NCBI RefSeq assembly: GCF_022869865.1
Contig: NZ_CP094984.1
Location: 1,054,001-1,118,000, forward strand
Source: Arthrobacter zhangbolii
Lineage (GTDB): Bacteria > Actinomycetota > Actinomycetes > Actinomycetales > Micrococcaceae
DNA: 64,000 bases
Direction: 5' to 3'
Of the stretch, positions 1 to 64,000 are shown piece by piece (the stretch's first letter is position 1; each line of letters starts with the position of its first letter). The position numbers were made by a program, and so were the translations under genes. The notes beneath the pieces are model-generated. The model did not search any database. It worked only from the letters and a program-made list of their open reading frames with translations, and was not told the DNA's origin.

Positions 1-381
1 CTCGACGTCTTCTTTATCTACATCCTTCCGCACGGCTTTATGGAGCTGACCGCCATTTTCATTGCCTCCGCGGCCGGGCTTCAGATTTTCTGGACGTTAC
101 TGGCCCCCGGCCGCCGTTCGAGAATGAATGCGCTGGCCCAGGAAGGCCGCTCCCTGATGACTGTTGCCCTGGGGCTGATTGTGGTCCTCTTTATTTCCGG
201 CCTGGTGGAAGGGTTCATCACCCCTAGCCCGCTCCCGGCCTGGCTGCGCCTGACCATCGGTTTCCTGGTGTTCGCGGCGTACTGGGTCTACACCCTGGTG
301 CTCGGTGGCCGTGCCTACCGCGCCGGCTATCGGGGCGACCTTTCAGCGCGCGACGCCGGTGCCTCCGTCCTGACCGCCTAG
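1..381 (+). CDS. SpoIIM-family (DUF95) membrane protein, C-terminal part
   Basis: Reading frame 1 is open from the first base to the TAG at 379-381, so the 5' end lies outside the window and about 126 residues remain. Near its start is LPHGFMELTAIFIASAAGL, the His-Gly / Glu motif typical of stage II sporulation protein M family membrane proteins. At least two further hydrophobic segments follow (about residues 55-75 and 83-101) before a short polar tail. In actinobacteria these proteins are not tied to sporulation and usually neighbour an RDD-domain protein and a MoxR/DUF58 operon; here such an operon lies about 8 kb away. The precise role is unknown. The family call is fairly secure from the motif; the missing start is due to the window edge. 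Confidence 0.8.
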   Translation, partial: LDVFFIYILPHGFMELTAIFIASAAGLQIFWTLLAPGRRSRMNALAQEGRSLMTVALGLIVVLFISGLVEGFITPSPLPAWLRLTIGFLVFAAYWVYTLVLGGRAYRAGYRGDLSARDAGASVLTA

Positions 382-491
382 CCTGCGGGCGGGGTGGCGC
401 GCGCGCCGACACGCACCGGCCCGGTAGGGTCGAGGTAGACCAGCGTCGACCACGAGCGTCGAATAGTTTCAGGGAAGTGAAAGAGGAAGCA

Positions 492-2372
492 GTGGCCAGC
501 CAGGACGAAACCCCCACGCATCGACCGACGGCGGGAGGCGAGCCTCCCAGCGACGGCCCGGTGACGCCCGAAACGGAGACCGGCGCTGTTTCAGCCAACG
601 GATCCTCTGCCCGCGAAGCCTTGCACGGTACCAACGAACATGACGCCTGGGATGCCGAATTCAACGGCCTTTCCGGCGGTGACACGCCGGACGCAGCGAA
701 CACTGAGGTCACGGGTGGCCGCCGCGATACCGCAGGTGAACCTGCCGCAGATGAACCTGCCGCCCCAAAGCCTGCCGCAGCCGAGACTGCCTCCTCTGAA
801 CCTGCCGCATCCCACACTGACGTAGCCGAGCCCGCTGAGGCTGTCTCCGCCGACGGAAACAACGCGGGTACGCGGGAGTCCAATGGTGCCGGCGCAGCCG
901 AGACGCCTATAACCGGAGCTGCTGCAACGGATATGACTGTCCCGGGAGGACACCCCGCGGTCGCCCAGCGCAGCCACCTGCCAATGCGCCGGGCAAGCAC
1001 GCTTCCGGATCTGAGCCGTTACGCCTCCCGGTCCGATGACAGCCGAACGGATACAGGCGAACCGAACGCCGGAACCGCGGCAACTGCTTCCGGGTCCGAT
1101 GCCGAATCCGGGGAACGAAGCCTGCGCACACCAGGGGAGCGCAGTGCCGGCCACGGTGCCGCTGCCGCCGGAGCAACTGCGGGTGCAACCGCCGTTCCGG
1201 GTGCTTCCGCCTCAGCTGCATCTGTGCCCTCCACATCTGCGGGCTCCGCTGCGGATGTTTCCGCCGCCGATGCCGCCGTCACGGATGTCCACGGTTCAAA
1301 TGTCCCCGGTTCAAATGTCCACGGTTCAAAAGCCCCCGGTCCAAACACGCCCGGATCCGATCTGCCCGGTTCCGAGGTCCCCGCCTCCGGCGCGGATACC
1401 CGTACGGCCGCCTTCAAAACTGTGGACGTCAGCGCCACGAGATCAGGCGCCGCAGGGGCCAGTGCCGCAGGAGCAAGATCCGCGGGGGCACAAGCCGCGC
1501 AGGCACAAGCCGCGCAGACACAATCCGCTGACAAAGACTCGGCAGAAGACGGCGCGGATTCAGCGGATTCCCGTGCCAACGAGGACTCCCTGTCTCCGGC
1601 GGAAGCCGAACGGCGGGCCCGGGAACGGGAAAAGGCCGCTGCCGGGAAACCCGTTCTCGCCCGGGTGCTCCAGGTGATGATTGCCGTGTTTTTCCCGGTG
1701 ATGCTGCTGGCGGCCGCCATTCGTGCCGTGGCAACGCCGCTGTTCCTCTGGGCGGAGTACCACCGGCCCGGGTTCCCCGCCGACAGCTACGGGTTCACCA
1801 CCGATGACCGGATGACCTACGGCTCCTATGCCGTGGATTATCTCCTGAACTGGACCGGTCCCCGCTATCTGGGGGACCTGGTGGGTGACGGCGGGGAACC
1901 GCTGTACCTCGAGAGCGAGGTCAGCCACATGGCTGACGTCAAGACGGTGCTTACGGCAGCCTTTGTGGCGGCGGCGGTGATGGCCGTCCTGAGCATCTGT
2001 GCAGCGTTCTACCTCGCACGGCGCAGCCCCGGCGGCATCCGCAGGGCTCTCTTCTCCGGTGCCGCCGTCACTCTGGTGCTGGTCCTCGTCCTCCTGACCC
2101 TCGCCATCCTGGGCTGGGAGCAGTTCTTCACCCAGTTGCACACGGTGTTCTTCGCCAACGGAAACTGGACCTTCAGGCTGGACGACACACTTATCCGGCT
2201 CTTCCCGGCGCAGTTCTGGATGGACGCCGGCATTGTGATCGCGGCCCTGGTGCTCGTCACCTGTGCGGTTGTCCTGGCCTGCTGCTGGCCGACCAAGGCA
2301 CGCCGCAACCGGGCCCGGGCGGCACGGGAAGCCGCACGCCGCCGGTACACCGACTCGCTGGACGCCCTCTAG
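492..2372 (+). CDS. TIGR01906-type integral membrane protein with long disordered Ala/Pro-rich N-terminus
   Basis: The C-terminal 240 residues carry four hydrophobic segments and the soluble loop with PLFLWAEYHR and DRMTYGSYAVDYLLNW, recognisable as the TIGR01906 family of actinobacterial membrane proteins of unknown function. The first 390 or so residues are low-complexity, rich in Ala, Ser, Glu, Pro and Thr, and include six tandem pentapeptides of the form GS-x-x-P/H. Family members are usually only about 200-300 aa, so the extension is exceptional. The GTG at 492 has a purine-rich site (AGAGGAAG, 482-489) just ahead of it; an in-frame GTG at 477 has no correctly spaced site and is less likely. 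It ends at a strong terminator shared with the convergent acyl-CoA synthetase gene. Function unknown. Confidence 0.8.
   Translation: MASQDETPTHRPTAGGEPPSDGPVTPETETGAVSANGSSAREALHGTNEHDAWDAEFNGLSGGDTPDAANTEVTGGRRDTAGEPAADEPAAPKPAAAETASSEPAASHTDVAEPAEAVSADGNNAGTRESNGAGAAETPITGAAATDMTVPGGHPAVAQRSHLPMRRASTLPDLSRYASRSDDSRTDTGEPNAGTAATASGSDAESGERSLRTPGERSAGHGAAAAGATAGATAVPGASASAASVPSTSAGSAADVSAADAAVTDVHGSNVPGSNVHGSKAPGPNTPGSDLPGSEVPASGADTRTAAFKTVDVSATRSGAAGASAAGARSAGAQAAQAQAAQTQSADKDSAEDGADSADSRANEDSLSPAEAERRAREREKAAAGKPVLARVLQVMIAVFFPVMLLAAAIRAVATPLFLWAEYHRPGFPADSYGFTTDDRMTYGSYAVDYLLNWTGPRYLGDLVGDGGEPLYLESEVSHMADVKTVLTAAFVAAAVMAVLSICAAFYLARRSPGGIRRALFSGAAVTLVLVLVLLTLAILGWEQFFTQLHTVFFANGNWTFRLDDTLIRLFPAQFWMDAGIVIAALVLVTCAVVLACCWPTKARRNRARAAREAARRRYTDSLDAL
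1293..1382 (+). repeat. Six tandem 15-bp repeats coding for pentapeptides
   Basis: Six consecutive 15-base units starting GGTTC or a close variant (1293, 1308, 1323, 1338, 1353, 1368) encode GSNVP, GSNVH, GSKAP, GPNTP, GSDLP and GSEVP. The first two units are nearly identical and later ones diverge, as expected for an array growing by slippage. All are in frame, so copy number can change without disrupting the downstream membrane domain. Confidence 0.9.
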
Positions 2373-2396
2373 CAGCCGGACCCGCAGTCCACACAG

Positions 2397-2431
2397 AAAA
2401 CCCCCGTACCGCCTGGCGGTACGGGGGTTTC
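2397..2431. terminator. Bidirectional rho-independent terminator
   Basis: A perfect inverted repeat (AACCCCCGTACCGCC at 2399-2413 and its complement at 2415-2429) has A residues upstream and T residues downstream, so it works on both strands. It lies between the 3' ends of the convergent TIGR01906 gene (ends 2372) and the acyl-CoA synthetase gene (ends 2454). Confidence 0.9.
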
Positions 2432-2453
2432 CTGTGCTCGGGCCGCAGCGGTG

Positions 2454-4262
2454 CTACTTGGCGTAGAGCTTTTCAACCTCGTCGGAGTAATCCGCAATCA
2501 CGGCGTTCCGGCGCAGCTTGAGGGTTGCGGTGAGGTGACCGGACTCCAGGGTGAAGTCCTTGGGCAGAACCGTGAACTTACGGATCTGCTCTGCCCGGGA
2601 CACCGTCGCATTGGCCGCGTCCACGGCGTCCTGCAGGATCTGCTGCACCCGCGGATCATCGCCGGCAACACCGGTGGGGGCGCCGTTTTCGCGGCTCCAG
2701 GCTTCCAGCGCCTCGTCATCAAGGGTAATCAGGGCCGAGACAAACGGGCGGCCTTCACCGACGACGATCGCCTGGGAAACCAGGCGGTTCTCGCGGATCT
2801 TTTCCTCCAGCGGGCCGGGTGCCACGTTCTTGCCGCCGGCGGTGACAAGCAGGTCCTTTTTCCGCCCGGTGATGCGCAGGAATCCGGCGTCGTCGAGCTC
2901 GCCGACGTCGCCGGTCCGGAACCAGTCACCGTCGAACGCTTCGGCGGTAGCTTCGGGGTTGCGGTGGTAGCCCTTGAAGACCACTGCGCCCCGCACCAGG
3001 ACCTCGCCGTCGTCGGCAATCCGGATGGTGGTGCCGGGCATGGGCAGGCCCACGGTGCCCACCCGTGTGCGGGCCACCTGGTTGACGCTCGCGGGGGCGG
3101 TGGTCTCGGTGAGGCCGTAACCCTCCAGGACCGTCACGCCGCAGCCGCGGAAGAAGTGCGCCAGCGTCGGGCTCAGTGCGCTGGCACCGGAGATGGCGAA
3201 TTCCGCATTGCCGCCCAGGACTGCCCGGACCTTGGGGTAGAAGAGCCGGTCAAACAGTTTGTGCTTCAGGGACAGTGCCACGGACGGCCCGCGGCCGCCG
3301 CGCGCGGCAGAGTCCTTGGCTTCCGAGTAGGCAATGGCCGTGGCGGAGGCCGCGGCAAACGCCTTGCCCTTGCCGGCGGCTTCCGCGGACGCCTGTGCGC
3401 CGGTGTAGATCTTTTCGAAGATCCGCGGCACGGCCAGCAGGAAGGTTGGAGAGAAGGACTTGAGATCGCTCATCAGGTCCGAGGCGCTGCGGGAATGACC
3501 CACCTTCACGCCGGCGTGAAGGCAGCCGACCTGCACTGCGCGGGCCAGCACGTGGGCCAGCGGCAGGAACATCAGGGTAGTGGGATTCGGGACCTTCAGC
3601 ATCTCAGGGAGAACTTCGATGATGTTGACGCCGAACAGGGCGAAGTTGCCGTGCGTGATTTCGCAGCCCTTGGGACGTCCCGTAGTGCCGGAGGTATAGA
3701 CCATGGAAGCGGTGTCTTCGAGATTGGCGGTGCTGCGGGCAGCCTCCAGGGCGTCGTCGCTGACGCTGCTGCCGGCTGCGGCCAGGCCGGTGAGCGAGTC
3801 GGCACCGTCGCCGTCGTTCATCAGCCAGATGGAAAACTCCCCGTCAAGGGCGGAAACGGCTGCCTGGACAACGGCTGCCTTGCGTTCATCCTCAACAAAC
3901 ACGTGCCGGGCACCGGAATCCGCGAGGATCCATTCAACCTGGGACGGGGAGGAGGTTTCGTAGATCGGAATGGTCACGGCGCCGGCGAACCAGTTCGCCA
4001 TATCCGCCACGGTCCACTCGTAGGAGGTCCGGGACATCACCGCAACGCTGTCGCCCGGGCGGATCCCCGAACCGATCAGGCCCTTGGCCAGCCGGGAGAC
4101 TTCGGTCAGGAACCGGTCGGCTGTGACGTCCTCCCACTCTGTGCCGTTTTTTACGGCGTACAGAACCCGGGATGGATCCTTTTGGTGCATTTGGAGCAGC
4201 AGATCCGTGACGTTGGAATCTGCGGGAAGGCGGACCAGGAGGTCAGTGGCGGACTCGCGCAC
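2454..4262 (-). CDS. Long-chain fatty acid-CoA ligase (AMP-forming)
   Basis: A 602-aa ANL-superfamily enzyme that activates fatty acids with ATP and CoA through an acyl-adenylate. The P-loop YTSGTTGRPKG is at residues 189-199, the A5 motif GYGLTET at 381-387, the TGD motif at 450-452, GRKKDLLVTAGGKNV at 466-480, and a C-terminal lysine-containing segment (TATLKLRR) near residue 585 where the adenylation lysine is expected. Length and motifs match actinobacterial FadD15-type ligases. The GTG start at 4262 has a GAGAGG site six bases upstream. It reads towards the shared terminator at 2397-2431. The gene upstream on this strand is pmt, with a 42-bp gap. The acyl chain specificity cannot be read from the sequence. 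Confidence 0.93.
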   Translation of the reverse strand: MRESATDLLVRLPADSNVTDLLLQMHQKDPSRVLYAVKNGTEWEDVTADRFLTEVSRLAKGLIGSGIRPGDSVAVMSRTSYEWTVADMANWFAGAVTIPIYETSSPSQVEWILADSGARHVFVEDERKAAVVQAAVSALDGEFSIWLMNDGDGADSLTGLAAAGSSVSDDALEAARSTANLEDTASMVYTSGTTGRPKGCEITHGNFALFGVNIIEVLPEMLKVPNPTTLMFLPLAHVLARAVQVGCLHAGVKVGHSRSASDLMSDLKSFSPTFLLAVPRIFEKIYTGAQASAEAAGKGKAFAAASATAIAYSEAKDSAARGGRGPSVALSLKHKLFDRLFYPKVRAVLGGNAEFAISGASALSPTLAHFFRGCGVTVLEGYGLTETTAPASVNQVARTRVGTVGLPMPGTTIRIADDGEVLVRGAVVFKGYHRNPEATAEAFDGDWFRTGDVGELDDAGFLRITGRKKDLLVTAGGKNVAPGPLEEKIRENRLVSQAIVVGEGRPFVSALITLDDEALEAWSRENGAPTGVAGDDPRVQQILQDAVDAANATVSRAEQIRKFTVLPKDFTLESGHLTATLKLRRNAVIADYSDEVEKLYAK

Positions 4263-4304
4263 TTAGGCCCTCTCTTTCTGTGCCGGGGCACATGGGTAAC
4301 GAGA

Positions 4305-5960
4305 CTAAATCCAGCTGGGCATCCACATACGCAGCCGCCAGTCAGAATACGGGATGGTTTCCGCCGTCCAGACCGGCATGAAGAATGCCGAGAGCAGGAC
4401 GGCACCCGCCACGAAGCAGCCGACCACCAGCAGGCCTGCCCGTCGCCGCGGCAGGCTGTCGGAGCGCCGGCCCAGAACCAGCCCCAGGACATACACCAGG
4501 GCCAGGACCAGGAAGGGCTCGAAGGAGACCGCGTAGAAGAAGAATGTGGTCCGTTCAGGATAGGCGAACCAGGGCAGGTATCCAGCCGCCACTCCGGACA
4601 GGACCGCACCCGCGCGCCAGTCACGCCGCCCTATCCAGTAAAAGAGCACCACCACCAGCGCCAGGGCGGCACCCCACCAGATCAGCGGATTACCCACCGA
4701 GGTGACGGCAGTGGAGCAGCTGTCCGCCAGGCAGCCGTCCTCGCCGGCGGAGGAACCCTCATAGAAGAAGGACGTGGGCCTGCCCATGAACAACCAGGTC
4801 CACGCGGTGGAGGAGTAGCTGTGTTCCGAGCTGAGCCCGTTATGGAAGGCATAGGCGCTGCGGTGATACTCCGCGAGGGAACGCAGCGATGCGGGCAGCC
4901 AGCTCCAGCCCTCGTCCGGATTCTGCGCGGCCCACTGCCGGTCATAGGCGTCCTCGGAACGCAGCCAGCCGGTCCAGGTGGCCAGATATACGAGGGCGGC
5001 GGTGGGAATGATGGTCAGGAACGCCGGGATGCCGTCCCGGAACAGTGCTCCTTCCCACCCGGGGATGCCCGCAACCCGGCGGGCGCTGACATCCCACAGC
5101 ACCGTCATCAGCCCGAAAACGGCGACGAAGGCCAGAGCGGACCATTTGGTGCCAACGGCCAGCCCCAGGCAGGCTCCGGCAACCAGCCGCCATGGACGCC
5201 AGAGGAGCCACGGTCCGTACAGCAGTGCCCCGCGCGGCGCGGGGACGGTGCCCGGAGGCCCGCCCGCCGTGCCGGGACTGCCGTACAAACGGGCCAGCCG
5301 GCGGGCGAGCCGCAGCCGGCCGTCCCTGCGGTCCAGCAGCAGCGCCCCAAACGCGGCCACCACCCAGAACGTCAGGAAGACATCCAGCAAAGAGGTGCGC
5401 GAATGGACAAGATGATGCCCGTCAACGGCCAGCAGGAGCCCTGCGACGGCACCGAGCGCGGCGGAGGAAAACAGCCGGGCGGCAATCAGGCCTACGAATA
5501 GGACGGTCAGGGTGCCCGCCAGCGCGGCGCCGAAACGCCAGCCAAAGGCATTGTCCGAGCCGAAGAGCGCCATGCCGAAGGCGATCATCCATTTACCCGC
5601 GGGCGGGTGGACTACGTATTCGGGACTGTCCAGGAGGATGCCCGGCTGACCCGCGTTGAAGGAATCGTTGGCGTTCTCCGGCCATTCCCGTTCATACCCG
5701 GACTGCAGCAGCGAATAGGCGTCCTTGACGTAGTAGGTCTCGTCAAAGACGAGGGAACCCGGTTCGCCGAGGCGCACAAAGCGCAGCACTCCGCCCAGAA
5801 CGGCCATCACCAGGGGCAGCAGCCATCCGGCGGTTCCCAGCGGCACCAGGGTGCTGCCCAGCAGGCGGCTCCGCAGGGACTCAAAGCTGAACGCCGACTG
5901 GGGAGATTCCAGCAGCGGCGCGGCCTCACGGCGGGCTTTCACGGTTCCGGTGAGACTCAC
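4305..5960 (-). CDS. pmt: Dolichyl/polyprenyl-phosphate-mannose-protein mannosyltransferase
   Basis: A polytopic membrane protein of about 551 aa of the PMT (GT39) family, which transfers mannose from polyprenyl-phosphomannose to Ser/Thr residues of proteins exported by the Sec route. The diagnostic first-loop Asp-Glu is present in GSLVFDETYYVKDAYSL, followed by the conserved VHPPAGKWMIAFGMALFG and about ten hydrophobic segments. The family pairing with a divergent rsmI is common in actinobacteria. The frame stays open to 6233 but would then overlap rsmI; the GTG at 5960 is preferred, with GTGs at 5966 and 5969 as alternatives, because no clear ribosome site decides between them. Secreted proteins with Ser/Thr/Pro-rich linkers later in the window are possible substrates (inference). 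Confidence 0.9.
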   Translation of the reverse strand: MSLTGTVKARREAAPLLESPQSAFSFESLRSRLLGSTLVPLGTAGWLLPLVMAVLGGVLRFVRLGEPGSLVFDETYYVKDAYSLLQSGYEREWPENANDSFNAGQPGILLDSPEYVVHPPAGKWMIAFGMALFGSDNAFGWRFGAALAGTLTVLFVGLIAARLFSSAALGAVAGLLLAVDGHHLVHSRTSLLDVFLTFWVVAAFGALLLDRRDGRLRLARRLARLYGSPGTAGGPPGTVPAPRGALLYGPWLLWRPWRLVAGACLGLAVGTKWSALAFVAVFGLMTVLWDVSARRVAGIPGWEGALFRDGIPAFLTIIPTAALVYLATWTGWLRSEDAYDRQWAAQNPDEGWSWLPASLRSLAEYHRSAYAFHNGLSSEHSYSSTAWTWLFMGRPTSFFYEGSSAGEDGCLADSCSTAVTSVGNPLIWWGAALALVVVLFYWIGRRDWRAGAVLSGVAAGYLPWFAYPERTTFFFYAVSFEPFLVLALVYVLGLVLGRRSDSLPRRRAGLLVVGCFVAGAVLLSAFFMPVWTAETIPYSDWRLRMWMPSWI

Positions 5961-5985
5961 GCGCACCACTCTATAGCCTGTCGCG

Positions 5986-5991
5986 TAGGGT
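5986..5991 (+). promoter_or_regulatory. Probable -10 element for leaderless rsmI
   Basis: TAGGGT lies exactly six bases before the rsmI GTG, matching the TAnnnT-N6-start layout of leaderless actinobacterial genes. The GGAGG directly abutting the GTG is too close to act as a ribosome binding site. Confidence 0.45.
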
Positions 5992-5997
5992 TGGAGG

Positions 5998-6903
5998 GTG
6001 GACTCGAGCAAGAAATCAGGCAACCAAACCGGTACTACGGCAGGTACTGCCGCATCTGAGCGCGCAGGCTCCGGGCAGATTGTCCTGGCCGCGACCCCCA
6101 TCGGCAATATGGGTGACGCCACCAACCGGCTGATCGGACTGCTTGAAAGCGCCGACATCATCGCCGCCGAGGATACCCGGCGGCTGCACCGGCTGGTGAG
6201 TGCCCTGGGCATCACCACCCGCGGCCGGATCATCAGCTACCACGAGCACAACGAGGCTTCCCGGACCGCTGACCTGCTGGAGATGGTGCGTGGCGGCGCC
6301 ACCCTTCTGATGGTCACTGACGCGGGCATGCCGGCCGTGTCCGATCCGGGTTTCCGTCTGGTCGAAGCCGCGGCTGCGGAAGGACTGACAGTGACCGCAG
6401 CGCCGGGTCCCTCGGCGGTGCTTACGGCGCTGGCGCTGTCCGGACTGCCCACGGACAGGTTCTGCTTTGAGGGGTTCCTGCCCAGGAAGCCGGGGGAGCG
6501 CAGCACCCGTCTGGCCCAGCTCGCCGGTGAACAGCGCACGATGGTGTTCTTCGAGGCCCCGCACCGGCTGGAACCGATGCTTCGGGCACTCGATGCTGCG
6601 TTTGGCAGCGACCGGAGGGCAGCGATTGCCCGGGAACTGACCAAGCTGCACGAACAGGTACTGCGCGGCCCGCTGCGCGAGCTGCTGGAGTGGGCCGAAG
6701 CCGGTGACGTCCGCGGAGAGATTGCCGTGGTGGTTGAAGGCGCACCGGACGCGGCTCCTGAACAGGCAGCCGACCACGTGGGGGCTGTCAACACGCTTAT
6801 CGAGCAGGGACTCCGGTTGAAGGAAGCCGTGGCAGCCGTGGCCGAAGAGGCCCGGATCAGTAAGCGCGAACTGTATTCAGCGGTGCTTGAAGCGCGGAGT
6901 TGA
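5998..6903 (+). CDS. rsmI: 16S rRNA (cytidine(1402)-2'-O)-methyltransferase RsmI
   Basis: A 301-aa SAM-dependent methyltransferase of the tetrapyrrole-methylase fold that 2'-O-methylates C1402 in the decoding centre of 16S rRNA. Diagnostic stretches are ATPIGNMGD (about residues 33-41), IIAAEDTRRL and VTDAGMPAVSDPG, all typical of RsmI. The C-terminal RISKRELYSAVL segment is the small helical domain of the family. The GTG at 5998 is the only reasonable start before the ATPIGN motif; it probably makes a leaderless message. It is divergent from pmt with less than 40 bp between the two coding starts, so the two promoters must overlap. Confidence 0.95.
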   Translation: MDSSKKSGNQTGTTAGTAASERAGSGQIVLAATPIGNMGDATNRLIGLLESADIIAAEDTRRLHRLVSALGITTRGRIISYHEHNEASRTADLLEMVRGGATLLMVTDAGMPAVSDPGFRLVEAAAAEGLTVTAAPGPSAVLTALALSGLPTDRFCFEGFLPRKPGERSTRLAQLAGEQRTMVFFEAPHRLEPMLRALDAAFGSDRRAAIARELTKLHEQVLRGPLRELLEWAEAGDVRGEIAVVVEGAPDAAPEQAADHVGAVNTLIEQGLRLKEAVAAVAEEARISKRELYSAVLEARS

Positions 6904-7049
6904 ACCCGGTCCCGGCTGGGCACCTGCACAGCGGAGCCGCTTTGGTGCAGTGCACCCTCGCATTTACAGGGTGAGTGCCCGAAGCCTACGGTGAAGGGTA
7001 GCGCGGGCACCGTCCGCGCCGCACCCTACGAATTTCTGGAGGCGCCCCC

Positions 7050-8531
7050 ATGGGTATTCCCGCACACCGTGAAGCCGAACTGCTGGCACAGGTCCCCACC
7101 GGCCTGCTGATTGACGGCGAGTGGCGGGATGCTGCCGGCGGGGCCACGTTCGACGTCGAGGATCCCTCCACGGGCAAGGTGCTGCTCAGCATTGCCGATG
7201 CCTCCACCGAAGACGGTGGCCTGGCCATGGACGCGGCAGCGGCGGCACAGGAATCCTGGGCACGTACGGCACCGCGCGAGCGCGGGGAAATCCTGCGGCG
7301 CGCCTTTGAGCTCGTGACCGAACGCGCCGAGGACTTCGCCCTGCTGATGACTCTCGAAATGGGCAAGCCCCTGGCCGAGTCCCGGGGCGAGGTGACCTAC
7401 GGTGCAGAGTTCCTCCGCTGGTTCTCCGAGGAAGCGGTTCGAGTCTCCGGCAGGTACAGCACCTCCCCGGACGGCAAATCCCGGCTGCTGGTGACCAAAA
7501 AGCCGGTAGGCCCGTGCCTGCTGATTACGCCCTGGAACTTCCCGCTGGCCATGGCAACCCGCAAGATCGCCCCGGCCGTGGCGGCCGGCTGCACCATGGT
7601 GCTGAAGCCGGCGAAGCTCACGCCGCTGACGTCCCAGCTGTTTGCAGCCGTGATGATGGAGGCCGGGCTGCCGGCCGGCGTGTTGAACGTTGTGTCCACA
7701 ACGTCGGCCGGGGACGTGACCGGCCCGATCCTGAAGGACCCCCGGCTGCGCAAGGTGTCCTTCACCGGGTCCACCGCCGTGGGCCAGGGCCTGATCCGGG
7801 ATGCGGCGCACAACGTGCTGCGCACCTCCATGGAACTTGGCGGGAACGCGCCCTTCCTGGTGTTCGAGGACGCGGACCTGGACAAGGCGGTGGACGGCGC
7901 CATGGCCGCGAAACTGCGGAACATGGGTGAAGCCTGCACCGCGGCAAACCGGTTTATTGTCCAGGACACGGTGGCCGATGAGTTTGCGGAGAGGTTCGCC
8001 GCCCGGGTGGGCGCCATGACCACCGGACGCGGCACCGAGGACGAATCCAAGGTGGGGCCGCTGATCGATGCAAAATCACGGGACAAGGTGCACTCACTCG
8101 TGACGGATGCGCTCGACGGCGGTGCCCGGGCCCTGGTGGGCGGCGCCCCTGAAGAAGGCCCGGGCTATTTCTACCAGCCGACCGTCCTGAAGGACGTTGC
8201 ACCCGACGCCCGGATCCTCAAGGAGGAAATCTTCGGACCCGTAGCGCCCATCGTGACGTTCTCGACCGAGGACGAGGCGGTGGCACTGGCCAACAACACG
8301 GAGTTCGGCCTGGTGTCCTACGTCTTTACCAGCGACCTGAACCGGGGGCTCCGGATCGGCGAGAAACTCGAATCCGGGATGCTGGGGCTCAATGCCGGCG
8401 TGGTGTCGAACGCCGCAGCTCCGTTCGGCGGCGTGAAGCAGTCGGGGCTGGGCCGTGAGGGCGGGGCGGAGGGGATTGAAGAGTACCTGTACACGCAATA
8501 CACCGGTATTGCCGATCCCTACGCCGGGTAG
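7050..8531 (+). CDS. gabD: NAD(P)-dependent succinate-semialdehyde dehydrogenase
   Basis: A 493-aa aldehyde dehydrogenase superfamily enzyme. The general-base glutamate (E262 in MELGGNAP) and nucleophilic cysteine (C296 in GEACTAANRF) have the 34-residue spacing of the family, and KPAKLTPLTSQLF provides the cofactor-binding lysine. The whole-length pattern, including KKPVGPCLLITPWNFPLAM and FGGVKQSGLGREGG, matches GabD-type enzymes that oxidise succinate semialdehyde from GABA breakdown to succinate. An ATG start at 7050 follows GGAGG at 7037-7041. It stands alone between rsmI and the convergent transglutaminase gene, only 15 bp from the latter's stop. Substrate assignment within the superfamily is likely but not proven. 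Confidence 0.88.
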   Translation: MGIPAHREAELLAQVPTGLLIDGEWRDAAGGATFDVEDPSTGKVLLSIADASTEDGGLAMDAAAAAQESWARTAPRERGEILRRAFELVTERAEDFALLMTLEMGKPLAESRGEVTYGAEFLRWFSEEAVRVSGRYSTSPDGKSRLLVTKKPVGPCLLITPWNFPLAMATRKIAPAVAAGCTMVLKPAKLTPLTSQLFAAVMMEAGLPAGVLNVVSTTSAGDVTGPILKDPRLRKVSFTGSTAVGQGLIRDAAHNVLRTSMELGGNAPFLVFEDADLDKAVDGAMAAKLRNMGEACTAANRFIVQDTVADEFAERFAARVGAMTTGRGTEDESKVGPLIDAKSRDKVHSLVTDALDGGARALVGGAPEEGPGYFYQPTVLKDVAPDARILKEEIFGPVAPIVTFSTEDEAVALANNTEFGLVSYVFTSDLNRGLRIGEKLESGMLGLNAGVVSNAAAPFGGVKQSGLGREGGAEGIEEYLYTQYTGIADPYAG

Positions 8532-8546
8532 GTGCCGCCGCCGTCG

Positions 8547-10949
8547 TCAGTCATGGCGGAAGCGCACCGCGAGCGACGGCGGCAGGAATCTGGCCCGCAG
8601 CCGGTCCGGCAGCCGGGCCGTCCGGCCTAGGGCAGATTCCACGGTCCTGATATCGGACCAGTCGGCGGCGGGTGACCGCACAGCCGTACCGGATTGGCCG
8701 GGTGGGGGCTGCCCGTGCTGTGTCCCCTGCGCCTGCCGGGCAGCTCGTGAATAAAGCTCCTCCTCGTAGGCGCGGCGGATTCGGTCCAGGGCTTCCTGCG
8801 CTCCGGCATTGAACCCGGCCTGCCGGCCCAGCCTGTCGGCGTAGCTGCGCGGCGTATCGGAGACCTGCCCCGGGTAACCGTAGTCCTGTCCCAGATCAGC
8901 CAGCTCGTCCCAGACGGGGGCCGAGCGCGCAGCGTTGCTCACGGTGGAGGCGTTGCGGCGGCGGAGCGTCCGGAGCCGGCGCAGGCTCCACGGCGTGCAG
9001 GCGGCAGCCGCGGCTGCCAGTACCGCAGCGGCCGTCCATAGCCAGGCCGTGCTGCCGGTCTCAGCAGGTTCCAGTACGGCTTCGGGTGCCAGCGGCGTTT
9101 CCCTCGGTGTTGGCCGGGGTGCGGGTACTGCTTCGCCGATCCTCGGATCTTCATCAGCGCGCGGATTGGTGCTGGGCTGTGTCTGCGCCTGCTGCTGGGC
9201 ATAGTCGGGCACGGACCCGCGCGAGGGGGTGGGCTCAAAGCGCACCCAGCCGGCGTCCTCGAAGTAGAGTTCCGGCCAGGCGTGGGCATCCGTGGAATCC
9301 ACTTCGAACAGGCGCATGGACTCTCCGCCGGGTCCGGGCACCTCGGAGTCCTTGCCGGTGGAACGCCCCGGTGCGTAGCCCAGCGCCATGCGGCTGGGGA
9401 TCCCCTCCTGCCGTGCCATAACCGCCATCGCCGCTGCGAAATGCACGCAGTACCCGGCCTTGCGGTCCATGAATTTGGACAGGACGTCCAGCCCGTTTCC
9501 GTCATAGCCGCCGTCAACCGGTGCATCAAGGGAGTAGCTGAACTCAGCGCTGCGCAGGTAGTCCTGGATCGCCATGGCTTTGGCATAGGGTGTGCCCGCG
9601 GACCCGACGGCTTCCCGGGTGGCTTCGGCAATGTTGCCGGGCAGGCTGTCAGGCAGTTCGGTGAAGACCGGATCCACCGTCCCCTCCGGCACCGGAGGGG
9701 CCACGGCAAGCTGCTGCGGGGTCGGTGCCGCTAACACGCTGACCACTTGGTAAGCCTGCGGCGCGGGCCCGTCATCGTCGTCGTTCAGCACGGTCATGGT
9801 CTTCGGATCCCAGGACCATGAGCCCTCCGCGCCGGTGACGCCCACCGGATAGTAGGGGGCCAGCAGCCAGGGACTGGAATAAGTATCCGAACTGATCCGG
9901 GTTACCACCCGTTTGTCGGAGAGACTGGAACCGCCGTCGCTGCCCATCCCCGAGACACCGTTACGGCGTTCCCCGGTGCGCAGATCAGGTGCCCAACGGC
10001 TCCCGGAGAAATCCTCCAACGTGGTGGAGCGAAGGTAGACCGGTTCATCGGAGGATGTCGCATAGGTTATCCGCCCGGCCGACTGCGGCTGGCGCAGGTC
10101 ATTTCCCAGTGTGACAACAGGGTTCAGCCCCGTGGTTCCTGACCAGAAATTGAAGCGGGTCCCCTGCGGGAAGGCGCCCGCGGTGAACCCCGGCAGTACC
10201 AGTGGCAGCATCAGGGCCAGAATAAGAGCGGCTCCCGAAACGGCGGCGCACCGGCCCAGCCAGCCACGGGGAGGGCCGGCACCCGGAACGGCCGGCTGGT
10301 GTTCCCGCCGGGCCCCGGCGCCCAGCACAAGCAGGTAGCCAACAGCAGCAAGTGTGAAGTACCCGGCGCCGAGGCTTTCCGGCAGCAGCACCGCCGGGAT
10401 CATCACCACCGCGACCAGGCCCAGTCCCGCAGTTGCAGGCATGCGCAGCGTCGCTGCCAGGGTGTCCGAAAGGACCGCCACGAGTCCTATCCCGGCGCAG
10501 CAAAGGAACACGATGCCGGGGAGCGCCTGGACCGGGGTGACTTCGGTGATGATGATGGTCCTTGCCTCGAGCAGCAGGGCATCGGCCCGCGCCAGGGTAC
10601 CGGGCCCGGGAAGGAAGCCGAGCGGTGATACGGATGAGGCAAACAGTCCGGTCAGCGTCATGATGAGGGCGGCGACGCCGGCAACCGGGATTACCGGAAG
10701 CGGGAGGCCCAGTCGCCGCGCTCCCGCCGTGGCCGCCAGGGGCAGCAGGACCGCCAGGACCAGCGGCGCCAGCCAGGACCAGCCCTCAATCACCCCGTGC
10801 AGGCTCAGGGAACACAACAGCACGGCGGCAGCCGTTGCCGCGCCCACTCCGAGGTTCGCCGAACCGCGGCCCGGGGCTGTGCGCCGCCCGGGACCGGCAG
10901 GGCGGTGCGGCTGCGGGTCAGGCGCCGGGCGGTTAAGCACTGCTGTCAT
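8547..10949 (-). CDS. TgpA-like membrane transglutaminase (DUF3488 plus transglutaminase-like domain)
   Basis: An 800-aa membrane protein. Six or so N-terminal hydrophobic segments form the DUF3488 part, then an extracytoplasmic transglutaminase-like domain with Cys501 (KAGYCVHFAAAM) and His556 (DAHAWPELYF), then another membrane segment (about 635-655) and a cytoplasmic tail with a DUF4129-like end. The third triad position is Glu572 (RFEPTP) rather than Asp, which I believe is common in actinobacterial members. The gene ends the moxR-DUF58-tgpA operon and overlaps its neighbour by ATGA (10946-10949). Proteins of this kind are thought to process or crosslink envelope proteins; the natural substrate is unknown. 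Confidence 0.9.
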   Translation of the reverse strand: MTAVLNRPAPDPQPHRPAGPGRRTAPGRGSANLGVGAATAAAVLLCSLSLHGVIEGWSWLAPLVLAVLLPLAATAGARRLGLPLPVIPVAGVAALIMTLTGLFASSVSPLGFLPGPGTLARADALLLEARTIIITEVTPVQALPGIVFLCCAGIGLVAVLSDTLAATLRMPATAGLGLVAVVMIPAVLLPESLGAGYFTLAAVGYLLVLGAGARREHQPAVPGAGPPRGWLGRCAAVSGAALILALMLPLVLPGFTAGAFPQGTRFNFWSGTTGLNPVVTLGNDLRQPQSAGRITYATSSDEPVYLRSTTLEDFSGSRWAPDLRTGERRNGVSGMGSDGGSSLSDKRVVTRISSDTYSSPWLLAPYYPVGVTGAEGSWSWDPKTMTVLNDDDDGPAPQAYQVVSVLAAPTPQQLAVAPPVPEGTVDPVFTELPDSLPGNIAEATREAVGSAGTPYAKAMAIQDYLRSAEFSYSLDAPVDGGYDGNGLDVLSKFMDRKAGYCVHFAAAMAVMARQEGIPSRMALGYAPGRSTGKDSEVPGPGGESMRLFEVDSTDAHAWPELYFEDAGWVRFEPTPSRGSVPDYAQQQAQTQPSTNPRADEDPRIGEAVPAPRPTPRETPLAPEAVLEPAETGSTAWLWTAAAVLAAAAAACTPWSLRRLRTLRRRNASTVSNAARSAPVWDELADLGQDYGYPGQVSDTPRSYADRLGRQAGFNAGAQEALDRIRRAYEEELYSRAARQAQGTQHGQPPPGQSGTAVRSPAADWSDIRTVESALGRTARLPDRLRARFLPPSLAVRFRHD

Positions 10950-12361
10950 GAGAACGTGCTTTCAACAACGGGCCCGGGCTTCCGCCGGGGTCCGGCACCC
11001 GCGTGCGCGGCCGGAGTTGCCGCGCCGGTACCGTCGCGGTCGCGGTCCAGAAGGGCCCAGGCCGATGCTATGGGTGTTGCCGGGGCCACGGCCGCGGCTA
11101 CCCAGCCTGCCTCACGGAGGATTCTCAGCACCGGACGGAGGTCCGCCGGCCGGTCGGTGACCAGCAGGGCCAGGGGCTGGGGCGAGTACCGTGCTGCTCC
11201 GGCAAGCGCGGTGGCCTCCGACGTAGTGAGCCGTCCGCCGATCATCAGCAACGGACCGGGCGTCCGTCCGCCGGCAAGACCGTCGAGCAGGGTGTCGCCG
11301 AACGGCTCTGCGGGAAGGGGATCCGCCGTCTGGGCCGGTGCGGGGGCCGCGGGCTGCAGACCCAGACCGGCCAGGCCCTCCGCCAGGTTGTGTACGCCGT
11401 CTGATCCGCCGAACCCGGATTCATCAGCGTCAACCGCGGAAGGGGAGTGCAGCAGGCCGGGGGACGAGGACTCATCCACGAAACGGACGCTGTAGCCCCC
11501 GTCGGAGAAGTGGACGGCGCCGGAGATGACGGCGGAAACCGCCCACTCGAAGGACTCGGTGGTCAGCAGTTCCCGGGAATCATCGGAGCCAGGCAGAGCT
11601 CCCGCACCGTAGGCTGCCGCCCTCTGGTCCAGCAGGATGGATGCGGTAGGTGCCGTGACGGGTTCTTCCTGCCGCACCATCAGCTCGCCGTGCCGGGCTG
11701 TCGCGGGCCAATGCACGCGGCGCATAGGGTCGCCGTACCGGTACTCGCGGGTGGTGGCGTCGTCTTCGCTGGGGGTGCCGCGGCGTCTGCTCGGCGAGGT
11801 GCCCTCGGTTCCCCTTGCCCCGGACAGGGCGAGCACCGGCAGATCCTGGGGTGCGGGGGCAACAGCCAGCTGGTCGGTCCCGCCCAGGGTGTGGACCGTT
11901 TTCGCAAGGCCGAAGGGGTCCAGGAACTCCGCCGTGACCGGGCCGATGGCGTACAGCCCGCGCCGGCTTGAGCGCAACCGGTATTCGTAGGTGCTGGCTC
12001 TGCCGTCAACGGCCAGACCGGACGGGAAATGGAATTCCGGACTCCGGCCGAAACGCAGCGGAAGTCCCTCACGCATGGTCGCTGAGGGTATCTGGCTCCC
12101 ACGGCAGCGGATGCTGAGTTGCACTGTGGCTGCCGTGCCGGTTTCCGTCAGCGGCGGCGTGAAGGTCCTTTCGACATCGAAGCCCGGCTTGGCCAGCCGC
12201 AGCAGGACCGCGGCGGCAAGCGGCAGCCCCATCAGCAGGACGGCAACAGCAAGCAGATCCCTGCGCCCGAGCACCCCTGCCGCCAGAAGGAACGCGGCCC
12301 CGGCGCTTAGCAGGCCCCATCCGCGAGGCGTGAATAAGCCCGTGAGGGAGGGAATCTGCAT
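10946..12361 (-). CDS. DUF58 domain protein
   Basis: A 471-aa protein with two hydrophobic segments near the N-terminus (about residues 12-50) and the DUF58 core, including TREYRYGDPMRRVHWPATAR and the following LMVRQEE. DUF58 proteins have a von Willebrand A-like fold and nearly always occur with a MoxR ATPase and a TgpA-type transglutaminase, exactly as here. It overlaps the downstream gene by four bases and starts 38 bp after moxR, so the three are co-transcribed. The role is presumed to be assembly or activation of envelope proteins under control of the MoxR chaperone; no direct function can be read from the sequence. Confidence 0.9.
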   Translation of the reverse strand: MQIPSLTGLFTPRGWGLLSAGAAFLLAAGVLGRRDLLAVAVLLMGLPLAAAVLLRLAKPGFDVERTFTPPLTETGTAATVQLSIRCRGSQIPSATMREGLPLRFGRSPEFHFPSGLAVDGRASTYEYRLRSSRRGLYAIGPVTAEFLDPFGLAKTVHTLGGTDQLAVAPAPQDLPVLALSGARGTEGTSPSRRRGTPSEDDATTREYRYGDPMRRVHWPATARHGELMVRQEEPVTAPTASILLDQRAAAYGAGALPGSDDSRELLTTESFEWAVSAVISGAVHFSDGGYSVRFVDESSSPGLLHSPSAVDADESGFGGSDGVHNLAEGLAGLGLQPAAPAPAQTADPLPAEPFGDTLLDGLAGGRTPGPLLMIGGRLTTSEATALAGAARYSPQPLALLVTDRPADLRPVLRILREAGWVAAAVAPATPIASAWALLDRDRDGTGAATPAAHAGAGPRRKPGPVVESTFS

Positions 12362-12399
12362 GGCTGCCTTTCACTTGGCGGGGAGCGGGGCGCAGGCTG

Positions 12400-13464
<1,065 letters not shown>

Positions 13465-13600
13465 GGACACCTTCCGTGCTGGGCATTAGGCGGCAAGAGC
13501 CGTGAGCGGCTGCAAGGTCCTGAATACTGGCGCATTATCCGAACCCCGGACAGGCCAGCAGCCGCCGGCGGGACTTGTCCGTCCAGAGTACAAGCTCCCT

Positions 13601-13606
13601 TAGGCT
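13601..13606 (+). promoter_or_regulatory. Probable -10 element for leaderless tatD
   Basis: TAGGCT is seven bases before the tatD ATG, with a TTGTCC -35-like hexamer at 13575-13580. No ribosome binding site precedes the ATG, so a leaderless message is likely. Confidence 0.35.
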
Positions 13607-13613
13607 TAAGAAC

Positions 13614-14600
13614 ATGAGTAAATGCAGCGGATATGTTCCGGGCAGCACACCGGCAGCCTACCTTCCGGAAGGAATCGGCGCGGATGCGGTGCGGCATAAG
13701 GGGAAGGGCTACCCGCCCGCTCCGGAACCGCTGCCGGTTCCGGTCATGGACAATCACACCCACTTCGACTTCCCGGCGGGTGATTTCCGGGTCGCCCTCG
13801 GGGCAGCACTCGACGCGGCCGAGGCCGCGGGGGTGAAGGGCGCCATCCAGGTAGGAACGGATCTGGAATCCTCCCGGTTTACCGCGAAGGCAGTCGACGC
13901 CGATCGCAGGCTCCTCGGCGCAGTGGCCATCCACCCGAATGACGCCCCGCAGCTGGCGGCGGAGGGAACCCTGGACACGGCGCTCGCCGAAATTGAAGCG
14001 CTCGCAGCCCATCCGAGGATCCGGGCCATCGGGGAAACCGGGCTGGATTATTTCCGGACAGGCGAGGACGGACTCGAACGCCAGCAGTATTCGTTCCGCC
14101 GGCACATGGACATCGCCAAGCGGCTCGGCCTCGCACTGCAGATCCACGACCGTGATGCCCACGCCGACGTCGTGCGGCTGCTGAAGGAGGAGGGCGCCCC
14201 GGGGACGGTGGTGTTCCACTGTTTCTCAGGCGACGCGGAACTGGCTCGGATCTGCAACGAGAACGGCTGGTACATGTCCTTCTCCGGGACAGTGACGTTC
14301 AAGAACTCGCACGGCCTGCACCAGGCGCTCGCCGAGGCTGACAGGAACCTGCTCCTGGTTGAAACCGACGCCCCGTTCCTTACGCCCCATCCGCACCGGG
14401 GCCGCCCGAATGCCAGCTACATGGTTCCTTACACGGTGCGTTTCATGGCTGACCGGCTGGACCTGACTGCGGCCGAACTGGGGGAGTCCCTGGCGGCCAA
14501 TACCGAGCGGGCCTACGGCTCCTGGACGGATACCCGGAGTGTGGACGCGACCGCGGAAACTGCTCCCGGCGGCACCCGCGGAGCCCATCCGGAGCGGTAG
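13614..14600 (+). CDS. tatD: TatD family metal-dependent hydrolase (DNase)
   Basis: About 328 aa, a TIM-barrel metallohydrolase. The metal ligands are visible in order: DNHTHFD (HxH), GETGLDYFR (Glu), LQIHDRDAHADV (His), VFHCFSGD (His) and LLVETDAPFLTP (Asp). TatD proteins are 3'-5' exonucleases / DNases implicated in DNA repair and quality control. An N-terminal extension of some 45 residues before the first metal motif is usual in this bacterial group. The ATG at 13614 is chosen over a TTG at 13575, which coincides with a possible -35 element. It precedes the Rpf gene as in many actinobacteria, where tatD, rpf, rsmA and ispE cluster. Confidence 0.92.
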   Translation: MSKCSGYVPGSTPAAYLPEGIGADAVRHKGKGYPPAPEPLPVPVMDNHTHFDFPAGDFRVALGAALDAAEAAGVKGAIQVGTDLESSRFTAKAVDADRRLLGAVAIHPNDAPQLAAEGTLDTALAEIEALAAHPRIRAIGETGLDYFRTGEDGLERQQYSFRRHMDIAKRLGLALQIHDRDAHADVVRLLKEEGAPGTVVFHCFSGDAELARICNENGWYMSFSGTVTFKNSHGLHQALAEADRNLLLVETDAPFLTPHPHRGRPNASYMVPYTVRFMADRLDLTAAELGESLAANTERAYGSWTDTRSVDATAETAPGGTRGAHPER

Positions 14601-16097
<1,497 letters not shown>

Positions 16098-16100
16098 CAC

Positions 16101-17351
16101 CTACCGCGGCAGGCCCGGCCCGATGCGCCCGGTGCTGACCCGGTGGGCCAGACCTGCCACATGAGCAGCGCGGTCCGCGGCTCCCACCGACCGGAAGCGC
16201 TGCTCACTGTCGGCCAGGTAGGCCGAGCCGTCTTCGGGCCGGCCGGTGCGCGCCAGGGCCAGTCCAAGGTGAAGGGCAACCTCGCCGGAAGTCTGTGGCG
16301 GGAGTTCCTCCCGCCGGGCGTAAACGTCGGAGAGCATCCCTACGGCCAGCGTATGGTCGCCGTTCAGGTCCAGCCAGATGCCACGGCTGTGCACCAGTTC
16401 CAGTTGCGCTGAGACCGGCAGCCCCACCACGGCCGTGGCCGCCTCGGCATGCTCAATGCACGCCAGGGTCTCGCCGTCATGGATCCCGGCAGCCAGTCGC
16501 ATGGCAGCCGTGCCACTGTTGAACCGTGCCCACAGTTCGACGTCGGCCCCTGGCTGGAGCAGGCCCGCCGCGGCACGGTGGTGCCGGAGCCCGCCGGCAG
16601 GATCTCCGCACCGGAAGGCCACGTTCCCGACGGCCCAGAACGCCTTCCCCTTGGCCTGACGCCCCATCCCTCCCTCGAGCAGGGGCAGCATAAGGGTGCT
16701 GCAGTACTCCCAGGCTTCATCCAGCCGGCCGGCTTCCGCCAGCGCACATACCAGGGCCTCGGAAGCGTCAAGGAACACTTCCGGCCCCAGCCCCTGGCCG
16801 TGCGCTGCCCGGACGGCGGCGCGGGCGTGGGTGATGGCCGCGCCGAGGTCCCCGAGCCCGAGCCAGGCCGAGGAGAGCAACGTCTCCGCCTGTGCCTTCA
16901 GTCCCTGTTCCTCCCCGGCCAGCGGGTGGTACGCCAGCAGTGCCGTCTCCCGGATGCAGTCCCGAAAAGCATGGACCGTGTGCAGGCAGCGGGCGCCCAG
17001 ATAGGTCATCGCCCACCAGCCTGCTGAATCACCGATGGTCCGCGACGCACCCGCGGCTGCACCGGAGAGCCGAAGGGCTTCCGTGTAATCGCGTTCATCC
17101 AGGCACTGCCTGGCGGAAAGAGCCAGAAACAACGGGCTGTCCTGGAGCCGGCCCGGCCAGGGGCCGGCACGTCCCGGTACAGCAGCGAGCCGCTCGGCGA
17201 ACAGCTCGACCGCTCGCGGCGCGGGTTCCCGCCTGCCGGTTTCGTAGAGGGATATCTCATGCGGCGCATAGATGCCGTTTCCGAGTTCTGCCTGTGTAAG
17301 GCGCCGGTCCAAGCGTTCCGAGCGCAGCTGTTCACCGAATGATTTGCCCAT
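16101..17351 (-). CDS. XRE-family transcriptional regulator with TPR-like C-terminus
   Basis: A 416-aa protein. Residues 6-60 form a helix-turn-helix of the XRE/Cro type (RRLTQAELGNGIYAPHEISL, then YETGRREPAP), and the remaining 350 residues are alpha-helical and Ala/Leu-rich, with repeated paired helices that look like tetratricopeptide repeats. Such proteins resemble Gram-positive quorum or metabolic regulators whose TPR part binds a small ligand or peptide; no ligand can be proposed. The ATG at 17351 has a good GGGAACGGA site; the frame remains open to 17696 but that part would overlap the rsmA start. It is divergent from rsmA, with 248 bp between them, and no partner peptide gene is seen nearby. 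Confidence 0.8.
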   Translation of the reverse strand: MGKSFGEQLRSERLDRRLTQAELGNGIYAPHEISLYETGRREPAPRAVELFAERLAAVPGRAGPWPGRLQDSPLFLALSARQCLDERDYTEALRLSGAAAGASRTIGDSAGWWAMTYLGARCLHTVHAFRDCIRETALLAYHPLAGEEQGLKAQAETLLSSAWLGLGDLGAAITHARAAVRAAHGQGLGPEVFLDASEALVCALAEAGRLDEAWEYCSTLMLPLLEGGMGRQAKGKAFWAVGNVAFRCGDPAGGLRHHRAAAGLLQPGADVELWARFNSGTAAMRLAAGIHDGETLACIEHAEAATAVVGLPVSAQLELVHSRGIWLDLNGDHTLAVGMLSDVYARREELPPQTSGEVALHLGLALARTGRPEDGSAYLADSEQRFRSVGAADRAAHVAGLAHRVSTGRIGPGLPR

Positions 17352-17587
17352 TCCGTTCCCGCCAATCCCCGGGTATGCGGCACGCTGTAGGGGGCCGCAG
17401 GTGCGCTCGATGCTACCGGTCGGGGAATGGCTGGGGCAGAGCATAAAGCGCTTCTCGGGGGTAAACCAGCCAACTGGTTTTTCCTCGACGGGGACCAGGT
17501 CCTGACCCGGGGATCCGGGGCCGTCGGGACCGGCCGTGGGCGGCCCCCGGGGATGCCTGCCGGCTCGGGCGGGTACCCCCGCTCCGC

Positions 17588-17593
17588 TAGTAT
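17588..17593 (+). promoter_or_regulatory. Probable -10 element for leaderless rsmA
   Basis: TAGTAT is followed by exactly six bases and then the rsmA GTG at 17600. There is no ribosome binding site, so transcription and translation probably start at the same base. Confidence 0.5.
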
Positions 17594-17599
17594 TACTGG

Positions 17600-18484
17600 G
17601 TGAGTGAATCCGAACCTGCCCCCCGATCATCGGTCCCTGCGCTCCTTGGCGCCTCGGATATACGGGCGCTGGCAGAGGAACTTGGCGTCCGGCCAACCAA
17701 GACGCTCGGACAGAACTTTGTTATTGACGGCAATACCATCCGCCGGATTGTGGCGGCAGCGGATATCCAGCCGGGGGAGACAGTCCTTGAGGTCGGTCCC
17801 GGCCTGGGTTCGCTGACCCTCGGCCTGCTGGACGCCGCGGAAACGGTGGTGGCGGTGGAAATTGACCCCGTCCTCGCCGGCAGGCTGCCCGCTACCGTGG
17901 CTGAACGCCGCCCGGAAGCCGCGCACCGGCTCCACGTGGTCCTGGGCGACGGCATGCGGATCACCGAACTGCCTGCCCAGCCCACGGCACTGGTTGCCAA
18001 TCTGCCCTACAACGTGGCGGTTCCGGTGGTGCTGCATCTGTTGGAGCACTTCCCTTCGCTGCAGCACGGCCTCGTAATGGTCCAGGATGAGGTGGCGGAC
18101 CGGATGGCCGCCAAGCCGGGCTCGAAAACGTACGGTGTTCCCTCGGTCAAGGCAGCCTGGTACGGCACCATGCGCAAGGCCGGTGTGATTGGCATGAACG
18201 TTTTCTGGCCGGCTCCGAAGATCGCGTCCGGGCTGGTGGGATTCACCCGCCACGACCCGCCGCAGACCCGCGCCAGCCGGCAGGAAGTGTTCGCCGTAAT
18301 CGATGCAGCGTTCGCCCAGCGCCGCAAAACGCTGCGCGCCGCTCTCGCAGGGTGGGCAGGCAGCCCGGCCGAGGCGGAGACAGCCCTCCGCACCGCCGGC
18401 GTGGATCCGAGCGCCCGCGGCGAGGTCCTGGACATCGCCGCCTTCGCCCGCATCGCCGAGGCACGAAAGGCCCTCCTTGCCTGA
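17600..18484 (+). CDS. rsmA: 16S rRNA adenine(1518)/adenine(1519)-N6-dimethyltransferase
   Basis: A 294-aa KsgA/RsmA protein that dimethylates two adjacent adenines near the 3' end of 16S rRNA during small-subunit maturation. SAM-binding motif I is [13 protein letters not shown], followed by VVAVEID, and the catalytic motif IV is [30 protein letters not shown] at the start is the family N-terminal signature. GTG at 17600 is the only suitable start. It is followed 10 bp later by ispE, the standard actinobacterial order. Confidence 0.97.
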
Positions 18485-18494
18485 GGAAAGCACG

Positions 18495-19457
18495 ATGACC
18501 CCGGCCCCATCCGCTTCCGTCCGTGTGCAGGCTCCCGGGAAGATCAATGTTTCCCTCAAGGTCGGTCCGCCGAGGCCGGACGGCTACCACAGCGTCGCCA
18601 GCATCTACCTGGCCGTGTCCCTCTTTGAGGAAGTTACGGCAACGGAGTGGGACGGGGACGGGGTCCGGGTCAGCCTCAGTGACCCGGACGGCCGGGTTCC
18701 GCTCGAAGGCATCCCGCAGGACGCGGATAATCTGGCCGCCCGTGCGGCGCGTGCCGTGGCGAAGCGTGCCGGCCGCAGCCCCCGCGTCCACCTGCACATC
18801 GCCAAACGAGTGCCGGTTGCCGGCGGAATGGGCGGCGGATCGGCCGATGCCGCAGCTGCCCTCGTGGCTTGCAACGAACTGTGGAACGCCGGCCTCAGCC
18901 GCCGTGAGCTGGCTGAACTCGCAGCCGGCCTCGGAGCCGACGTACCGTTCTCCCTGATGGGCGGGGTCGCAGCAGGACTGGGCGTGGGGGACAGGCTGAC
19001 TCCGGTCGCGGCGGCGGCGCCGCTGCACTGGGTCCTGGTCCCGGCCGGCTACGGTCTGTCCACCCCGAAGGTTTATGCCGAGACGGACCGCCTCCGCGCG
19101 GATACTGCCGTGGCCGAACCTGTTCAGGCGGATCCGGACGTCCTGGCGGCCATCGCCTCCGGGAACCCCGGGGAGCTGGCCGGCGTTTTAGCCAATGACC
19201 TGCAGCCGGCGGCCCTGGAGCTGGCACCGCAGCTGGAACCCGTTCTGGCGGCCGGGACCCGGCTGGGCGCCCTGGCCGGCATGGTGTCCGGCTCCGGACC
19301 CACCCTTGCGTTCCTCGCCTCCGATGAAACCGGTGCGGCAGCCCTGGCCGCCGCTCTGCGTGCCGAGGGACATGGCGCACTCGCCGTTCACGGCCCGGCC
19401 GCCGGCGCCGTCGTCCTTCCGGAGGCCGCCCCCGAATCACCGACGTACAGAAAGTAG
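18495..19457 (+). CDS. ispE: 4-diphosphocytidyl-2-C-methyl-D-erythritol kinase
   Basis: A 320-aa GHMP kinase of the MEP isoprenoid pathway that phosphorylates the 2-hydroxyl of CDP-methylerythritol. APGKINVSLKVGPPRPDGYH is the N-terminal signature, PVAGGMGGGSADAAAAL is the GHMP ATP-binding loop with the catalytic Asp following in GADVPFSLMGG, and SGSGPTLAFL is the C-terminal motif. The ATG at 18495 has GAGGAAAG five bases upstream; the longer open frame back to 18303 overlaps rsmA and is ignored. It is between rsmA and an ABC-F gene, six bases from the latter, so probably one operon. Confidence 0.96.
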   Translation: MTPAPSASVRVQAPGKINVSLKVGPPRPDGYHSVASIYLAVSLFEEVTATEWDGDGVRVSLSDPDGRVPLEGIPQDADNLAARAARAVAKRAGRSPRVHLHIAKRVPVAGGMGGGSADAAAALVACNELWNAGLSRRELAELAAGLGADVPFSLMGGVAAGLGVGDRLTPVAAAAPLHWVLVPAGYGLSTPKVYAETDRLRADTAVAEPVQADPDVLAAIASGNPGELAGVLANDLQPAALELAPQLEPVLAAGTRLGALAGMVSGSGPTLAFLASDETGAAALAAALRAEGHGALAVHGPAAGAVVLPEAAPESPTYRK

Positions 19458-19463
19458 TTCCGA

Positions 19464-21335
19464 TTGGCACACCTGCTTGGTGCTGAGAACCTCAGCATTT
19501 CCTTTGGCACCCGCACCATCCTCGACGGCGTCTCCCTCGGCCTGGAGGAGGGCGACCGGATCGGCATGGTCGGACGCAACGGCGACGGCAAGTCCACGCT
19601 CATGAGCCTGCTGGCCGAACGCCAGACCCCGGACGAGGGCAGGGTCACCCGGCGCCGCGACGTCACCGTGGGCTACCTGGACCAGACGGACGTGCTGGAC
19701 GGGGACCTGACCGTCGGGCAGGCGATCGTGGGGGACGCCGCCGACTACGAGTGGGCCTCGAACCCCCGGATCCGTGACGTGATGAGCGGGCTGGTCCAGG
19801 AAGTGGACTGGAACTCACGGGTATCCTCCCTTTCCGGCGGCCAGAAGCGCCGGGTGGCGCTGGCCAAGCTGCTTACCGGCGACGACGACGTCATCATGCT
19901 TGACGAGCCCACCAACCACCTCGATGTGGAAGGCGTGGCGTGGCTGGCCCGGCACCTGAAGCAGCGCTGGCGCCCCACCGACGGCGGGCTGCTGGTAGTC
20001 ACCCACGACCGCTGGTTCCTGGACGAAATCTGCACCCGGACCTGGGAAGTCCACGACGCCGTCGTGGATCCGTTCGACGGCGGATACGCCGCCTATGTGC
20101 TGGCCCGCGCCGAACGGGACCGGATGGCCTCCGTGGTGGAGAGCAAACGCCAGCAGCTGGTGAAGAAGGAACTGGCCTGGCTGCGCCGGGGCGCGCCGGC
20201 ACGGACCGCCAAACCCAAGTTCCGCATTGAAGCAGCCAACAACCTCATCGCTGACGTGCCTGAACCGCGTGACACCCTGTCCCTGAATAAAATGGCCACC
20301 GCCCGGCTGGGCAAGGACGTGCTGGACCTGGAGAACGTGTCCCTGCGGTTCGGGGACATGGACCTCTTCAGGAACATCACCCTGCGCCTGGCGCCGGGGG
20401 AGCGGCTGGGACTGGTGGGCGTGAACGGCGCAGGGAAAACCACGCTGCTGCGGCTGCTGAACGGTGAGATCGAGCCCACTGCCGGCCGGCTGAAGCGCGG
20501 CAAGACCGTCCAGACGGCCGTGCTGTCCCAGGAAGTGCGCGAGCTGGATGAGGTCGCCGACCAGCGGGTCATCGAGGTCATTGAAAACGAAAAGCGCGTC
20601 TTCAATGTCGGCGGGCGCGAGCTCTCGGCCGGACAGCTGGTGGAACAGCTCGGGTTCTCGGCACAGCGCCAATGGACGCCCGTGAAGGAGCTCTCCGGCG
20701 GTGAGCGCCGCCGGCTGCAGCTGCTGAGGCTGCTGGTGGGCGAACCGAACGTACTGATGCTGGACGAACCCACCAATGACCTGGATACCGACACCCTCGC
20801 CGCGGTTGAGGACGTGCTGGACGGCTGGCCCGGCACCCTCGTAGTCGTCTCGCATGACCGCTATCTGCTCGAACGCGTGACGGACCACCAGATGGCCCTG
20901 CTCGGCGACGGGAAGCTGCGCGGACTGCCAGGCGGCGTGGATCAGTATTTGGAACTGCGGGAGCAGGCGCTGGCAGCGAATTCATCCTCTTCGACGGCGG
21001 CCCGCGGCTCTTCCCAGGCCGCCCGGGCAGCAGCCGCCGGTTCATCCCGCCCCGGCGCTGCAGGCGGCACCGCGACGGCTGTGGCAGCCGGCCCGGAGAT
21101 CTCCGAAGCCGAGAAGCGCGCAGCGAAAAAGGACCTCACCCGGATTGAGCGTCAGCTCAGCAAGCTGACGGCCCAGGCAGAGAAAATCAATGCGCAGATG
21201 AGCGAGGTGACCCAGCGTTCGGCCGGAGCCGATTTTGAACTGCTTGCCGAACTCAACACCAAGCTCCAGGCCGTGGCTGCGGAGCAGGAGGATCTGGAAA
21301 TGCAGTGGCTGGAGGCTTCCGAGCTGCTGGAATAG
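19464..21335 (+). CDS. ABC-F family ATPase (Uup/EttA-like, ribosome-associated)
   Basis: A 623-aa soluble protein with two ABC domains and no membrane part. Domain 1 has Walker A GRNGDGKST and signature LSGGQKRRVALAKLL; domain 2 has GVNGAGKTT and LSGGERRRLQLLRLL, both with MLDEPTN Walker B segments. An inter-domain linker (about 210-265) and a C-terminal charged coiled coil (about 545-623), preceded by a Ser/Ala-rich spacer, match Uup-like ABC-F proteins that act on the ribosome or on branched DNA. The start is a TTG at 19464, just six bases after the ispE stop; coupling is probable. Antibiotic-resistance function is possible in the family, but nothing here points to it. Confidence 0.92.
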   Translation: MAHLLGAENLSISFGTRTILDGVSLGLEEGDRIGMVGRNGDGKSTLMSLLAERQTPDEGRVTRRRDVTVGYLDQTDVLDGDLTVGQAIVGDAADYEWASNPRIRDVMSGLVQEVDWNSRVSSLSGGQKRRVALAKLLTGDDDVIMLDEPTNHLDVEGVAWLARHLKQRWRPTDGGLLVVTHDRWFLDEICTRTWEVHDAVVDPFDGGYAAYVLARAERDRMASVVESKRQQLVKKELAWLRRGAPARTAKPKFRIEAANNLIADVPEPRDTLSLNKMATARLGKDVLDLENVSLRFGDMDLFRNITLRLAPGERLGLVGVNGAGKTTLLRLLNGEIEPTAGRLKRGKTVQTAVLSQEVRELDEVADQRVIEVIENEKRVFNVGGRELSAGQLVEQLGFSAQRQWTPVKELSGGERRRLQLLRLLVGEPNVLMLDEPTNDLDTDTLAAVEDVLDGWPGTLVVVSHDRYLLERVTDHQMALLGDGKLRGLPGGVDQYLELREQALAANSSSSTAARGSSQAARAAAAGSSRPGAAGGTATAVAAGPEISEAEKRAAKKDLTRIERQLSKLTAQAEKINAQMSEVTQRSAGADFELLAELNTKLQAVAAEQEDLEMQWLEASELLE

Positions 21336-21338
21336 GAG

Positions 21339-22412
21339 CTAATCCAGCAGCCGCGGCAGGATATGTTCGCTGAGCAGCGGCGATAAATCGGTGCGCTCCG
21401 CCGCGGCTGCAGGCGAAATCCACAGGAGTTCCTCTATCTCCGCCGCAGCGGCCGGCTGCGGGCTCCCGGCGGGCAGGGTCCAGCCGAAAAGGCCGGCATC
21501 AATGAAGGTGTCCTCTTCATTGGCGGCGGGGCCGTACCAGTGCCCCAGATCCTCGAGGCCGGCGGCAGGGACAGCCAGTCCGAGCTCTTCGCCTACCTCG
21601 CGGGCCGCGGCAGCGGCAAACGATTCTCCGGGCTCAAGCTTGCCGCCGGGCTGCATGAACCGGCTGGTCCCGCGCTTGCGGACCAGCAGGATGCGGCCGG
21701 CGTCATCGCTCACCAGCACAGCCGAGATGCGCAGGACCGCCGGAGCGGTGTCCGGGAGGCCCCCGGCGGCCACGGCGGTGTCCATGTGGGAGAGCCGGGG
21801 ATCTTTCTGCAGGCCAGTCAGGCCGTTCCAGGACAGGTTCACCAAATGGGCAGCCACGGTTGCCTTGTCCGGAGTCCGGGAGTCCAGCCACCACTGTCCG
21901 GTCATGGCCACCATGCCCACCAGCATCTGGGCGTACATGCCGCCCACCTCGGCGCTGAGGCCGCGGCTGCCGAACTCCTTGGCCAGAATGTGTTCCACGT
22001 CCCGGGCAATCCGCGAGAGCAGCGTGGAGAAAGTGCCGTCGGGCTGGGACGGCGGTGCATCCCGGGTGAGAATCCGGAAACCGTCGGTGTGGTTCTCGAT
22101 GTAATCCAGCAGCGCATAGGCAGCCCGCTCCAACAGGACGCGGGGACCGAACGGGCCGGTCAGTGACTCGGTGATCACCTGCAGGAGACGGTTGAACTCG
22201 GCGTCCACCACCTCGGTGTAAAGCCCCTCCTTGGAGCCGAAATGCTCATACACCACGGGTTTGGACACGCCAGCCGCGGCGGCTATTTCTTCGATTGTTG
22301 CGCCGTCGAGACCGCGCAGGGCGAACAGGCTTCGTGCCACTTCGATCAGCTGGGCACGGCGCTGGACGCCGGTCATACGCAGCCGTGCGCCGCCGGCGGG
22401 AGTCTTTACCAC
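21339..22412 (-). CDS. TetR-type regulator fused to a Nudix hydrolase domain
   Basis: One uninterrupted frame encodes both halves. The N-terminal half is a TetR protein: ATIEEIAAAAGVSKPVVYEH is the helix-turn-helix, followed by a helical ligand domain to about residue 205. After KDPRLSHMD, a complete Nudix fold begins (PAVLRISAVLVSDD), and the Nudix box GX5EX7REVXEELGL is intact in GKLEPGESFAAAAAREVGEE. The Nudix part is similar to MutT-like pyrophosphohydrolases. The start is uncertain: GTG at 22412 is used; ATGs at 22466 and 22376 are possible. It is divergent from tRNA-Gln and convergent with the ABC-F gene, three bases apart. TetR and Nudix as one polypeptide is unusual; the Nudix part might sense or remove a nucleotide ligand (inference). 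Confidence 0.85.
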   Translation of the reverse strand: MVKTPAGGARLRMTGVQRRAQLIEVARSLFALRGLDGATIEEIAAAAGVSKPVVYEHFGSKEGLYTEVVDAEFNRLLQVITESLTGPFGPRVLLERAAYALLDYIENHTDGFRILTRDAPPSQPDGTFSTLLSRIARDVEHILAKEFGSRGLSAEVGGMYAQMLVGMVAMTGQWWLDSRTPDKATVAAHLVNLSWNGLTGLQKDPRLSHMDTAVAAGGLPDTAPAVLRISAVLVSDDAGRILLVRKRGTSRFMQPGGKLEPGESFAAAAAREVGEELGLAVPAAGLEDLGHWYGPAANEEDTFIDAGLFGWTLPAGSPQPAAAAEIEELLWISPAAAAERTDLSPLLSEHILPRLLD

Positions 22413-22483
22413 CGCTCCAGTGTACCCATCGGGCGGCGGGCCCCTCCGGTCAACTCGCGTACGCATCGGCTCCCGTGGCAGAC

Positions 22484-22489
22484 TAAACT
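22484..22489 (+). promoter_or_regulatory. Possible -10 element for tRNA-Gln
   Basis: TAAACT sits 30 bases before the mature tRNA start, at the right distance for a short precursor. No good -35 element can be seen. Confidence 0.35.
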
Positions 22490-22518
22490 CTTGTGTGCGT
22501 GGCAAGCCAGGCACATGA

Positions 22519-22590
22519 TCCGCCCTGGTGTAATGGCAGCACCCCGGCCTTTGGAGCCGTGGAGTATAGGTTCGAATCCTATGGGCGGAA
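22519..22590 (+). tRNA. tRNA-Gln (anticodon UUG)
   Basis: A full cloverleaf can be drawn: a seven-pair acceptor stem (TCCGCCC at 22519-22525 with GGGCGGA at 22583-22589), anticodon loop CTTTGGA containing TTG, and a T arm with GGTTCGAATCC. Position 73 is A and CCA is not encoded. It lies just before glmU, as in many actinobacteria including mycobacteria. The downstream glmU message may be processed from the same transcript. Confidence 0.96.
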
Positions 22591-22669
22591 CGCTGTGCTG
22601 CGGCACCCCTGGCGGGGAAGCCCGGCCGGCGACGCAGAGACCGCCCGTACCACCAAGGAGCGCCATTTC

Positions 22670-24178
22670 GTGACCACCAACGATGTCCTGACCAGCGGTA
22701 ATTCTGCGGAGGGGCTTGCAGCGGTCATTGTTCTTGCAGCCGGCGCCGGCACCCGGATGAAGTCCCGGACCCCGAAGATCCTGCACCCCGTGGGCGGCAT
22801 TTCAATGCTCGGACACGCCCTCGCCGCAGCATCGGCACTGCACCCGCGCTTCCTGGCCGTTGTGGTGCGCCACGAACGCGACATCGTGGCCGCGCATGCT
22901 GCCGGCCACGCACCGGCGGCCGTGATTGTTGACCAGGACGAGGTGCCGGGAACCGGGCGCGCCGTCCAGGTGGCTGTCTCAGCACTGGATGCCGTGAGCA
23001 CACTCGAAGGCACCGTAGTGGTTACCTACGGCGACGCACCCCTGCTGGAAGCGGACACCCTGCGCAGCCTGGTCGCCGTGCATGAAACAGACGGCAACGC
23101 AGTGACGGTGCTGACCGCCCGGCTGGCCGACCCCACCGGCTACGGACGGGTGCTGCGCGCCGAAGACGGCACGGTGACCGGCATCGTCGAGCACAAGGAC
23201 GCCACCGATGAACAGCGTGCGGTGGATGAGATCAACTCGGGAATCTACGCTTTCGACGCCGCCGTGCTGCGCGGCGCCCTGGAATCGGTCACCACGCAAA
23301 ACTCCCAGGGCGAGATGTACCTGACCGATGTCCTGGCCATCGCCCGGAATGCCGGTGGCCGGATCGCTGCCATGGTGACGGAGGATCAGTGGCAGGTGGA
23401 AGGGGCCAATGACCGGGTCCAGCTGGCCGCCCTGAACGCAGAACATAACCGGCGAATCCTGGAAAAGTGGATGCGTGCCGGGGTTACCATCACGGACCCC
23501 GCCACCACCTGGATCGATTCGACCGTAACCCTGGCCGAAGACGTCACCATCCTTCCCGGCACGCAGCTGCACGGGAGCACCAGTATCGCCCGTGACGCCG
23601 TCGTCGGCCCGGATACCACCCTGACGGACGTCCAGGTGGGCGAAGGCGCATCAGTGGTCCGCACGCACGGCAGCGACGCGGTCCTGGGTGCCGGTGCCAG
23701 CGTTGGTCCGTTCGCCTACCTGCGTCCCGGCACCGTGCTGGGCGTGAAGGGCAAGATCGGGACCTTCGTGGAAACCAAGAACGCCAACATCGGTGACGGC
23801 TCCAAGGTTCCCCACCTTTCCTATGTGGGGGACGCCACCATCGGTGAGCAGTCCAACATCGGTGCCGCCTCCGTTTTCGTCAACTACGACGGCGTCAACA
23901 AGCACCACACAACCATCGGATCGCACGTGCGGATGGGCAGCGACAACATGTATGTGGCGCCCGTCACCGTGGGCGACGGGGCGTACAGTGGAGCCGGAAC
24001 GGTGGTCCGCAAGGACGTCCCGGCCGGTGCCCTGGCCATCAATGTCGCCCCGCAGCGCAACCTGGATGGCTGGGTGCAGGCCAATCGGGCCGGCACCGCC
24101 GCCGCAGAGGCCGCCGCAGCGGCCCTTTCAGCTTCTTCCCCCACAGGTAACCCCACGCGAGAAAGCGACCACGAATGA
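22670..24178 (+). CDS. glmU: Bifunctional UDP-N-acetylglucosamine pyrophosphorylase / glucosamine-1-phosphate N-acetyltransferase
   Basis: A 502-aa bifunctional enzyme making UDP-GlcNAc for peptidoglycan and surface polysaccharides. The uridylyltransferase half has LAAGAGTRMKSRTPKILHP and VTYGDAPLL; the acetyltransferase half is a left-handed hexapeptide beta-helix with PFAYLRPGTVLG, VETKNA and NIGAASVFVNYDG. GTG at 22670 follows AAGGAG at 22655-22660. The stop overlaps the prs start (ATGA, 24175-24178). The Ala-rich C-terminal tail is typical of actinobacterial GlmU. Confidence 0.97.
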   Translation: MTTNDVLTSGNSAEGLAAVIVLAAGAGTRMKSRTPKILHPVGGISMLGHALAAASALHPRFLAVVVRHERDIVAAHAAGHAPAAVIVDQDEVPGTGRAVQVAVSALDAVSTLEGTVVVTYGDAPLLEADTLRSLVAVHETDGNAVTVLTARLADPTGYGRVLRAEDGTVTGIVEHKDATDEQRAVDEINSGIYAFDAAVLRGALESVTTQNSQGEMYLTDVLAIARNAGGRIAAMVTEDQWQVEGANDRVQLAALNAEHNRRILEKWMRAGVTITDPATTWIDSTVTLAEDVTILPGTQLHGSTSIARDAVVGPDTTLTDVQVGEGASVVRTHGSDAVLGAGASVGPFAYLRPGTVLGVKGKIGTFVETKNANIGDGSKVPHLSYVGDATIGEQSNIGAASVFVNYDGVNKHHTTIGSHVRMGSDNMYVAPVTVGDGAYSGAGTVVRKDVPAGALAINVAPQRNLDGWVQANRAGTAAAEAAAAALSASSPTGNPTRESDHE

Positions 24179-25158
24179 GCAGCGAAATCACCTCCAAGGG
24201 TGAAAAGAAGCTCGTCCTAGCCACAGGACGGGCCCATCCAGAGCTGGCAGAGGAAATTGCACGCTGCCTGGATACGGATCTGCTGCCGCTGGCTGCGTAT
24301 GACTTCGCCAACGGCGAGATCTACGTCCGGCCGAACGAGAGCGTGCGCGGTACCGACGCCTTCGTGATCCAGGCCCACCCGGCACCGCTGAACAACTGGC
24401 TGATGGAACAGCTGATCATGATCGACGCGCTCAAGCGGGCCTCGGCCCAGCGCATCACCGTGGTTTCCCCGTTCTACCCGTATGCCCGGCAGGACAAGAA
24501 GGGCCGCGGCCGCGAACCCATCTCCGCACGCCTGATCGCCGACCTGTACAAAACGGCCGGCGCGGACCGCATCATGAGCGTGGATCTGCACACCGCGCAG
24601 ATCCAGGGCTTCTTCGACGGTCCGGTGGATCACCTGATGGCCATCCCGCTGCTGGCTGATTACATCCGCACCCGGGTGGATGCCACCAACGTCACCGTGG
24701 TCTCCCCGGATACCGGCCGCGTCCGCGTTGCCGAGCAGTGGGCCGAACGCCTCGGCGGTGCGCCCCTCGCGTTCGTGCACAAGAGCCGCGACCTGACTGT
24801 GCCCAACCAGGCCGTGTCCAAGCAGGTAGTGGGACAGATCGAGGGCCGTACCTGCGTGCTCATCGACGACATGATCGACACCGGCGGAACCATTGCAGGT
24901 GCCGTACGCGTGCTGAAGGAAGCCGGCGCGAAGGATGTCATCATCGCCGCCACGCACGCCGTGCTCTCCGATCCTGCCGCACGGACGCTGGCTGAGTCCG
25001 GTGCGCGGGAAGTGGTGGTTACCAATACGCTGCCCATCCCTGCTGCCAAGCGGTTCGAGCAGCTCACCGTCCTCTCCATTGCGCCGATGATTGCCCGGGC
25101 CATCCGGGAAGTCTTCGAAGACGGATCAGTGACCAGCCTCTTCGACGGCAAGGTCTAA
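24175..25158 (+). CDS. prs: Ribose-phosphate pyrophosphokinase
   Basis: A 327-aa PRPP synthetase that transfers pyrophosphate from ATP to ribose 5-phosphate for nucleotide, histidine and tryptophan synthesis. Recognisable parts are FANGEIYVRPNESVRG, the ATP-binding PYARQDKKGRGREPISARL, the divalent-cation region DLHTAQIQGFFDGPVDHL and the PRPP loop VLIDDMIDTGGTI. It is translationally coupled to glmU, and a hairpin follows the stop. Length is normal. Confidence 0.97.
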   Translation: MSSEITSKGEKKLVLATGRAHPELAEEIARCLDTDLLPLAAYDFANGEIYVRPNESVRGTDAFVIQAHPAPLNNWLMEQLIMIDALKRASAQRITVVSPFYPYARQDKKGRGREPISARLIADLYKTAGADRIMSVDLHTAQIQGFFDGPVDHLMAIPLLADYIRTRVDATNVTVVSPDTGRVRVAEQWAERLGGAPLAFVHKSRDLTVPNQAVSKQVVGQIEGRTCVLIDDMIDTGGTIAGAVRVLKEAGAKDVIIAATHAVLSDPAARTLAESGAREVVVTNTLPIPAAKRFEQLTVLSIAPMIARAIREVFEDGSVTSLFDGKV

Positions 25159-25175
25159 GCGGTACCGCTGCGCAG

Positions 25176-25216
25176 ACAGGGCGCCCGTCCGGACTTCGGT
25201 TCGGGCGGGCGCCTGT
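25176..25216 (+). terminator. Hairpin after prs
   Basis: ACAGGGCGCCCG (25176-25187) pairs with CGGGCGCCTGT (25206-25216) apart from one bulged base, giving a GC-rich stem. There is no T-run, so it may end or attenuate transcription weakly. Confidence 0.5.
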
Positions 25217-25428
25217 GTGCTGGTAGCATTAAGCCCGATGCCTAGGCGAGGGAGCGGCCCGGAAGAATCCGGGCGGACTCCGTTATCGACGGTGGCTGGC
25301 AACTTCTGACCGTACAGGGACCGGATTCCCCCGTTCCGCATGCTGTACGGTGCACTGTTCCGAAACCGGCGCCTACGCCCATGGACAGCCGACACGGCAC
25401 CCACGGAACACCACATACAGGAGTAGCA
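25217..25428 (+). promoter_or_regulatory. Leader region of rplY with inverted repeat
   Basis: Upstream of rplY there is a 9-bp inverted repeat (ACCGTACAG at 25309-25317 and CTGTACGGT at 25343-25351, 25-base loop) and a smaller GC hairpin (CCCGG...CCGGG near 25258-25273). TAGCAT at about 25224 could be a -10 element. The region has no gene and probably forms a structured 5' leader of the kind seen before ribosomal protein genes; no known class is recognised. Confidence 0.35.
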
Positions 25429-26037
25429 ATGTCTGAGCAGAAGCTCGCAGGAACCACCCGCACCGACTTCGGCAAGGGAGCGGCCCGCAAGGCCCGCGTC
25501 GCCGGCCAGATCCCCGCTGTCATCTACGGCCACGGTGCCGACGTTATGCACATCCTGCTGCCCGCCAAGGCCACCACCCTGGCAGTCCGCACCTCCAACG
25601 CCCTGCTGGAGATCGACGTCGACGGCGAGTCCCACCTGGCCCTGGCCAAGGACATCCAGCGCGATCCGATCAAGCAGATCATCGAGCACATCGACCTCCT
25701 GACCGTCCGTAAGGGCGAAAAGGTCGAGGTTGAGGTCAATGTCCACGTAGAAGGCGAACTCGCCCCGGGCTCGGCCGTCTTCAACCAGGAAGCCAACACC
25801 GTCCTGGTTGCCGCAGACGCCACCAACCTGCCGGAGACCATCGTCGTCAGCATCGAAGGCCGCACCGCCGGCGAGCACATCTACGCCAAGGACCTGCAGC
25901 TGCCCTCCGGCGTCGAGCTGCTGCTTGATCCCGAGACCATGGTCATCAACATCTCCGAGTCCACTGTTCAGGATCTGGGCGAGTCCGCTGACGCCCCGGC
26001 CGAGGGCGACGTGGCCCCGGAAGTTGTCGAGAACTAA
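25429..26037 (+). CDS. rplY: 50S ribosomal protein L25 / general stress protein Ctc
   Basis: 202 aa. The N-terminal half is the L25 5S-rRNA-binding domain (RTDFGKGAARKARVAGQIPA, then VIYGHG), and the C-terminal half is the TL5/CTC beta domain, followed by an acidic Ala/Pro-rich tail. This is the long, two-domain form usual in actinobacteria. The ATG at 25429 has AGGAG at 25419-25423; an in-frame ATG at 25381 has no such site. The pth gene follows six bases later. Confidence 0.97.
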   Translation: MSEQKLAGTTRTDFGKGAARKARVAGQIPAVIYGHGADVMHILLPAKATTLAVRTSNALLEIDVDGESHLALAKDIQRDPIKQIIEHIDLLTVRKGEKVEVEVNVHVEGELAPGSAVFNQEANTVLVAADATNLPETIVVSIEGRTAGEHIYAKDLQLPSGVELLLDPETMVINISESTVQDLGESADAPAEGDVAPEVVEN

Positions 26038-26043
26038 TACCGC

Positions 26044-26628
26044 GTGAGCAGCAACACCTGGCTTGTAGCCGGGCTCGGGAACCCCGGGCCCGGCTACAGC
26101 CGTAACCGGCACAATGTCGGTCAGATGGTTCTGGATGAACTGGCCGCACGCATGGGTGGCAGGTTCAAATCCCACAAGTCACGTGCCCAGATTCTTGAAG
26201 GCAGGCTGGGGATCGGCGGCCCGCGGGTGGTCCTGGCCAAGCCGCTGACGTATATGAATCTCTCCGGCGGACCGGTCTCCGCCCTGTCCAAGTTCTTCGA
26301 CATTGATCCGGAGCAGATTGTCGCAGTCCATGACGAGATAGACATTCCGTTCAACACCATCAAGCTCAAGCGCGGCGGCGGCGAGGGCGGACACAACGGA
26401 CTGCGCGACATGAGCAAAGCCCTGGGTACCAAGGATTACCTGCGGGTCCGTGTGGGCGTCGGCCGCCCTCCGGGACGCATGGACACTGCCGACTATGTCC
26501 TCAAGGATTTCTCCGGCACGGAGGCAAAGGAACTTCCCTTCCTGGTAGGCGACGCTGCGGACGCAGTTGAGCTGCTCCTTTCCGAAGGGCTGACCGCCGC
26601 CCAGCAGAAGTTTCACACCAGCGCCTGA
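26044..26628 (+). CDS. pth: Peptidyl-tRNA hydrolase
   Basis: A 194-aa esterase that frees tRNA from prematurely released peptidyl-tRNA. Catalytic His23 is in NRHNVGQMV, Asp97 in VHDEIDIPF, and [10 protein letters not shown] and [12 protein letters not shown] are intact. GTG start at 26044, six bases after rplY, in a conserved rplY-pth pair. It is the last housekeeping gene before the regulator array. Confidence 0.97.
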
Positions 26629-27059
26629 CGCTGTCGCGGTGTAGGTAGCCGGCAGTCGAGAATGGGGTAGTTTTCCAGCGCCCGGAAGTCCGCCCGGCCA
26701 TTGTTTCGCTTCTGTAACGGGGCCTAAAATGGAACCAGCCGTTAGGGCTCCCAAAGCGGGGCCGGCGTCGGGAGGCCTCCGAGACTGGGCCACCCCCATC
26801 CCGGCGCCGGTCCCTTTAACACCGTCTCCTAGTGCGCCGCCTTTAGTCCATCCCTTAACGCACCGCCTTGGCGGGATTATTGCGGGTGTGCTTTGCAGGA
26901 CGTCGGTTTCCTCCCCCGGAACATGCGTTTGTATCTAGACGTGGCACGGGCGCAGGCGTATGCTCCAAGCCACTGAGCATACTGACCGGTAGCTACCGAT
27001 AGCTGTTGAATCCGTGATCCGGATGTCTCGCTAGCGTTTTTGGGGGCTGGGGCTGACCC
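26629..27059 (+). promoter_or_regulatory. Intergenic region before the first LAL regulator, with promoter and palindromes
   Basis: No gene is visible in these 431 bp. A sigma-70-like promoter reads TTGTTT (26701-26706), 18 bp spacer, TAAAAT (26725-26730). Nearer the gene are an 8-bp inverted repeat (GTATGCTC at 26958-26965, GAGCATAC at 26975-26982) and a perfect 12-bp palindrome CGGTAGCTACCG (26987-26998). The closely spaced repeats look like operators. A G-rich ribosome site lies just before the ATG at 27060. Confidence 0.5.
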
Positions 27060-29672
27060 ATGAAGAATGCGTCTAATGTCGCTGACCTGGTGGGACGCGC
27101 CGCCACGTTGGACAAGCTGTGCGAAAGCCTGACTGCAGGCGGCGCAGGGGCCATCATTCTGGGCCGTGCAGGCGTCGGCAAGACCGCCTTCCTCCGGGCT
27201 GCAGCGGATCGCTTGCAGGCCGATTTCCACATCGTGTATCTGCGGGGGAGCGCCATTTCGGCGCAGACACCCTACAGCGCTCTTTCCGTCCTGATCAGTG
27301 AGCTTCCCGAATCGGTGGCGGACAACCCCCTCCGGCTCCTGCAGGAGCTGAGCCGGAGCCTTGCTGCGAAGGCCCGGGGCCTGAGGGTCCTGCTTGCTGT
27401 AGACAACGCCGATCGTTTGGACCGGTCAACCTGCATGGTGTTGTCCCAGCTGTTGCGGCGGGGAAGCATTGCGGTACTGGCAGCGGCCTCCCTCAGATGG
27501 GAGGCCGGTGATGAGCTGCTGGATCTTTGGAGCGAGGGGCTGCTGGAGCGCCTGGAGCTGGAGGCGCTTTCGGAGCGGCAGACCAGGGACCTGATGCAGC
27601 AGATGCTCGGTGGCACGGTCTCCTCGCTTGCAGCAGGGACAATGTGGCGCGAGGGGGAGGGAAGCCCCAGGTACATCCGGCTCATGACCGGGCAGCAGGT
27701 GCTGTCCGGCACCCTGATGAACCGGGGCGGTGTCTGGGTTCGGACCGCCCCGTTTATCCCCACGGGAGATATCAGTGAAGTAGTGGACACGGTCCTGGAC
27801 CGGCTCGATGTCCGGGAGCGGAGGTTCGTGGAAATCCTTGCGCTGTGCGCCGGCATGCCGATGGACACGGCCCTGGGCCTGGTTCCGTCGAGCGTCATCG
27901 ACCTGCTTGAAGAGCAGCAGGTTATAGAGGTTGGCGGCCGGGGTCCGCGGGTAGCGCTTGCTGCCGGAACCGGCGCGAGCATCATTGCCGAGAGTATGGC
28001 TCCGGGCCGGAAGCGGCACCTGTGGGAGGAGGTTTCCTCCCTGATGGATCCCGCGGCAATGGAGCCGGCGGAGCTGGTGTCCTACGTTTCATGGACCATG
28101 GCCTGCGGGGAACTGCCGGCACCGGATGATGCCCGTCGGGCCGCATATGAAGCCAACAACAACGCCGACGGGCGGTCCGCCCTCAGGTTTGCACGGGCGG
28201 TGCCGTCTGATGTGCGCGGCCAGGAACTGGTGCTCGAAGAGCTCCGTGCCCTTTATGCCCTCGGCGATCTGGAGGAAGCGGTACGCGTTTTCCAGCGGAT
28301 CGAACAGCGGCTCGATCCCGCCAGGAGGAGCAGCTACGTTCCGCTCCTGCTGCTGCATGCCCGGGCGCTGTCCCGGCTGCCCGGCGCAGGTGACCCCGCA
28401 CCGGTACTGGCAGCGATCGAGGCAACTCGTCCGGAAGCAGGAGATACCGCGGATCATGAGGCAGCGGCAGTGCTGGTGAAAGCCTCGCTCGCAGCTGACC
28501 GCGGAAACCCCGGCGGGGTCCATACAGAACTGGCACAACTGGCCGCAGACCGCCGGCTAAGTCCATCGACCCGGATTCAGGTGCGCGTCCTCCAAGCGAA
28601 CACCTTGGCGTTGTCCGGTCAACTTCATGAGGCCTTGGAAATAGTCGAAGGACTTGGCGCCCCGTTGGAGTATCCGGTGACCGCGAGGAGTTCAGAAGAG
28701 GTCTGTACACGCATTTTCGACACCTATCTGCTTGCAGGCGAGCTCGAGCGGGCCGCCGAATTTGTCCGGGCCTTCGATGAGGCCGGCATCCGGCCCTCCT
28801 ATCATGGCAGCGCCGGTGAACTGGCGCAGGCACTGCTGGCGGTCTGGAAAGGCCAGCGTGCCGCTGCAGCCGAGGCACTTGCGGGCGGTGTCGGTCAGCT
28901 TGCCGTCCACGATCCCCGGGACATGATGCCGCTGGCAAGAACATTGACCGCGTGGATCCACCGGCAACAGGGGCAGAACTCCGCTGACGCCGGGGAACCC
29001 GCCGAGTCACACCGCCCAAAATTCTTGCCCGATAGTTTCCGGCGCTTTCAGATCTCGTATTTCTCCATCCTTGCCGGGGACCACGACCGTGAAACCTGCT
29101 GCAGGTTGCTGCGGACGGAGGCGATCCAATCCGAGGGAGAGGGAAACACCGCATATGCCCTGCATTTCCTGGCTGCGGCCTTGCGGTTTGGCGACCGGGA
29201 GGCAGCAGCCGCGATCCTCCGGCTGCATCGGGATACCCACGGGCGCTTCGGCACGCTGCTGCGGGAGTATGCGGCGGGCCTGCTTCAGGCCGATCCGGGC
29301 CGTTTGACCGCGGCGGCCCGGGGTCTTGGCGGCCTGGGGCAGCATCAGCTGTGTCTGGCAGCTGCCCGGACGGCAGCGGAACTATTGTCCGCGGGCACCG
29401 CGGAGGAGGACCGCAGGCTGGCAAGGACAGCAAGAGACCTGGCGAATTCAAGCCTCCGCCGGATGGAACATGCCGGGGGACAGAGGGAAACGCTGGCAGA
29501 ATTGAGCGAATTTGAAGCTGATCTTGCGCATCGTGCGGTTACGATGGCGACCACTTCGCAAATAGCCCGGGAGCTTAACCTGTCTCCTCGAACCATCGAG
29601 TGGCATCTGGGCAAGATCTTTGCCAAGCTCCACGTCTCCGGGCGTGCCGAGCTTGCCGAAGTTCTGGCCTGA
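27060..29672 (+). CDS. LAL-type LuxR regulator 1 (AAA ATPase, TPR-like, atypical LuxR HTH)
   Basis: An 870-aa large ATP-binding regulator of the LuxR family. Walker A is GRAGVGKT (35-42), and a Walker B-like LLAVDNADRLD is at about 110-120. A long alpha-helical region resembling MalT/TPR domains fills the middle. The C-terminal 60 residues form the DNA-binding domain, but its first helix is unorthodox: LSEFEADLAHRA stands where LTxREREVL is expected, while NLSPRTIEWHLGKIFAKLHV keeps the recognition helix. LAL proteins switch transcription when ATP and an inducer are bound. Only 23 bp separate it from LAL 2. It shares the class of LAL 3 (both read WHLGxIFxKLxVSGRAEL). The target and inducer are unknown. 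Confidence 0.88.
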   Translation: MKNASNVADLVGRAATLDKLCESLTAGGAGAIILGRAGVGKTAFLRAAADRLQADFHIVYLRGSAISAQTPYSALSVLISELPESVADNPLRLLQELSRSLAAKARGLRVLLAVDNADRLDRSTCMVLSQLLRRGSIAVLAAASLRWEAGDELLDLWSEGLLERLELEALSERQTRDLMQQMLGGTVSSLAAGTMWREGEGSPRYIRLMTGQQVLSGTLMNRGGVWVRTAPFIPTGDISEVVDTVLDRLDVRERRFVEILALCAGMPMDTALGLVPSSVIDLLEEQQVIEVGGRGPRVALAAGTGASIIAESMAPGRKRHLWEEVSSLMDPAAMEPAELVSYVSWTMACGELPAPDDARRAAYEANNNADGRSALRFARAVPSDVRGQELVLEELRALYALGDLEEAVRVFQRIEQRLDPARRSSYVPLLLLHARALSRLPGAGDPAPVLAAIEATRPEAGDTADHEAAAVLVKASLAADRGNPGGVHTELAQLAADRRLSPSTRIQVRVLQANTLALSGQLHEALEIVEGLGAPLEYPVTARSSEEVCTRIFDTYLLAGELERAAEFVRAFDEAGIRPSYHGSAGELAQALLAVWKGQRAAAAEALAGGVGQLAVHDPRDMMPLARTLTAWIHRQQGQNSADAGEPAESHRPKFLPDSFRRFQISYFSILAGDHDRETCCRLLRTEAIQSEGEGNTAYALHFLAAALRFGDREAAAAILRLHRDTHGRFGTLLREYAAGLLQADPGRLTAAARGLGGLGQHQLCLAAARTAAELLSAGTAEEDRRLARTARDLANSSLRRMEHAGGQRETLAELSEFEADLAHRAVTMATTSQIARELNLSPRTIEWHLGKIFAKLHVSGRAELAEVLA

Positions 29673-29695
29673 AGCTGACGTTGGGGGGAATGGGA

Positions 29696-32395
29696 ATGCA
29701 CGGGTCGAACCTGCGGTCACTGGCAGGCAGGGATGATGTTCTTGCCGCCGTGCTTCAGAGTCTCCGGCGTCCGGGCGGATACGGCGCCGTTGTCGCGGCC
29801 GAAACGGGTCTGGGTAAGACCGCTGTCGGGGCTGCTGCGGCTCGTGCGCTGAACACCGAAACCCCGGTGTACTGGGTTTACTCCAGCCCGGCCCTGACGG
29901 CCGTGCCATACGGTGCGCTTGCTGCCCTGCTGCCTGACCTTGCGCCGGAGGAGACCGGATCGCCGCTGGCGGTTATGCGTGCCCTGACCGCGCGGCTTGA
30001 TCTCCATGCTCGTCCGGGCCGGACTCCGGAAAAAACAGTACCCGTGGTGATCGTGGATGATGCCCATGACATTGACCCACCGAGCCTGGACCTCCTGGCA
30101 CAGCTGCTGGATGCCGGACGTATCCGCCTGCTGATCCTCACACGCGCATTCTCCGACGTATCCGCTGTACTTCCGCATATGTGGGACGGACAGCTTAGCC
30201 GCCACCGGCTCACGGCACTGACAGAAGCCGAAACCCAGCAGCTGTGCGAAGAGGAACTTCAGGGGCAGATCAGTGCCACCGCCGCCATAGAACTGGCCCG
30301 CCTGACCGGTGGGAATCCCATGTATCTGCTGGCACTGATCGAGGAATCCGTGCGAAGCGGCGTACTCCTCCAGCGGCACGGAATCTGGGTCCTTTCGGAC
30401 GCCGGGCCACCATTGGGTGGAAGGGTGGGAGACCTGGTCAAAGCCCAGCTGAGAGGCTTGGCGGCTGAGGACCGCGCCACCCTGGAATCCATCTGCCTCG
30501 CTGAACCGCTTCCGTTGTCCGTTGCGTTTGAATTGAAAATGCACAGTTCCGTAGACACACTTGTGGAGTTGCTTCTTATTCAGGTGGTAACGGAAGAGGA
30601 CGGCCGCACCGCGCTCCGGCCGCTGCATCCGCTTTACGGCGAGGTTATCCGCCGCATGGTTCCGGCGGCCCGCAGCTCCAGGTTGCATAAACAGCTGCAG
30701 GAAGTACTGCCCGGTGTGTGCGTGGGAGCTGAAGGGCTGGTGCGCTGGGTCGCATGGTCCCTGGACCTGGGCGCCCCGGTCCAGGCGGATGCATTGTTGA
30801 AGGCTGCAGATGCCGCCAATAACCGGTCAAACCCCCGCCTGGCACTGCGCATGGCCGATGCCGCCGCCGGGGGACCGCAGCAGGTTCAGGCTCGGATACA
30901 GAAGGCACGTGCCCTGCTGCAGCTGGGAGACGCGGATGCTGCCGCAACAGCGGCAGCGGGAACGCTGGAAGAAGCACCGGATCTGGAAAGCCTGAAACAG
31001 GCGGTGATGGTGGAAGTGCGCCTTTCCATGGGATCTGCGGGAGGAAACGGTTGGGCAGTGGGTCTGGCCGAACGGTGGACGCGGGCCGTTGAACACCTGC
31101 CCGGAGTTTCCGCCGCCGAGGTGGTCCGCAAGGCACACGGGGGAGCGCAAATGCTTCTGCTGCTGGGCAGAGTCAGGGACGGGGATTATGCAGAGGCCGA
31201 ACTTGAAATGGCCCCGGCACTGCAGCAGGCGCGCGAAAGCGGAGCCCAAGAGCGCATTCTCTTCCTTGAGGCGCTGACTGCGGAGGTCCTTCTGGCCACC
31301 GGGCGGTCCAGGTCCGCACTGGATCACAGCCGGGCAGCGATGGCCATGCTGCAGATGGAGGCACCGGGTGCGCTGCTCTACCGCCCCTTTGTCCTACACC
31401 GTCATCTCGCCGCCCTACTCTGGCTCGGTGAATGGGAGGAAGTCCGGGAGTGCGTGGCCTCGGCAGATTCCCCGGTGCAGCAGACACTGCTTCATCTGGC
31501 CGGAATTGCAGACTTCGCGCTCGGGCTGTCCCGTCTGCGTACCAATTCGCTGGACGCGGCCATCAGGCACTTTACCGCTGCAGCGGAGGCGGCGCAGGAC
31601 AACGATACCGAGGGACTGCTTCGCCTCTCCCAGGCACTGGGATCATTCGCCGCCGGGGTGCTGGGGCAGCGTGAGCTTGCAGGGCGGCTGCTTCGTAGCG
31701 CCGAAAGCACACCGCCGCGGGGACCGCTGCAATACCAGCTGCTGGCGGAAGGCATGATTGCCGGTGCCCTGGCAGCACGGGATTCAGACGATGCTTCACT
31801 GCAGCGGCTGCGCGATGCTGCGGATGCGGCGCAGGAGCGCTCCTGCAGTGCGGTTGAGTTTACCCTGCGGCATCTTGCCTTTCGGATCGGTGATTTCTCG
31901 GAAGCCGCCCGGTTGCTGAAAGTCTCCGAAGGCCTGGAAGGCCCCCAGGCCCCTGTCCTGAACAAAGTGGCGCGCGCCGTCGTCGACCAGGATGTGGCTG
32001 CCCTCGTGGAGTTGGCGGCGGGTCCCGACTCTGACCCTGAAATGGATCTGCTGCTTATCCGGCAGTGTCTGTATGAGGCGTTGCGGTTGGCGCGAAAGGG
32101 CAATGACAGGGCGTTGCTGAACCGCATTCAGCGCCTCGTTGGCAGGCAGGGCAGCGGACGCACGCCATTGCCGGAACTGACCCGGCGGGAACGCGATGTT
32201 GCTGCCCTGGTTGCGGCGGGCCACCGCAACGCGGAGATTGCCCGACAGCTGAATCTCTCAGTCAGGACTGTGGAAGGGCACATTTACCGGACGTACGAGA
32301 AGCTGGGCATCAGCCGGCGTGAGGAACTCAGGGCACGTTTCCCTTCCCTGGAGGACGCAGCGGCAGACTGGAAGCCCCTGTCGCAGCCCGAGTAG
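29696..32395 (+). CDS. LAL-type LuxR regulator 2 (AAA ATPase with canonical LuxR HTH)
   Basis: An 899-aa LAL regulator. Walker A is AETGLGKT (about 35-42), Walker B is VVIVDDAHDID (about 117), followed by helical repeats. The C-terminal HTH is canonical: ELTRRERDVAALVAAG, then NLSVRTVEGHIYRTYEKLGI. ATG at 29696 is used because the G-rich site at 29683-29689 is well placed for it and too close for an ATG at 29690. It starts 23 bp after LAL 1, so the two are probably co-expressed and one is of each HTH class. After it comes a 419-bp gap. Regulated genes are unknown; the nearby polysaccharide cluster is an obvious candidate (inference). Confidence 0.9.
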   Translation: MHGSNLRSLAGRDDVLAAVLQSLRRPGGYGAVVAAETGLGKTAVGAAAARALNTETPVYWVYSSPALTAVPYGALAALLPDLAPEETGSPLAVMRALTARLDLHARPGRTPEKTVPVVIVDDAHDIDPPSLDLLAQLLDAGRIRLLILTRAFSDVSAVLPHMWDGQLSRHRLTALTEAETQQLCEEELQGQISATAAIELARLTGGNPMYLLALIEESVRSGVLLQRHGIWVLSDAGPPLGGRVGDLVKAQLRGLAAEDRATLESICLAEPLPLSVAFELKMHSSVDTLVELLLIQVVTEEDGRTALRPLHPLYGEVIRRMVPAARSSRLHKQLQEVLPGVCVGAEGLVRWVAWSLDLGAPVQADALLKAADAANNRSNPRLALRMADAAAGGPQQVQARIQKARALLQLGDADAAATAAAGTLEEAPDLESLKQAVMVEVRLSMGSAGGNGWAVGLAERWTRAVEHLPGVSAAEVVRKAHGGAQMLLLLGRVRDGDYAEAELEMAPALQQARESGAQERILFLEALTAEVLLATGRSRSALDHSRAAMAMLQMEAPGALLYRPFVLHRHLAALLWLGEWEEVRECVASADSPVQQTLLHLAGIADFALGLSRLRTNSLDAAIRHFTAAAEAAQDNDTEGLLRLSQALGSFAAGVLGQRELAGRLLRSAESTPPRGPLQYQLLAEGMIAGALAARDSDDASLQRLRDAADAAQERSCSAVEFTLRHLAFRIGDFSEAARLLKVSEGLEGPQAPVLNKVARAVVDQDVAALVELAAGPDSDPEMDLLLIRQCLYEALRLARKGNDRALLNRIQRLVGRQGSGRTPLPELTRRERDVAALVAAGHRNAEIARQLNLSVRTVEGHIYRTYEKLGISRREELRARFPSLEDAAADWKPLSQPE

Positions 32396-32814
32396 TCTGC
32401 CGGGAAAACACCAGTAGGTTTTACTCGGGCGCAGCCATTGGGCACTTCGTAGGGTTGGCAATGTTACTCGGGGTTCAGCCGGCGCGGTCCTACCGGTTCT
32501 GCCTGCAGCGTTTTGAAGAACATCCGCGGTTCGGGGGGTAACAGCGGATGTCACGGCTCCGTGAATGTCACGGCAAGACACTGCCAGGCCGTACCGCTAG
32601 GCTGCTTCGGCGTCCCGAGTCCCACATACGGAGCCGGCGGCGTCGATGCCCTCTGAGACCGGGGCGTCCCCCCAGCCGCCGCCGGCTCCTTCTGTCTCTT
32701 CTTCCGACGCTTGTTTTCCGTATTGGTGTGTCATAGATCGCCACCCGAGCGCTTTACTACCGGACACACGTACTCCGGCGCTATCCAGGCCCGGCGGACA
32801 GATGGAGCCCATCG
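32396..32814 (+). promoter_or_regulatory. Repeat-rich gap before LAL 3
   Basis: No gene is seen in 419 bp. It contains TTACTCGGG twice (32421-32429 and 32464-32472), an inverted repeat ACATCCGC/GCGGATGT (32520-32527 and 32544-32551), a direct repeat ATGTCACGG (32548-32556 and 32565-32573) and an 11-bp stem at 32630-32689. The TACTCGG core is also a half-site of the palindrome at 41090-41108. The region is plausibly a promoter with several regulator sites. Confidence 0.4.
32630..32700 (+). terminator. Long-loop hairpin followed by a pyrimidine tract
   Basis: GGAGCCGGCGG (32630-32640) pairs perfectly with CCGCCGGCTCC (32679-32689), and TTCTGTCTCTTCTTCC follows. The 38-base loop is long for a terminator, so this could also be a leader structure for the downstream gene. 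Confidence 0.4.
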
Positions 32815-35145
32815 ATGGATCTTGCCGGCCGCCCCATGGCCCGCACCGCGACCCGTGAGGATCGGACCGCGTCGGTTCCGCCCTTATCTGCACAGCTGCT
32901 GCCGCAGGTCCAAAGTGCTGCTGCGGCAGCCGGGGATGCCCTGGCCGCCGGTAAAAGCGTGGTGATTTCCGGTGCGGCCGGAACCGGAAAGTCAGCGGTC
33001 CTGGCCCGTGTCCTGGGACAACTCAGCGGGGAATACTCCGTGCTGCGCCTGCGTGGGGCCGCGTCCCTGTCGGAAAAACCCTTCGGCGGTCTCTTCTGGC
33101 TGCTTAGCGAGCTGCCGCCGGAGACACTGTCCAACCCGGTCTACGTGCTCCAGTTTGTCCGGCGCGTACTGGAGGAAAAGGCGGCAGGCGGCCGGCTTGT
33201 CCTGGCGATAGAGCATGCAGAGGACCTGGACTCGGTCAGCATAGCCATCCTGCTGCAGCTCTGCCGCGGGGGGTGTGCACAAATGCTCGCAACGGTCCGG
33301 AACGTGGCCGCCTGCCCGGAAGATTTTGTGCACTGGTGGGCCGGAGACCCCGTCCACCGCGAAGACCTCATTCCCCTGCGGCCAAGCGGCACCCGGCTGC
33401 TGCTCGAGGGCATGGCCGGCGCGCCTGTGTCCAGCCGCCTGCTAATGGAAGTGCAGGCACGAAGCCTGGGTAATCCGCGGCTGGCCGCCCTGTTCTTTGA
33501 AGAACAGCTCCTGGCACGGACGGTCCTCAAACGAAGGGGTATCTGGGTATGGACAGGCTCCGTCTCTTATGCCGGAACGCTGGCTGAGCGGGTCGATTCA
33601 GAAACCGGCACCCTTGGCTCCGCTGAAAGGCTGGCGGTCGAGACTCTTGCACTGACTGGCGGGCTCCCTCTGGAGGTATTGCTGCGTCTGGCTGACCCGG
33701 CAGCGGTTGAGCGGCTTGAGGAGAGCGCACTCGTTGAAGCCAGCGGGCAGCCGCGTGCGCTGCGGCTCAAGGATCCGCTGCTGGCCGAAGCAGCGGCCGC
33801 GCTTGTGCCGCACGGCCGTGCAGCGGAAATCCGGGCCCGGATTGCCAGCCGTTCCGCTTCCCGAGAGGACATCGCGGCACCGTCCGGGGCATTCGGGGCT
33901 GCGCCGGGAACTGGTGGCCGTGAAGGACAATTACTCGGGCTTCTCCCCGGTGAACCGCGTTTTATGGCGGTATTGCGCGCGGCACGCGAGCTGGCGGCCT
34001 GCGGGCAATGGCTTGAGGCAATACGGTCAGCGTCCATGTGCCTGGACACGGTCCTGATCAACCCTGCTGCACCCGGTCTGCAGCGGAGCGTGCTCTCCGA
34101 GCTCTTCCACATCTTCCTCAGCTGCGGTGAGCTGCGCCTGGCCGCCAGCCTGCTGGAACATACCGATTCGTTCCTCTCAGGCATGGAAATTCTCGGCAGC
34201 AATGACCTGTGCGAGGGAATGGTTCAAGTGCTGGGCGGCCGCGCAGACCGCGCCCTGGATTACCTGCAGCGGGCGCTCGTCCAGCTTGACCAGGAGGAAA
34301 CGCCCGAGCTGGCACAGTTGGCAGCAACTGCTGCGGCATACGCGTGTGTCCTCCTGAAAGACCGGCGGGCAGGACTGGATTACCTCGATGTCGCCGCAGT
34401 TGCAGGGAAAATCCGGGCCGCTGAGGACAGCACCGGCGCCGCAGCGGATCTCATTCGTTGCTTCTCCGGGCTTTGCGCGGCCCGGGGTATGGCCGGAGAC
34501 CCGGACACGGTAACCGTACCGTCCGGCGGATGCGCGTCGTTGCCCGCTGAATCAGCGGGATTACAGGATCAGCGCAGCGGGCGGAGCTGTACATCGGCCG
34601 GTGCGAAGCAGACGGTGGCCAGGCTGCCGGTATTGGCAGCGGCTGCGCTGCAGGGCTGCAGCGGCGCAGCAGAGATGCTCCGCGAGGAAGTGCGCGGGTG
34701 CAGCGGCACGGCCGCAGACATGTACCTGGATCTGGCCCGCGGCCTGCTCGAATCCGATGTCCCATGCATGCTGAGTGCAGCCGAAACGGCGACAGTGCTG
34801 GGCCACTTCCTCATTGCCTACGAGGCAGCCGGCGGGGCAGCCCGGCGTGCCCGGGAACAATCCGACCGCCAGGGGCTGCGGGCTGCACGGCGGATCGAGA
34901 ATGCTAGCTACCGGATGCTGCTGGCTGCCAACTCGGTAACGGACCGCCTGCTGGAGCTTTCCGAGTTCGAGCGGGAACTCGCACTCGGTGCGGCCGCAGG
35001 CCGGAGCAGTTCGCACCTGGGTACCGCACTGCACCTGTCGCCGCGGACCATTGACTGGCATCTGGGCCGAATCTTCCAAAAGCTACGTGTATCCGGACGC
35101 GCGGAACTGCGTGAGTGCCTGAAAACTGAGCGGCAGCAGACCTGA
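32815..35145 (+). CDS. LAL-type LuxR regulator 3 (ATPase with altered Walker B, atypical HTH)
   Basis: A 776-aa LAL protein, the shortest of the five. Walker A is intact (ISGAAGTGKSAVL, about 53-65), but the Walker B position reads LVLAIEHAEDLD, with Glu in place of the usual Asp. The helical middle includes a Ser/Gly/Cys-rich patch at about 560-610. The C-terminus (LSEFERELAL, then LSPRTIDWHLGRIFQKLRVS) matches the atypical class of LAL 1. ATG at 32815 has GGAG eight bases upstream; an in-frame ATG at 32836 is possible. It appears monocistronic, flanked by gaps of 419 and 285 bp. The altered Walker B raises the question of whether it hydrolyses ATP. Confidence 0.86.
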   Translation: MDLAGRPMARTATREDRTASVPPLSAQLLPQVQSAAAAAGDALAAGKSVVISGAAGTGKSAVLARVLGQLSGEYSVLRLRGAASLSEKPFGGLFWLLSELPPETLSNPVYVLQFVRRVLEEKAAGGRLVLAIEHAEDLDSVSIAILLQLCRGGCAQMLATVRNVAACPEDFVHWWAGDPVHREDLIPLRPSGTRLLLEGMAGAPVSSRLLMEVQARSLGNPRLAALFFEEQLLARTVLKRRGIWVWTGSVSYAGTLAERVDSETGTLGSAERLAVETLALTGGLPLEVLLRLADPAAVERLEESALVEASGQPRALRLKDPLLAEAAAALVPHGRAAEIRARIASRSASREDIAAPSGAFGAAPGTGGREGQLLGLLPGEPRFMAVLRAARELAACGQWLEAIRSASMCLDTVLINPAAPGLQRSVLSELFHIFLSCGELRLAASLLEHTDSFLSGMEILGSNDLCEGMVQVLGGRADRALDYLQRALVQLDQEETPELAQLAATAAAYACVLLKDRRAGLDYLDVAAVAGKIRAAEDSTGAAADLIRCFSGLCAARGMAGDPDTVTVPSGGCASLPAESAGLQDQRSGRSCTSAGAKQTVARLPVLAAAALQGCSGAAEMLREEVRGCSGTAADMYLDLARGLLESDVPCMLSAAETATVLGHFLIAYEAAGGAARRAREQSDRQGLRAARRIENASYRMLLAANSVTDRLLELSEFERELALGAAAGRSSSHLGTALHLSPRTIDWHLGRIFQKLRVSGRAELRECLKTERQQT

Positions 35146-35244
35146 ACCGATCCCGGGAATGCGCGGAAGAGCCGTTTACCGGGTGATCCACACTCCCAAA
35201 CTACGTAATCATGCACGGTCCCTGAACGCCATTCCCAAGTAACC

Positions 35245-35271
35245 GAGTAGCGCAACTAGGGACGGCTACTC
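35245..35271. promoter_or_regulatory. Inverted repeat upstream of LAL 4
   Basis: GAGTAGC (35245-35251) and GCTACTC (35265-35271) are perfect inverted copies separated by 13 bases. They contain the same GAGTA/TACTC half-sites as the palindromes at 41092 and 47558, spaced about one helical turn further apart. The site lies in the 285-bp gap between LAL 3 and LAL 4. Confidence 0.45.
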
Positions 35272-35430
35272 ATGTACTGCAGCGGAGGCCTTAATACGCT
35301 GGTGCCAGACAGCATCGCCGGTTCCGTCCGCAGGACGGAACCGGAACACAGCGGCCACCCGGTAACGAACCGGCAGAACTGATTTGACGAAACCGGATAT
35401 CACCGACATTCGATAGAAACAGGTCTCACA

Positions 35431-38241
35431 GTGCAGCTACATAACGATCACCAGTCCCATCACCGCCGCACGGGCGGGGCCCCGCTCCACAGCGGAGCAC
35501 CGGATGCCTCCGGACCCGCTGTTCCCTCCGGTCCCGCTGTTCATGAGACGCCCACCGCGGGTGCGGGCGCCGCCGTCGTCGGCCGGGAACGGGTGCTCGA
35601 AGAGGTGCTGCAGTCCCTCGCCGGCACGGCACAGGGTGCCGGATGCGTGCTCGTAGGGGAAAGCGGCATTGGCAAGACGGCCGTAATGCAGCACGCTCTG
35701 CGGCACCTGGGCGATGAGACGTTCGTGGTGCAGGTCCGGGGCTCCGAGTTCGCCGGGCGCACGCCTTTTGGCGCATTAACGTTTCTTCTCTCGGACCTGG
35801 ACCCCGAACTTTCCAACCACCCGGTGATGATCCTCCGCGGCCTCACGGAACTGATCAGGGAACGCGCCAACGGCCGTCCCGTGCTTTTGGCGGTAGACAA
35901 CGCCGAGGAACTGGACGAGTTTTCCGCCATGGTGCTCACGCAGATGGTGCTTAACCGCAGTGCCGGAATGCTGGTGGCTTTCCGTGACTTCAGTTCGGCC
36001 CCCGGCGAATTCACGGGCCTCTGGCGGGATGGCATTCTCACCAGGGTAGACCTGGAGCCGCTGACGGTCCTTGAGGCAGCCGCCTATCTGGGTTCGCTGC
36101 TGGGCGGAAAAGTGTCCCGGGCCGCCGCTGCGGCTATACACGGCTATGCCGGCGGAAACCCCCAGCTGCTCTCCCTGGCCAGTTCCGACTTCCAGGACTC
36201 CGGGCGGTTGCGTATGCACAACGGCAGCTGGGTGCTGGCGCCGGGGGAGGATATCCGCGGCGGACGTGTCGCCTCGGCCGTGCTCAACAGCCTCAACGGG
36301 TTGTCGGCAGGGCAGACCCAGCTGCTGCAGCTGCTCTCCATGGCCGGTTCGCTGCCGCTGCCCGTGGTCCTGGCGCAGCTGGACAGCGCCGAACTGGACG
36401 AGCTGCAGGAACACGGCATGGTTGCCCTGGACATCCGCCCGGTCCCTGACGTCAGAATCAGCAGCCCGGTGCTGGTTCGCTCCTTACGGTCCGGACTGGG
36501 GCCGGCCCGGCAGCGCCGGCTTTTTGAAGAGTTGGCTCCCTTCCTCAATACCGTCGAGGGATTCGTCCTGGATGATGTGCTCCTGGCCCGCTGGCTGGAG
36601 GCCATTGGCGAGGTGCCGCCGGCCCAGCTCGCCGTGCGCGCAGCCCGGCGGGCCACAGCTGCGGGAAATCCCGACAGCGCGGTTGCCGTGCTATCAGCCG
36701 CTTTCAATACGCAGGAAGAGAACGCGGGCGCCGTCGTGGAACTCGCACGGGCACGAACAGAGCAGGGCGAGTACGGTGCTGCGCTGGGTATCCTTTCCCG
36801 TTACCGGGGGAGCGAGGCAGCTCCCGACGCCGGTGACCGGATTCGGCTGTTGCTGGCAGAATGCCGCGTCCTCTGTATCGAGGCCACCGGGCTCCGGGAT
36901 CCCCGCTCCGCAGCAGCACCGGCAGAGCCCGCCCGGATGCGCCACACGGACCTGTTTTCTCAAGTAGAGGACGAGATTACCGCCCTGGGGAAGACGCCTG
37001 GCATCGACATCGTGGAGCTGAGGCGCGAGCTGATTCTGGCCCGGGCAGAATGCCACTCCGCCCACGGGCGTTTCCTGGATAACGCGACCTATCTGGCCTC
37101 CGAGGAGGTGGAGACGGCGGCCGCGGATCTTGAATTCCGTATTCTCCGGTCTGCCTGGCTGTGCGAGGCATGGGGCATGACCAGCCGCCAAGATGACGCG
37201 GTGGAACTTGCTGCCCAGATGGAGCGGTTGTTGCCCGGTGCCGGTCTCAGCGCCGGGACCTATGCCCGGGTGGCCGGCAAACTCCTGCACACCTATCTGA
37301 TCACCGGGGAGCTGCACGCGTGCGAACGGTTGCTGGATTCCGCGGCGGCAGCGGGGATGGAGGGTACGTATACCGAACTGGGGCAGGGACTGCTTCATGC
37401 CTTCGCCGGACGGCCCGAGCCGGCCCTCGCCGCCCTGCTTCCGGCGGTAGACCAGCTGGCGGTGGGCGGTCCGGCAGCGTTCCTGCCCCTGGCGGCGGCT
37501 GCAGCCGCCTACTGCCACGCCATGAACGGGCGGTTGGACGAGGCACTCCAGTACCTGCAGATACAACGCGGCGCAGCCGACGGCGGGCCTTGGACCGTAC
37601 GGCGCGGTGCCAGGCACTTCGCTGCTCTGGCTGAGGCAGCGCTGGGGGCGGAAACAGGAAGCCGCCGCTTCGCTTCCCTTGCAGCGCAGGACCATAAACG
37701 CAGCGCCTATGCGTATGAACTGCTGGCCCGCCTGACGGCCATGCGGCTGGGGGATGAGGACAGCCTGGACGAGGTACTGTCCGTGGCGGCAAGCCTGCAG
37801 GGGGACTTCGCCGCGCTCTGTGAAAGCTATGCAAAGGGACTGGGCAATGCGGACGCCCAGCTGCTTCTCCGGGCCTCCGAAATGGCAGGAAACTCCGGGC
37901 ATCAGCTGCTGGCCAGGGAAATCTCCGAACATGCCCTGGGGATCGCCTCGGGTGCGGGGGACCGGGCAACCGTCCGCTTCATCCACCGCAGCCGCAGGGC
38001 CACGGGCCCCGAAACAGCCGCGGAAGCTGCTGATGAAATCCTCGGGGCACTGACTGCCAGGGAGCGCTCCATCGCCCGCAAGGCGGCAGCCGGCACAAGC
38101 AACAAGAAAATCGCGGAAGAACTGGGGATCTCGGTCAGGACGGTCGAGGGGCACCTTTACCAGGTCTATTCCAAACTCCATGTTGGCAGCAGGCGGGAAC
38201 TTGCCCGCACCATTGCGGAACAGGCAGGAGCAAAGAAATGA
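35431..38241 (+). CDS. LAL-type LuxR regulator 4 (AAA ATPase with canonical LuxR HTH)
   Basis: A 936-aa LAL regulator, the longest here owing to a 45-residue His/Pro/Gly-rich N-terminal tail. Walker A is VGESGIGKTAV (about 74-82), Walker B is VLLAVDNAEELD (about 150), then a long helical repeat region. The canonical HTH is ALTARERSIARKAAAG, then GISVRTVEGHLYQVYSKLHV. The start is GTG at 35431 with only a weak AGGT site; later in-frame GTGs would trim the tail. The stop overlaps LAL 5's start (ATGA at 38238-38241), indicating coupled translation of the two regulators. Confidence 0.88.
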   Translation: MQLHNDHQSHHRRTGGAPLHSGAPDASGPAVPSGPAVHETPTAGAGAAVVGRERVLEEVLQSLAGTAQGAGCVLVGESGIGKTAVMQHALRHLGDETFVVQVRGSEFAGRTPFGALTFLLSDLDPELSNHPVMILRGLTELIRERANGRPVLLAVDNAEELDEFSAMVLTQMVLNRSAGMLVAFRDFSSAPGEFTGLWRDGILTRVDLEPLTVLEAAAYLGSLLGGKVSRAAAAAIHGYAGGNPQLLSLASSDFQDSGRLRMHNGSWVLAPGEDIRGGRVASAVLNSLNGLSAGQTQLLQLLSMAGSLPLPVVLAQLDSAELDELQEHGMVALDIRPVPDVRISSPVLVRSLRSGLGPARQRRLFEELAPFLNTVEGFVLDDVLLARWLEAIGEVPPAQLAVRAARRATAAGNPDSAVAVLSAAFNTQEENAGAVVELARARTEQGEYGAALGILSRYRGSEAAPDAGDRIRLLLAECRVLCIEATGLRDPRSAAAPAEPARMRHTDLFSQVEDEITALGKTPGIDIVELRRELILARAECHSAHGRFLDNATYLASEEVETAAADLEFRILRSAWLCEAWGMTSRQDDAVELAAQMERLLPGAGLSAGTYARVAGKLLHTYLITGELHACERLLDSAAAAGMEGTYTELGQGLLHAFAGRPEPALAALLPAVDQLAVGGPAAFLPLAAAAAAYCHAMNGRLDEALQYLQIQRGAADGGPWTVRRGARHFAALAEAALGAETGSRRFASLAAQDHKRSAYAYELLARLTAMRLGDEDSLDEVLSVAASLQGDFAALCESYAKGLGNADAQLLLRASEMAGNSGHQLLAREISEHALGIASGAGDRATVRFIHRSRRATGPETAAEAADEILGALTARERSIARKAAAGTSNKKIAEELGISVRTVEGHLYQVYSKLHVGSRRELARTIAEQAGAKK

Positions 38242-40973
38242 CAATCTGGGGTCAGAGCCGTCAGCTGTTCGGACGTGAACGCGAACTCGCGGAGGTCGCC
38301 GGACGGTTGCTGGACCCCGGGCTGCGCGGCGTCGTACTCCTTGGCGACGAAGGCATCGGCAAGTCCTCCCTCGCGGAGCAGGCGGCCGAGAGCCTTTCCT
38401 CGATCATGCTCCCTTATTACGTCTGCGGCAGTCCCGTGCTCTCCAGGATGCCCTACGGCATCCTGTCCACCTACCTCGGCCGGGCCACCGCGGCGGAGAT
38501 GGAATCCCCGCTCACTGTCCTGCGGACTGTGCGGACACACTTCCAGCGGCTGACGGAAACCAACGGCCTGCAGACGCTGCTGGTGGTGGACAACGCACAA
38601 TACCTGGATGAGGCCAGCGCGCATCTGCTCACCCAGCTTGCCATGTCCGGCGAACTCCGGCTGATGGTCATTTCCCGGGCACGGGCACCCCGGATCCACG
38701 AACTGCTCTCCCTGGCCAGGGACGGGCTGCTCGCGCGGATCGACCTGGGCCCGCTGTCACACGAGGCAGTTCACGAGTTCTGCGTCAGCGTGCTTGGCGG
38801 TCCGGTACTGCAGGCATCCACCACGCTCTTAAACCGCATCTCCGGAGGCAATCCGCTGTACGTCAAGGAGCTGCTGGGACGTGCCCAGCGGCAACAGCGG
38901 CTGGTTGAAGCAAACGGAGCCTGGTTCCTGCGGGGCAGGCCGGACTGTCTGGATACCTCCCTGGTAGACTTGGTGAAGAGCATGCTCGGTTCCCGCACCC
39001 CGGCTGAACGGAACGTCCTTGAAACCCTGGCACTGGCCGAACGGCTGCCACGGTCCGTCCTGTCGGCAGTGGCCGACGACGAAGCCGTCCGTTCGCTGGT
39101 GATCGACGGCATTGTGGAAATCCTGCCGGACCGGGATGAATCCGCCCATTTGGTTCAGCTCCTGCACGAAGAGATCATCCGCAGCCTGGTCCCGGCCGCC
39201 CGCAGTGCGGAAATCCGCGCGCGGGTCCTGGGCTGCTACGCCCCGGGTTCCCCGGGCAGCTCCATGAACCCGGGTGACATCAGTACGCTGCTCCGTCAAA
39301 CTGAATGGGCGTTGGACTGCGGAGACCGGCTGCCCGGAGAGCATTTGCTTGCGGCCTCCCGGGCGGCGAACGGGATAGGAGACGCTGCCAGGGCACAGCG
39401 TTTCGCAGCCGCCATAACCGCCGTGCCTTTCCGTGCCGCAGCCGAAGTGGAGCTCGCCGTCGCGCACGCCAAGCAGGGCAGCTACGGGCAGGCCCGGGAC
39501 CGGCTCGATGCGTTGGGGAAGCGGATGAGTGCGGACAAAGCAGCCGTGTGGGACCGGCTGACCCTTCACCGGGCGATGTTCGTCAGCGCGCTGAGCCGGA
39601 CCAGCGGGCCCGGCGAGGGACTAACTGCCCTGACAGATAAGTGGAAGACCGCTTCGGCTCCGGCCGAAGACGACCCGGGCGTAGCGGAGCAGGTACGGGT
39701 GTCCATGGAGGTCCTCAACGCGTCCGCACTGATTCTCGACGGCGAGTACGAACAGGCATGCACCCTCCTTGCAGCCCTTGACACCGGTGGCCTCCTGCCG
39801 GATGCGGCGGAACTGGCGGTATTGATTCACGGCCTCTACGCCGAGGTCCTGACCGCGTGCGGGGACGTGGAGCCTGCCCTGCAACAGGCCGCGGCCGCCG
39901 CGACCATGCTGGATACCGGAGGCGGAGAGCTGCAGGGGTATGCCGGGTTTGTTTTCGTCCGCCAGGCCCAGGCCATGCTGCATGGCGGCCGGTTTGGCCA
40001 GCTGGAACAGCTGCTTGCCCGGATGCATTCCGTTCCCCAGCACCAATTGACCCTTCTCGGGGGCAGCCTGGGTGTATTCGAAGCGGCCCTTGAGATTCAC
40101 CGCGGCAGGCTCCACGACGGGTTGCGGAAGCTGCGCCCGGCGGTGGAAGCGTTGCGGGAAAACGATCCGGAACTGCTGCTCCCGTATGCCCTTGGCCTGG
40201 CCGGTTACGCTGCGACCGTGGTGGCTGACGGAACGCCCGCGGCAGGTTTCGTGGCCCAGGTTCCGACAGTCGGATACACCGGTCCGCGGCATCTGTGGCT
40301 CACGGCCCAGGCTTACGCCGCCGCAGCCGAAGCCTCACAATCCACCGAGGGTCCGCCCTCCGGCCGGCTTGCTGCGCTTGCCGCAGAGGCCAGGGCAGGC
40401 GGACTGCACAGCACCGAGAAGGACATCCTGGAACTATGCCTGGCCGTTGGCGACCTTACCCAGGTGGGGCGTCTGGCCGAGCTGACTGCCGATTTTGACG
40501 GTGCCGAAGCGCAGGCGCTGCATGCCTATGCCGTTGCCGTTGCCTCAGGCAACCCGGACCGGATGGTCGCGGCCGCCGAGGACGCAATCCGGGCACAGAA
40601 ATACCTCGTGGCGGTAGAAAGCATCGGGCATGCCATCCGTTTCTATGGCAACCACGGAAACCTGCGCCGCCAGCGCGCCCTGATCCAGCAGCTGCGGCGG
40701 CGCAGAGAGGAACTGGCGGGCGTTACTGTCTCATATCTCAGCCCGTCCCTGCATCTGGTCCGGCTCACCCGCCGTGAGCACGAAATCGTGGACCTGCTGC
40801 TGTCCGGTGCCACCACCAAGGACATTGCCGCCCACTTCACACTCTCCCAGCGGACGGTCGAGGGGCATGTCTACCGGATCTACGTAAAACTGGGGATCAG
40901 CCGCCGAGCGGACCTTGAATCTGCCTACCGTGCCCTGGAACCCGGACATCGGAGCAGTTCCCTGGTCAGGTAA
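38238..40973 (+). CDS. LAL-type LuxR regulator 5 (AAA ATPase with canonical LuxR HTH)
   Basis: A 911-aa LAL regulator. Walker A is LGDEGIGKSSL (about 34-42), Walker B is LLVVDNAQYLD (about 114), followed by helical repeats. The C-terminal HTH is canonical: RLTRREHEIVDLLLSGATTK, then LSQRTVEGHVYRIYVKLGIS. It overlaps LAL 4 by four bases and ends immediately before a pair of hairpins. It is the last regulator and the one closest to the polysaccharide cluster, whose first gene begins about 420 bp further on. Confidence 0.9.
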   Translation: MTIWGQSRQLFGRERELAEVAGRLLDPGLRGVVLLGDEGIGKSSLAEQAAESLSSIMLPYYVCGSPVLSRMPYGILSTYLGRATAAEMESPLTVLRTVRTHFQRLTETNGLQTLLVVDNAQYLDEASAHLLTQLAMSGELRLMVISRARAPRIHELLSLARDGLLARIDLGPLSHEAVHEFCVSVLGGPVLQASTTLLNRISGGNPLYVKELLGRAQRQQRLVEANGAWFLRGRPDCLDTSLVDLVKSMLGSRTPAERNVLETLALAERLPRSVLSAVADDEAVRSLVIDGIVEILPDRDESAHLVQLLHEEIIRSLVPAARSAEIRARVLGCYAPGSPGSSMNPGDISTLLRQTEWALDCGDRLPGEHLLAASRAANGIGDAARAQRFAAAITAVPFRAAAEVELAVAHAKQGSYGQARDRLDALGKRMSADKAAVWDRLTLHRAMFVSALSRTSGPGEGLTALTDKWKTASAPAEDDPGVAEQVRVSMEVLNASALILDGEYEQACTLLAALDTGGLLPDAAELAVLIHGLYAEVLTACGDVEPALQQAAAAATMLDTGGGELQGYAGFVFVRQAQAMLHGGRFGQLEQLLARMHSVPQHQLTLLGGSLGVFEAALEIHRGRLHDGLRKLRPAVEALRENDPELLLPYALGLAGYAATVVADGTPAAGFVAQVPTVGYTGPRHLWLTAQAYAAAAEASQSTEGPPSGRLAALAAEARAGGLHSTEKDILELCLAVGDLTQVGRLAELTADFDGAEAQALHAYAVAVASGNPDRMVAAAEDAIRAQKYLVAVESIGHAIRFYGNHGNLRRQRALIQQLRRRREELAGVTVSYLSPSLHLVRLTRREHEIVDLLLSGATTKDIAAHFTLSQRTVEGHVYRIYVKLGISRRADLESAYRALEPGHRSSSLVR

Positions 40974-40974
40974 T

Positions 40975-41028
40975 GGCTGGTCCTCTGTGCCGGCCAGCCC
41001 CAAAAATACCTGACTATATTTGGGTTTT
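40975..41028 (+). terminator. Double hairpin after LAL 5
   Basis: GGCTGG/CCAGCC (40975-40980 with 40994-40999) is followed by CCCAAA/TTTGGG (40999-41004 with 41019-41024) and then TTTT. The second hairpin with its T-run looks like a weak rho-independent terminator for the regulator operon. Confidence 0.5.
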
Positions 41029-41395
41029 CAGCGTTGCTGGGTAGTAGGGCAGGTACGTCCCGCCGACAGGACGAAATCCAGCTGACGAGCCGAGTATTGA
41101 GTACTCGGGTTCCTGTAGAGGACCGCTCCTACATTTGTTGCCAGTTCAAGGAAAAGGCAACCAGAAGGACGTCGGTCTCGAAATGGGCACTGAGATACAT
41201 GGTCACACTGCGCCGGAATCCTACCTGCAGGCAGTACCGCCGGTCGCGGCTGGGAGTACCAGCCGACCAGTCGTTCATGCGGCGAGCCGGACCGTCCCGG
41301 GACCGAGGGGAGCCGGGGCGGTCAAAGAGCACCGCCGATACGCCCCATCCGTTTTTGATCCAGCCGGGCTGCATACCTCCGACGGCGGTTCGGCC
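41029..41395 (+). promoter_or_regulatory. Upstream region of the polysaccharide cluster
   Basis: This region lies between the LAL 5 terminator and the preferred start of the initiating sugar transferase. It contains the palindrome at 41090-41108. Although the downstream frame is open through most of it, the third-base composition is less GC-biased than in neighbouring genes, so it looks more like a promoter and leader than coding sequence. Confidence 0.45.
41090..41108. promoter_or_regulatory. Palindrome CCGAGTA-N5-TACTCGG, likely operator
   Basis: A perfect 7-bp inverted repeat with a 5-base spacer lies upstream of the first polysaccharide gene. The inner GAGTA-N5-TACTC recurs at 47558-47572 with the same spacer length. 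Half-sites ten base pairs apart suit a dimeric regulator. Which protein binds is unknown. Confidence 0.55.
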
Positions 41396-42928
41396 ATGGC
41401 GCAGAGCCGCAGTACGGCAGACATCGTGCTGCCGGTCCAGCCGTTTGTTTTTCCCAGCTTTACCACGGCCCGGCACTTTGGGCAGGCCGGGCGTACCAAG
41501 AGCGCTGCTGTCGTATGGAACCGTCGCTACGCCAGGATCCTCACGGTTTCGGATGCGGTGGTGGTCTTCACCGCAGCACTGGTCGGTCACGCGGCCTGGT
41601 TCGGGCTGGAAGAAGCCAAGCTGCGCGTCGGACCCTTTGCGCCCACCTACCTCATCATCTCGTGCCTCATTGGCCTGGCCTGGATGCTCGCGCTGCAGGC
41701 CTACCGCAGCCGGGACGCCCGTATCACCGGGATCGGTACTGATGAGTACAAGAGGGTAGTCAACGCCACTGTTGCCCTGATGGGAACCCTTGCCCTGGTC
41801 TCCGTGGTCTTCCAAATCGACATCGCCCGTGGATACTTCGGACTAGTGCTTCCCGGCGGTACCGCTGGATTGATCGCCGCCCGGTGGCTGCTACGGCGAT
41901 GGCTGCAGATGCAGAGGCGGAAGGGGAAGTACCTCTCCCGCGTGGTTGTCCTGGGGCAGCCCCGGGACGTGCGGTACGTGGTGAACCAGATCGGTCGAAA
42001 GTCGCGGGCGGCCTACCAAGTGGTTGGCGTGGCGCTTACGGGCAAGAAAAGAGCCTGGCTTGAAGTGAACGGAGCGCAGCTTCCCGTTGTCTCAGACGCA
42101 GAGACGGTGGTTGAGGCCGTCGCGCGGGTGGGTGCAGACGCCGTAATTGTCGCAGGCCAAACCAAAGGGGGCAGCCGGTACATTCAGGAATTGGGCTGGC
42201 AGCTCGAGGAGTCCTCCACTGAACTGATTCTGACTACCGGGCTGACCAACGTCGCCGGGCCGAGGATTCACGCCCGGCCGGTGGAGGGTCTGCCTCTGAT
42301 GCACGTGGAGCTTCCTCAGTACACCGGTGCCCGGCACGCCTTCAAACGGATTTTCGACGTCGTGGTGTCGTGTGCTGCCTTGCTTGCCTTGGTGCCCCTG
42401 TTTGCCATGCTGGCAATCCTGGTCAAAAAGGACAGCCCGGGGCCCGTGCTCTTCCGGCAGGAACGCGTGGGACGGGGCGGCCGTAAGTTCCTGATGCTGA
42501 AATTCCGCTCAATGGTGGAAACGGCGGAAGACGATCTGGCTGGTTTGCTGGACCAAAATGAAGGTGCCGGACTGATGTTCAAAATCCAGAATGACCCCAG
42601 AATCACCCGGGTGGGTGCCTGGATGCGGCGGTATTCGCTGGATGAACTACCCCAGTTCTGGAACGTGCTGATTGGGGACATGTCCCTGGTGGGACCGCGC
42701 CCGCCGCTGCAGCGGGAAGTCGACAGCTATGAAAAGCGGGTCCACCGCCGCCTGTACATCAAGCCCGGCATTACGGGTATGTGGCAGACCAACGGACGCT
42801 CCAACCTGAGCTGGCAAGACAGTATCCGCCTCGACCTTTACTACGTGGAGAACTGGTCTCTGACCGGCGACCTCATCATTCTGTGGCGCACCGCTGTCCA
42901 GATGGTCAAGCCGCTGGGGGCCTTCTGA
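41396..42928 (+). CDS. Polyprenyl-phosphate sugar-1-phosphate transferase (initiating enzyme)
   Basis: About 510 aa. The N-terminal part has four or five membrane segments and a nucleotide-binding-like middle domain (VVVLGQPRDVRYVVNQIG); the C-terminal bacterial sugar transferase domain has FKRIFDVVVSCAALLALVPL, RQERVGRGGRKFLMLKFRSM, YSLDELPQFWNVLIGDMSLV, GPRPP and KPGITGMWQTNGRSNLSW. Such enzymes start each repeat unit by placing a sugar-1-phosphate on undecaprenyl phosphate. ATG 41396 gives the usual family length; an ATG at 41183 and a TTG at 41135 would add residues with no recognisable domain, and none of the starts has a strong ribosome site. It heads the exopolysaccharide cluster, downstream of a palindrome. 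Confidence 0.9.
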   Translation: MAQSRSTADIVLPVQPFVFPSFTTARHFGQAGRTKSAAVVWNRRYARILTVSDAVVVFTAALVGHAAWFGLEEAKLRVGPFAPTYLIISCLIGLAWMLALQAYRSRDARITGIGTDEYKRVVNATVALMGTLALVSVVFQIDIARGYFGLVLPGGTAGLIAARWLLRRWLQMQRRKGKYLSRVVVLGQPRDVRYVVNQIGRKSRAAYQVVGVALTGKKRAWLEVNGAQLPVVSDAETVVEAVARVGADAVIVAGQTKGGSRYIQELGWQLEESSTELILTTGLTNVAGPRIHARPVEGLPLMHVELPQYTGARHAFKRIFDVVVSCAALLALVPLFAMLAILVKKDSPGPVLFRQERVGRGGRKFLMLKFRSMVETAEDDLAGLLDQNEGAGLMFKIQNDPRITRVGAWMRRYSLDELPQFWNVLIGDMSLVGPRPPLQREVDSYEKRVHRRLYIKPGITGMWQTNGRSNLSWQDSIRLDLYYVENWSLTGDLIILWRTAVQMVKPLGAF

Positions 42929-42987
42929 TGGGTCCCGCCCCGCAATCCACCGAACCGCAACAAGACCGCCACCGGAAGGCAGGAAGC

Positions 42988-43428
42988 ATGGGAATCCGCA
43001 TCGGCTACGCGCCGGGAGCTTTTGACCTGTTCCACATAGGGCACCTGAACATCCTGAAGCACGCCAAGGCGCAATGCGATTACCTTGTGGCCGGAGTTGT
43101 CTCCGACGAGCTGTGCGAAATCCGTAAGGGACAGGTCCCCGTGGTGCCCCTGCCGGAACGGCTGGAGATAGTTGCCGGACTGGCATGCGTCGACCGTGCT
43201 GTCCCGGAGATCCTGCCGGACAAGCTCGACACTTGGAGGCAACTGCGGTTCAACGTCTTTTTCAAAGGGGACGACTGGAAGGGAACCGCAGCCGGTACGG
43301 ACCTTGAGAAGGCGTTTGAGGCGGTGGGCGTGGAAGTCGTGTACTTCCCCTATACGGTCCACACCTCCAGCACGCGTCTTCGCCGCAGCCTGGATCTCCT
43401 GAACGCCACGGCAGGGAGCGCGATATGA
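42988..43428 (+). CDS. TagD-like cytidylyltransferase family protein
   Basis: 146 aa from ATG 42988. GAFDLFHIGHLNILKHAK contains the HxGH nucleotidyltransferase motif, and the C-terminus carries the STRLRRSL variant of the second motif; size and sequence resemble glycerol-3-phosphate cytidylyltransferases, which form CDP-alcohols. An earlier ATG at 42928 overlaps the preceding stop (TGATG) and has a G-rich site; it would add 20 residues. Both starts are credible. The ATG of the next gene overlaps its stop. With the CDP-alcohol phosphotransferase at 53985 it suggests that a CDP-activated polyol is built and used in this cluster (inference). The substrate is not determinable. Confidence 0.85.
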   Translation: MGIRIGYAPGAFDLFHIGHLNILKHAKAQCDYLVAGVVSDELCEIRKGQVPVVPLPERLEIVAGLACVDRAVPEILPDKLDTWRQLRFNVFFKGDDWKGTAAGTDLEKAFEAVGVEVVYFPYTVHTSSTRLRRSLDLLNATAGSAI

Positions 43429-44621
43429 GGGTACCGGTTGCGGACAGCCGCCTGCGGATCGCCCTGGTCGGGACGCGGGGTGTGCCGGCTCGATACGGAG
43501 GGTTCGAAACCTGTGTGGAAGAAGTTGGCAAACGGCTGGTTGAACGCGGACACCAGGTGACGGTCTATTGCCGGATTGATGCCCGGACCGACACCTCGGT
43601 CCGGGAGTATCTGGGTATGGACCTGGTGCACTTACCGGCCCTGCATAAACGGTCTCTGGAGACCCTCAGCCACACCGGGCTGTCCGCTGCACACTTGCTT
43701 GGGCACCGCCCGGATGCGGCCATCGTCTTCAACGCCGCGAATTCGCCGTGGCTGCCCCTGCTTCGCGGAGCCGGGATTCCCGTGGCAACCCACGTGGACG
43801 GGCTGGAATGGAAAAGGGCAAAATGGGGTCCGGTCGGCCAGCGCTACTACCGCTACGCGGAAGCGCTGGCAGTCCGATACTCGGATGCCCTAATTGCCGA
43901 CGCCGGCGGGATCCAGCAGTACTACCGGGAAGAATTCGACGCCGAAGCGGTGCTCATCACGTATGGCGCCCCGATTCTGGGGGATGCAGGCGACCACCGG
44001 CTGGCCGAGGTGGACCTAACCGCGAATCAATACCACCTGGTGGTCGCGCGGATGGAACCGGAGAACCACGTGCACACCATCGTGGAGGGATACCTCCGCA
44101 GCGGTTCAGTGCTGCCCTTGGTGGTGGTGGGCAGCGCCCCGTATGCGGAACAATACACGGGCAGCATCCGGCGAATGGCGGACGCCCGCGTCCGCTTCCT
44201 GGGCGGGGTCTGGGACCAGGAATTACTGGACCAGCTATATGCCAACTCCCGGGTGTACTGGCACGGGCACTCCGTGGGAGGAACCAATCCCTCCCTCCTG
44301 CGGGCAATGGGCGCCGGCGCTGCCGTCAACGCCTTCGATGTTGTGTTCAATCGGGAGGTCCTCAGATCAGCGGGGCGCTTCTTCACGAATCCCGAGGACG
44401 TGTCGAAGCTGGCGCTGGCGGCGGAGATCTCCCCGCAGGATGCTGCCGAACGGGGTAGGACTTCACTTCAGGAAGCAGCACGCTACGACTGGGACGATGT
44501 GACGTACAAGTACGAACTCCTGGCACGGGGGCTTGCCGCCGGAGAGTTCCGGTGCCCGGGCAGTGCCCGACGGCGACGCCCGGGCCTCCAAGAGGCCAGG
44601 CTCACGGGCGCATCGAGATAA
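43425..44621 (+). CDS. DUF1972-type glycosyltransferase
   Basis: A 398-aa GT-B fold glycosyltransferase. The N-terminal ALVGTRGVPARYGGFETCVE is the hallmark of the DUF1972 group, many of which add rhamnose or a related sugar as the second step of repeat-unit assembly. The donor-binding half contains VVARMEPENHVHTIVEG and HGHSVGGTNPSLLRAMGAGA. It starts within the stop of the cytidylyltransferase gene (ATGA at 43425-43428), so is translated from the same message as the initiating transferase. Sugar specificity cannot be inferred. Confidence 0.9.
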   Translation: MRVPVADSRLRIALVGTRGVPARYGGFETCVEEVGKRLVERGHQVTVYCRIDARTDTSVREYLGMDLVHLPALHKRSLETLSHTGLSAAHLLGHRPDAAIVFNAANSPWLPLLRGAGIPVATHVDGLEWKRAKWGPVGQRYYRYAEALAVRYSDALIADAGGIQQYYREEFDAEAVLITYGAPILGDAGDHRLAEVDLTANQYHLVVARMEPENHVHTIVEGYLRSGSVLPLVVVGSAPYAEQYTGSIRRMADARVRFLGGVWDQELLDQLYANSRVYWHGHSVGGTNPSLLRAMGAGAAVNAFDVVFNREVLRSAGRFFTNPEDVSKLALAAEISPQDAAERGRTSLQEAARYDWDDVTYKYELLARGLAAGEFRCPGSARRRRPGLQEARLTGASR

Positions 44622-44650
44622 CCCGTACTGCAGCACGGCTAGGAGGGAAC

Positions 44651-45448
44651 ATGGCACATCGCGGAACGAGGGTGCGACGCCCGTTGATTGTCGGGTTGGC
44701 CGCTTTAGCGGTCGTTACGGCCACCATTGTGCTGGTTGGAGGCTATTGGTTTGGTGCGAAACCGTCTGCAGCGGAGGGTAGGGCCGACAGCGGGCAGAGC
44801 CAGTTGCTCCAATCGCCGTCGCCGCCGGTAGGTTCCCCCTCAGTTACGGGCGACGAAGCAGATACGGGGGAGGAAACGGACGCGACGCCGTCCTCTTCGC
44901 CACCCGAGGCCAGCGCGACGGCGCCTGATCCGACGCTCCAGACCCCATCCGATGAGGGCGCTGATGCCGGTATGGCAGCTGAGCCCGGCGTGCCGAGCGA
45001 CCCGATCATCGCAAGCGACGCTGATGAGGGCGCTCTCGATCAGCCGATCCTCCCACCCGCGGACCTGGGCGGCCAGCCCAGCGGGAATGCAGGCGTTCGT
45101 CTCCGCGTAAGTTCCGTGCAGGCCGTGGACGGTGTTGCCGAAGGCATTGGGGAAGTAGCGGGACCGGCTATCCGGTTCACCCTGTCTCTCACCAACGAAA
45201 CGGCAGCCCCGCTGGATCTGGCGGACGTCGTTGTCACCGTTGAAGCCGGTCCGGACGCCCTTCCTGCGGGGGAACTGAGCGGTCCGGATGTCAGCCCGTT
45301 CCCTGCCCGCGCCGAGCCGGCGGGAACGGTCTCGGCTACGTACGTCTTCCTGGTGCCTGTGGAGCTTCGGGATCTGCTCAGGATTTCACTGAACTATTCG
45401 CCCGAGGAACCCATTGTGGTTTTCCAGGGTTCCGTTCCAACGGGATAG
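44651..45448 (+). CDS. Membrane-anchored protein with acidic Ser/Pro linker and Ig-like domain (module copy A)
   Basis: 265 aa; no named family recognised. A basic N-terminus (MAHRGTRVRRP) precedes one hydrophobic helix at 11-31 without a lipobox; residues 40-148 are an Asp/Glu/Ser/Pro/Thr-rich linker; 149-265 look like a beta-sandwich (AGPAIRFTLSLTNETAAPLD). The last domain is clearly related to that of the lipoprotein at 47646-48413 (aligned VAG...FTxSxxN and GxDVxxF...APxGTxxAxYxF). AGGAGG at 44641-44646 gives a strong start. It immediately precedes the first beta-propeller gene. A role as cell-surface anchor or receptor for the secreted partner is inference. Its TAG stop is part of a duplicated 14-bp sequence. 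Confidence 0.75.
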   Translation: MAHRGTRVRRPLIVGLAALAVVTATIVLVGGYWFGAKPSAAEGRADSGQSQLLQSPSPPVGSPSVTGDEADTGEETDATPSSSPPEASATAPDPTLQTPSDEGADAGMAAEPGVPSDPIIASDADEGALDQPILPPADLGGQPSGNAGVRLRVSSVQAVDGVAEGIGEVAGPAIRFTLSLTNETAAPLDLADVVVTVEAGPDALPAGELSGPDVSPFPARAEPAGTVSATYVFLVPVELRDLLRISLNYSPEEPIVVFQGSVPTG

Positions 45449-45473
45449 TCCCAACGAATACGGGATAGTCCCA
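45440..45473 (+). repeat. Direct repeat spanning the stop codon of the copy-A anchor gene
   Basis: ACGGGATAGTCCCA occurs at 45440-45453 and 45460-45473. The first copy contains the TAG stop (45446-45448). Each copy includes GGGA/TCCC, able to form a short hairpin. Confidence 0.85.
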
Positions 45474-45670
45474 CGGCAAGGCGCAGGTCCCTGATCGCGC
45501 AGGGAAGGAGGTGCAGGGCGAAAAGTGCAACCCAGGTTGCACCAACGGGCCGTGGCGGAGCAGTGCATCCGCACGTATCCCGTGGAGTTCTCGGATGTGG
45601 GGTGGCCGGTTAGAAGCCGTCCAGGCGAGGGGGCCTGGCGGCCCACGGTGTTCCAGAGACAGGCATTGAC

Positions 45671-47398
45671 ATGAAAAATTCCACGAACCCATTAACCATC
45701 TTGTTCCCCTCCGGACGGACGTCGGCAATGCCGAAGCATCGACGGTCAAGGCGAGGACGGCCGTCAGTTCCCCGGGCTGTCTCCACGGTAGCCGCCTGCG
45801 CTGCTCTGGTTCTGGGCTCACTGGTCGCGGGCACCGCTCCGGCGGGAGCCGATACGGCCCCGGCGGACCCCAACAATCCGGCCACGCCCGTCACCGTCTC
45901 GAGCGACCCGCTGCCCACAGTCCAGCACGACGGCGTGGCGTGGCAGCAAACGGTGATCGGTGACACCGTGTATGTGGTGGGCAGGTTCGGGCGGGCCCGT
46001 CCGGCAGGCGCCGCGCCCGGTGTGCAGACCACGCCTCGGAACAACATCCTTGCCTTTCGGCTGTCCACCGGGCAATTGGTGGCATCCTTTACTCCGAACC
46101 TGAACGGGCAGGCACTCGCGGTCACTGCATCTCCGGATGGCAGGAAACTATACGTCGGTGGTGATTTCACCGCCGTCAACGGCAGTGCGCGCTCCCGAGT
46201 TGCGGCATTGGACCCCGCCACCGGAGCACTTATCGCAGGTTTCGCGCCCAAGATCGGCGGCTCGGTGCGGGCTCTTGCAGCCACGAATGACCGCGTTTAC
46301 ATTGGCGGATCGTTCACCGCCGTGGGCTCTGCCAGTCGCCAACGGCTGGCAGCCGTCAGGGCAGCTGACGGCGCATTGCTGCCGTGGAACCCGAAAGCTG
46401 ACAACCAAGTGAATGCGTTGGCACTTTCGCCGAGCGCCAATCAGGTGGTGATCGGCGGCCGGTTCACAACGCTTAACGGTTCCAACCGGCCCGGCTATGG
46501 CCTGGGGCGGGTCGACTCGAATCTGGGTGCCAATCTCCCGCTCGGCGTAAACAACACCGTGCGTAACGCCGGCAAGGATTCGGCCGTCCTGTCACTGTCT
46601 TCAGACGGCACCAATTTCTATGGCAGCGGGTACATCTACGGAACCGGAGGCAACCTGGAAGGGACCTTCTCGGGCCGGTGGAACGATGGAAACCTCAACT
46701 GGGTCGAGGACTGCCATGGCGACTCCTACGGAATTTGGGCTTCCCCTACAGCGGTCTATGTTGCGGGCCACTCACACTACTGCGGCAACCTGGGCGGCTT
46801 CCCCGAGACCAAACCGCGGACCTGGCACCGCGGCGTAGCTTTTAGCCGGGCTGCCACCGGCGTACTGACCAAGGACATCCATGGTTATCCAAGTTTTACC
46901 GGGGTACCGGCGCCTAGTCTCCTCAACTGGTTCCCGGATCTGAACACCGGAAGCGCGAGTGGCCAGAACCAGGGTCCCTGGGCGGTCGCCGGCAACCGGG
47001 ATTACGTGGTGATGGCAGGCGAATTCACCCGGGTAAACGGCGGACAACAGCAGGGAATCGTGCGTTTTGGGGTGAGGAATGTCGCGCCCAACACTGACGG
47101 TCCGCGGATAAGCGGGGCAGCCGCGAATCCGACGGTGTCCAGTCCCGCCGCACAGACCGTCAACTTAAGCTGGCCAGGCAACTGGGACCGGGACAACGAG
47201 CGGCTGAGTTACCAGGTAATTCGTGACGGCAACACGCAGGTCTACAGCACCACGGCCACCTCGCGCTTTTATCGGCAGCCCACACTGCGGTTCACGGATA
47301 CCGGGGTGCGGGCCGGTTCCCATACCTACCGGATTGTCACTCGGGATCCCTTGGGCAACACGGTCCAGAGCCAAACGGTTTCAGTGACCGTCAAGTAG
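45671..47398 (+). CDS. Secreted beta-propeller (DUF5122-like) plus Fn3 protein (module copy A)
   Basis: 575 aa. A basic stretch (PKHRRSRRGR) is followed by a signal peptide ending near AGA (about residue 60). Residues 75-475 contain propeller repeats such as KLYVGGDFTAVNGSARSRVA and VVIGGRFTTLNGSNRPGYGL (delta-60/DUF5122 type); 480-575 form a fibronectin III-like domain. It is paralogous to the N-terminal half of the protein at 49734 over the whole propeller and Fn3 part, including an exactly conserved Cys348, His367, His369, Cys371. ATG 45671 has a modest ACAGG site; ATG 45728 is an alternative. Likely exported surface or matrix protein; ligand unknown. Confidence 0.85.
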   Translation: MKNSTNPLTILFPSGRTSAMPKHRRSRRGRPSVPRAVSTVAACAALVLGSLVAGTAPAGADTAPADPNNPATPVTVSSDPLPTVQHDGVAWQQTVIGDTVYVVGRFGRARPAGAAPGVQTTPRNNILAFRLSTGQLVASFTPNLNGQALAVTASPDGRKLYVGGDFTAVNGSARSRVAALDPATGALIAGFAPKIGGSVRALAATNDRVYIGGSFTAVGSASRQRLAAVRAADGALLPWNPKADNQVNALALSPSANQVVIGGRFTTLNGSNRPGYGLGRVDSNLGANLPLGVNNTVRNAGKDSAVLSLSSDGTNFYGSGYIYGTGGNLEGTFSGRWNDGNLNWVEDCHGDSYGIWASPTAVYVAGHSHYCGNLGGFPETKPRTWHRGVAFSRAATGVLTKDIHGYPSFTGVPAPSLLNWFPDLNTGSASGQNQGPWAVAGNRDYVVMAGEFTRVNGGQQQGIVRFGVRNVAPNTDGPRISGAAANPTVSSPAAQTVNLSWPGNWDRDNERLSYQVIRDGNTQVYSTTATSRFYRQPTLRFTDTGVRAGSHTYRIVTRDPLGNTVQSQTVSVTVK

Positions 47399-47421
47399 CA
47401 ACAAGTAGGCAAGTAGCAACA
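47392..47421 (+). repeat. Direct repeat spanning the stop codon of the first propeller gene
   Basis: CAAGTAGCAACA occurs at 47392-47403 and 47410-47421, 18 bases apart. The first copy contains the TAG stop (47396-47398), and the second supplies another TAG in the same frame (47414-47416). Confidence 0.85.
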
Positions 47422-47557
47422 CACAGGGAGGGCACGGGTGCGGCTGCGACAGGGGATGGGGGCCCCGCAGCCGCAACTATTGATGCCTGCCGGGCAGGTG
47501 AACGAGTGGTTGCCTGAGTAACGAGCCTTCGGGCGCACGCGCTGGCCGCGGTCAGAT

Positions 47558-47572
47558 GAGTACCAGCTACTC
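47558..47572. promoter_or_regulatory. Palindrome GAGTA-N5-TACTC, likely operator
   Basis: GAGTA (47558-47562), five bases, TACTC (47568-47572): the same inverted repeat and spacer as at 41092-41106. It lies in the 247-bp gap before the lipoprotein and flippase genes, suggesting a second regulated promoter inside the cluster. Confidence 0.5.
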
Positions 47573-47645
47573 GTGCCCGCCCATTCGACGGATACCTATA
47601 TTGATCGCGTTGCTCGGAGGTCTTTATAGGAATGCGGTCCCACAA

Positions 47646-48413
47646 ATGGAATACGTGAATGTCCCGGCCCTGATTGGCCGGGTCAGCCGACGGCTAGGTC
47701 TGTTTGCTGCGGTCACGGCAATTGTTTACTCCCTCACGGCCTGTGTGCCTTCCGCCCCGACGGTCTCCCCGGCTACGGGCCAGGCTTCTTCAGCGGCGGA
47801 GACTGCAGCCGGTGGACCTTCGGGCGCAGCTGAGTCTGCACCTGGCAGCGCCGGTTCCGCACCTGCGGAAGCGCAGCCCACGGCAACTGCCACCCCGACG
47901 GAAGCTAATCCCACAGCTGACCCGGGAGCGGCCGGGCGGCAAGCGGGGGGGCCGGCCTATGAAGGAAGCGGAAACTCGCCTGTCCTTGTGGACCGAGGCG
48001 ACACTGCGGAGGAGAGGGTCCCGGCGGACAGGGCAGCTTTCGACTCCGTTGTGCGGTACGCGGACGGGGTGACGGTGGAAACCACCGACTTCAGCATCGG
48101 GACGGTCGATGGCGAAGGCAGCGGGGTGGTAGCTGGTGCCCCGTATGTGGTGTTCACAGTCAGCATCCGCAACGGCTCGTTGACGGACCTGGACCTGTCC
48201 GCCGTCGTCCCGACGCTGCAGCAGGGAGCGGTCGCGGGGGCCCCGCTCTACGAGGGCATGGATGTTGCGGATTTTTCCGGTGTTGTTGCCCCCGGAGGCA
48301 CCGCCACAGCCCGTTATGCTTTCCAGCTGCCCGGTGAAGGCAGCGAAGCCGCTCTCTACCTGGACCTGGACGGCGTGCATGCCCCGGCGGTCTTTTCCGG
48401 GTTGCTTCCGTGA
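47646..48413 (+). CDS. Lipoprotein with Ala/Pro/Thr linker and Ig-like domain (module copy B)
   Basis: 255 aa. RVSRR, a hydrophobic core and a lipobox LTAC predict lipid attachment at Cys33. A low-complexity linker rich in Ala, Ser, Thr and Pro runs to about 120, then a beta-sandwich domain related to that of the 44651 protein. The ATG at 47646 has no good ribosome site; GGAGG at 47616-47620 is instead nearer an out-of-frame ATG at 47632 that opens a nine-codon reading frame overlapping this start. The stop overlaps the flippase start (GTGA at 48410-48413). No family name applies. A surface-anchored partner for the propeller proteins is the likeliest role (inference). Confidence 0.75.
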   Translation: MEYVNVPALIGRVSRRLGLFAAVTAIVYSLTACVPSAPTVSPATGQASSAAETAAGGPSGAAESAPGSAGSAPAEAQPTATATPTEANPTADPGAAGRQAGGPAYEGSGNSPVLVDRGDTAEERVPADRAAFDSVVRYADGVTVETTDFSIGTVDGEGSGVVAGAPYVVFTVSIRNGSLTDLDLSAVVPTLQQGAVAGAPLYEGMDVADFSGVVAPGGTATARYAFQLPGEGSEAALYLDLDGVHAPAVFSGLLP

Positions 48414-49741
48414 ACTCCGTGAAAAGGGCGGCAGCCTCGGGCAGGGCAGCCTCGGGCAGGGCGGCCCTGGCGGCGGTGGCAGCGCAGGGAACCCAGGCGC
48501 TGGCGAGCTTCCTGCTGCTGGCCGCTGCTGCCCGCAGCCTCGGTCTCGCCGATTTCGGCATACTGGGTCTCCTCTATGGGTTGCTGGTTGTATGTGCCGC
48601 AGTCACCAGTGGATTCATTGGCGACTCCCTAACCGTGCTGGACCGGCATGACCGAAGCATCCGTTCCGGTCTGCAGTGCTGGACCTTCGTCCTCTCCCTC
48701 GGATGTGCGCTGGCCGTGCCGCTGGTTTCCCGCACAACGGGACTGATCGGACCCGGAACCGCAGTCCTGCTGGGAACGGCCCTGTGGTGCTACGTCATTG
48801 AAGACCTGTTGCGGCGGGTGCTCATGGCGAAGCTGCTGTTCGTCCGCATCCTTGGCATGGATTCCATCATGCTGGTGGTATCAGTGGGGACCCTTGCACT
48901 CCTGGCGCATTACGGACCGCTGTCCGTGGACAGTTTTCTTGTGGCAATTGCCTGTGGCCAACTGGCCGGGGCCATAACGGGTGCGGGTTCCGCAGGACGC
49001 GGGGAACGCTACCTGGTCTCCCTGCGGTCCCCGGCCTGGCGCACTGTAGCGGCCTACGGTTCCTGGCGGGCGGCGCAGCAAATGCTCCGCCCGGGGATGC
49101 TGACCGTCGTCCGGCTCCTGGTGATAGCGCTGGTAAGCCTGGAGGCGGGCGGTCTTTTGGAGATGGCCCGCGTCTATACCGCGCCGGCACTGCTCGTAGT
49201 GTCGGGGTTAACGTCATACCTTTTTGCTTCCTTCGCCCGCAGCGATGAATCTGTGGCTGCCCTGCTCCGACGTGCGGACAGGGGAGTTTTCCTCCTGGTT
49301 GGGCTTACGGTTATCTGCGGTGCCGCCGCTCTCGCCGCACTCCCGGTGGCCGGGCCGCTGGCCACCGGGCAGGAGCCTCCGGCGCTGGCCGTGGCCGGAT
49401 GGCTCTTGTATGCAGTGTCCGTCGCCGCCGCCACTCCCTATGGCTCACTCGCTGCTGTCCGCGTCGGCTCACGCCGCGTTTTCCTGCTCCGGCTGGCCGA
49501 CACCACGGTATCGCTCGGCCTGACGGCGGCAGTCCTTCTCGTCTCCGGCAATTACGCGCTGGCACCACTGGCGGCGGCCTCAGGGTCGCTACTGGGCGGC
49601 CTTGCCATCCGGAGCCTCCTACTCGTGCCGCTGCGCTCCCGGGAAACCAAAGACAATCGGCAACGACGCCAGCTTCACAAATACCCCGCTACCACCCCCG
49701 TTGAATCGAACACCGAAAGGCATATGGGTACGAATGTCTAA
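48410..49741 (+). CDS. Wzx-like polysaccharide flippase (MOP superfamily)
   Basis: A 443-aa polytopic membrane protein with about twelve hydrophobic segments and no large soluble domain. The N-terminal pattern (ALASFLLLAAAARSLGLADF, then GILGLLYG) is that of polysaccharide-export flippases that carry lipid-linked repeat units across the membrane. Sequence conservation is loose, as usual for Wzx. GTG at 48410 lies within the lipoprotein stop, and its end overlaps the following propeller gene by eight bases. It fits the Wzx role missing elsewhere in the cluster. Confidence 0.82.
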   Translation: MNSVKRAAASGRAASGRAALAAVAAQGTQALASFLLLAAAARSLGLADFGILGLLYGLLVVCAAVTSGFIGDSLTVLDRHDRSIRSGLQCWTFVLSLGCALAVPLVSRTTGLIGPGTAVLLGTALWCYVIEDLLRRVLMAKLLFVRILGMDSIMLVVSVGTLALLAHYGPLSVDSFLVAIACGQLAGAITGAGSAGRGERYLVSLRSPAWRTVAAYGSWRAAQQMLRPGMLTVVRLLVIALVSLEAGGLLEMARVYTAPALLVVSGLTSYLFASFARSDESVAALLRRADRGVFLLVGLTVICGAAALAALPVAGPLATGQEPPALAVAGWLLYAVSVAAATPYGSLAAVRVGSRRVFLLRLADTTVSLGLTAAVLLVSGNYALAPLAAASGSLLGGLAIRSLLLVPLRSRETKDNRQRRQLHKYPATTPVESNTERHMGTNV

Positions 49742-52700
49742 GAAAACTACGGGGGGAACCCGACCGCACAGTTCTGTCCCGCATGCGCTGCGAGCGCGCC
49801 TCTTCCGCCGAACAGGCACGGTGCTGACTGTGTCAGCCTTCATCGTCGGGCTCGCCGTGGGCCAGCCGGTGCGGCCGGCTGCGGCAGCGGATGACCCGGT
49901 TGTCCCTCCGCCCGAAACGGTCAGCACCGACGTGCTGACCACTCCTCAAATCAATGGGGTGGTGTGGGACCTCGCCGTCAACGGAAACGTTGCCTACGCC
50001 GTCGGAAGCTTTACCCGTGCGCGTCCGTCCGGCACTGCAACCGGAAGTACCGCGGAGGTTGTGCGTAACAACGCCATGTCCTTCGATATCAGTACGGGCG
50101 CCCTCTTGCCGTGGAACCCCAACCTCAATGCCCAGGCGCGGGCAGTGGACGTCAGCCCTGACGGCAGCGAAGTCTTCGTCGGCGGGGAATTCAGCAGCGT
50201 CAGCGGCCAGGCACGCAGCAAGCTTGCGGTGTTTAACACCGGAACCGGTGCGTTGAAGCCTTTCAGCACCAGCATCGGCGGCAGCGTGCACAGCATCTCC
50301 GTCACCGCCACCACCGTCTACGTGGGCGGCTCCTTCAAAACGGCCGGCGGCCAGAACCGCTCCAACGCGGTTGCCCTCAACCGGTCAACCGCAGCGACCC
50401 TGCCGTGGGCGCCATCAACGGATAATATCGTCCACGCGGTTGTCGCCTCTGCCGACAACACCCGCGTGGTACTCGGTGGCCGCTTCCAGACGCTCAACGG
50501 CCAGGCACTGGTGGGCATCGGGGCGGTGGATGGCAGTACCGGTGCCACCCAGCCCTGGACCAGTACCCCCATCCCGGCCAGGCAAGGCGAAAACTCATCC
50601 TGGGTTACCCAGCTGGTGGAAACCAATGGGGTGATCTATGGTTCTGCCAACGGGGACGGCGGGCACTGGTTCGATGGACGCTTTGCGGCGGACTTCACTA
50701 CCGGCGACCTGGTCTGGCTCGATAACTGCTACGGCGCCAGCACCGACGTCGCCGTCATGGGCCAGGCGATGTACAGCGTCTCGCACGCCCACGACTGCAC
50801 CTCGCTGGGAGAATTCCCCGAAAGCAACCCGCAGTCCTGGCGCCGCGGACTAGCCGAGACCACCTACGCCACCGGTACCGACAAGGGCGCCCCGAGCGGA
50901 AACAGCAAATACTCCGGGCAACCGGTTCCGAGCCTTCTGCACTGGTACCCCAGCATCAATTCCGGTTTCTATACCAACCAGTTCCAGGGCGGCTGGGCGC
51001 TGGCGACGTCGGGCAACTACCTGGTGATGGGCGGGGAATTCACCACGGTCAACGGCAAGAACCAGCAGGGACTGGCCGTGTTCGCAAAGCGGTCGGTGGC
51101 GCCGAACAAGATTGCCCCGGTGTATTCCGCAACACTAAAGCCCACGGTCGTGTCCAGGGATGCCGGGACCGTTCGTGTCTCGTGGCCCTCCACCTGGGAC
51201 TACGACGACGCGACCCTGACCTACGACGTCCTGCGGGACAACAGCCTGACCGCCATCGCCAGCATTGACCAGAAATCATCCTGGTGGCGGACGGCGAGCC
51301 TTGGCTATGAGGACCACGGACAGAGCCCGGGATCCTCGCACACATACCGGATCCGCGTACGTGACCCCTGGGGCAATGAGTACATCTCCCCGCGCTCGGA
51401 GGCCGTGACGGTCAGCGCCACCTCAACCGGCGACCCGTACTCGGAACGGGTGATCAGCGACGGCGCGCAGTCATACTACCGGCTGGACGAGAACAGTTCC
51501 GTGGCACTGGACCGGGCGGGCTTCGCCGATGCCGACCGCGGAGCCGGAATCAGCCGAAACGCTACCGGGGCAGTCGCGGGTAACGCGGCAGCGGCCTTCG
51601 ATGGGTCGGGAACAGCGTCTATCGCCACCCGCAACCTCACCCCGGCGCCAAACACGTTCAGCCTCGAGGCCTGGTTCCAGACGGACTCCACCAGCGGAGG
51701 TTACATCGCCGGCTTCGGCGACGCCCGAACCGGGAACTCCGGCAGCCACGACCGCCACATCTGGATGGACAACTCCGGACGGATCTGGTTCGGAACCTGG
51801 TTGGGCAGCGCAGCAACCGTGAATTCGGCGAAACCCTATAACGACGGCAAATGGCACCATGTCACCGTCACCCTGGGCCCCAGCGGAACGGTGCTGTACG
51901 TGGACGGGGTACGCGTCTCCAGCCGCACGGACGTGACGTCTGGCCAGGCCTACAACGGTTATTGGCGGATTGGCGGAGACAACCTGTCCGGCTGGCCCGG
52001 CGCCCCGGCCAGCAACGCCTTCAAGGGGAACCTGGACGAAGTGGCTGTCTACCCCACCGCTCTGGCGTCCTCCACAGTGATGGACCACTACAAACTGAGT
52101 GGACGTACCGCCGTCGTCCCCGCGACCCCGACAGACGGCTACGGAAAGGCCGTCTACCAGGACGAACCGGCAGCGTACTGGCGGCTGGAGGAAACTGCGG
52201 GAGACGTTGCCGCCGATGCAGGCCAGTCCGGAAACGATGGCCTGATCTCCGGAACAGTCACCAGGGGTGCTGCCGGCGGCGTGGGCAGCGGAAAGGCTTT
52301 CAGCTTCGGCGGAAGCGACGGGGCGGTGGCCGCGACGGCTCCCAGCACGAATCCGACCGTCTACTCCGCGGAGGCCTGGTTCAAGACTGCCACAACAAGG
52401 GGTGGCAAGATCATCGGGTTCGGCAACCGAAACACCGGATCGTCGAACAATTATGACCGGCATGTGTACATGCTCGACGACGGCCGGCTGGTATTCGGCA
52501 CCTACACGGGAGCTGAAAACATCGTGACGACAGGCAGCGCGTACAACAACGACGCCTGGCATCACGTCGTCGCGACTCAGTCGGCCGAGGGCATGAAACT
52601 CTACGTGGACGGCCAGCTGGTGGGCACGAATCCGCAAACCGGCGCCGAGAGCTACACCGGCTATTGGCGGATCGGCGGCGACAGCACCTGGGGCGGTGCC

Positions 52701-53930
52701 TCCAGCGGCTACTTCTCAGGCAGCATCGACGAGGCAGCGGTTTACACCTCGGCGCTGCCCGAATCCCGCATCCGTGCGCACTATGCAGCCGGCGGAGGAA
52801 CCACGGAGGAACCGGTGACGGCAGCTTTCACTTCCTCCGCCGCGGGCAGGACGGCTTCCTTTGACGCCTCCGCATCGACACCGGGCGGGGAGTATGCCTG
52901 GGACTACGGTGACGGTACGACCGGAACCGGGGTCAGTTCCAGGCACACCTACACACGGGACGGCACTTTTACGGTAAAGCTGACCGTCACGGCGGGCGGG
53001 CGTACAGTGACGCAGTCCGCCCAGGTCACCGTGGGAGCCACGGTTCCGACGGCAGCGTTCACCGTTGAGTCCACGGCGCTGACTGCCCGGTTTGACGCAA
53101 CCGGCTCGTCCGACGCCGAGGGGCCCTTGGCCTCCTACGCTTGGGACTTCGGGGACGGGACGTCCGGAACCGGGGCAACGGTGGAGCACGAGTACGAATC
53201 CGCAGGCACGTACCGGGCAGTCCTGACGGTCGTTGACAGTGAGGGCGCAACCGCCAGTACACAGAAGGATGTGCAAGTGGCTGCGCCGGCAGCTGCCGCC
53301 TATGCCGTGGACACGTTCTCCCGTACCTCAACCAGCGGTTGGGGAGCGGCGGAGCAGGGCGGCAATTACAACCACCCCGGCTCCAAGGCGAATTTCACCG
53401 TGGAGAACGGCATTGGCAGGATCCGGATGTCCGCGGCCGGTTCCGGCCCGAGCGTGTACCTGGACTCGGGGACCTACTCGGAAACCGAGATGCAGGTGCA
53501 ATTGGGCAATGACAAACAAGCCACGGGCGGCGGTATCTACCATCACCTCTATCTGCGGGACGTTGCCGGAGCAGGGTCCTACACCGCCAAGGTCCGCTAC
53601 CTCGCCAACGGGACCGTCAACGTCAGCCTGAACCGGGACGGGACCTTCATTGTCCCGGAGAAGGCAGTCCCCGGGCTGGCTTACCAGGTGGGGGACAAGC
53701 TCTCCGTCCGCGCACAGGCAACTGGAACGACGCCCACCACCTTGCGGATCAAGGTGTGGAAAAGCGGAACCACCGAACCAGCGGGATGGCAGCTGAGCAC
53801 CACCGACAACACGGCGGCACTACAGGTGCCGGGACGCACCGGGGTAGGAGTCTACCTTTCCGGGTCGGCATCGAACGCGCCGGTGTTCTCGCTCTGGGAC
53901 AACCTCTGGATCGGTGCACCCAAACCCTGA
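49734..53930 (+). CDS. Giant secreted protein: beta-propeller, Fn3, two LamG, two PKD domains (module copy B)
   Basis: 1398 aa, the largest product in the window. A signal peptide (RLFRRTGTVLTVSAFIVGL, cleaved near AAAADD) precedes DUF5122-type propeller repeats (about 50-430), an Fn3-like domain (about 455-565), two LamG/concanavalin-like domains (about 570-790 and 800-1018, with SGSIDEAAVYTSALPESR), two PKD domains (about 1027-1100 and 1102-1182, with WDYGDGT and WDFGDGT), and a C-terminal beta-rich domain of about 210 residues. The propeller is paralogous to the 45671 protein and keeps Cys332, His351, His353, Cys355. The ATG at 49734 overlaps the flippase gene. No membrane anchor or sortase motif is seen. 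Likely a polysaccharide-binding matrix or adhesin protein (inference). Confidence 0.88.
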   Translation: MSKKTTGGTRPHSSVPHALRARLFRRTGTVLTVSAFIVGLAVGQPVRPAAAADDPVVPPPETVSTDVLTTPQINGVVWDLAVNGNVAYAVGSFTRARPSGTATGSTAEVVRNNAMSFDISTGALLPWNPNLNAQARAVDVSPDGSEVFVGGEFSSVSGQARSKLAVFNTGTGALKPFSTSIGGSVHSISVTATTVYVGGSFKTAGGQNRSNAVALNRSTAATLPWAPSTDNIVHAVVASADNTRVVLGGRFQTLNGQALVGIGAVDGSTGATQPWTSTPIPARQGENSSWVTQLVETNGVIYGSANGDGGHWFDGRFAADFTTGDLVWLDNCYGASTDVAVMGQAMYSVSHAHDCTSLGEFPESNPQSWRRGLAETTYATGTDKGAPSGNSKYSGQPVPSLLHWYPSINSGFYTNQFQGGWALATSGNYLVMGGEFTTVNGKNQQGLAVFAKRSVAPNKIAPVYSATLKPTVVSRDAGTVRVSWPSTWDYDDATLTYDVLRDNSLTAIASIDQKSSWWRTASLGYEDHGQSPGSSHTYRIRVRDPWGNEYISPRSEAVTVSATSTGDPYSERVISDGAQSYYRLDENSSVALDRAGFADADRGAGISRNATGAVAGNAAAAFDGSGTASIATRNLTPAPNTFSLEAWFQTDSTSGGYIAGFGDARTGNSGSHDRHIWMDNSGRIWFGTWLGSAATVNSAKPYNDGKWHHVTVTLGPSGTVLYVDGVRVSSRTDVTSGQAYNGYWRIGGDNLSGWPGAPASNAFKGNLDEVAVYPTALASSTVMDHYKLSGRTAVVPATPTDGYGKAVYQDEPAAYWRLEETAGDVAADAGQSGNDGLISGTVTRGAAGGVGSGKAFSFGGSDGAVAATAPSTNPTVYSAEAWFKTATTRGGKIIGFGNRNTGSSNNYDRHVYMLDDGRLVFGTYTGAENIVTTGSAYNNDAWHHVVATQSAEGMKLYVDGQLVGTNPQTGAESYTGYWRIGGDSTWGGASSGYFSGSIDEAAVYTSALPESRIRAHYAAGGGTTEEPVTAAFTSSAAGRTASFDASASTPGGEYAWDYGDGTTGTGVSSRHTYTRDGTFTVKLTVTAGGRTVTQSAQVTVGATVPTAAFTVESTALTARFDATGSSDAEGPLASYAWDFGDGTSGTGATVEHEYESAGTYRAVLTVVDSEGATASTQKDVQVAAPAAAAYAVDTFSRTSTSGWGAAEQGGNYNHPGSKANFTVENGIGRIRMSAAGSGPSVYLDSGTYSETEMQVQLGNDKQATGGGIYHHLYLRDVAGAGSYTAKVRYLANGTVNVSLNRDGTFIVPEKAVPGLAYQVGDKLSVRAQATGTTPTTLRIKVWKSGTTEPAGWQLSTTDNTAALQVPGRTGVGVYLSGSASNAPVFSLWDNLWIGAPKP

Positions 53931-53954
53931 GGCAACACATCACCTGAGGCAACA
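53926..53954 (+). repeat. Direct repeat spanning the stop codon of the giant propeller gene
   Basis: CCTGAGGCAACA occurs at 53926-53937 and 53943-53954, 17 bases apart. The first copy contains the TGA stop (53928-53930). Confidence 0.85.
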
Positions 53955-53984
53955 GCATCGCTATTGAGAAAGCTGGGATAAACA

Positions 53985-54728
53985 GTGGCAGCACGAACAT
54001 CGGCCGGGCCGGGCTACCGTGATGCGGTAGCCCGGCTGTCGACCGCGCAAAAAACGTCCAAGGGCGCTCCCGCCTACTCCCGATACATCAACCGCAGGCT
54101 CGGCCGCTACCTTGCTGCGTTGGCTCATCAGACGGGCCTTCGACCCAACCAGGTGACTGCGATCAGCGCCGTTTGCACTTTCTCGGGCATTGCGACGGCG
54201 GTGCTGGCCGGCCCTGGCCCACTGGCCGCCATCGTCATACCCGCCCTGCTGATTCTTGGCTATGCCCTGGATTCAGCCGACGGACAGCTCGCGAGGCTTA
54301 CCGGTGGCGGATCGCCCGCGGGGGAGTGGCTGGACCACACCGTGGACGCCTTCAAAGTGGGCTCCATCCATCTTGCCGTGCTGGTGTGCTGGTGGCGCTT
54401 TTTCCCGCTGGAGACGGCGTGGCTGCTTGTTCCCCTCATCTTCCAGGTCGCGGCCACGGTGCACTTCGTCTCCACCCTGCTGATGGACCAGCTACGGCGG
54501 GGCAATCGGGCACATCACGGCACACTGGTGGCGGGTGACGGCCATTCCTCGGCTCTGTATTCACTGGCCGTGGTCCCTACCGATTTCGGACTTATGTGCC
54601 TGGTGTTCTTCCTATTCGCGTGGCCGGCCGCCTTCGTCGGGGTCTATTCAGCACTGTGCGCCGCCACGGTCGCATTCCTGCTGCTCGCGCTGCGGAAGTG
54701 GTACCGGGAGGTCAAAGCATGGAACTGA
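53985..54728 (+). CDS. CDP-alcohol phosphatidyltransferase family protein
   Basis: A 247-aa membrane enzyme. The full catalytic motif D-x2-D-G-x2-A-R-x8-G-x3-D-x3-D is present (Asp96, Asp99, Gly100, Ala103, Arg104, Gly113, Asp117, Asp121), with about five hydrophobic segments around it. Such enzymes join a CDP-activated alcohol to an acceptor hydroxyl, as in phospholipid synthesis; in polysaccharide clusters they may attach phospho-polyol groups. GTG 53985 has GGGA eight bases upstream. It overlaps the next gene by 10 bases. Together with the TagD-like enzyme at 42988 it points to a CDP-linked polyol. Acceptor unknown. Confidence 0.88.
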   Translation: MAARTSAGPGYRDAVARLSTAQKTSKGAPAYSRYINRRLGRYLAALAHQTGLRPNQVTAISAVCTFSGIATAVLAGPGPLAAIVIPALLILGYALDSADGQLARLTGGGSPAGEWLDHTVDAFKVGSIHLAVLVCWWRFFPLETAWLLVPLIFQVAATVHFVSTLLMDQLRRGNRAHHGTLVAGDGHSSALYSLAVVPTDFGLMCLVFFLFAWPAAFVGVYSALCAATVAFLLLALRKWYREVKAWN

Positions 54729-56107
54729 ACGAATACGTCAAACTGTTCCGCCGCCGTCTCCTGATGATCCTGTTCATCGCCTTCCTTGGCGTCGACGCAG
54801 CGTTGTTGGTGACCTGGCTTTCCCCCAAAACCTACGAGGCGCACTCCACCGTTTTCATCCGCGCGGATTCCCCCAACAGTTCTTCCTACGAGGACTCACA
54901 GTTCACCTTGCAGCGGGTACGCAACTATCCGGATCTGGTAAACAGCCCGCAGGTCCTGCAGCCGGTCGTGGATGTCCTTGGCGGGGATTACAGCGTCGAG
55001 GCCCTTGGCCGGGAGGTCAGCGCGGAAAACCCTGCGGACACCGTGTACGTCCAAGTCACCGGGCGATCGAATACACCGGAGATGGCGGTGCGGCTGACAA
55101 ATCTGGTGACGCAGAACCTGGCTGAGCAGATACGCGTCCTGGAAGCCGGCGGGGACAGGAGCGTTGCAATCGATCCGCGCATTACGGTTCCGGCAATTGC
55201 GCCCTCCAGTCCAACATCCCCCAACCCAGTGGTGAACCTGGCCCTGGGTCTTATTGGAGGGCTGACGGTGGGGATGCTGGTAGCGGTCGCCGGTGCAGGC
55301 CGGGACCGCCGGATTTTCACCGCACGCGACGTCAGGGACGTCACGGGGCTGGAGGTAGTGGCAAATGTCCGGGCCGTCACCGGCCGCCCCCAGTCCAAGA
55401 ACGTTGCCCATGCCCCGGCGGATGTGGGGAGTTATCGTGAACTGCTGACCCACGTTCTCCTGGCCAATGAGGGAGCCCTGCCCAAGGTGCTGTTGGCCAC
55501 GGCCGCCTGCCCTGGCGCGGACGGAGGGTCCGCCAGGCTGATGGAGGGATGGGCCGCGTTCCTGGCCCGGACAGGACGGCGGGTGTGCCTGGTTGAAGCC
55601 GACCGGCAGCAGCAACCGGCTTTCGGGATGAAACCAACCACGCGGGGGCTGCTGGAAGCCCTTGGTGCGGGTGAACCGCTGAGCAGCGTCGTCGTCCCGG
55701 TGCGGGAGAACTCCCTCTACGTGCTGCCGGCAGGTACCGCACACGTACACCCTGCGGATCTGATGCGTAGGGTGGGTCCTGCCCTTGGCGAACTGTCGGC
55801 TGACTTTGATGTGGTTCTCATCCATAGCCGGTTCGATTCCCGTCCGCTCAGTAACGAGGTCTTGTCGTCCGTGGCGCAGGGCGCTCTCATTCTCGCCTGT
55901 TACGGGCGGACCACTGATGACCAGCTGGACCTGGCCGCTTTGGAGCTGCGGGCGTTGAAAGTCCGTCCGCTGGGCGTTGTGCTGCTCAGCATCCCGCGGA
56001 ATCGCAGGAAAACGGTACCGACGCGGGCGCTGGCCGAGGGGGAAACGGCAGTGGACGCCAAGACCGGAGAACCGACGGTGGGAGTCGCAGGCGGGGGGAA
56101 GGGGTGA
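54719..56107 (+). CDS. Wzz/Wzc-like polysaccharide co-polymerase with degenerate kinase domain
   Basis: 462 aa. Two membrane helices (about 13-35 and 171-192) flank an extracytoplasmic Wzz-like domain; a cytoplasmic domain of the tyrosine-autokinase fold follows. Its nucleotide motifs are ruined: CPGADGGSA (264-272) lacks the Gly-Lys-Ser/Thr of Walker A, CLVEADR (290-296) replaces the Asp-x-Asp strand, and FDVVLIHSRF (363-372) has His where Walker B Asp belongs. No C-terminal tyrosine cluster exists. It probably sets chain length without kinase activity. ATG 54719 has a strong GGGAGG eight bases before and overlaps the preceding gene. Confidence 0.85.
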   Translation: MELNEYVKLFRRRLLMILFIAFLGVDAALLVTWLSPKTYEAHSTVFIRADSPNSSSYEDSQFTLQRVRNYPDLVNSPQVLQPVVDVLGGDYSVEALGREVSAENPADTVYVQVTGRSNTPEMAVRLTNLVTQNLAEQIRVLEAGGDRSVAIDPRITVPAIAPSSPTSPNPVVNLALGLIGGLTVGMLVAVAGAGRDRRIFTARDVRDVTGLEVVANVRAVTGRPQSKNVAHAPADVGSYRELLTHVLLANEGALPKVLLATAACPGADGGSARLMEGWAAFLARTGRRVCLVEADRQQQPAFGMKPTTRGLLEALGAGEPLSSVVVPVRENSLYVLPAGTAHVHPADLMRRVGPALGELSADFDVVLIHSRFDSRPLSNEVLSSVAQGALILACYGRTTDDQLDLAALELRALKVRPLGVVLLSIPRNRRKTVPTRALAEGETAVDAKTGEPTVGVAGGGKG

Positions 56108-57411
56108 GACGGTACACGGCCGTCCTGCCCTATGCCATTTGGCTGTTGGTACTCATTAGCCTGGTGCCGTGGCGCAAGGGGGTGTACTACGACGGCGGGG
56201 CGGACCCGGTAGTAGTCAGCAAGGCGGTGCTGCAGATAGGTGCGCTCCTGCTTGCCGTTTCCTGGGCGGGAATGCGCGCTGGCCGCCTGCATGCGCTGGG
56301 CGCACGCACCTTCCTGTTGATGGGCCTGTTTCTGGCCCTCGGAACGGTGGGATCCCTGCAGGCAGGGAGTGTTCCGGCCTCTACGGTCCTTTCGGTCCGG
56401 ATGATCCTGCTGGTCGCGACGGTAGGTTTTGTGATGAAGGCAGCCGGCGGACCTAAAGCCCTGGGAACGTTACTGGTGTCCATGGGGCTTGTCGGGCTGC
56501 TGATCGGCGCCACCGGGATCGGCCTGGCCATCTCCGGCGAGCGGCTGCGGGGCACGGTTCCGGAAGTGCCACCAAACGTCATTGCCCTCCTCTGCGGTGC
56601 TTCGGCCCTGGGCGCGCTTCATAGGTTGGCGCGGGGGAAGTCCAGCCCGGCCATGGCTGCGGCCACGGCCGCTCTGGTCGTGGCCGTGGCGGCAACCGGG
56701 TCCCGCACCGGGATCATGGCAGGGCTCTTGGCGTTCATAGTGAATTTGCTGTACATCCGCCGCCCGTCGCCGCGGCTGATGGGCACTCTGCTGACGGCGA
56801 TCCCGGCACTGTTTGCAGTGGTCGCTTTCACCCCGGTACTGACCGGACTTCTACTGCGGTCCGGCGGGGGGTCCATTTCCACCCTGAACTCGCGCACTAT
56901 TGCATGGCAGGCTGTGCTCTCCATGCCTGCCGACCGATGGGAGCGGTGGATTGGTTCGGGGCTGGATGTGAAAACGGTCAGTGTGGCGGGACAATACTGG
57001 GAATCGCAGGTACTTGATTCCAGCTGGGTCTCCGCCCTGGCCCAGGCCGGCCTGCTGGGGACGGCAGTATTAGGCATCCTCGCCGTCGCTACGCTGATCG
57101 GCGCCTTCAGGAGGGGCGGCCCGGATGCCGGACTGGTTCCGGCCATGTTGATCTTTATTCTGGTCCGCAGTTTCCTGGAAAACGGCCTCACCGAGGCAAG
57201 CCCGGCCCTGACCTTGTTCGTGGTACTCGCCCTTATGGTGGAACCTGCTGCGCTCGCCGGGACCCCTCCGCGCACCAACGCCTTCCGTCCGGCGCCCCTT
57301 CGGGGCGAATTCTCACGCCGGCAAACCGGCACCGCTTCCGCCAAAAGCTACGGTGCGTTGGCCCATCCCACCGGTTTCGCTGCCGGTCAGCGAACAAAGG
57401 CTCCGAGGTGA
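56104..57411 (+). CDS. Wzy-like O-antigen polymerase / ligase family membrane protein
   Basis: A 435-aa membrane protein with ten or more hydrophobic segments, a periplasmic loop (LLRSGGGSISTLNSRTIAWQ) and the pattern ATGSRTGIMAGLLAF seen in the O-antigen ligase/polymerase (Wzy_C/WaaL) family. Its job would be joining repeat units into polymer after flipping. GTG at 56104 overlaps the co-polymerase stop (GTGA), so the co-polymerase and polymerase are translationally coupled. The 3' end overlaps the convergent beta-helix gene by 25 bp. Confidence 0.85.
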   Translation: MRRYTAVLPYAIWLLVLISLVPWRKGVYYDGGADPVVVSKAVLQIGALLLAVSWAGMRAGRLHALGARTFLLMGLFLALGTVGSLQAGSVPASTVLSVRMILLVATVGFVMKAAGGPKALGTLLVSMGLVGLLIGATGIGLAISGERLRGTVPEVPPNVIALLCGASALGALHRLARGKSSPAMAAATAALVVAVAATGSRTGIMAGLLAFIVNLLYIRRPSPRLMGTLLTAIPALFAVVAFTPVLTGLLLRSGGGSISTLNSRTIAWQAVLSMPADRWERWIGSGLDVKTVSVAGQYWESQVLDSSWVSALAQAGLLGTAVLGILAVATLIGAFRRGGPDAGLVPAMLIFILVRSFLENGLTEASPALTLFVVLALMVEPAALAGTPPRTNAFRPAPLRGEFSRRQTGTASAKSYGALAHPTGFAAGQRTKAPR

Positions 57412-59195
57412 CGGGTTCCCTCGGGCACACGGGACAGCCCGGCCAGGTCCGCCGGAAGGGGCAGGGCTACGTGGCCGGCCTGGCCATCAAGCGAGGGTGC
57501 GGCGAAGGTGTCAGGGTCAAGAGGGCTGGCGCCGATGATTTCGAGAGTGTCCGGCTCCTGGCCGGTGGTGCGGTGGAAGTCCTTCAGGCTCTCGAAGGTA
57601 ACCGACTTTCCATCTTCGCCAGCCCAGATCAGTGGGGCGAAGGGCATGCCGTCGCGTTCACGATGGTAGGCATTGCCCGCGGCGTGGATCTGCAGTTGAA
57701 CGGCGGAGAATTCCCGCGAGTAATCCTCCACGCACAGCAGGCAGCCCCCGGGTTCGCTGGTGCCCGCGAAGATGTTGTTGTGGATGTCGACGGGGCCGTT
57801 GATCCAGGTCATTTCCGGGTCCTCCGGGTCCCGGGGATCGTGGCCGGGCAGGTCGGGATTGTCACCCCGGCGTTCGTCCTGCACCACGTTCAGCTGGCGC
57901 CGGTTACCCGAGAAGGTGTTGTTCCAAACGCGTACGTCGCTGGTGTCGTTGATCTTCGCCCCGAAGGACCCGTTGTTTGTGATGATGTTGTTCACCAAGC
58001 TGATCCGGGCGGAGATTTCGGCGGAAACGCCGTGACTGGCGTTGTCGGCCATGCGGCTGTTGCTAATGGTTGCGTCGAAGACCGATTCGTCCAGCCAGAG
58101 GCCGGTGGCCCTGTTGTCAGCGAACGTGCTGTCACTGATGGTCAGGGACCGGCTACGGGTGATCTTGAATCCGCCGGCCACGGGGGCCGGCCGGAAGCGT
58201 TCTGTGTTGTTCCCCTCGGCGAGCAGTCCCGTCACGGTCATCCGGTCGGCATAGGTGGCCGCCGCGCCCAGCATTCCGTTGGCAGCTACTGTCACATCCG
58301 TCAGCGTGGTATCTGCGCCTCCTACCCACAGTCCGGTGGTGGCGTTGTCGCGGATCACCAGGTTCTCCAGGACGATGCCGGAGCCCTCAGCTGTTACGGC
58401 CCCCATGTGTGGCACGGAAGGGGAGTAGCGGCGAATTCCGAGTCCGCGCACCGTGGAGCCGGAGGAACGGATGGACAGGGCCTTGGCCGTGGTGGATGCC
58501 CGGACGGTCCTGCCCTCCGGGGAGGATCCGATGAAGAGGCGCCGCGTGGAGTAATCCACATAGAAGTTACCTTCCCCGAGTTCGGCCTGGCTGGCGACCT
58601 GGTGCTGCGGCACATCGTCGATCCAGACCTGGTCCGGATGGGCAGCGAGTGGATACAGCGGGTCAACGAATCTCCAGCCGGCCTCAGTGCCGTCTTCTTC
58701 GCCCCAGGTATACGTGGGGCTGGGATCGAACTGGGCGTTCCAATGATCAGCGACGAACGTCCGTCCCGCCGGGACAAAATTGTCCACGGTTCGGCTTCCG
58801 TCAAGCCAGACCTCCTCGTTCGGAAAGGCCTGCAGAACGAGCCTCTTCTGCTCCGGGATCACGATCTCCTCATTGTACGAACCGGCCCGCACAACGATTG
58901 TGGCCCCGCTCTCCGCCCGGCTGACTGCGGCACGGATGGTCCGGAACGGAGCATCCCTACTGCCGGGGTTGGCATCGCCGCCACCGGAGGCTGCCACGAA
59001 GAGGGCACCGGCAGGAACGTCATAGGCCGTTTTTCCAACCGGCAGGGATCCGCCTTCGATCACGGGGGCATCGGGTTTGTCCGCCGGGACCGATCTGTCG
59101 TCCGGACCCGTTGCGCATGCAGACATCATCGGAATGCACAGAAGACTGGCTCCCAGCAGAACGCGCAGAAACGGATTGGAGGGCGGACGGGGCAT
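57387..59195 (-). CDS. Lipoprotein with right-handed parallel beta-helix
   Basis: 602 aa. A signal peptide ends in a lipobox (PMMSAC, Cys27). From about residue 60 the protein is a right-handed beta-helix: FRTIRAAVSRAESGATIVVR, then many turns with ISNSRMADNASHGV, VNNIITNNGSFGAKI and VWNNTFSGNRRQL (Asn ladders typical of polysaccharide lyases and epimerases). ATG 59195 has AGGAGA seven bases upstream; the open frame beyond it is ignored. It is the only minus-strand gene in the cluster and overlaps wzy by 25 bp. Polysaccharide trimming, epimerisation or binding at the cell surface is likely (family knowledge); which one is unknown. Confidence 0.88.
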   Translation of the reverse strand: MPRPPSNPFLRVLLGASLLCIPMMSACATGPDDRSVPADKPDAPVIEGGSLPVGKTAYDVPAGALFVAASGGGDANPGSRDAPFRTIRAAVSRAESGATIVVRAGSYNEEIVIPEQKRLVLQAFPNEEVWLDGSRTVDNFVPAGRTFVADHWNAQFDPSPTYTWGEEDGTEAGWRFVDPLYPLAAHPDQVWIDDVPQHQVASQAELGEGNFYVDYSTRRLFIGSSPEGRTVRASTTAKALSIRSSGSTVRGLGIRRYSPSVPHMGAVTAEGSGIVLENLVIRDNATTGLWVGGADTTLTDVTVAANGMLGAAATYADRMTVTGLLAEGNNTERFRPAPVAGGFKITRSRSLTISDSTFADNRATGLWLDESVFDATISNSRMADNASHGVSAEISARISLVNNIITNNGSFGAKINDTSDVRVWNNTFSGNRRQLNVVQDERRGDNPDLPGHDPRDPEDPEMTWINGPVDIHNNIFAGTSEPGGCLLCVEDYSREFSAVQLQIHAAGNAYHRERDGMPFAPLIWAGEDGKSVTFESLKDFHRTTGQEPDTLEIIGASPLDPDTFAAPSLDGQAGHVALPLPADLAGLSRVPEGTRHLGAFVR

Positions 59196-59320
59196 GCTGT
59201 TTCTCCTGACCGGATCCGGCACCCAGCTGTCGGACCACCACGAAATCACCACGAGGGAGACCGTGTGGCAGTCAAGCACAGCGGATACAGTGCGGCAAGG
59301 GTACCGAGCGGAGGCAACAG

Positions 59321-60445
59321 GTGAAGTTCCACCGGGTGAAGTTGCAGATGGTGACGTTGCAGGACGTGCGCCGGCGTCTGCGGGCGTTGGCTGCTGCGAG
59401 AGGCACGCGCGTACCGTACCGCCGGGGAAAGACAGGGCTGCTGGTGCATGCGGGGATGACCGCTGCTCTTGCGGCGTTAATTGTCGGGGGCGGCATGGGG
59501 ATCGGAGGCGGGCCGGCAAATGATGGACCCGGAACCGGGACGGACCCCGGTGCGGCCTCCGTGGACACCGGATACCTTCCCGGTAAAGCGGAGGCAGGTG
59601 TGGCGGCAGCCGTCCGCGCCGCCCTGGCACTCGACGCCTTCCCGGAGCTGACTCCGTCCCTTGAGGAGCTGGGAACTGAGGCATGGGTGGCGGCAGTCAA
59701 CAAATCCGGGTGCCCCCAGACGGGTCCGGAGACCTTGGACCGGTGCAGGGGCGGCAGCCCGGGCGCGGACCGGACAGTCGTTGTCCTGGGCGATTCATCC
59801 GCGGTGTCCTGGCTGCCCGGGATTGAAGAAGCCGCAAAGGCGGCAGGATGGGAAACGGTTCCGTTGACGCTTTCACAGTGCCCTGCAGCGGGCGTGTCCG
59901 TCACTCATGAGGGAGGGCAGCCGTATCCGGAGTGTGACGAGCACCGTGAATGGGCCGTGCAGGAAATCAACCGGATGAAACCGGATCTGGTGGTTCTGTC
60001 CGACTCCGAGGACTCGCTCACCCGCTTGGTGTCGGGCAGCAGTAACGAGGCCGCAGCCCAGCTGACCTCTGGTCTGGTCGAGACCATCGGGCGTATTAAC
60101 GACGCTGCCGGGGCCGTCGTCGTACTGGGGCCGGCGCCGGCGGGCAAGGACCTGCGCCAGTGTATGGCCGCCGATGCCCGGCCTGAAGACTGCATTTCGA
60201 AGGCCTCGGTGGGATGGCGCAACATGCAGGAGGTCACCGGCAGGGCCGCCGCGGAGACAGGAGCGGAATTTGTAGATGTCGGGCCCTGGTTTTGCGGCGA
60301 GGACGGACGTTGTCCCGCCTTTGTCGCTTCCATTGCCGTCCGAATGGACACCACCCACATGAGTACTGACTACTCCCGTTTCCTGGCCCCGGTGCTGGCG
60401 GAAAGGGTGCTGTCCAACCCGCCGTCGGGCCGGGGGAGGCAGTAG
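59321..60445 (+). CDS. Membrane-anchored SGNH hydrolase-like protein
   Basis: 374 aa. A short basic cytoplasmic N-terminus and one membrane helix (about 38-62) anchor an extracytoplasmic SGNH domain: block I is VVVLGDSSAVSWLPG (Ser159), the catalytic pair is DTTH (Asp343, His346). This domain usually forms the C-terminal half of OafA-type acyltransferases; here it is free of the acyltransferase-3 membrane domain. GGAGG at 59310-59314 gives the GTG start. It is divergent from the beta-helix gene. Esterase or transferase action on acyl groups of the polysaccharide is the best guess. Confidence 0.82.
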   Translation: MKFHRVKLQMVTLQDVRRRLRALAAARGTRVPYRRGKTGLLVHAGMTAALAALIVGGGMGIGGGPANDGPGTGTDPGAASVDTGYLPGKAEAGVAAAVRAALALDAFPELTPSLEELGTEAWVAAVNKSGCPQTGPETLDRCRGGSPGADRTVVVLGDSSAVSWLPGIEEAAKAAGWETVPLTLSQCPAAGVSVTHEGGQPYPECDEHREWAVQEINRMKPDLVVLSDSEDSLTRLVSGSSNEAAAQLTSGLVETIGRINDAAGAVVVLGPAPAGKDLRQCMAADARPEDCISKASVGWRNMQEVTGRAAAETGAEFVDVGPWFCGEDGRCPAFVASIAVRMDTTHMSTDYSRFLAPVLAERVLSNPPSGRGRQ

Positions 60446-60451
60446 GCCGAG

Positions 60452-60469
60452 GCGGATGCCGCGGCATCC
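60452..60469. promoter_or_regulatory. 18-bp perfect palindrome upstream of sufS
   Basis: CGGATGCCGCGGCATCCG is fully self-complementary and lies just after the SGNH gene and about 130 bp before sufS. It may be an operator or the stem of a terminator; there is no T-run. A TAGGAT -10-like hexamer follows at about 60503. Confidence 0.5.
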
Positions 60470-60546
60470 GGCTTCCGAGACTGTCGCAGAGGGTCCCGGT
60501 TAGGATGGACTCATGTGCGGCGGGCCACCACTCGTGGAATGATTAG

Positions 60547-61917
<1,371 letters not shown>

Positions 61918-62367
61918 ATGAGCTCGGACCTGCAGCAGCTATATCAGCAGATCATCCTGGAGCATGCGAAACGCCGGCACGGGGATGGCCTGGTGAACAC
62001 GCCGGCCGGCGGCACTGCCGGGGAATCGCACCAGCTCAATCCCACCTGCGGAGATGAGATCACGCTGCGGGCCGTCCTCGACGGGTCCACGGTGGCCGGC
62101 ATTAGCTGGGAGGGGCAGGGCTGTTCCATTTCGATGGCCTCGGCCTCGGTACTAACCGAAATGATGGGCGGCCTGGACCGCGTCCGGGCTCTTGCCCTGG
62201 CGGAGGAGTTCCGCACGCTGATGCGCTCACGCGGCAGCATTGAACCGGATGAGGAGGTCCTGGGCGACGCCGCGGCGTTCGCCGGGGTGGCACGGTACCC
62301 GGCGCGGGTCAAGTGTGCCATGCTCGCGTGGGTTGCTTTCGAAGAGGCCCTGCAGGCGGCGGGCTAG
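61918..62367 (+). CDS. sufU: SufU Fe-S cluster assembly sulfur-transfer protein
   Basis: 149 aa, of normal SufU length. The zinc/sulfur ligands Cys44 and Asp46 (NPTCGDEITL), Cys69 (GQGCSISMAS) and Cys133 (KCAMLAWV) are all present. SufU accepts sulfane sulfur from SufS. Its ATG follows the sufS stop directly. The TAG stop overlaps the stop of the convergent glycosyltransferase through a shared CTAG. Confidence 0.96.
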   Translation: MSSDLQQLYQQIILEHAKRRHGDGLVNTPAGGTAGESHQLNPTCGDEITLRAVLDGSTVAGISWEGQGCSISMASASVLTEMMGGLDRVRALALAEEFRTLMRSRGSIEPDEEVLGDAAAFAGVARYPARVKCAMLAWVAFEEALQAAG

Positions 62368-63425
62368 GCCATCGCCAGCCTCAGTGCCGTTGCGGTTGCC
62401 GGCCAGGAATAGATCGGCCCTGCCGCCTCGCCGTGCTGCGCCGGAAAGCCTGTGTCCAAGGCATGGGCGATCAGCTTTGCCGCCGTGTCCGTGTCATCGA
62501 GCGGGAGGTATACAGCGGGCAGCTCGGCGGTGACCTCCCGCATGACGGGGATGTCGGAGACCAGAATCGGGCACCCGAAATGTGCTGCTTCAAGCGGCGG
62601 CAGCCCGAATCCTTCGTCGCGGCTGGTGAAGATGAAGGCAGTGGCGTTGCTGTAAAGCCAAGCAAGTTCGGCATCGGTGACCCGCCCCAGAAAGCGCACC
62701 GTACCGGAGTCCAGAAGATGCGGCGGGTACTCGCCAACGGTGGCAGCCCCATTGGGTTCCCCGACAATAAGCAGGGGACGCCCCGGACCTATGGCTCCGG
62801 CGGCCGCGGAGACATTGATGGCGTAGCCGAGGTTTTTACGGACATTCAACCGACCTACGCTGAGCAGAAAGGGAAGCTCCGGGGGGATGCCGGGCGGGCG
62901 GACAGGGTCCAAACCGGCCAGTTGCGTGTCCACGGCCAGCCCCACAGCCACGGGTACCTCAGGGGAACGGCGCACCCGCTGCAGCCGGGATGCCTCAGTG
63001 GACGTGGAAGCCACGATCCTGCGGCAGTGCGCCCAGGTGGCGCGCATCAACCAGAAATAGGCGCGCTCTGCCCGAGTAAACCATTCGGGGTGATCCACGA
63101 ACAGCGCATCGTGGACAAACACGTCGAAGCGCTGGCCCCAGAGACCGGCGAAGTTCTGGGCCAGCACCCGGTCAGGACGGATGGAACGGGCCAGCGCAGG
63201 CAACCAGAGTGCGGTGCTGAGTCCGTGCTGGGGCAAAGGGGAGCCATGGACGAAGACTCCGGACCCGAGTTCGCCGCGTACGGCGGTCAGATGGCGGCGC
63301 GGAACCGCCAGGTGCAGCTCGTCCGCGGGATGGGTGTCCTGCCACGCCTGCACCATCTGGCGGAGCACACGACGGTTGGAGATGGGGCCTTCGGCCCACC
63401 AAAAAGCATCTATGAGGATTCGCAC
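62364..63425 (-). CDS. GT4-family glycosyltransferase
   Basis: A 353-aa GT-B fold enzyme. FLLSVGRLNVRKNLGYAINV and FIFTSRDEGFGLPPLEAAHF (the E-x7-E donor motif) identify family GT4, with NDP-sugar donors. The acceptor half includes a VHDALFVDHPEWF segment. The GTG start at 63425 has only a weak site. The gene ends four bases inside the sufU gene. It reads away from the end-of-window UDP-glucose dehydrogenase gene on the same strand, 129 bp downstream of it, so the two may be co-transcribed as part of the wider polysaccharide region. Confidence 0.9.
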   Translation of the reverse strand: MRILIDAFWWAEGPISNRRVLRQMVQAWQDTHPADELHLAVPRRHLTAVRGELGSGVFVHGSPLPQHGLSTALWLPALARSIRPDRVLAQNFAGLWGQRFDVFVHDALFVDHPEWFTRAERAYFWLMRATWAHCRRIVASTSTEASRLQRVRRSPEVPVAVGLAVDTQLAGLDPVRPPGIPPELPFLLSVGRLNVRKNLGYAINVSAAAGAIGPGRPLLIVGEPNGAATVGEYPPHLLDSGTVRFLGRVTDAELAWLYSNATAFIFTSRDEGFGLPPLEAAHFGCPILVSDIPVMREVTAELPAVYLPLDDTDTAAKLIAHALDTGFPAQHGEAAGPIYSWPATATALRLAMA

Positions 63426-63554
63426 GTTTCGCGGCTACCCATCTGTCGTCAAGTCCTGCGGCAGCCCGGGAAGGCCCCTAGGAGAATGCGGTTCTTAAGG
63501 GCAAAGCAACATCAGTAAATACGAAAGCGCAACCGAGATTAGGTGGTCTGCCGT

Positions 63555-64000
63555 TCAGGGCCGGCCCATGCTCCGGTAGGTCCACCCGGCAGCCCGCCAT
63601 GCTGCCGGGTCCAGGATGTTCCGGCCGTCGATGAAGTTTTTCTCCGCCACCAGGGTGCCCGTGGATTCAGGGTCCAGATTGCGGTACTCCTGCCATTCGG
63701 TCAGCAGCACCACCGCGTGGGCATTAAGGAGGGCATTTTCAGTGGCCGGTTCGTAGTTCAGCTCAGGGAAACGGCCCTTGGCGTTCTGCAGCGCCTCAGG
63801 GTCAGTCACGGTTACGGTGGCACCCTGGAGCTGCATCTGCGCTGCGGCGCTGAGGGCGGGGGAGTCCCTCACATCATCGCTTTCCGGTTTGAAGGCGGCA
63901 CCCAGAATGGTGATCCGCTTGCCCAGCAAGGAGCCGCCGCAGATTTCCCGGGTCATTTCCACCACCTTCGATCGGCGGCGCATGTTGATTGCGTCCACCT
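63555..64000 (-). CDS. ugd: UDP-glucose 6-dehydrogenase, C-terminal part
   Basis: The C-terminal 148 or so residues of a UDP-glucose/GDP-mannose dehydrogenase; the rest lies beyond the window edge. GKRITILGAAFKPESDDVRD, SPAL, VTVTDPEA and VVLLTEWQEYRNLDP are the UDP-binding C-domain signatures, and the end FIDGRNILDP is typical. It would make UDP-glucuronate from UDP-glucose, a likely precursor of an acidic polysaccharide. The active-site region is outside the window. Confidence 0.92.
   Translation of the reverse strand, partial: VDAINMRRRSKVVEMTREICGGSLLGKRITILGAAFKPESDDVRDSPALSAAAQMQLQGATVTVTDPEALQNAKGRFPELNYEPATENALLNAHAVVLLTEWQEYRNLDPESTGTLVAEKNFIDGRNILDPAAWRAAGWTYRSMGRP

Follow-up and report, generated by a model that had tools for sequence, protein, structure and literature searches.

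The locus and its genes

The window (a stretch of 64,000 nucleotides of the Arthrobacter zhangbolii genome) carries five open reading frames for large LuxR-type ATPase (LAL) regulators, which lie head to tail on the forward strand between positions 27060 and 40973 with no intervening gene. These are LAL A (27060–29672; 870 aa), B (29690–32395; 901 aa, or 931 aa from an alternative start at 29600), C (32815–35145; 776 aa), D (35431–38241; 936 aa) and E (38238–40973; 911 aa). The GerE helix-turn-helix (HTH) is matched above the Pfam cut-off in all five proteins, and AAA_16/AAA_22 is also matched in all five, above the cut-off in four and below the curated cut-off in C; a P-loop of the form GxxxxGK[ST] is found in A, C, D and E, with AxxxxGKT in its place in B. 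The first-pass annotation of this DNA had described five consecutive LAL genes with nothing between them, each with a Walker A motif and a C-terminal HTH; open frames and domains bear out both statements, the 899 aa that it gave for B fitting the later of the two starts. An apparent loss of Walker A in some LALs was an artefact of the regular expression used, as alignment of the A- and C-type proteins showed their motifs to be intact.

GerE is matched 13 times in the whole 3.46-Mb genome, with six of the matches in LAL-sized open frames; as five of these six make up the array, its occurrence is not a matter of chance. The other array proteins are 22–30% identical to A, and a tree splits the five into two clades, which we call X (A, C and D) and Y (B and E). 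Judged by sequence, they are paralogs, old and diverged. Paralogy had previously been argued from a shared G-x-W-V motif, which is present but weak evidence alone; the motif is common in this ATPase superfamily. The recognition regions also differ, reading SPRTIEWHL in A, SVRTVEGHIY in B and SVRTVEGHLY in D. An HTH swap was considered for D, which joins an X-clade body to a B/E-like HTH, and was set aside, as the X-type LALs of other genera carry this HTH too; the HTH tree, built from 66 columns, is poorly resolved. Against the NCBIfam model for AbsR2-type LALs (NF050132, cut-off 850 bits), four of the proteins score only 69–120 bits and C gives no match, and the NCBIfam MalT model matches B, D and E in the HTH only.

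LAL proteins are about 700–1000 aa long; those of the array run from 776 to 936 aa, with both A and C shorter than 900. Across the 19 genomes compared (this one and 18 congeners), C measures 732–786 aa in the subclade to which the window belongs (eight genomes) and at least 900 aa in 10 of the 11 others, and the shortened form is still under purifying selection. With dN/dS at 0.09–0.30 for every gene over eight genome pairs, all five LAL genes are genuine and shaped by purifying selection. The 4-base overlap between D and E is present in 16 of the 19 genomes, that of the window included.

Behind the array, a gene for a polyprenyl-phosphate sugar phosphotransferase (Bac_transf; 41135–42928, forward strand) opens a polysaccharide cluster; its true start is probably later, at an in-frame ATG at 41183 or 41396. 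The variable polysaccharide/surface genes that follow (42781–60445) encode a cytidylyltransferase, a GT4 protein, a LamG/PKD protein, a CDP-alcohol transferase, Wzz, a Wzy-like protein and an SGNH protein, together with a beta-helix protein on the minus strand. The LamG/PKD gene (49602–53930, forward strand) encodes a surface-type protein of 1369–1442 aa with laminin-G-like and PKD domains, and related stretches recur in the polysaccharide clusters of several congeners. The right-handed beta-helix protein (Beta_helix, NosD) is encoded at 57390–59684; a 638-aa open frame opposite it on the plus strand matches no family and is likely to be spurious.

Conservation of the array and its pair unit

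The array A–E stands in the same order, directly upstream of the polysaccharide cluster, in all 18 Arthrobacter congeners (among them A. citreus, A. gandavensis, A. luteolus and A. yangruifuii), and in each of the 18 the next gene encodes a polyprenyl-phosphate sugar transferase. The general order is rplY-pth-A-B-C-D-E-phosphotransferase-variable polysaccharide genes-sufS, the stretches that were fetched reaching sufS in 14 of the 18. In a tree of 52 rows from 11 genomes, the ortholog groups A, B, C, D and E are each monophyletic. Two congeners, G016 and G017, have the array split 2+3 between B and C, and the insert in G017 consists of a polysaccharide cluster (nine insert genes scanned). Several array frames are broken in a third, G013, a single-contig genome, through either decay or assembly error.

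Beyond the genus, adjacent X-Y pairs of LALs are found in 24 of 25 Brevibacterium loci fetched, the remaining locus being cut off, and a gene with a phosphotransferase domain lies within about 10 kb of the pair in 12 of the 25, a comparison made with flanks limited to 10 kb and at about 40% identity. Other Micrococcaceae have one or two X-Y pairs, some with three LAL genes. These pairs in relatives show the unit of the array to be the X-Y pair, and the array thus consists of A-B, D-E and one additional gene of X type, C. By the same comparison, the regulators stay fixed and the polysaccharide genes behind them are exchanged. The link of the array to polysaccharide, suggested by the first-pass annotation along with the synteny search by which to check it, is upheld and is strong on this evidence of gene order.

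A palindromic operator at two promoters

Two promoter regions of the locus, those of C and of the polysaccharide operon, share the palindrome CGRGTA-N5-TACYCG, placed 22–23 bp upstream of a −10 box TANNNT. The copy before C is CCAGTAGGTTTTACTCG (32411–32427, forward strand), with its −10 box TAGGGT at 32450–32455; that before the polysaccharide operon is CGAGTATTGAGTACTCG (41091–41107, forward strand), with TACATT at 41130–41135, and is the sole perfect copy of the palindrome in this genome. Allowing up to two mismatches and requiring TANNNT at 21–23 bp, the combination is found in 16 of 19 B-C regions (first 400 bp) and in 16 of 19 regions between E and the phosphotransferase gene (first 700 bp), as against none of 3800 coding stretches, each 400 bp long. 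A recognisable operator is absent before C in G005, G006 and G010 and before the phosphotransferase gene in G006, G010 and G017, among the 19 genomes.

The spacing is narrowly set. At 35 intergenic sites the −10 box lies at +22 in 25, at +23 in six and at +29 in one, and TANNNT occurs at none of the 35 at any other offset between 10 and 35. Among 83 sites that lie elsewhere than in the two intergenic regions, six also have TANNNT at +22. Of the spacers, the five-base one alone is enriched: in the regions of the 19 relatives it gives 7, 12 and 25 sites with no, one and two mismatches respectively, and the other spacers from 0 to 12 give at most 0, 2 and 17. The palindrome centre would lie near −42 from the predicted transcription start, as in class II activators.

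Across 16 whole Arthrobacter genomes (this one included) there are nine perfect palindromes, seven of them at the polysaccharide-operon promoter; a backward control pattern has 16 perfect matches in the same genomes, at places not listed. With up to two mismatches, this genome has 61 palindrome sites versus 163 for the backward pattern. The palindrome is thus not enriched genome-wide, and is special only in its location and its −10 spacing. With at most one mismatch, three of the four sites in this genome lie inside the locus, and one of these three, at 47557 (one mismatch), was rejected as an operator, since it coincides with the beginning of a coding sequence and TANNNT is missing at +22. 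Where the array is rearranged, in G016 and G017, the operator goes with it (weakly so in the B-C region), with a 2-mismatch copy directly after B in G017, and it does so across genera.

A structured RNA, R1, before the regulators

A second shared element, which we call R1, folds into a single long hairpin; its basal stem is long, it has a C-rich bulge, and 55 of 57 copies contain GAGAC in their loop region. The loop has 8 nt in most copies, and the bulge is kept across genera. Of 57 copies (55 distinct), 99% of alignment cells pair, and both sides have changed in 12 of the 17 base pairs; double changes fill 109 cells versus 23.8 ± 8.4 in shuffles and 1–6 in slid controls, in an alignment fitted to the model, which favours covariation. 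G-U pairs are common, which would suggest that the conserved feature is an RNA read from this strand and not a palindrome in the DNA. A search of Rfam 15 at the gathering score over the window and four loci returned only a tRNA, and even at E up to 5 no match fell on either R1 copy of the window. Taken as a comparative result, R1 is a solid structural RNA family.

A covariance model built from 28 copies gives exactly two hits in each of 16 Arthrobacter genomes (this one included), all at the locus, and none in seven genomes of other families. Among 17 Arthrobacter genomes of the family sample, 16 have two copies and one has three, the extra copy again lying by the array. R1 is present in 136 of 245 family genomes, in 21 of 32 genera sampled; in an order sample of 198 genomes it occurs in 13, and outside the family there are only two weak hits (E 7e-4 and 9e-4). 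Over the 245 family genomes, R1 and LALs occur together in 116, R1 only in 20, LALs only in 10 and neither in 99, and the odds ratio of co-occurrence is 57 for R1-LAL versus 7.7 for R1-ANTAR, in a test uncorrected for phylogeny and with generic ANTAR matches.

We distinguish two forms of R1. Type 1 (26737–26821, forward strand; model hit 26753–26821) lies between pth and LAL A behind a predicted −10 box TAAAAT (26725–26730). TANNNT stands 27–31 nt upstream in 23 of the 27 type-1 copies examined, the predicted start carries a small hairpin, and the end is U-rich; from these features we predict a gene for a small RNA some 85 nt long. R1 is found before A in all 19 genomes, in G010 inside an over-long ORF start, and type-1 copies also stand behind pth at four loci where no LAL follows. 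Type 2 (32625–32696, forward strand) lies within the predicted leader of C-D-E. This second copy stands between B and C in the subclade of the window (eight genomes), and so not on the polysaccharide operon; in the remaining 11 it stands ahead of the phosphotransferase gene. As the leader copy of this genome stands before C, it is the relatives only that suggest a direct role for R1 on the polysaccharide operon.

Outside the genus, the operator (at most three mismatches) together with a −10 box occurs within 450 bp upstream of R1 in 25 of 53 rows (24 of 51 distinct sites, two having been fetched twice; both types are pooled), as against 47 of 2120 random stretches; with at most two mismatches the count is 21 of 53. 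Such an operator is absent in the remaining 28 rows (27 of 51 distinct), including the type-1 RNA and some LAL operons, which points to the existence of other inputs. The genes behind R1 include LALs, phosphotransferase operons, sufS, and ANTAR and BTAD regulators, along with four further cases whose names come from visual inspection of the sequence: a metallo-hydrolase-like gene, a deacetylase-like gene with a glycosyltransferase, a transporter and mfd.

At four loci R1 is followed by a gene for an ANTAR-domain protein, with an operator-like site (two to three mismatches) and a −10 box at +23. ANTAR genes with an R1 leader were seen in a single genus, in four of its genomes. ANTAR proteins were considered as the partner of R1 and rejected, since R1 lacks the ANTAR-target fold and co-occurs less strongly with ANTAR than with LALs; we keep these genes as possible R1 targets.

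Discussion

We bring these observations together in a working model, in which the array is a dedicated and autoregulated control unit for cell-surface polysaccharide and its paired LALs activate the palindrome promoters; on balance we think this probable. The X (A, C, D) and Y (B, E) proteins, made as neighbours (A-B and D-E), would probably act together as ATP-switched activators. Upon an intracellular signal that switches them on, one or more of the LALs would bind CGRGTA-N5-TACYCG, whose centre lies some 42 bp upstream of where transcription is predicted to start, and would recruit RNA polymerase in the manner of a class II activator. There would be two target promoters, that of C-D-E, giving positive feedback, and that of the polysaccharide operon opened by the sugar phosphotransferase. 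We speculate that R1 adds a step after initiation, which might be attenuation or else competition for a shared factor.

The earlier suggestion of a 'dedicated, layered' control system fares well in its first part, as an operator at a fixed −10 distance, in 16 of 19 genomes at each promoter, fits an autoregulated system; that the control is also 'layered' is a reading of the sequence which we would offer only as a suggestion. As a description of the array it was incomplete, having overlooked the pair unit, the operator and the RNA element. We also entertain, more tentatively, a broader possibility: that paired STAND-LuxR activators and a new class of structured RNA, comprising a free small RNA and leader copies of like fold driven by the operator, might together switch the variable surface-polysaccharide islands of Micrococcaceae, with the leader copies of R1 attenuating or else competing with the small RNA for a common RNA-binding factor.

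Other explanations of the operator and of the gene array need to be weighed against this model. The palindrome might belong to another regulator of the cell, for which seven further GerE matches outside LAL-sized frames supply candidates; the LALs would then be passengers under regulation themselves, or would act on other genes, sharing no more with the polysaccharide genes than a chromosomal hot spot. Both LAL arrays and polysaccharide genes are indeed inserted between pth and sufS, and some relatives have pth and sufS adjoining around one R1. However, the concentration at the locus of three of the four best sites in this genome (one being the coding start that lacks a −10 box at +22), and the way in which the operator follows the array through rearrangements and into other genera, make this unlikely. 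Somewhat less likely still is that the five are independent LALs with their own signals and unrelated targets, adjacent through tandem duplication alone: the age and divergence of the paralogs (22–30% identity to A) and the presence of two HTH classes would suit this, but order and linkage are kept through the genus, X-Y pairing is kept as far as Brevibacterium, and an operator is located within the array.

For R1, one alternative is that it does no more than end the preceding operon (that of pth, B or E) as an intrinsic terminator. It has a GC-rich stem and then a U-rich tract, most strongly in the copies behind pth, and at 47 R1 sites (several from close relatives, with genes called by a codon model) the upstream gene is on the same strand in 32 and a same-strand downstream gene is missing in seven. 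Yet the upstream gene is divergent at the other 15 and the downstream gene same-strand at 40, promoter elements sit between the upstream gene and R1, and the GAGAC loop and C-rich bulge are conserved across genera. A terminator scan found none at the first copy and a short stem inside the second, its loop limit of 8 excluding the R1 bulge. We regard simple termination as improbable, and note that a terminator ending a type-1 small RNA is compatible with the data. That R1 is instead attachment-site-like DNA, repeated through insertion of LAL and polysaccharide islands, would explain why R1 copies flank LAL modules and why genomes with no LALs here have pth-R1-sufS. Against this are the compensatory changes and numerous G-U pairs seen on one strand, the occurrence of R1 before unrelated genes elsewhere (ANTAR, BTAD, deacetylase-like) and the absence of an integrase among the genes scanned, and we consider it very improbable.

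Among known systems, MalT of E. coli and other STAND LuxR activators likewise join a large ATPase to a C-terminal GerE HTH; MalT is single and senses maltotriose, unlike the LALs of the array, which are multiple. In RfaH/ops, LoaP and EAR systems a long polysaccharide operon carries an RNA or DNA element in its leader, and R1, which has no Rfam match, resembles them in its position in polysaccharide-operon leaders. Antitermination of the RfaH/LoaP kind was considered and rejected, as exactly one NusG-domain gene is present in 23 of 23 genomes and a NusG paralog is absent.

The first-pass annotation held that LALs are normally single regulators, which is too strong: several Streptomyces polyene clusters hold three, and the LALs of the nystatin, tetramycin and candicidin clusters regulate each other as well as structural genes (PMC9774167). 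NysRI-III, TtmRI-III, FscRII-IV and AmphRI-III resemble the array in that three LALs serve one biosynthetic cluster, but they control antibiotics and each have a PAS-LuxR partner. The array, in contrast, consists of five LALs in X-Y pairs at a surface-polysaccharide cluster, is genus-wide, and has its own palindrome and RNA. PimR, a SARP-LAL, is also an activator that binds ATP, is encoded in its cluster and has a defined operator in front of its target, and it has no LuxR HTH and binds direct heptamer repeats (PMC5930380); the array site is an inverted repeat and the array HTH is a C-terminal GerE domain. ANTAR-target RNAs, which consist of two stem-loops with hexanucleotide loops, A at position 1 and G at position 4 (PMC8164766), are like R1 leader RNAs in actinobacteria, and some R1 copies precede ANTAR genes; by that definition R1, one long hairpin with a mostly 8-nt loop and a C-rich bulge, falls outside the class.

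Searches of open-licence literature turned up no account of how Arthrobacter and its relatives control their surface polysaccharide, and no report of R1 or of LAL arrays combined with polysaccharide genes. The exact operators, the promoter geometry and a covarying RNA with no Rfam match make the LAL target testable by binding and reporter assays, and the R1 model is a ready family whose genomic neighbours (regulators and polysaccharide genes) suggest a regulon.

Elsewhere in the window, a GT4-type glycosyltransferase is encoded after sufSU (62367–63425, minus strand), and a family search with the plus-strand open frame opposite it (62313–63518) gave no match. Two minus-strand open frames antisense to rplY and pth were discarded as spurious. 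A protein O-mannosyltransferase-like gene lies in the flanking region (4308–6233, minus strand), and a tRNA gene (22519–22590, plus strand) lies near a TetR/NUDIX gene and glmU.
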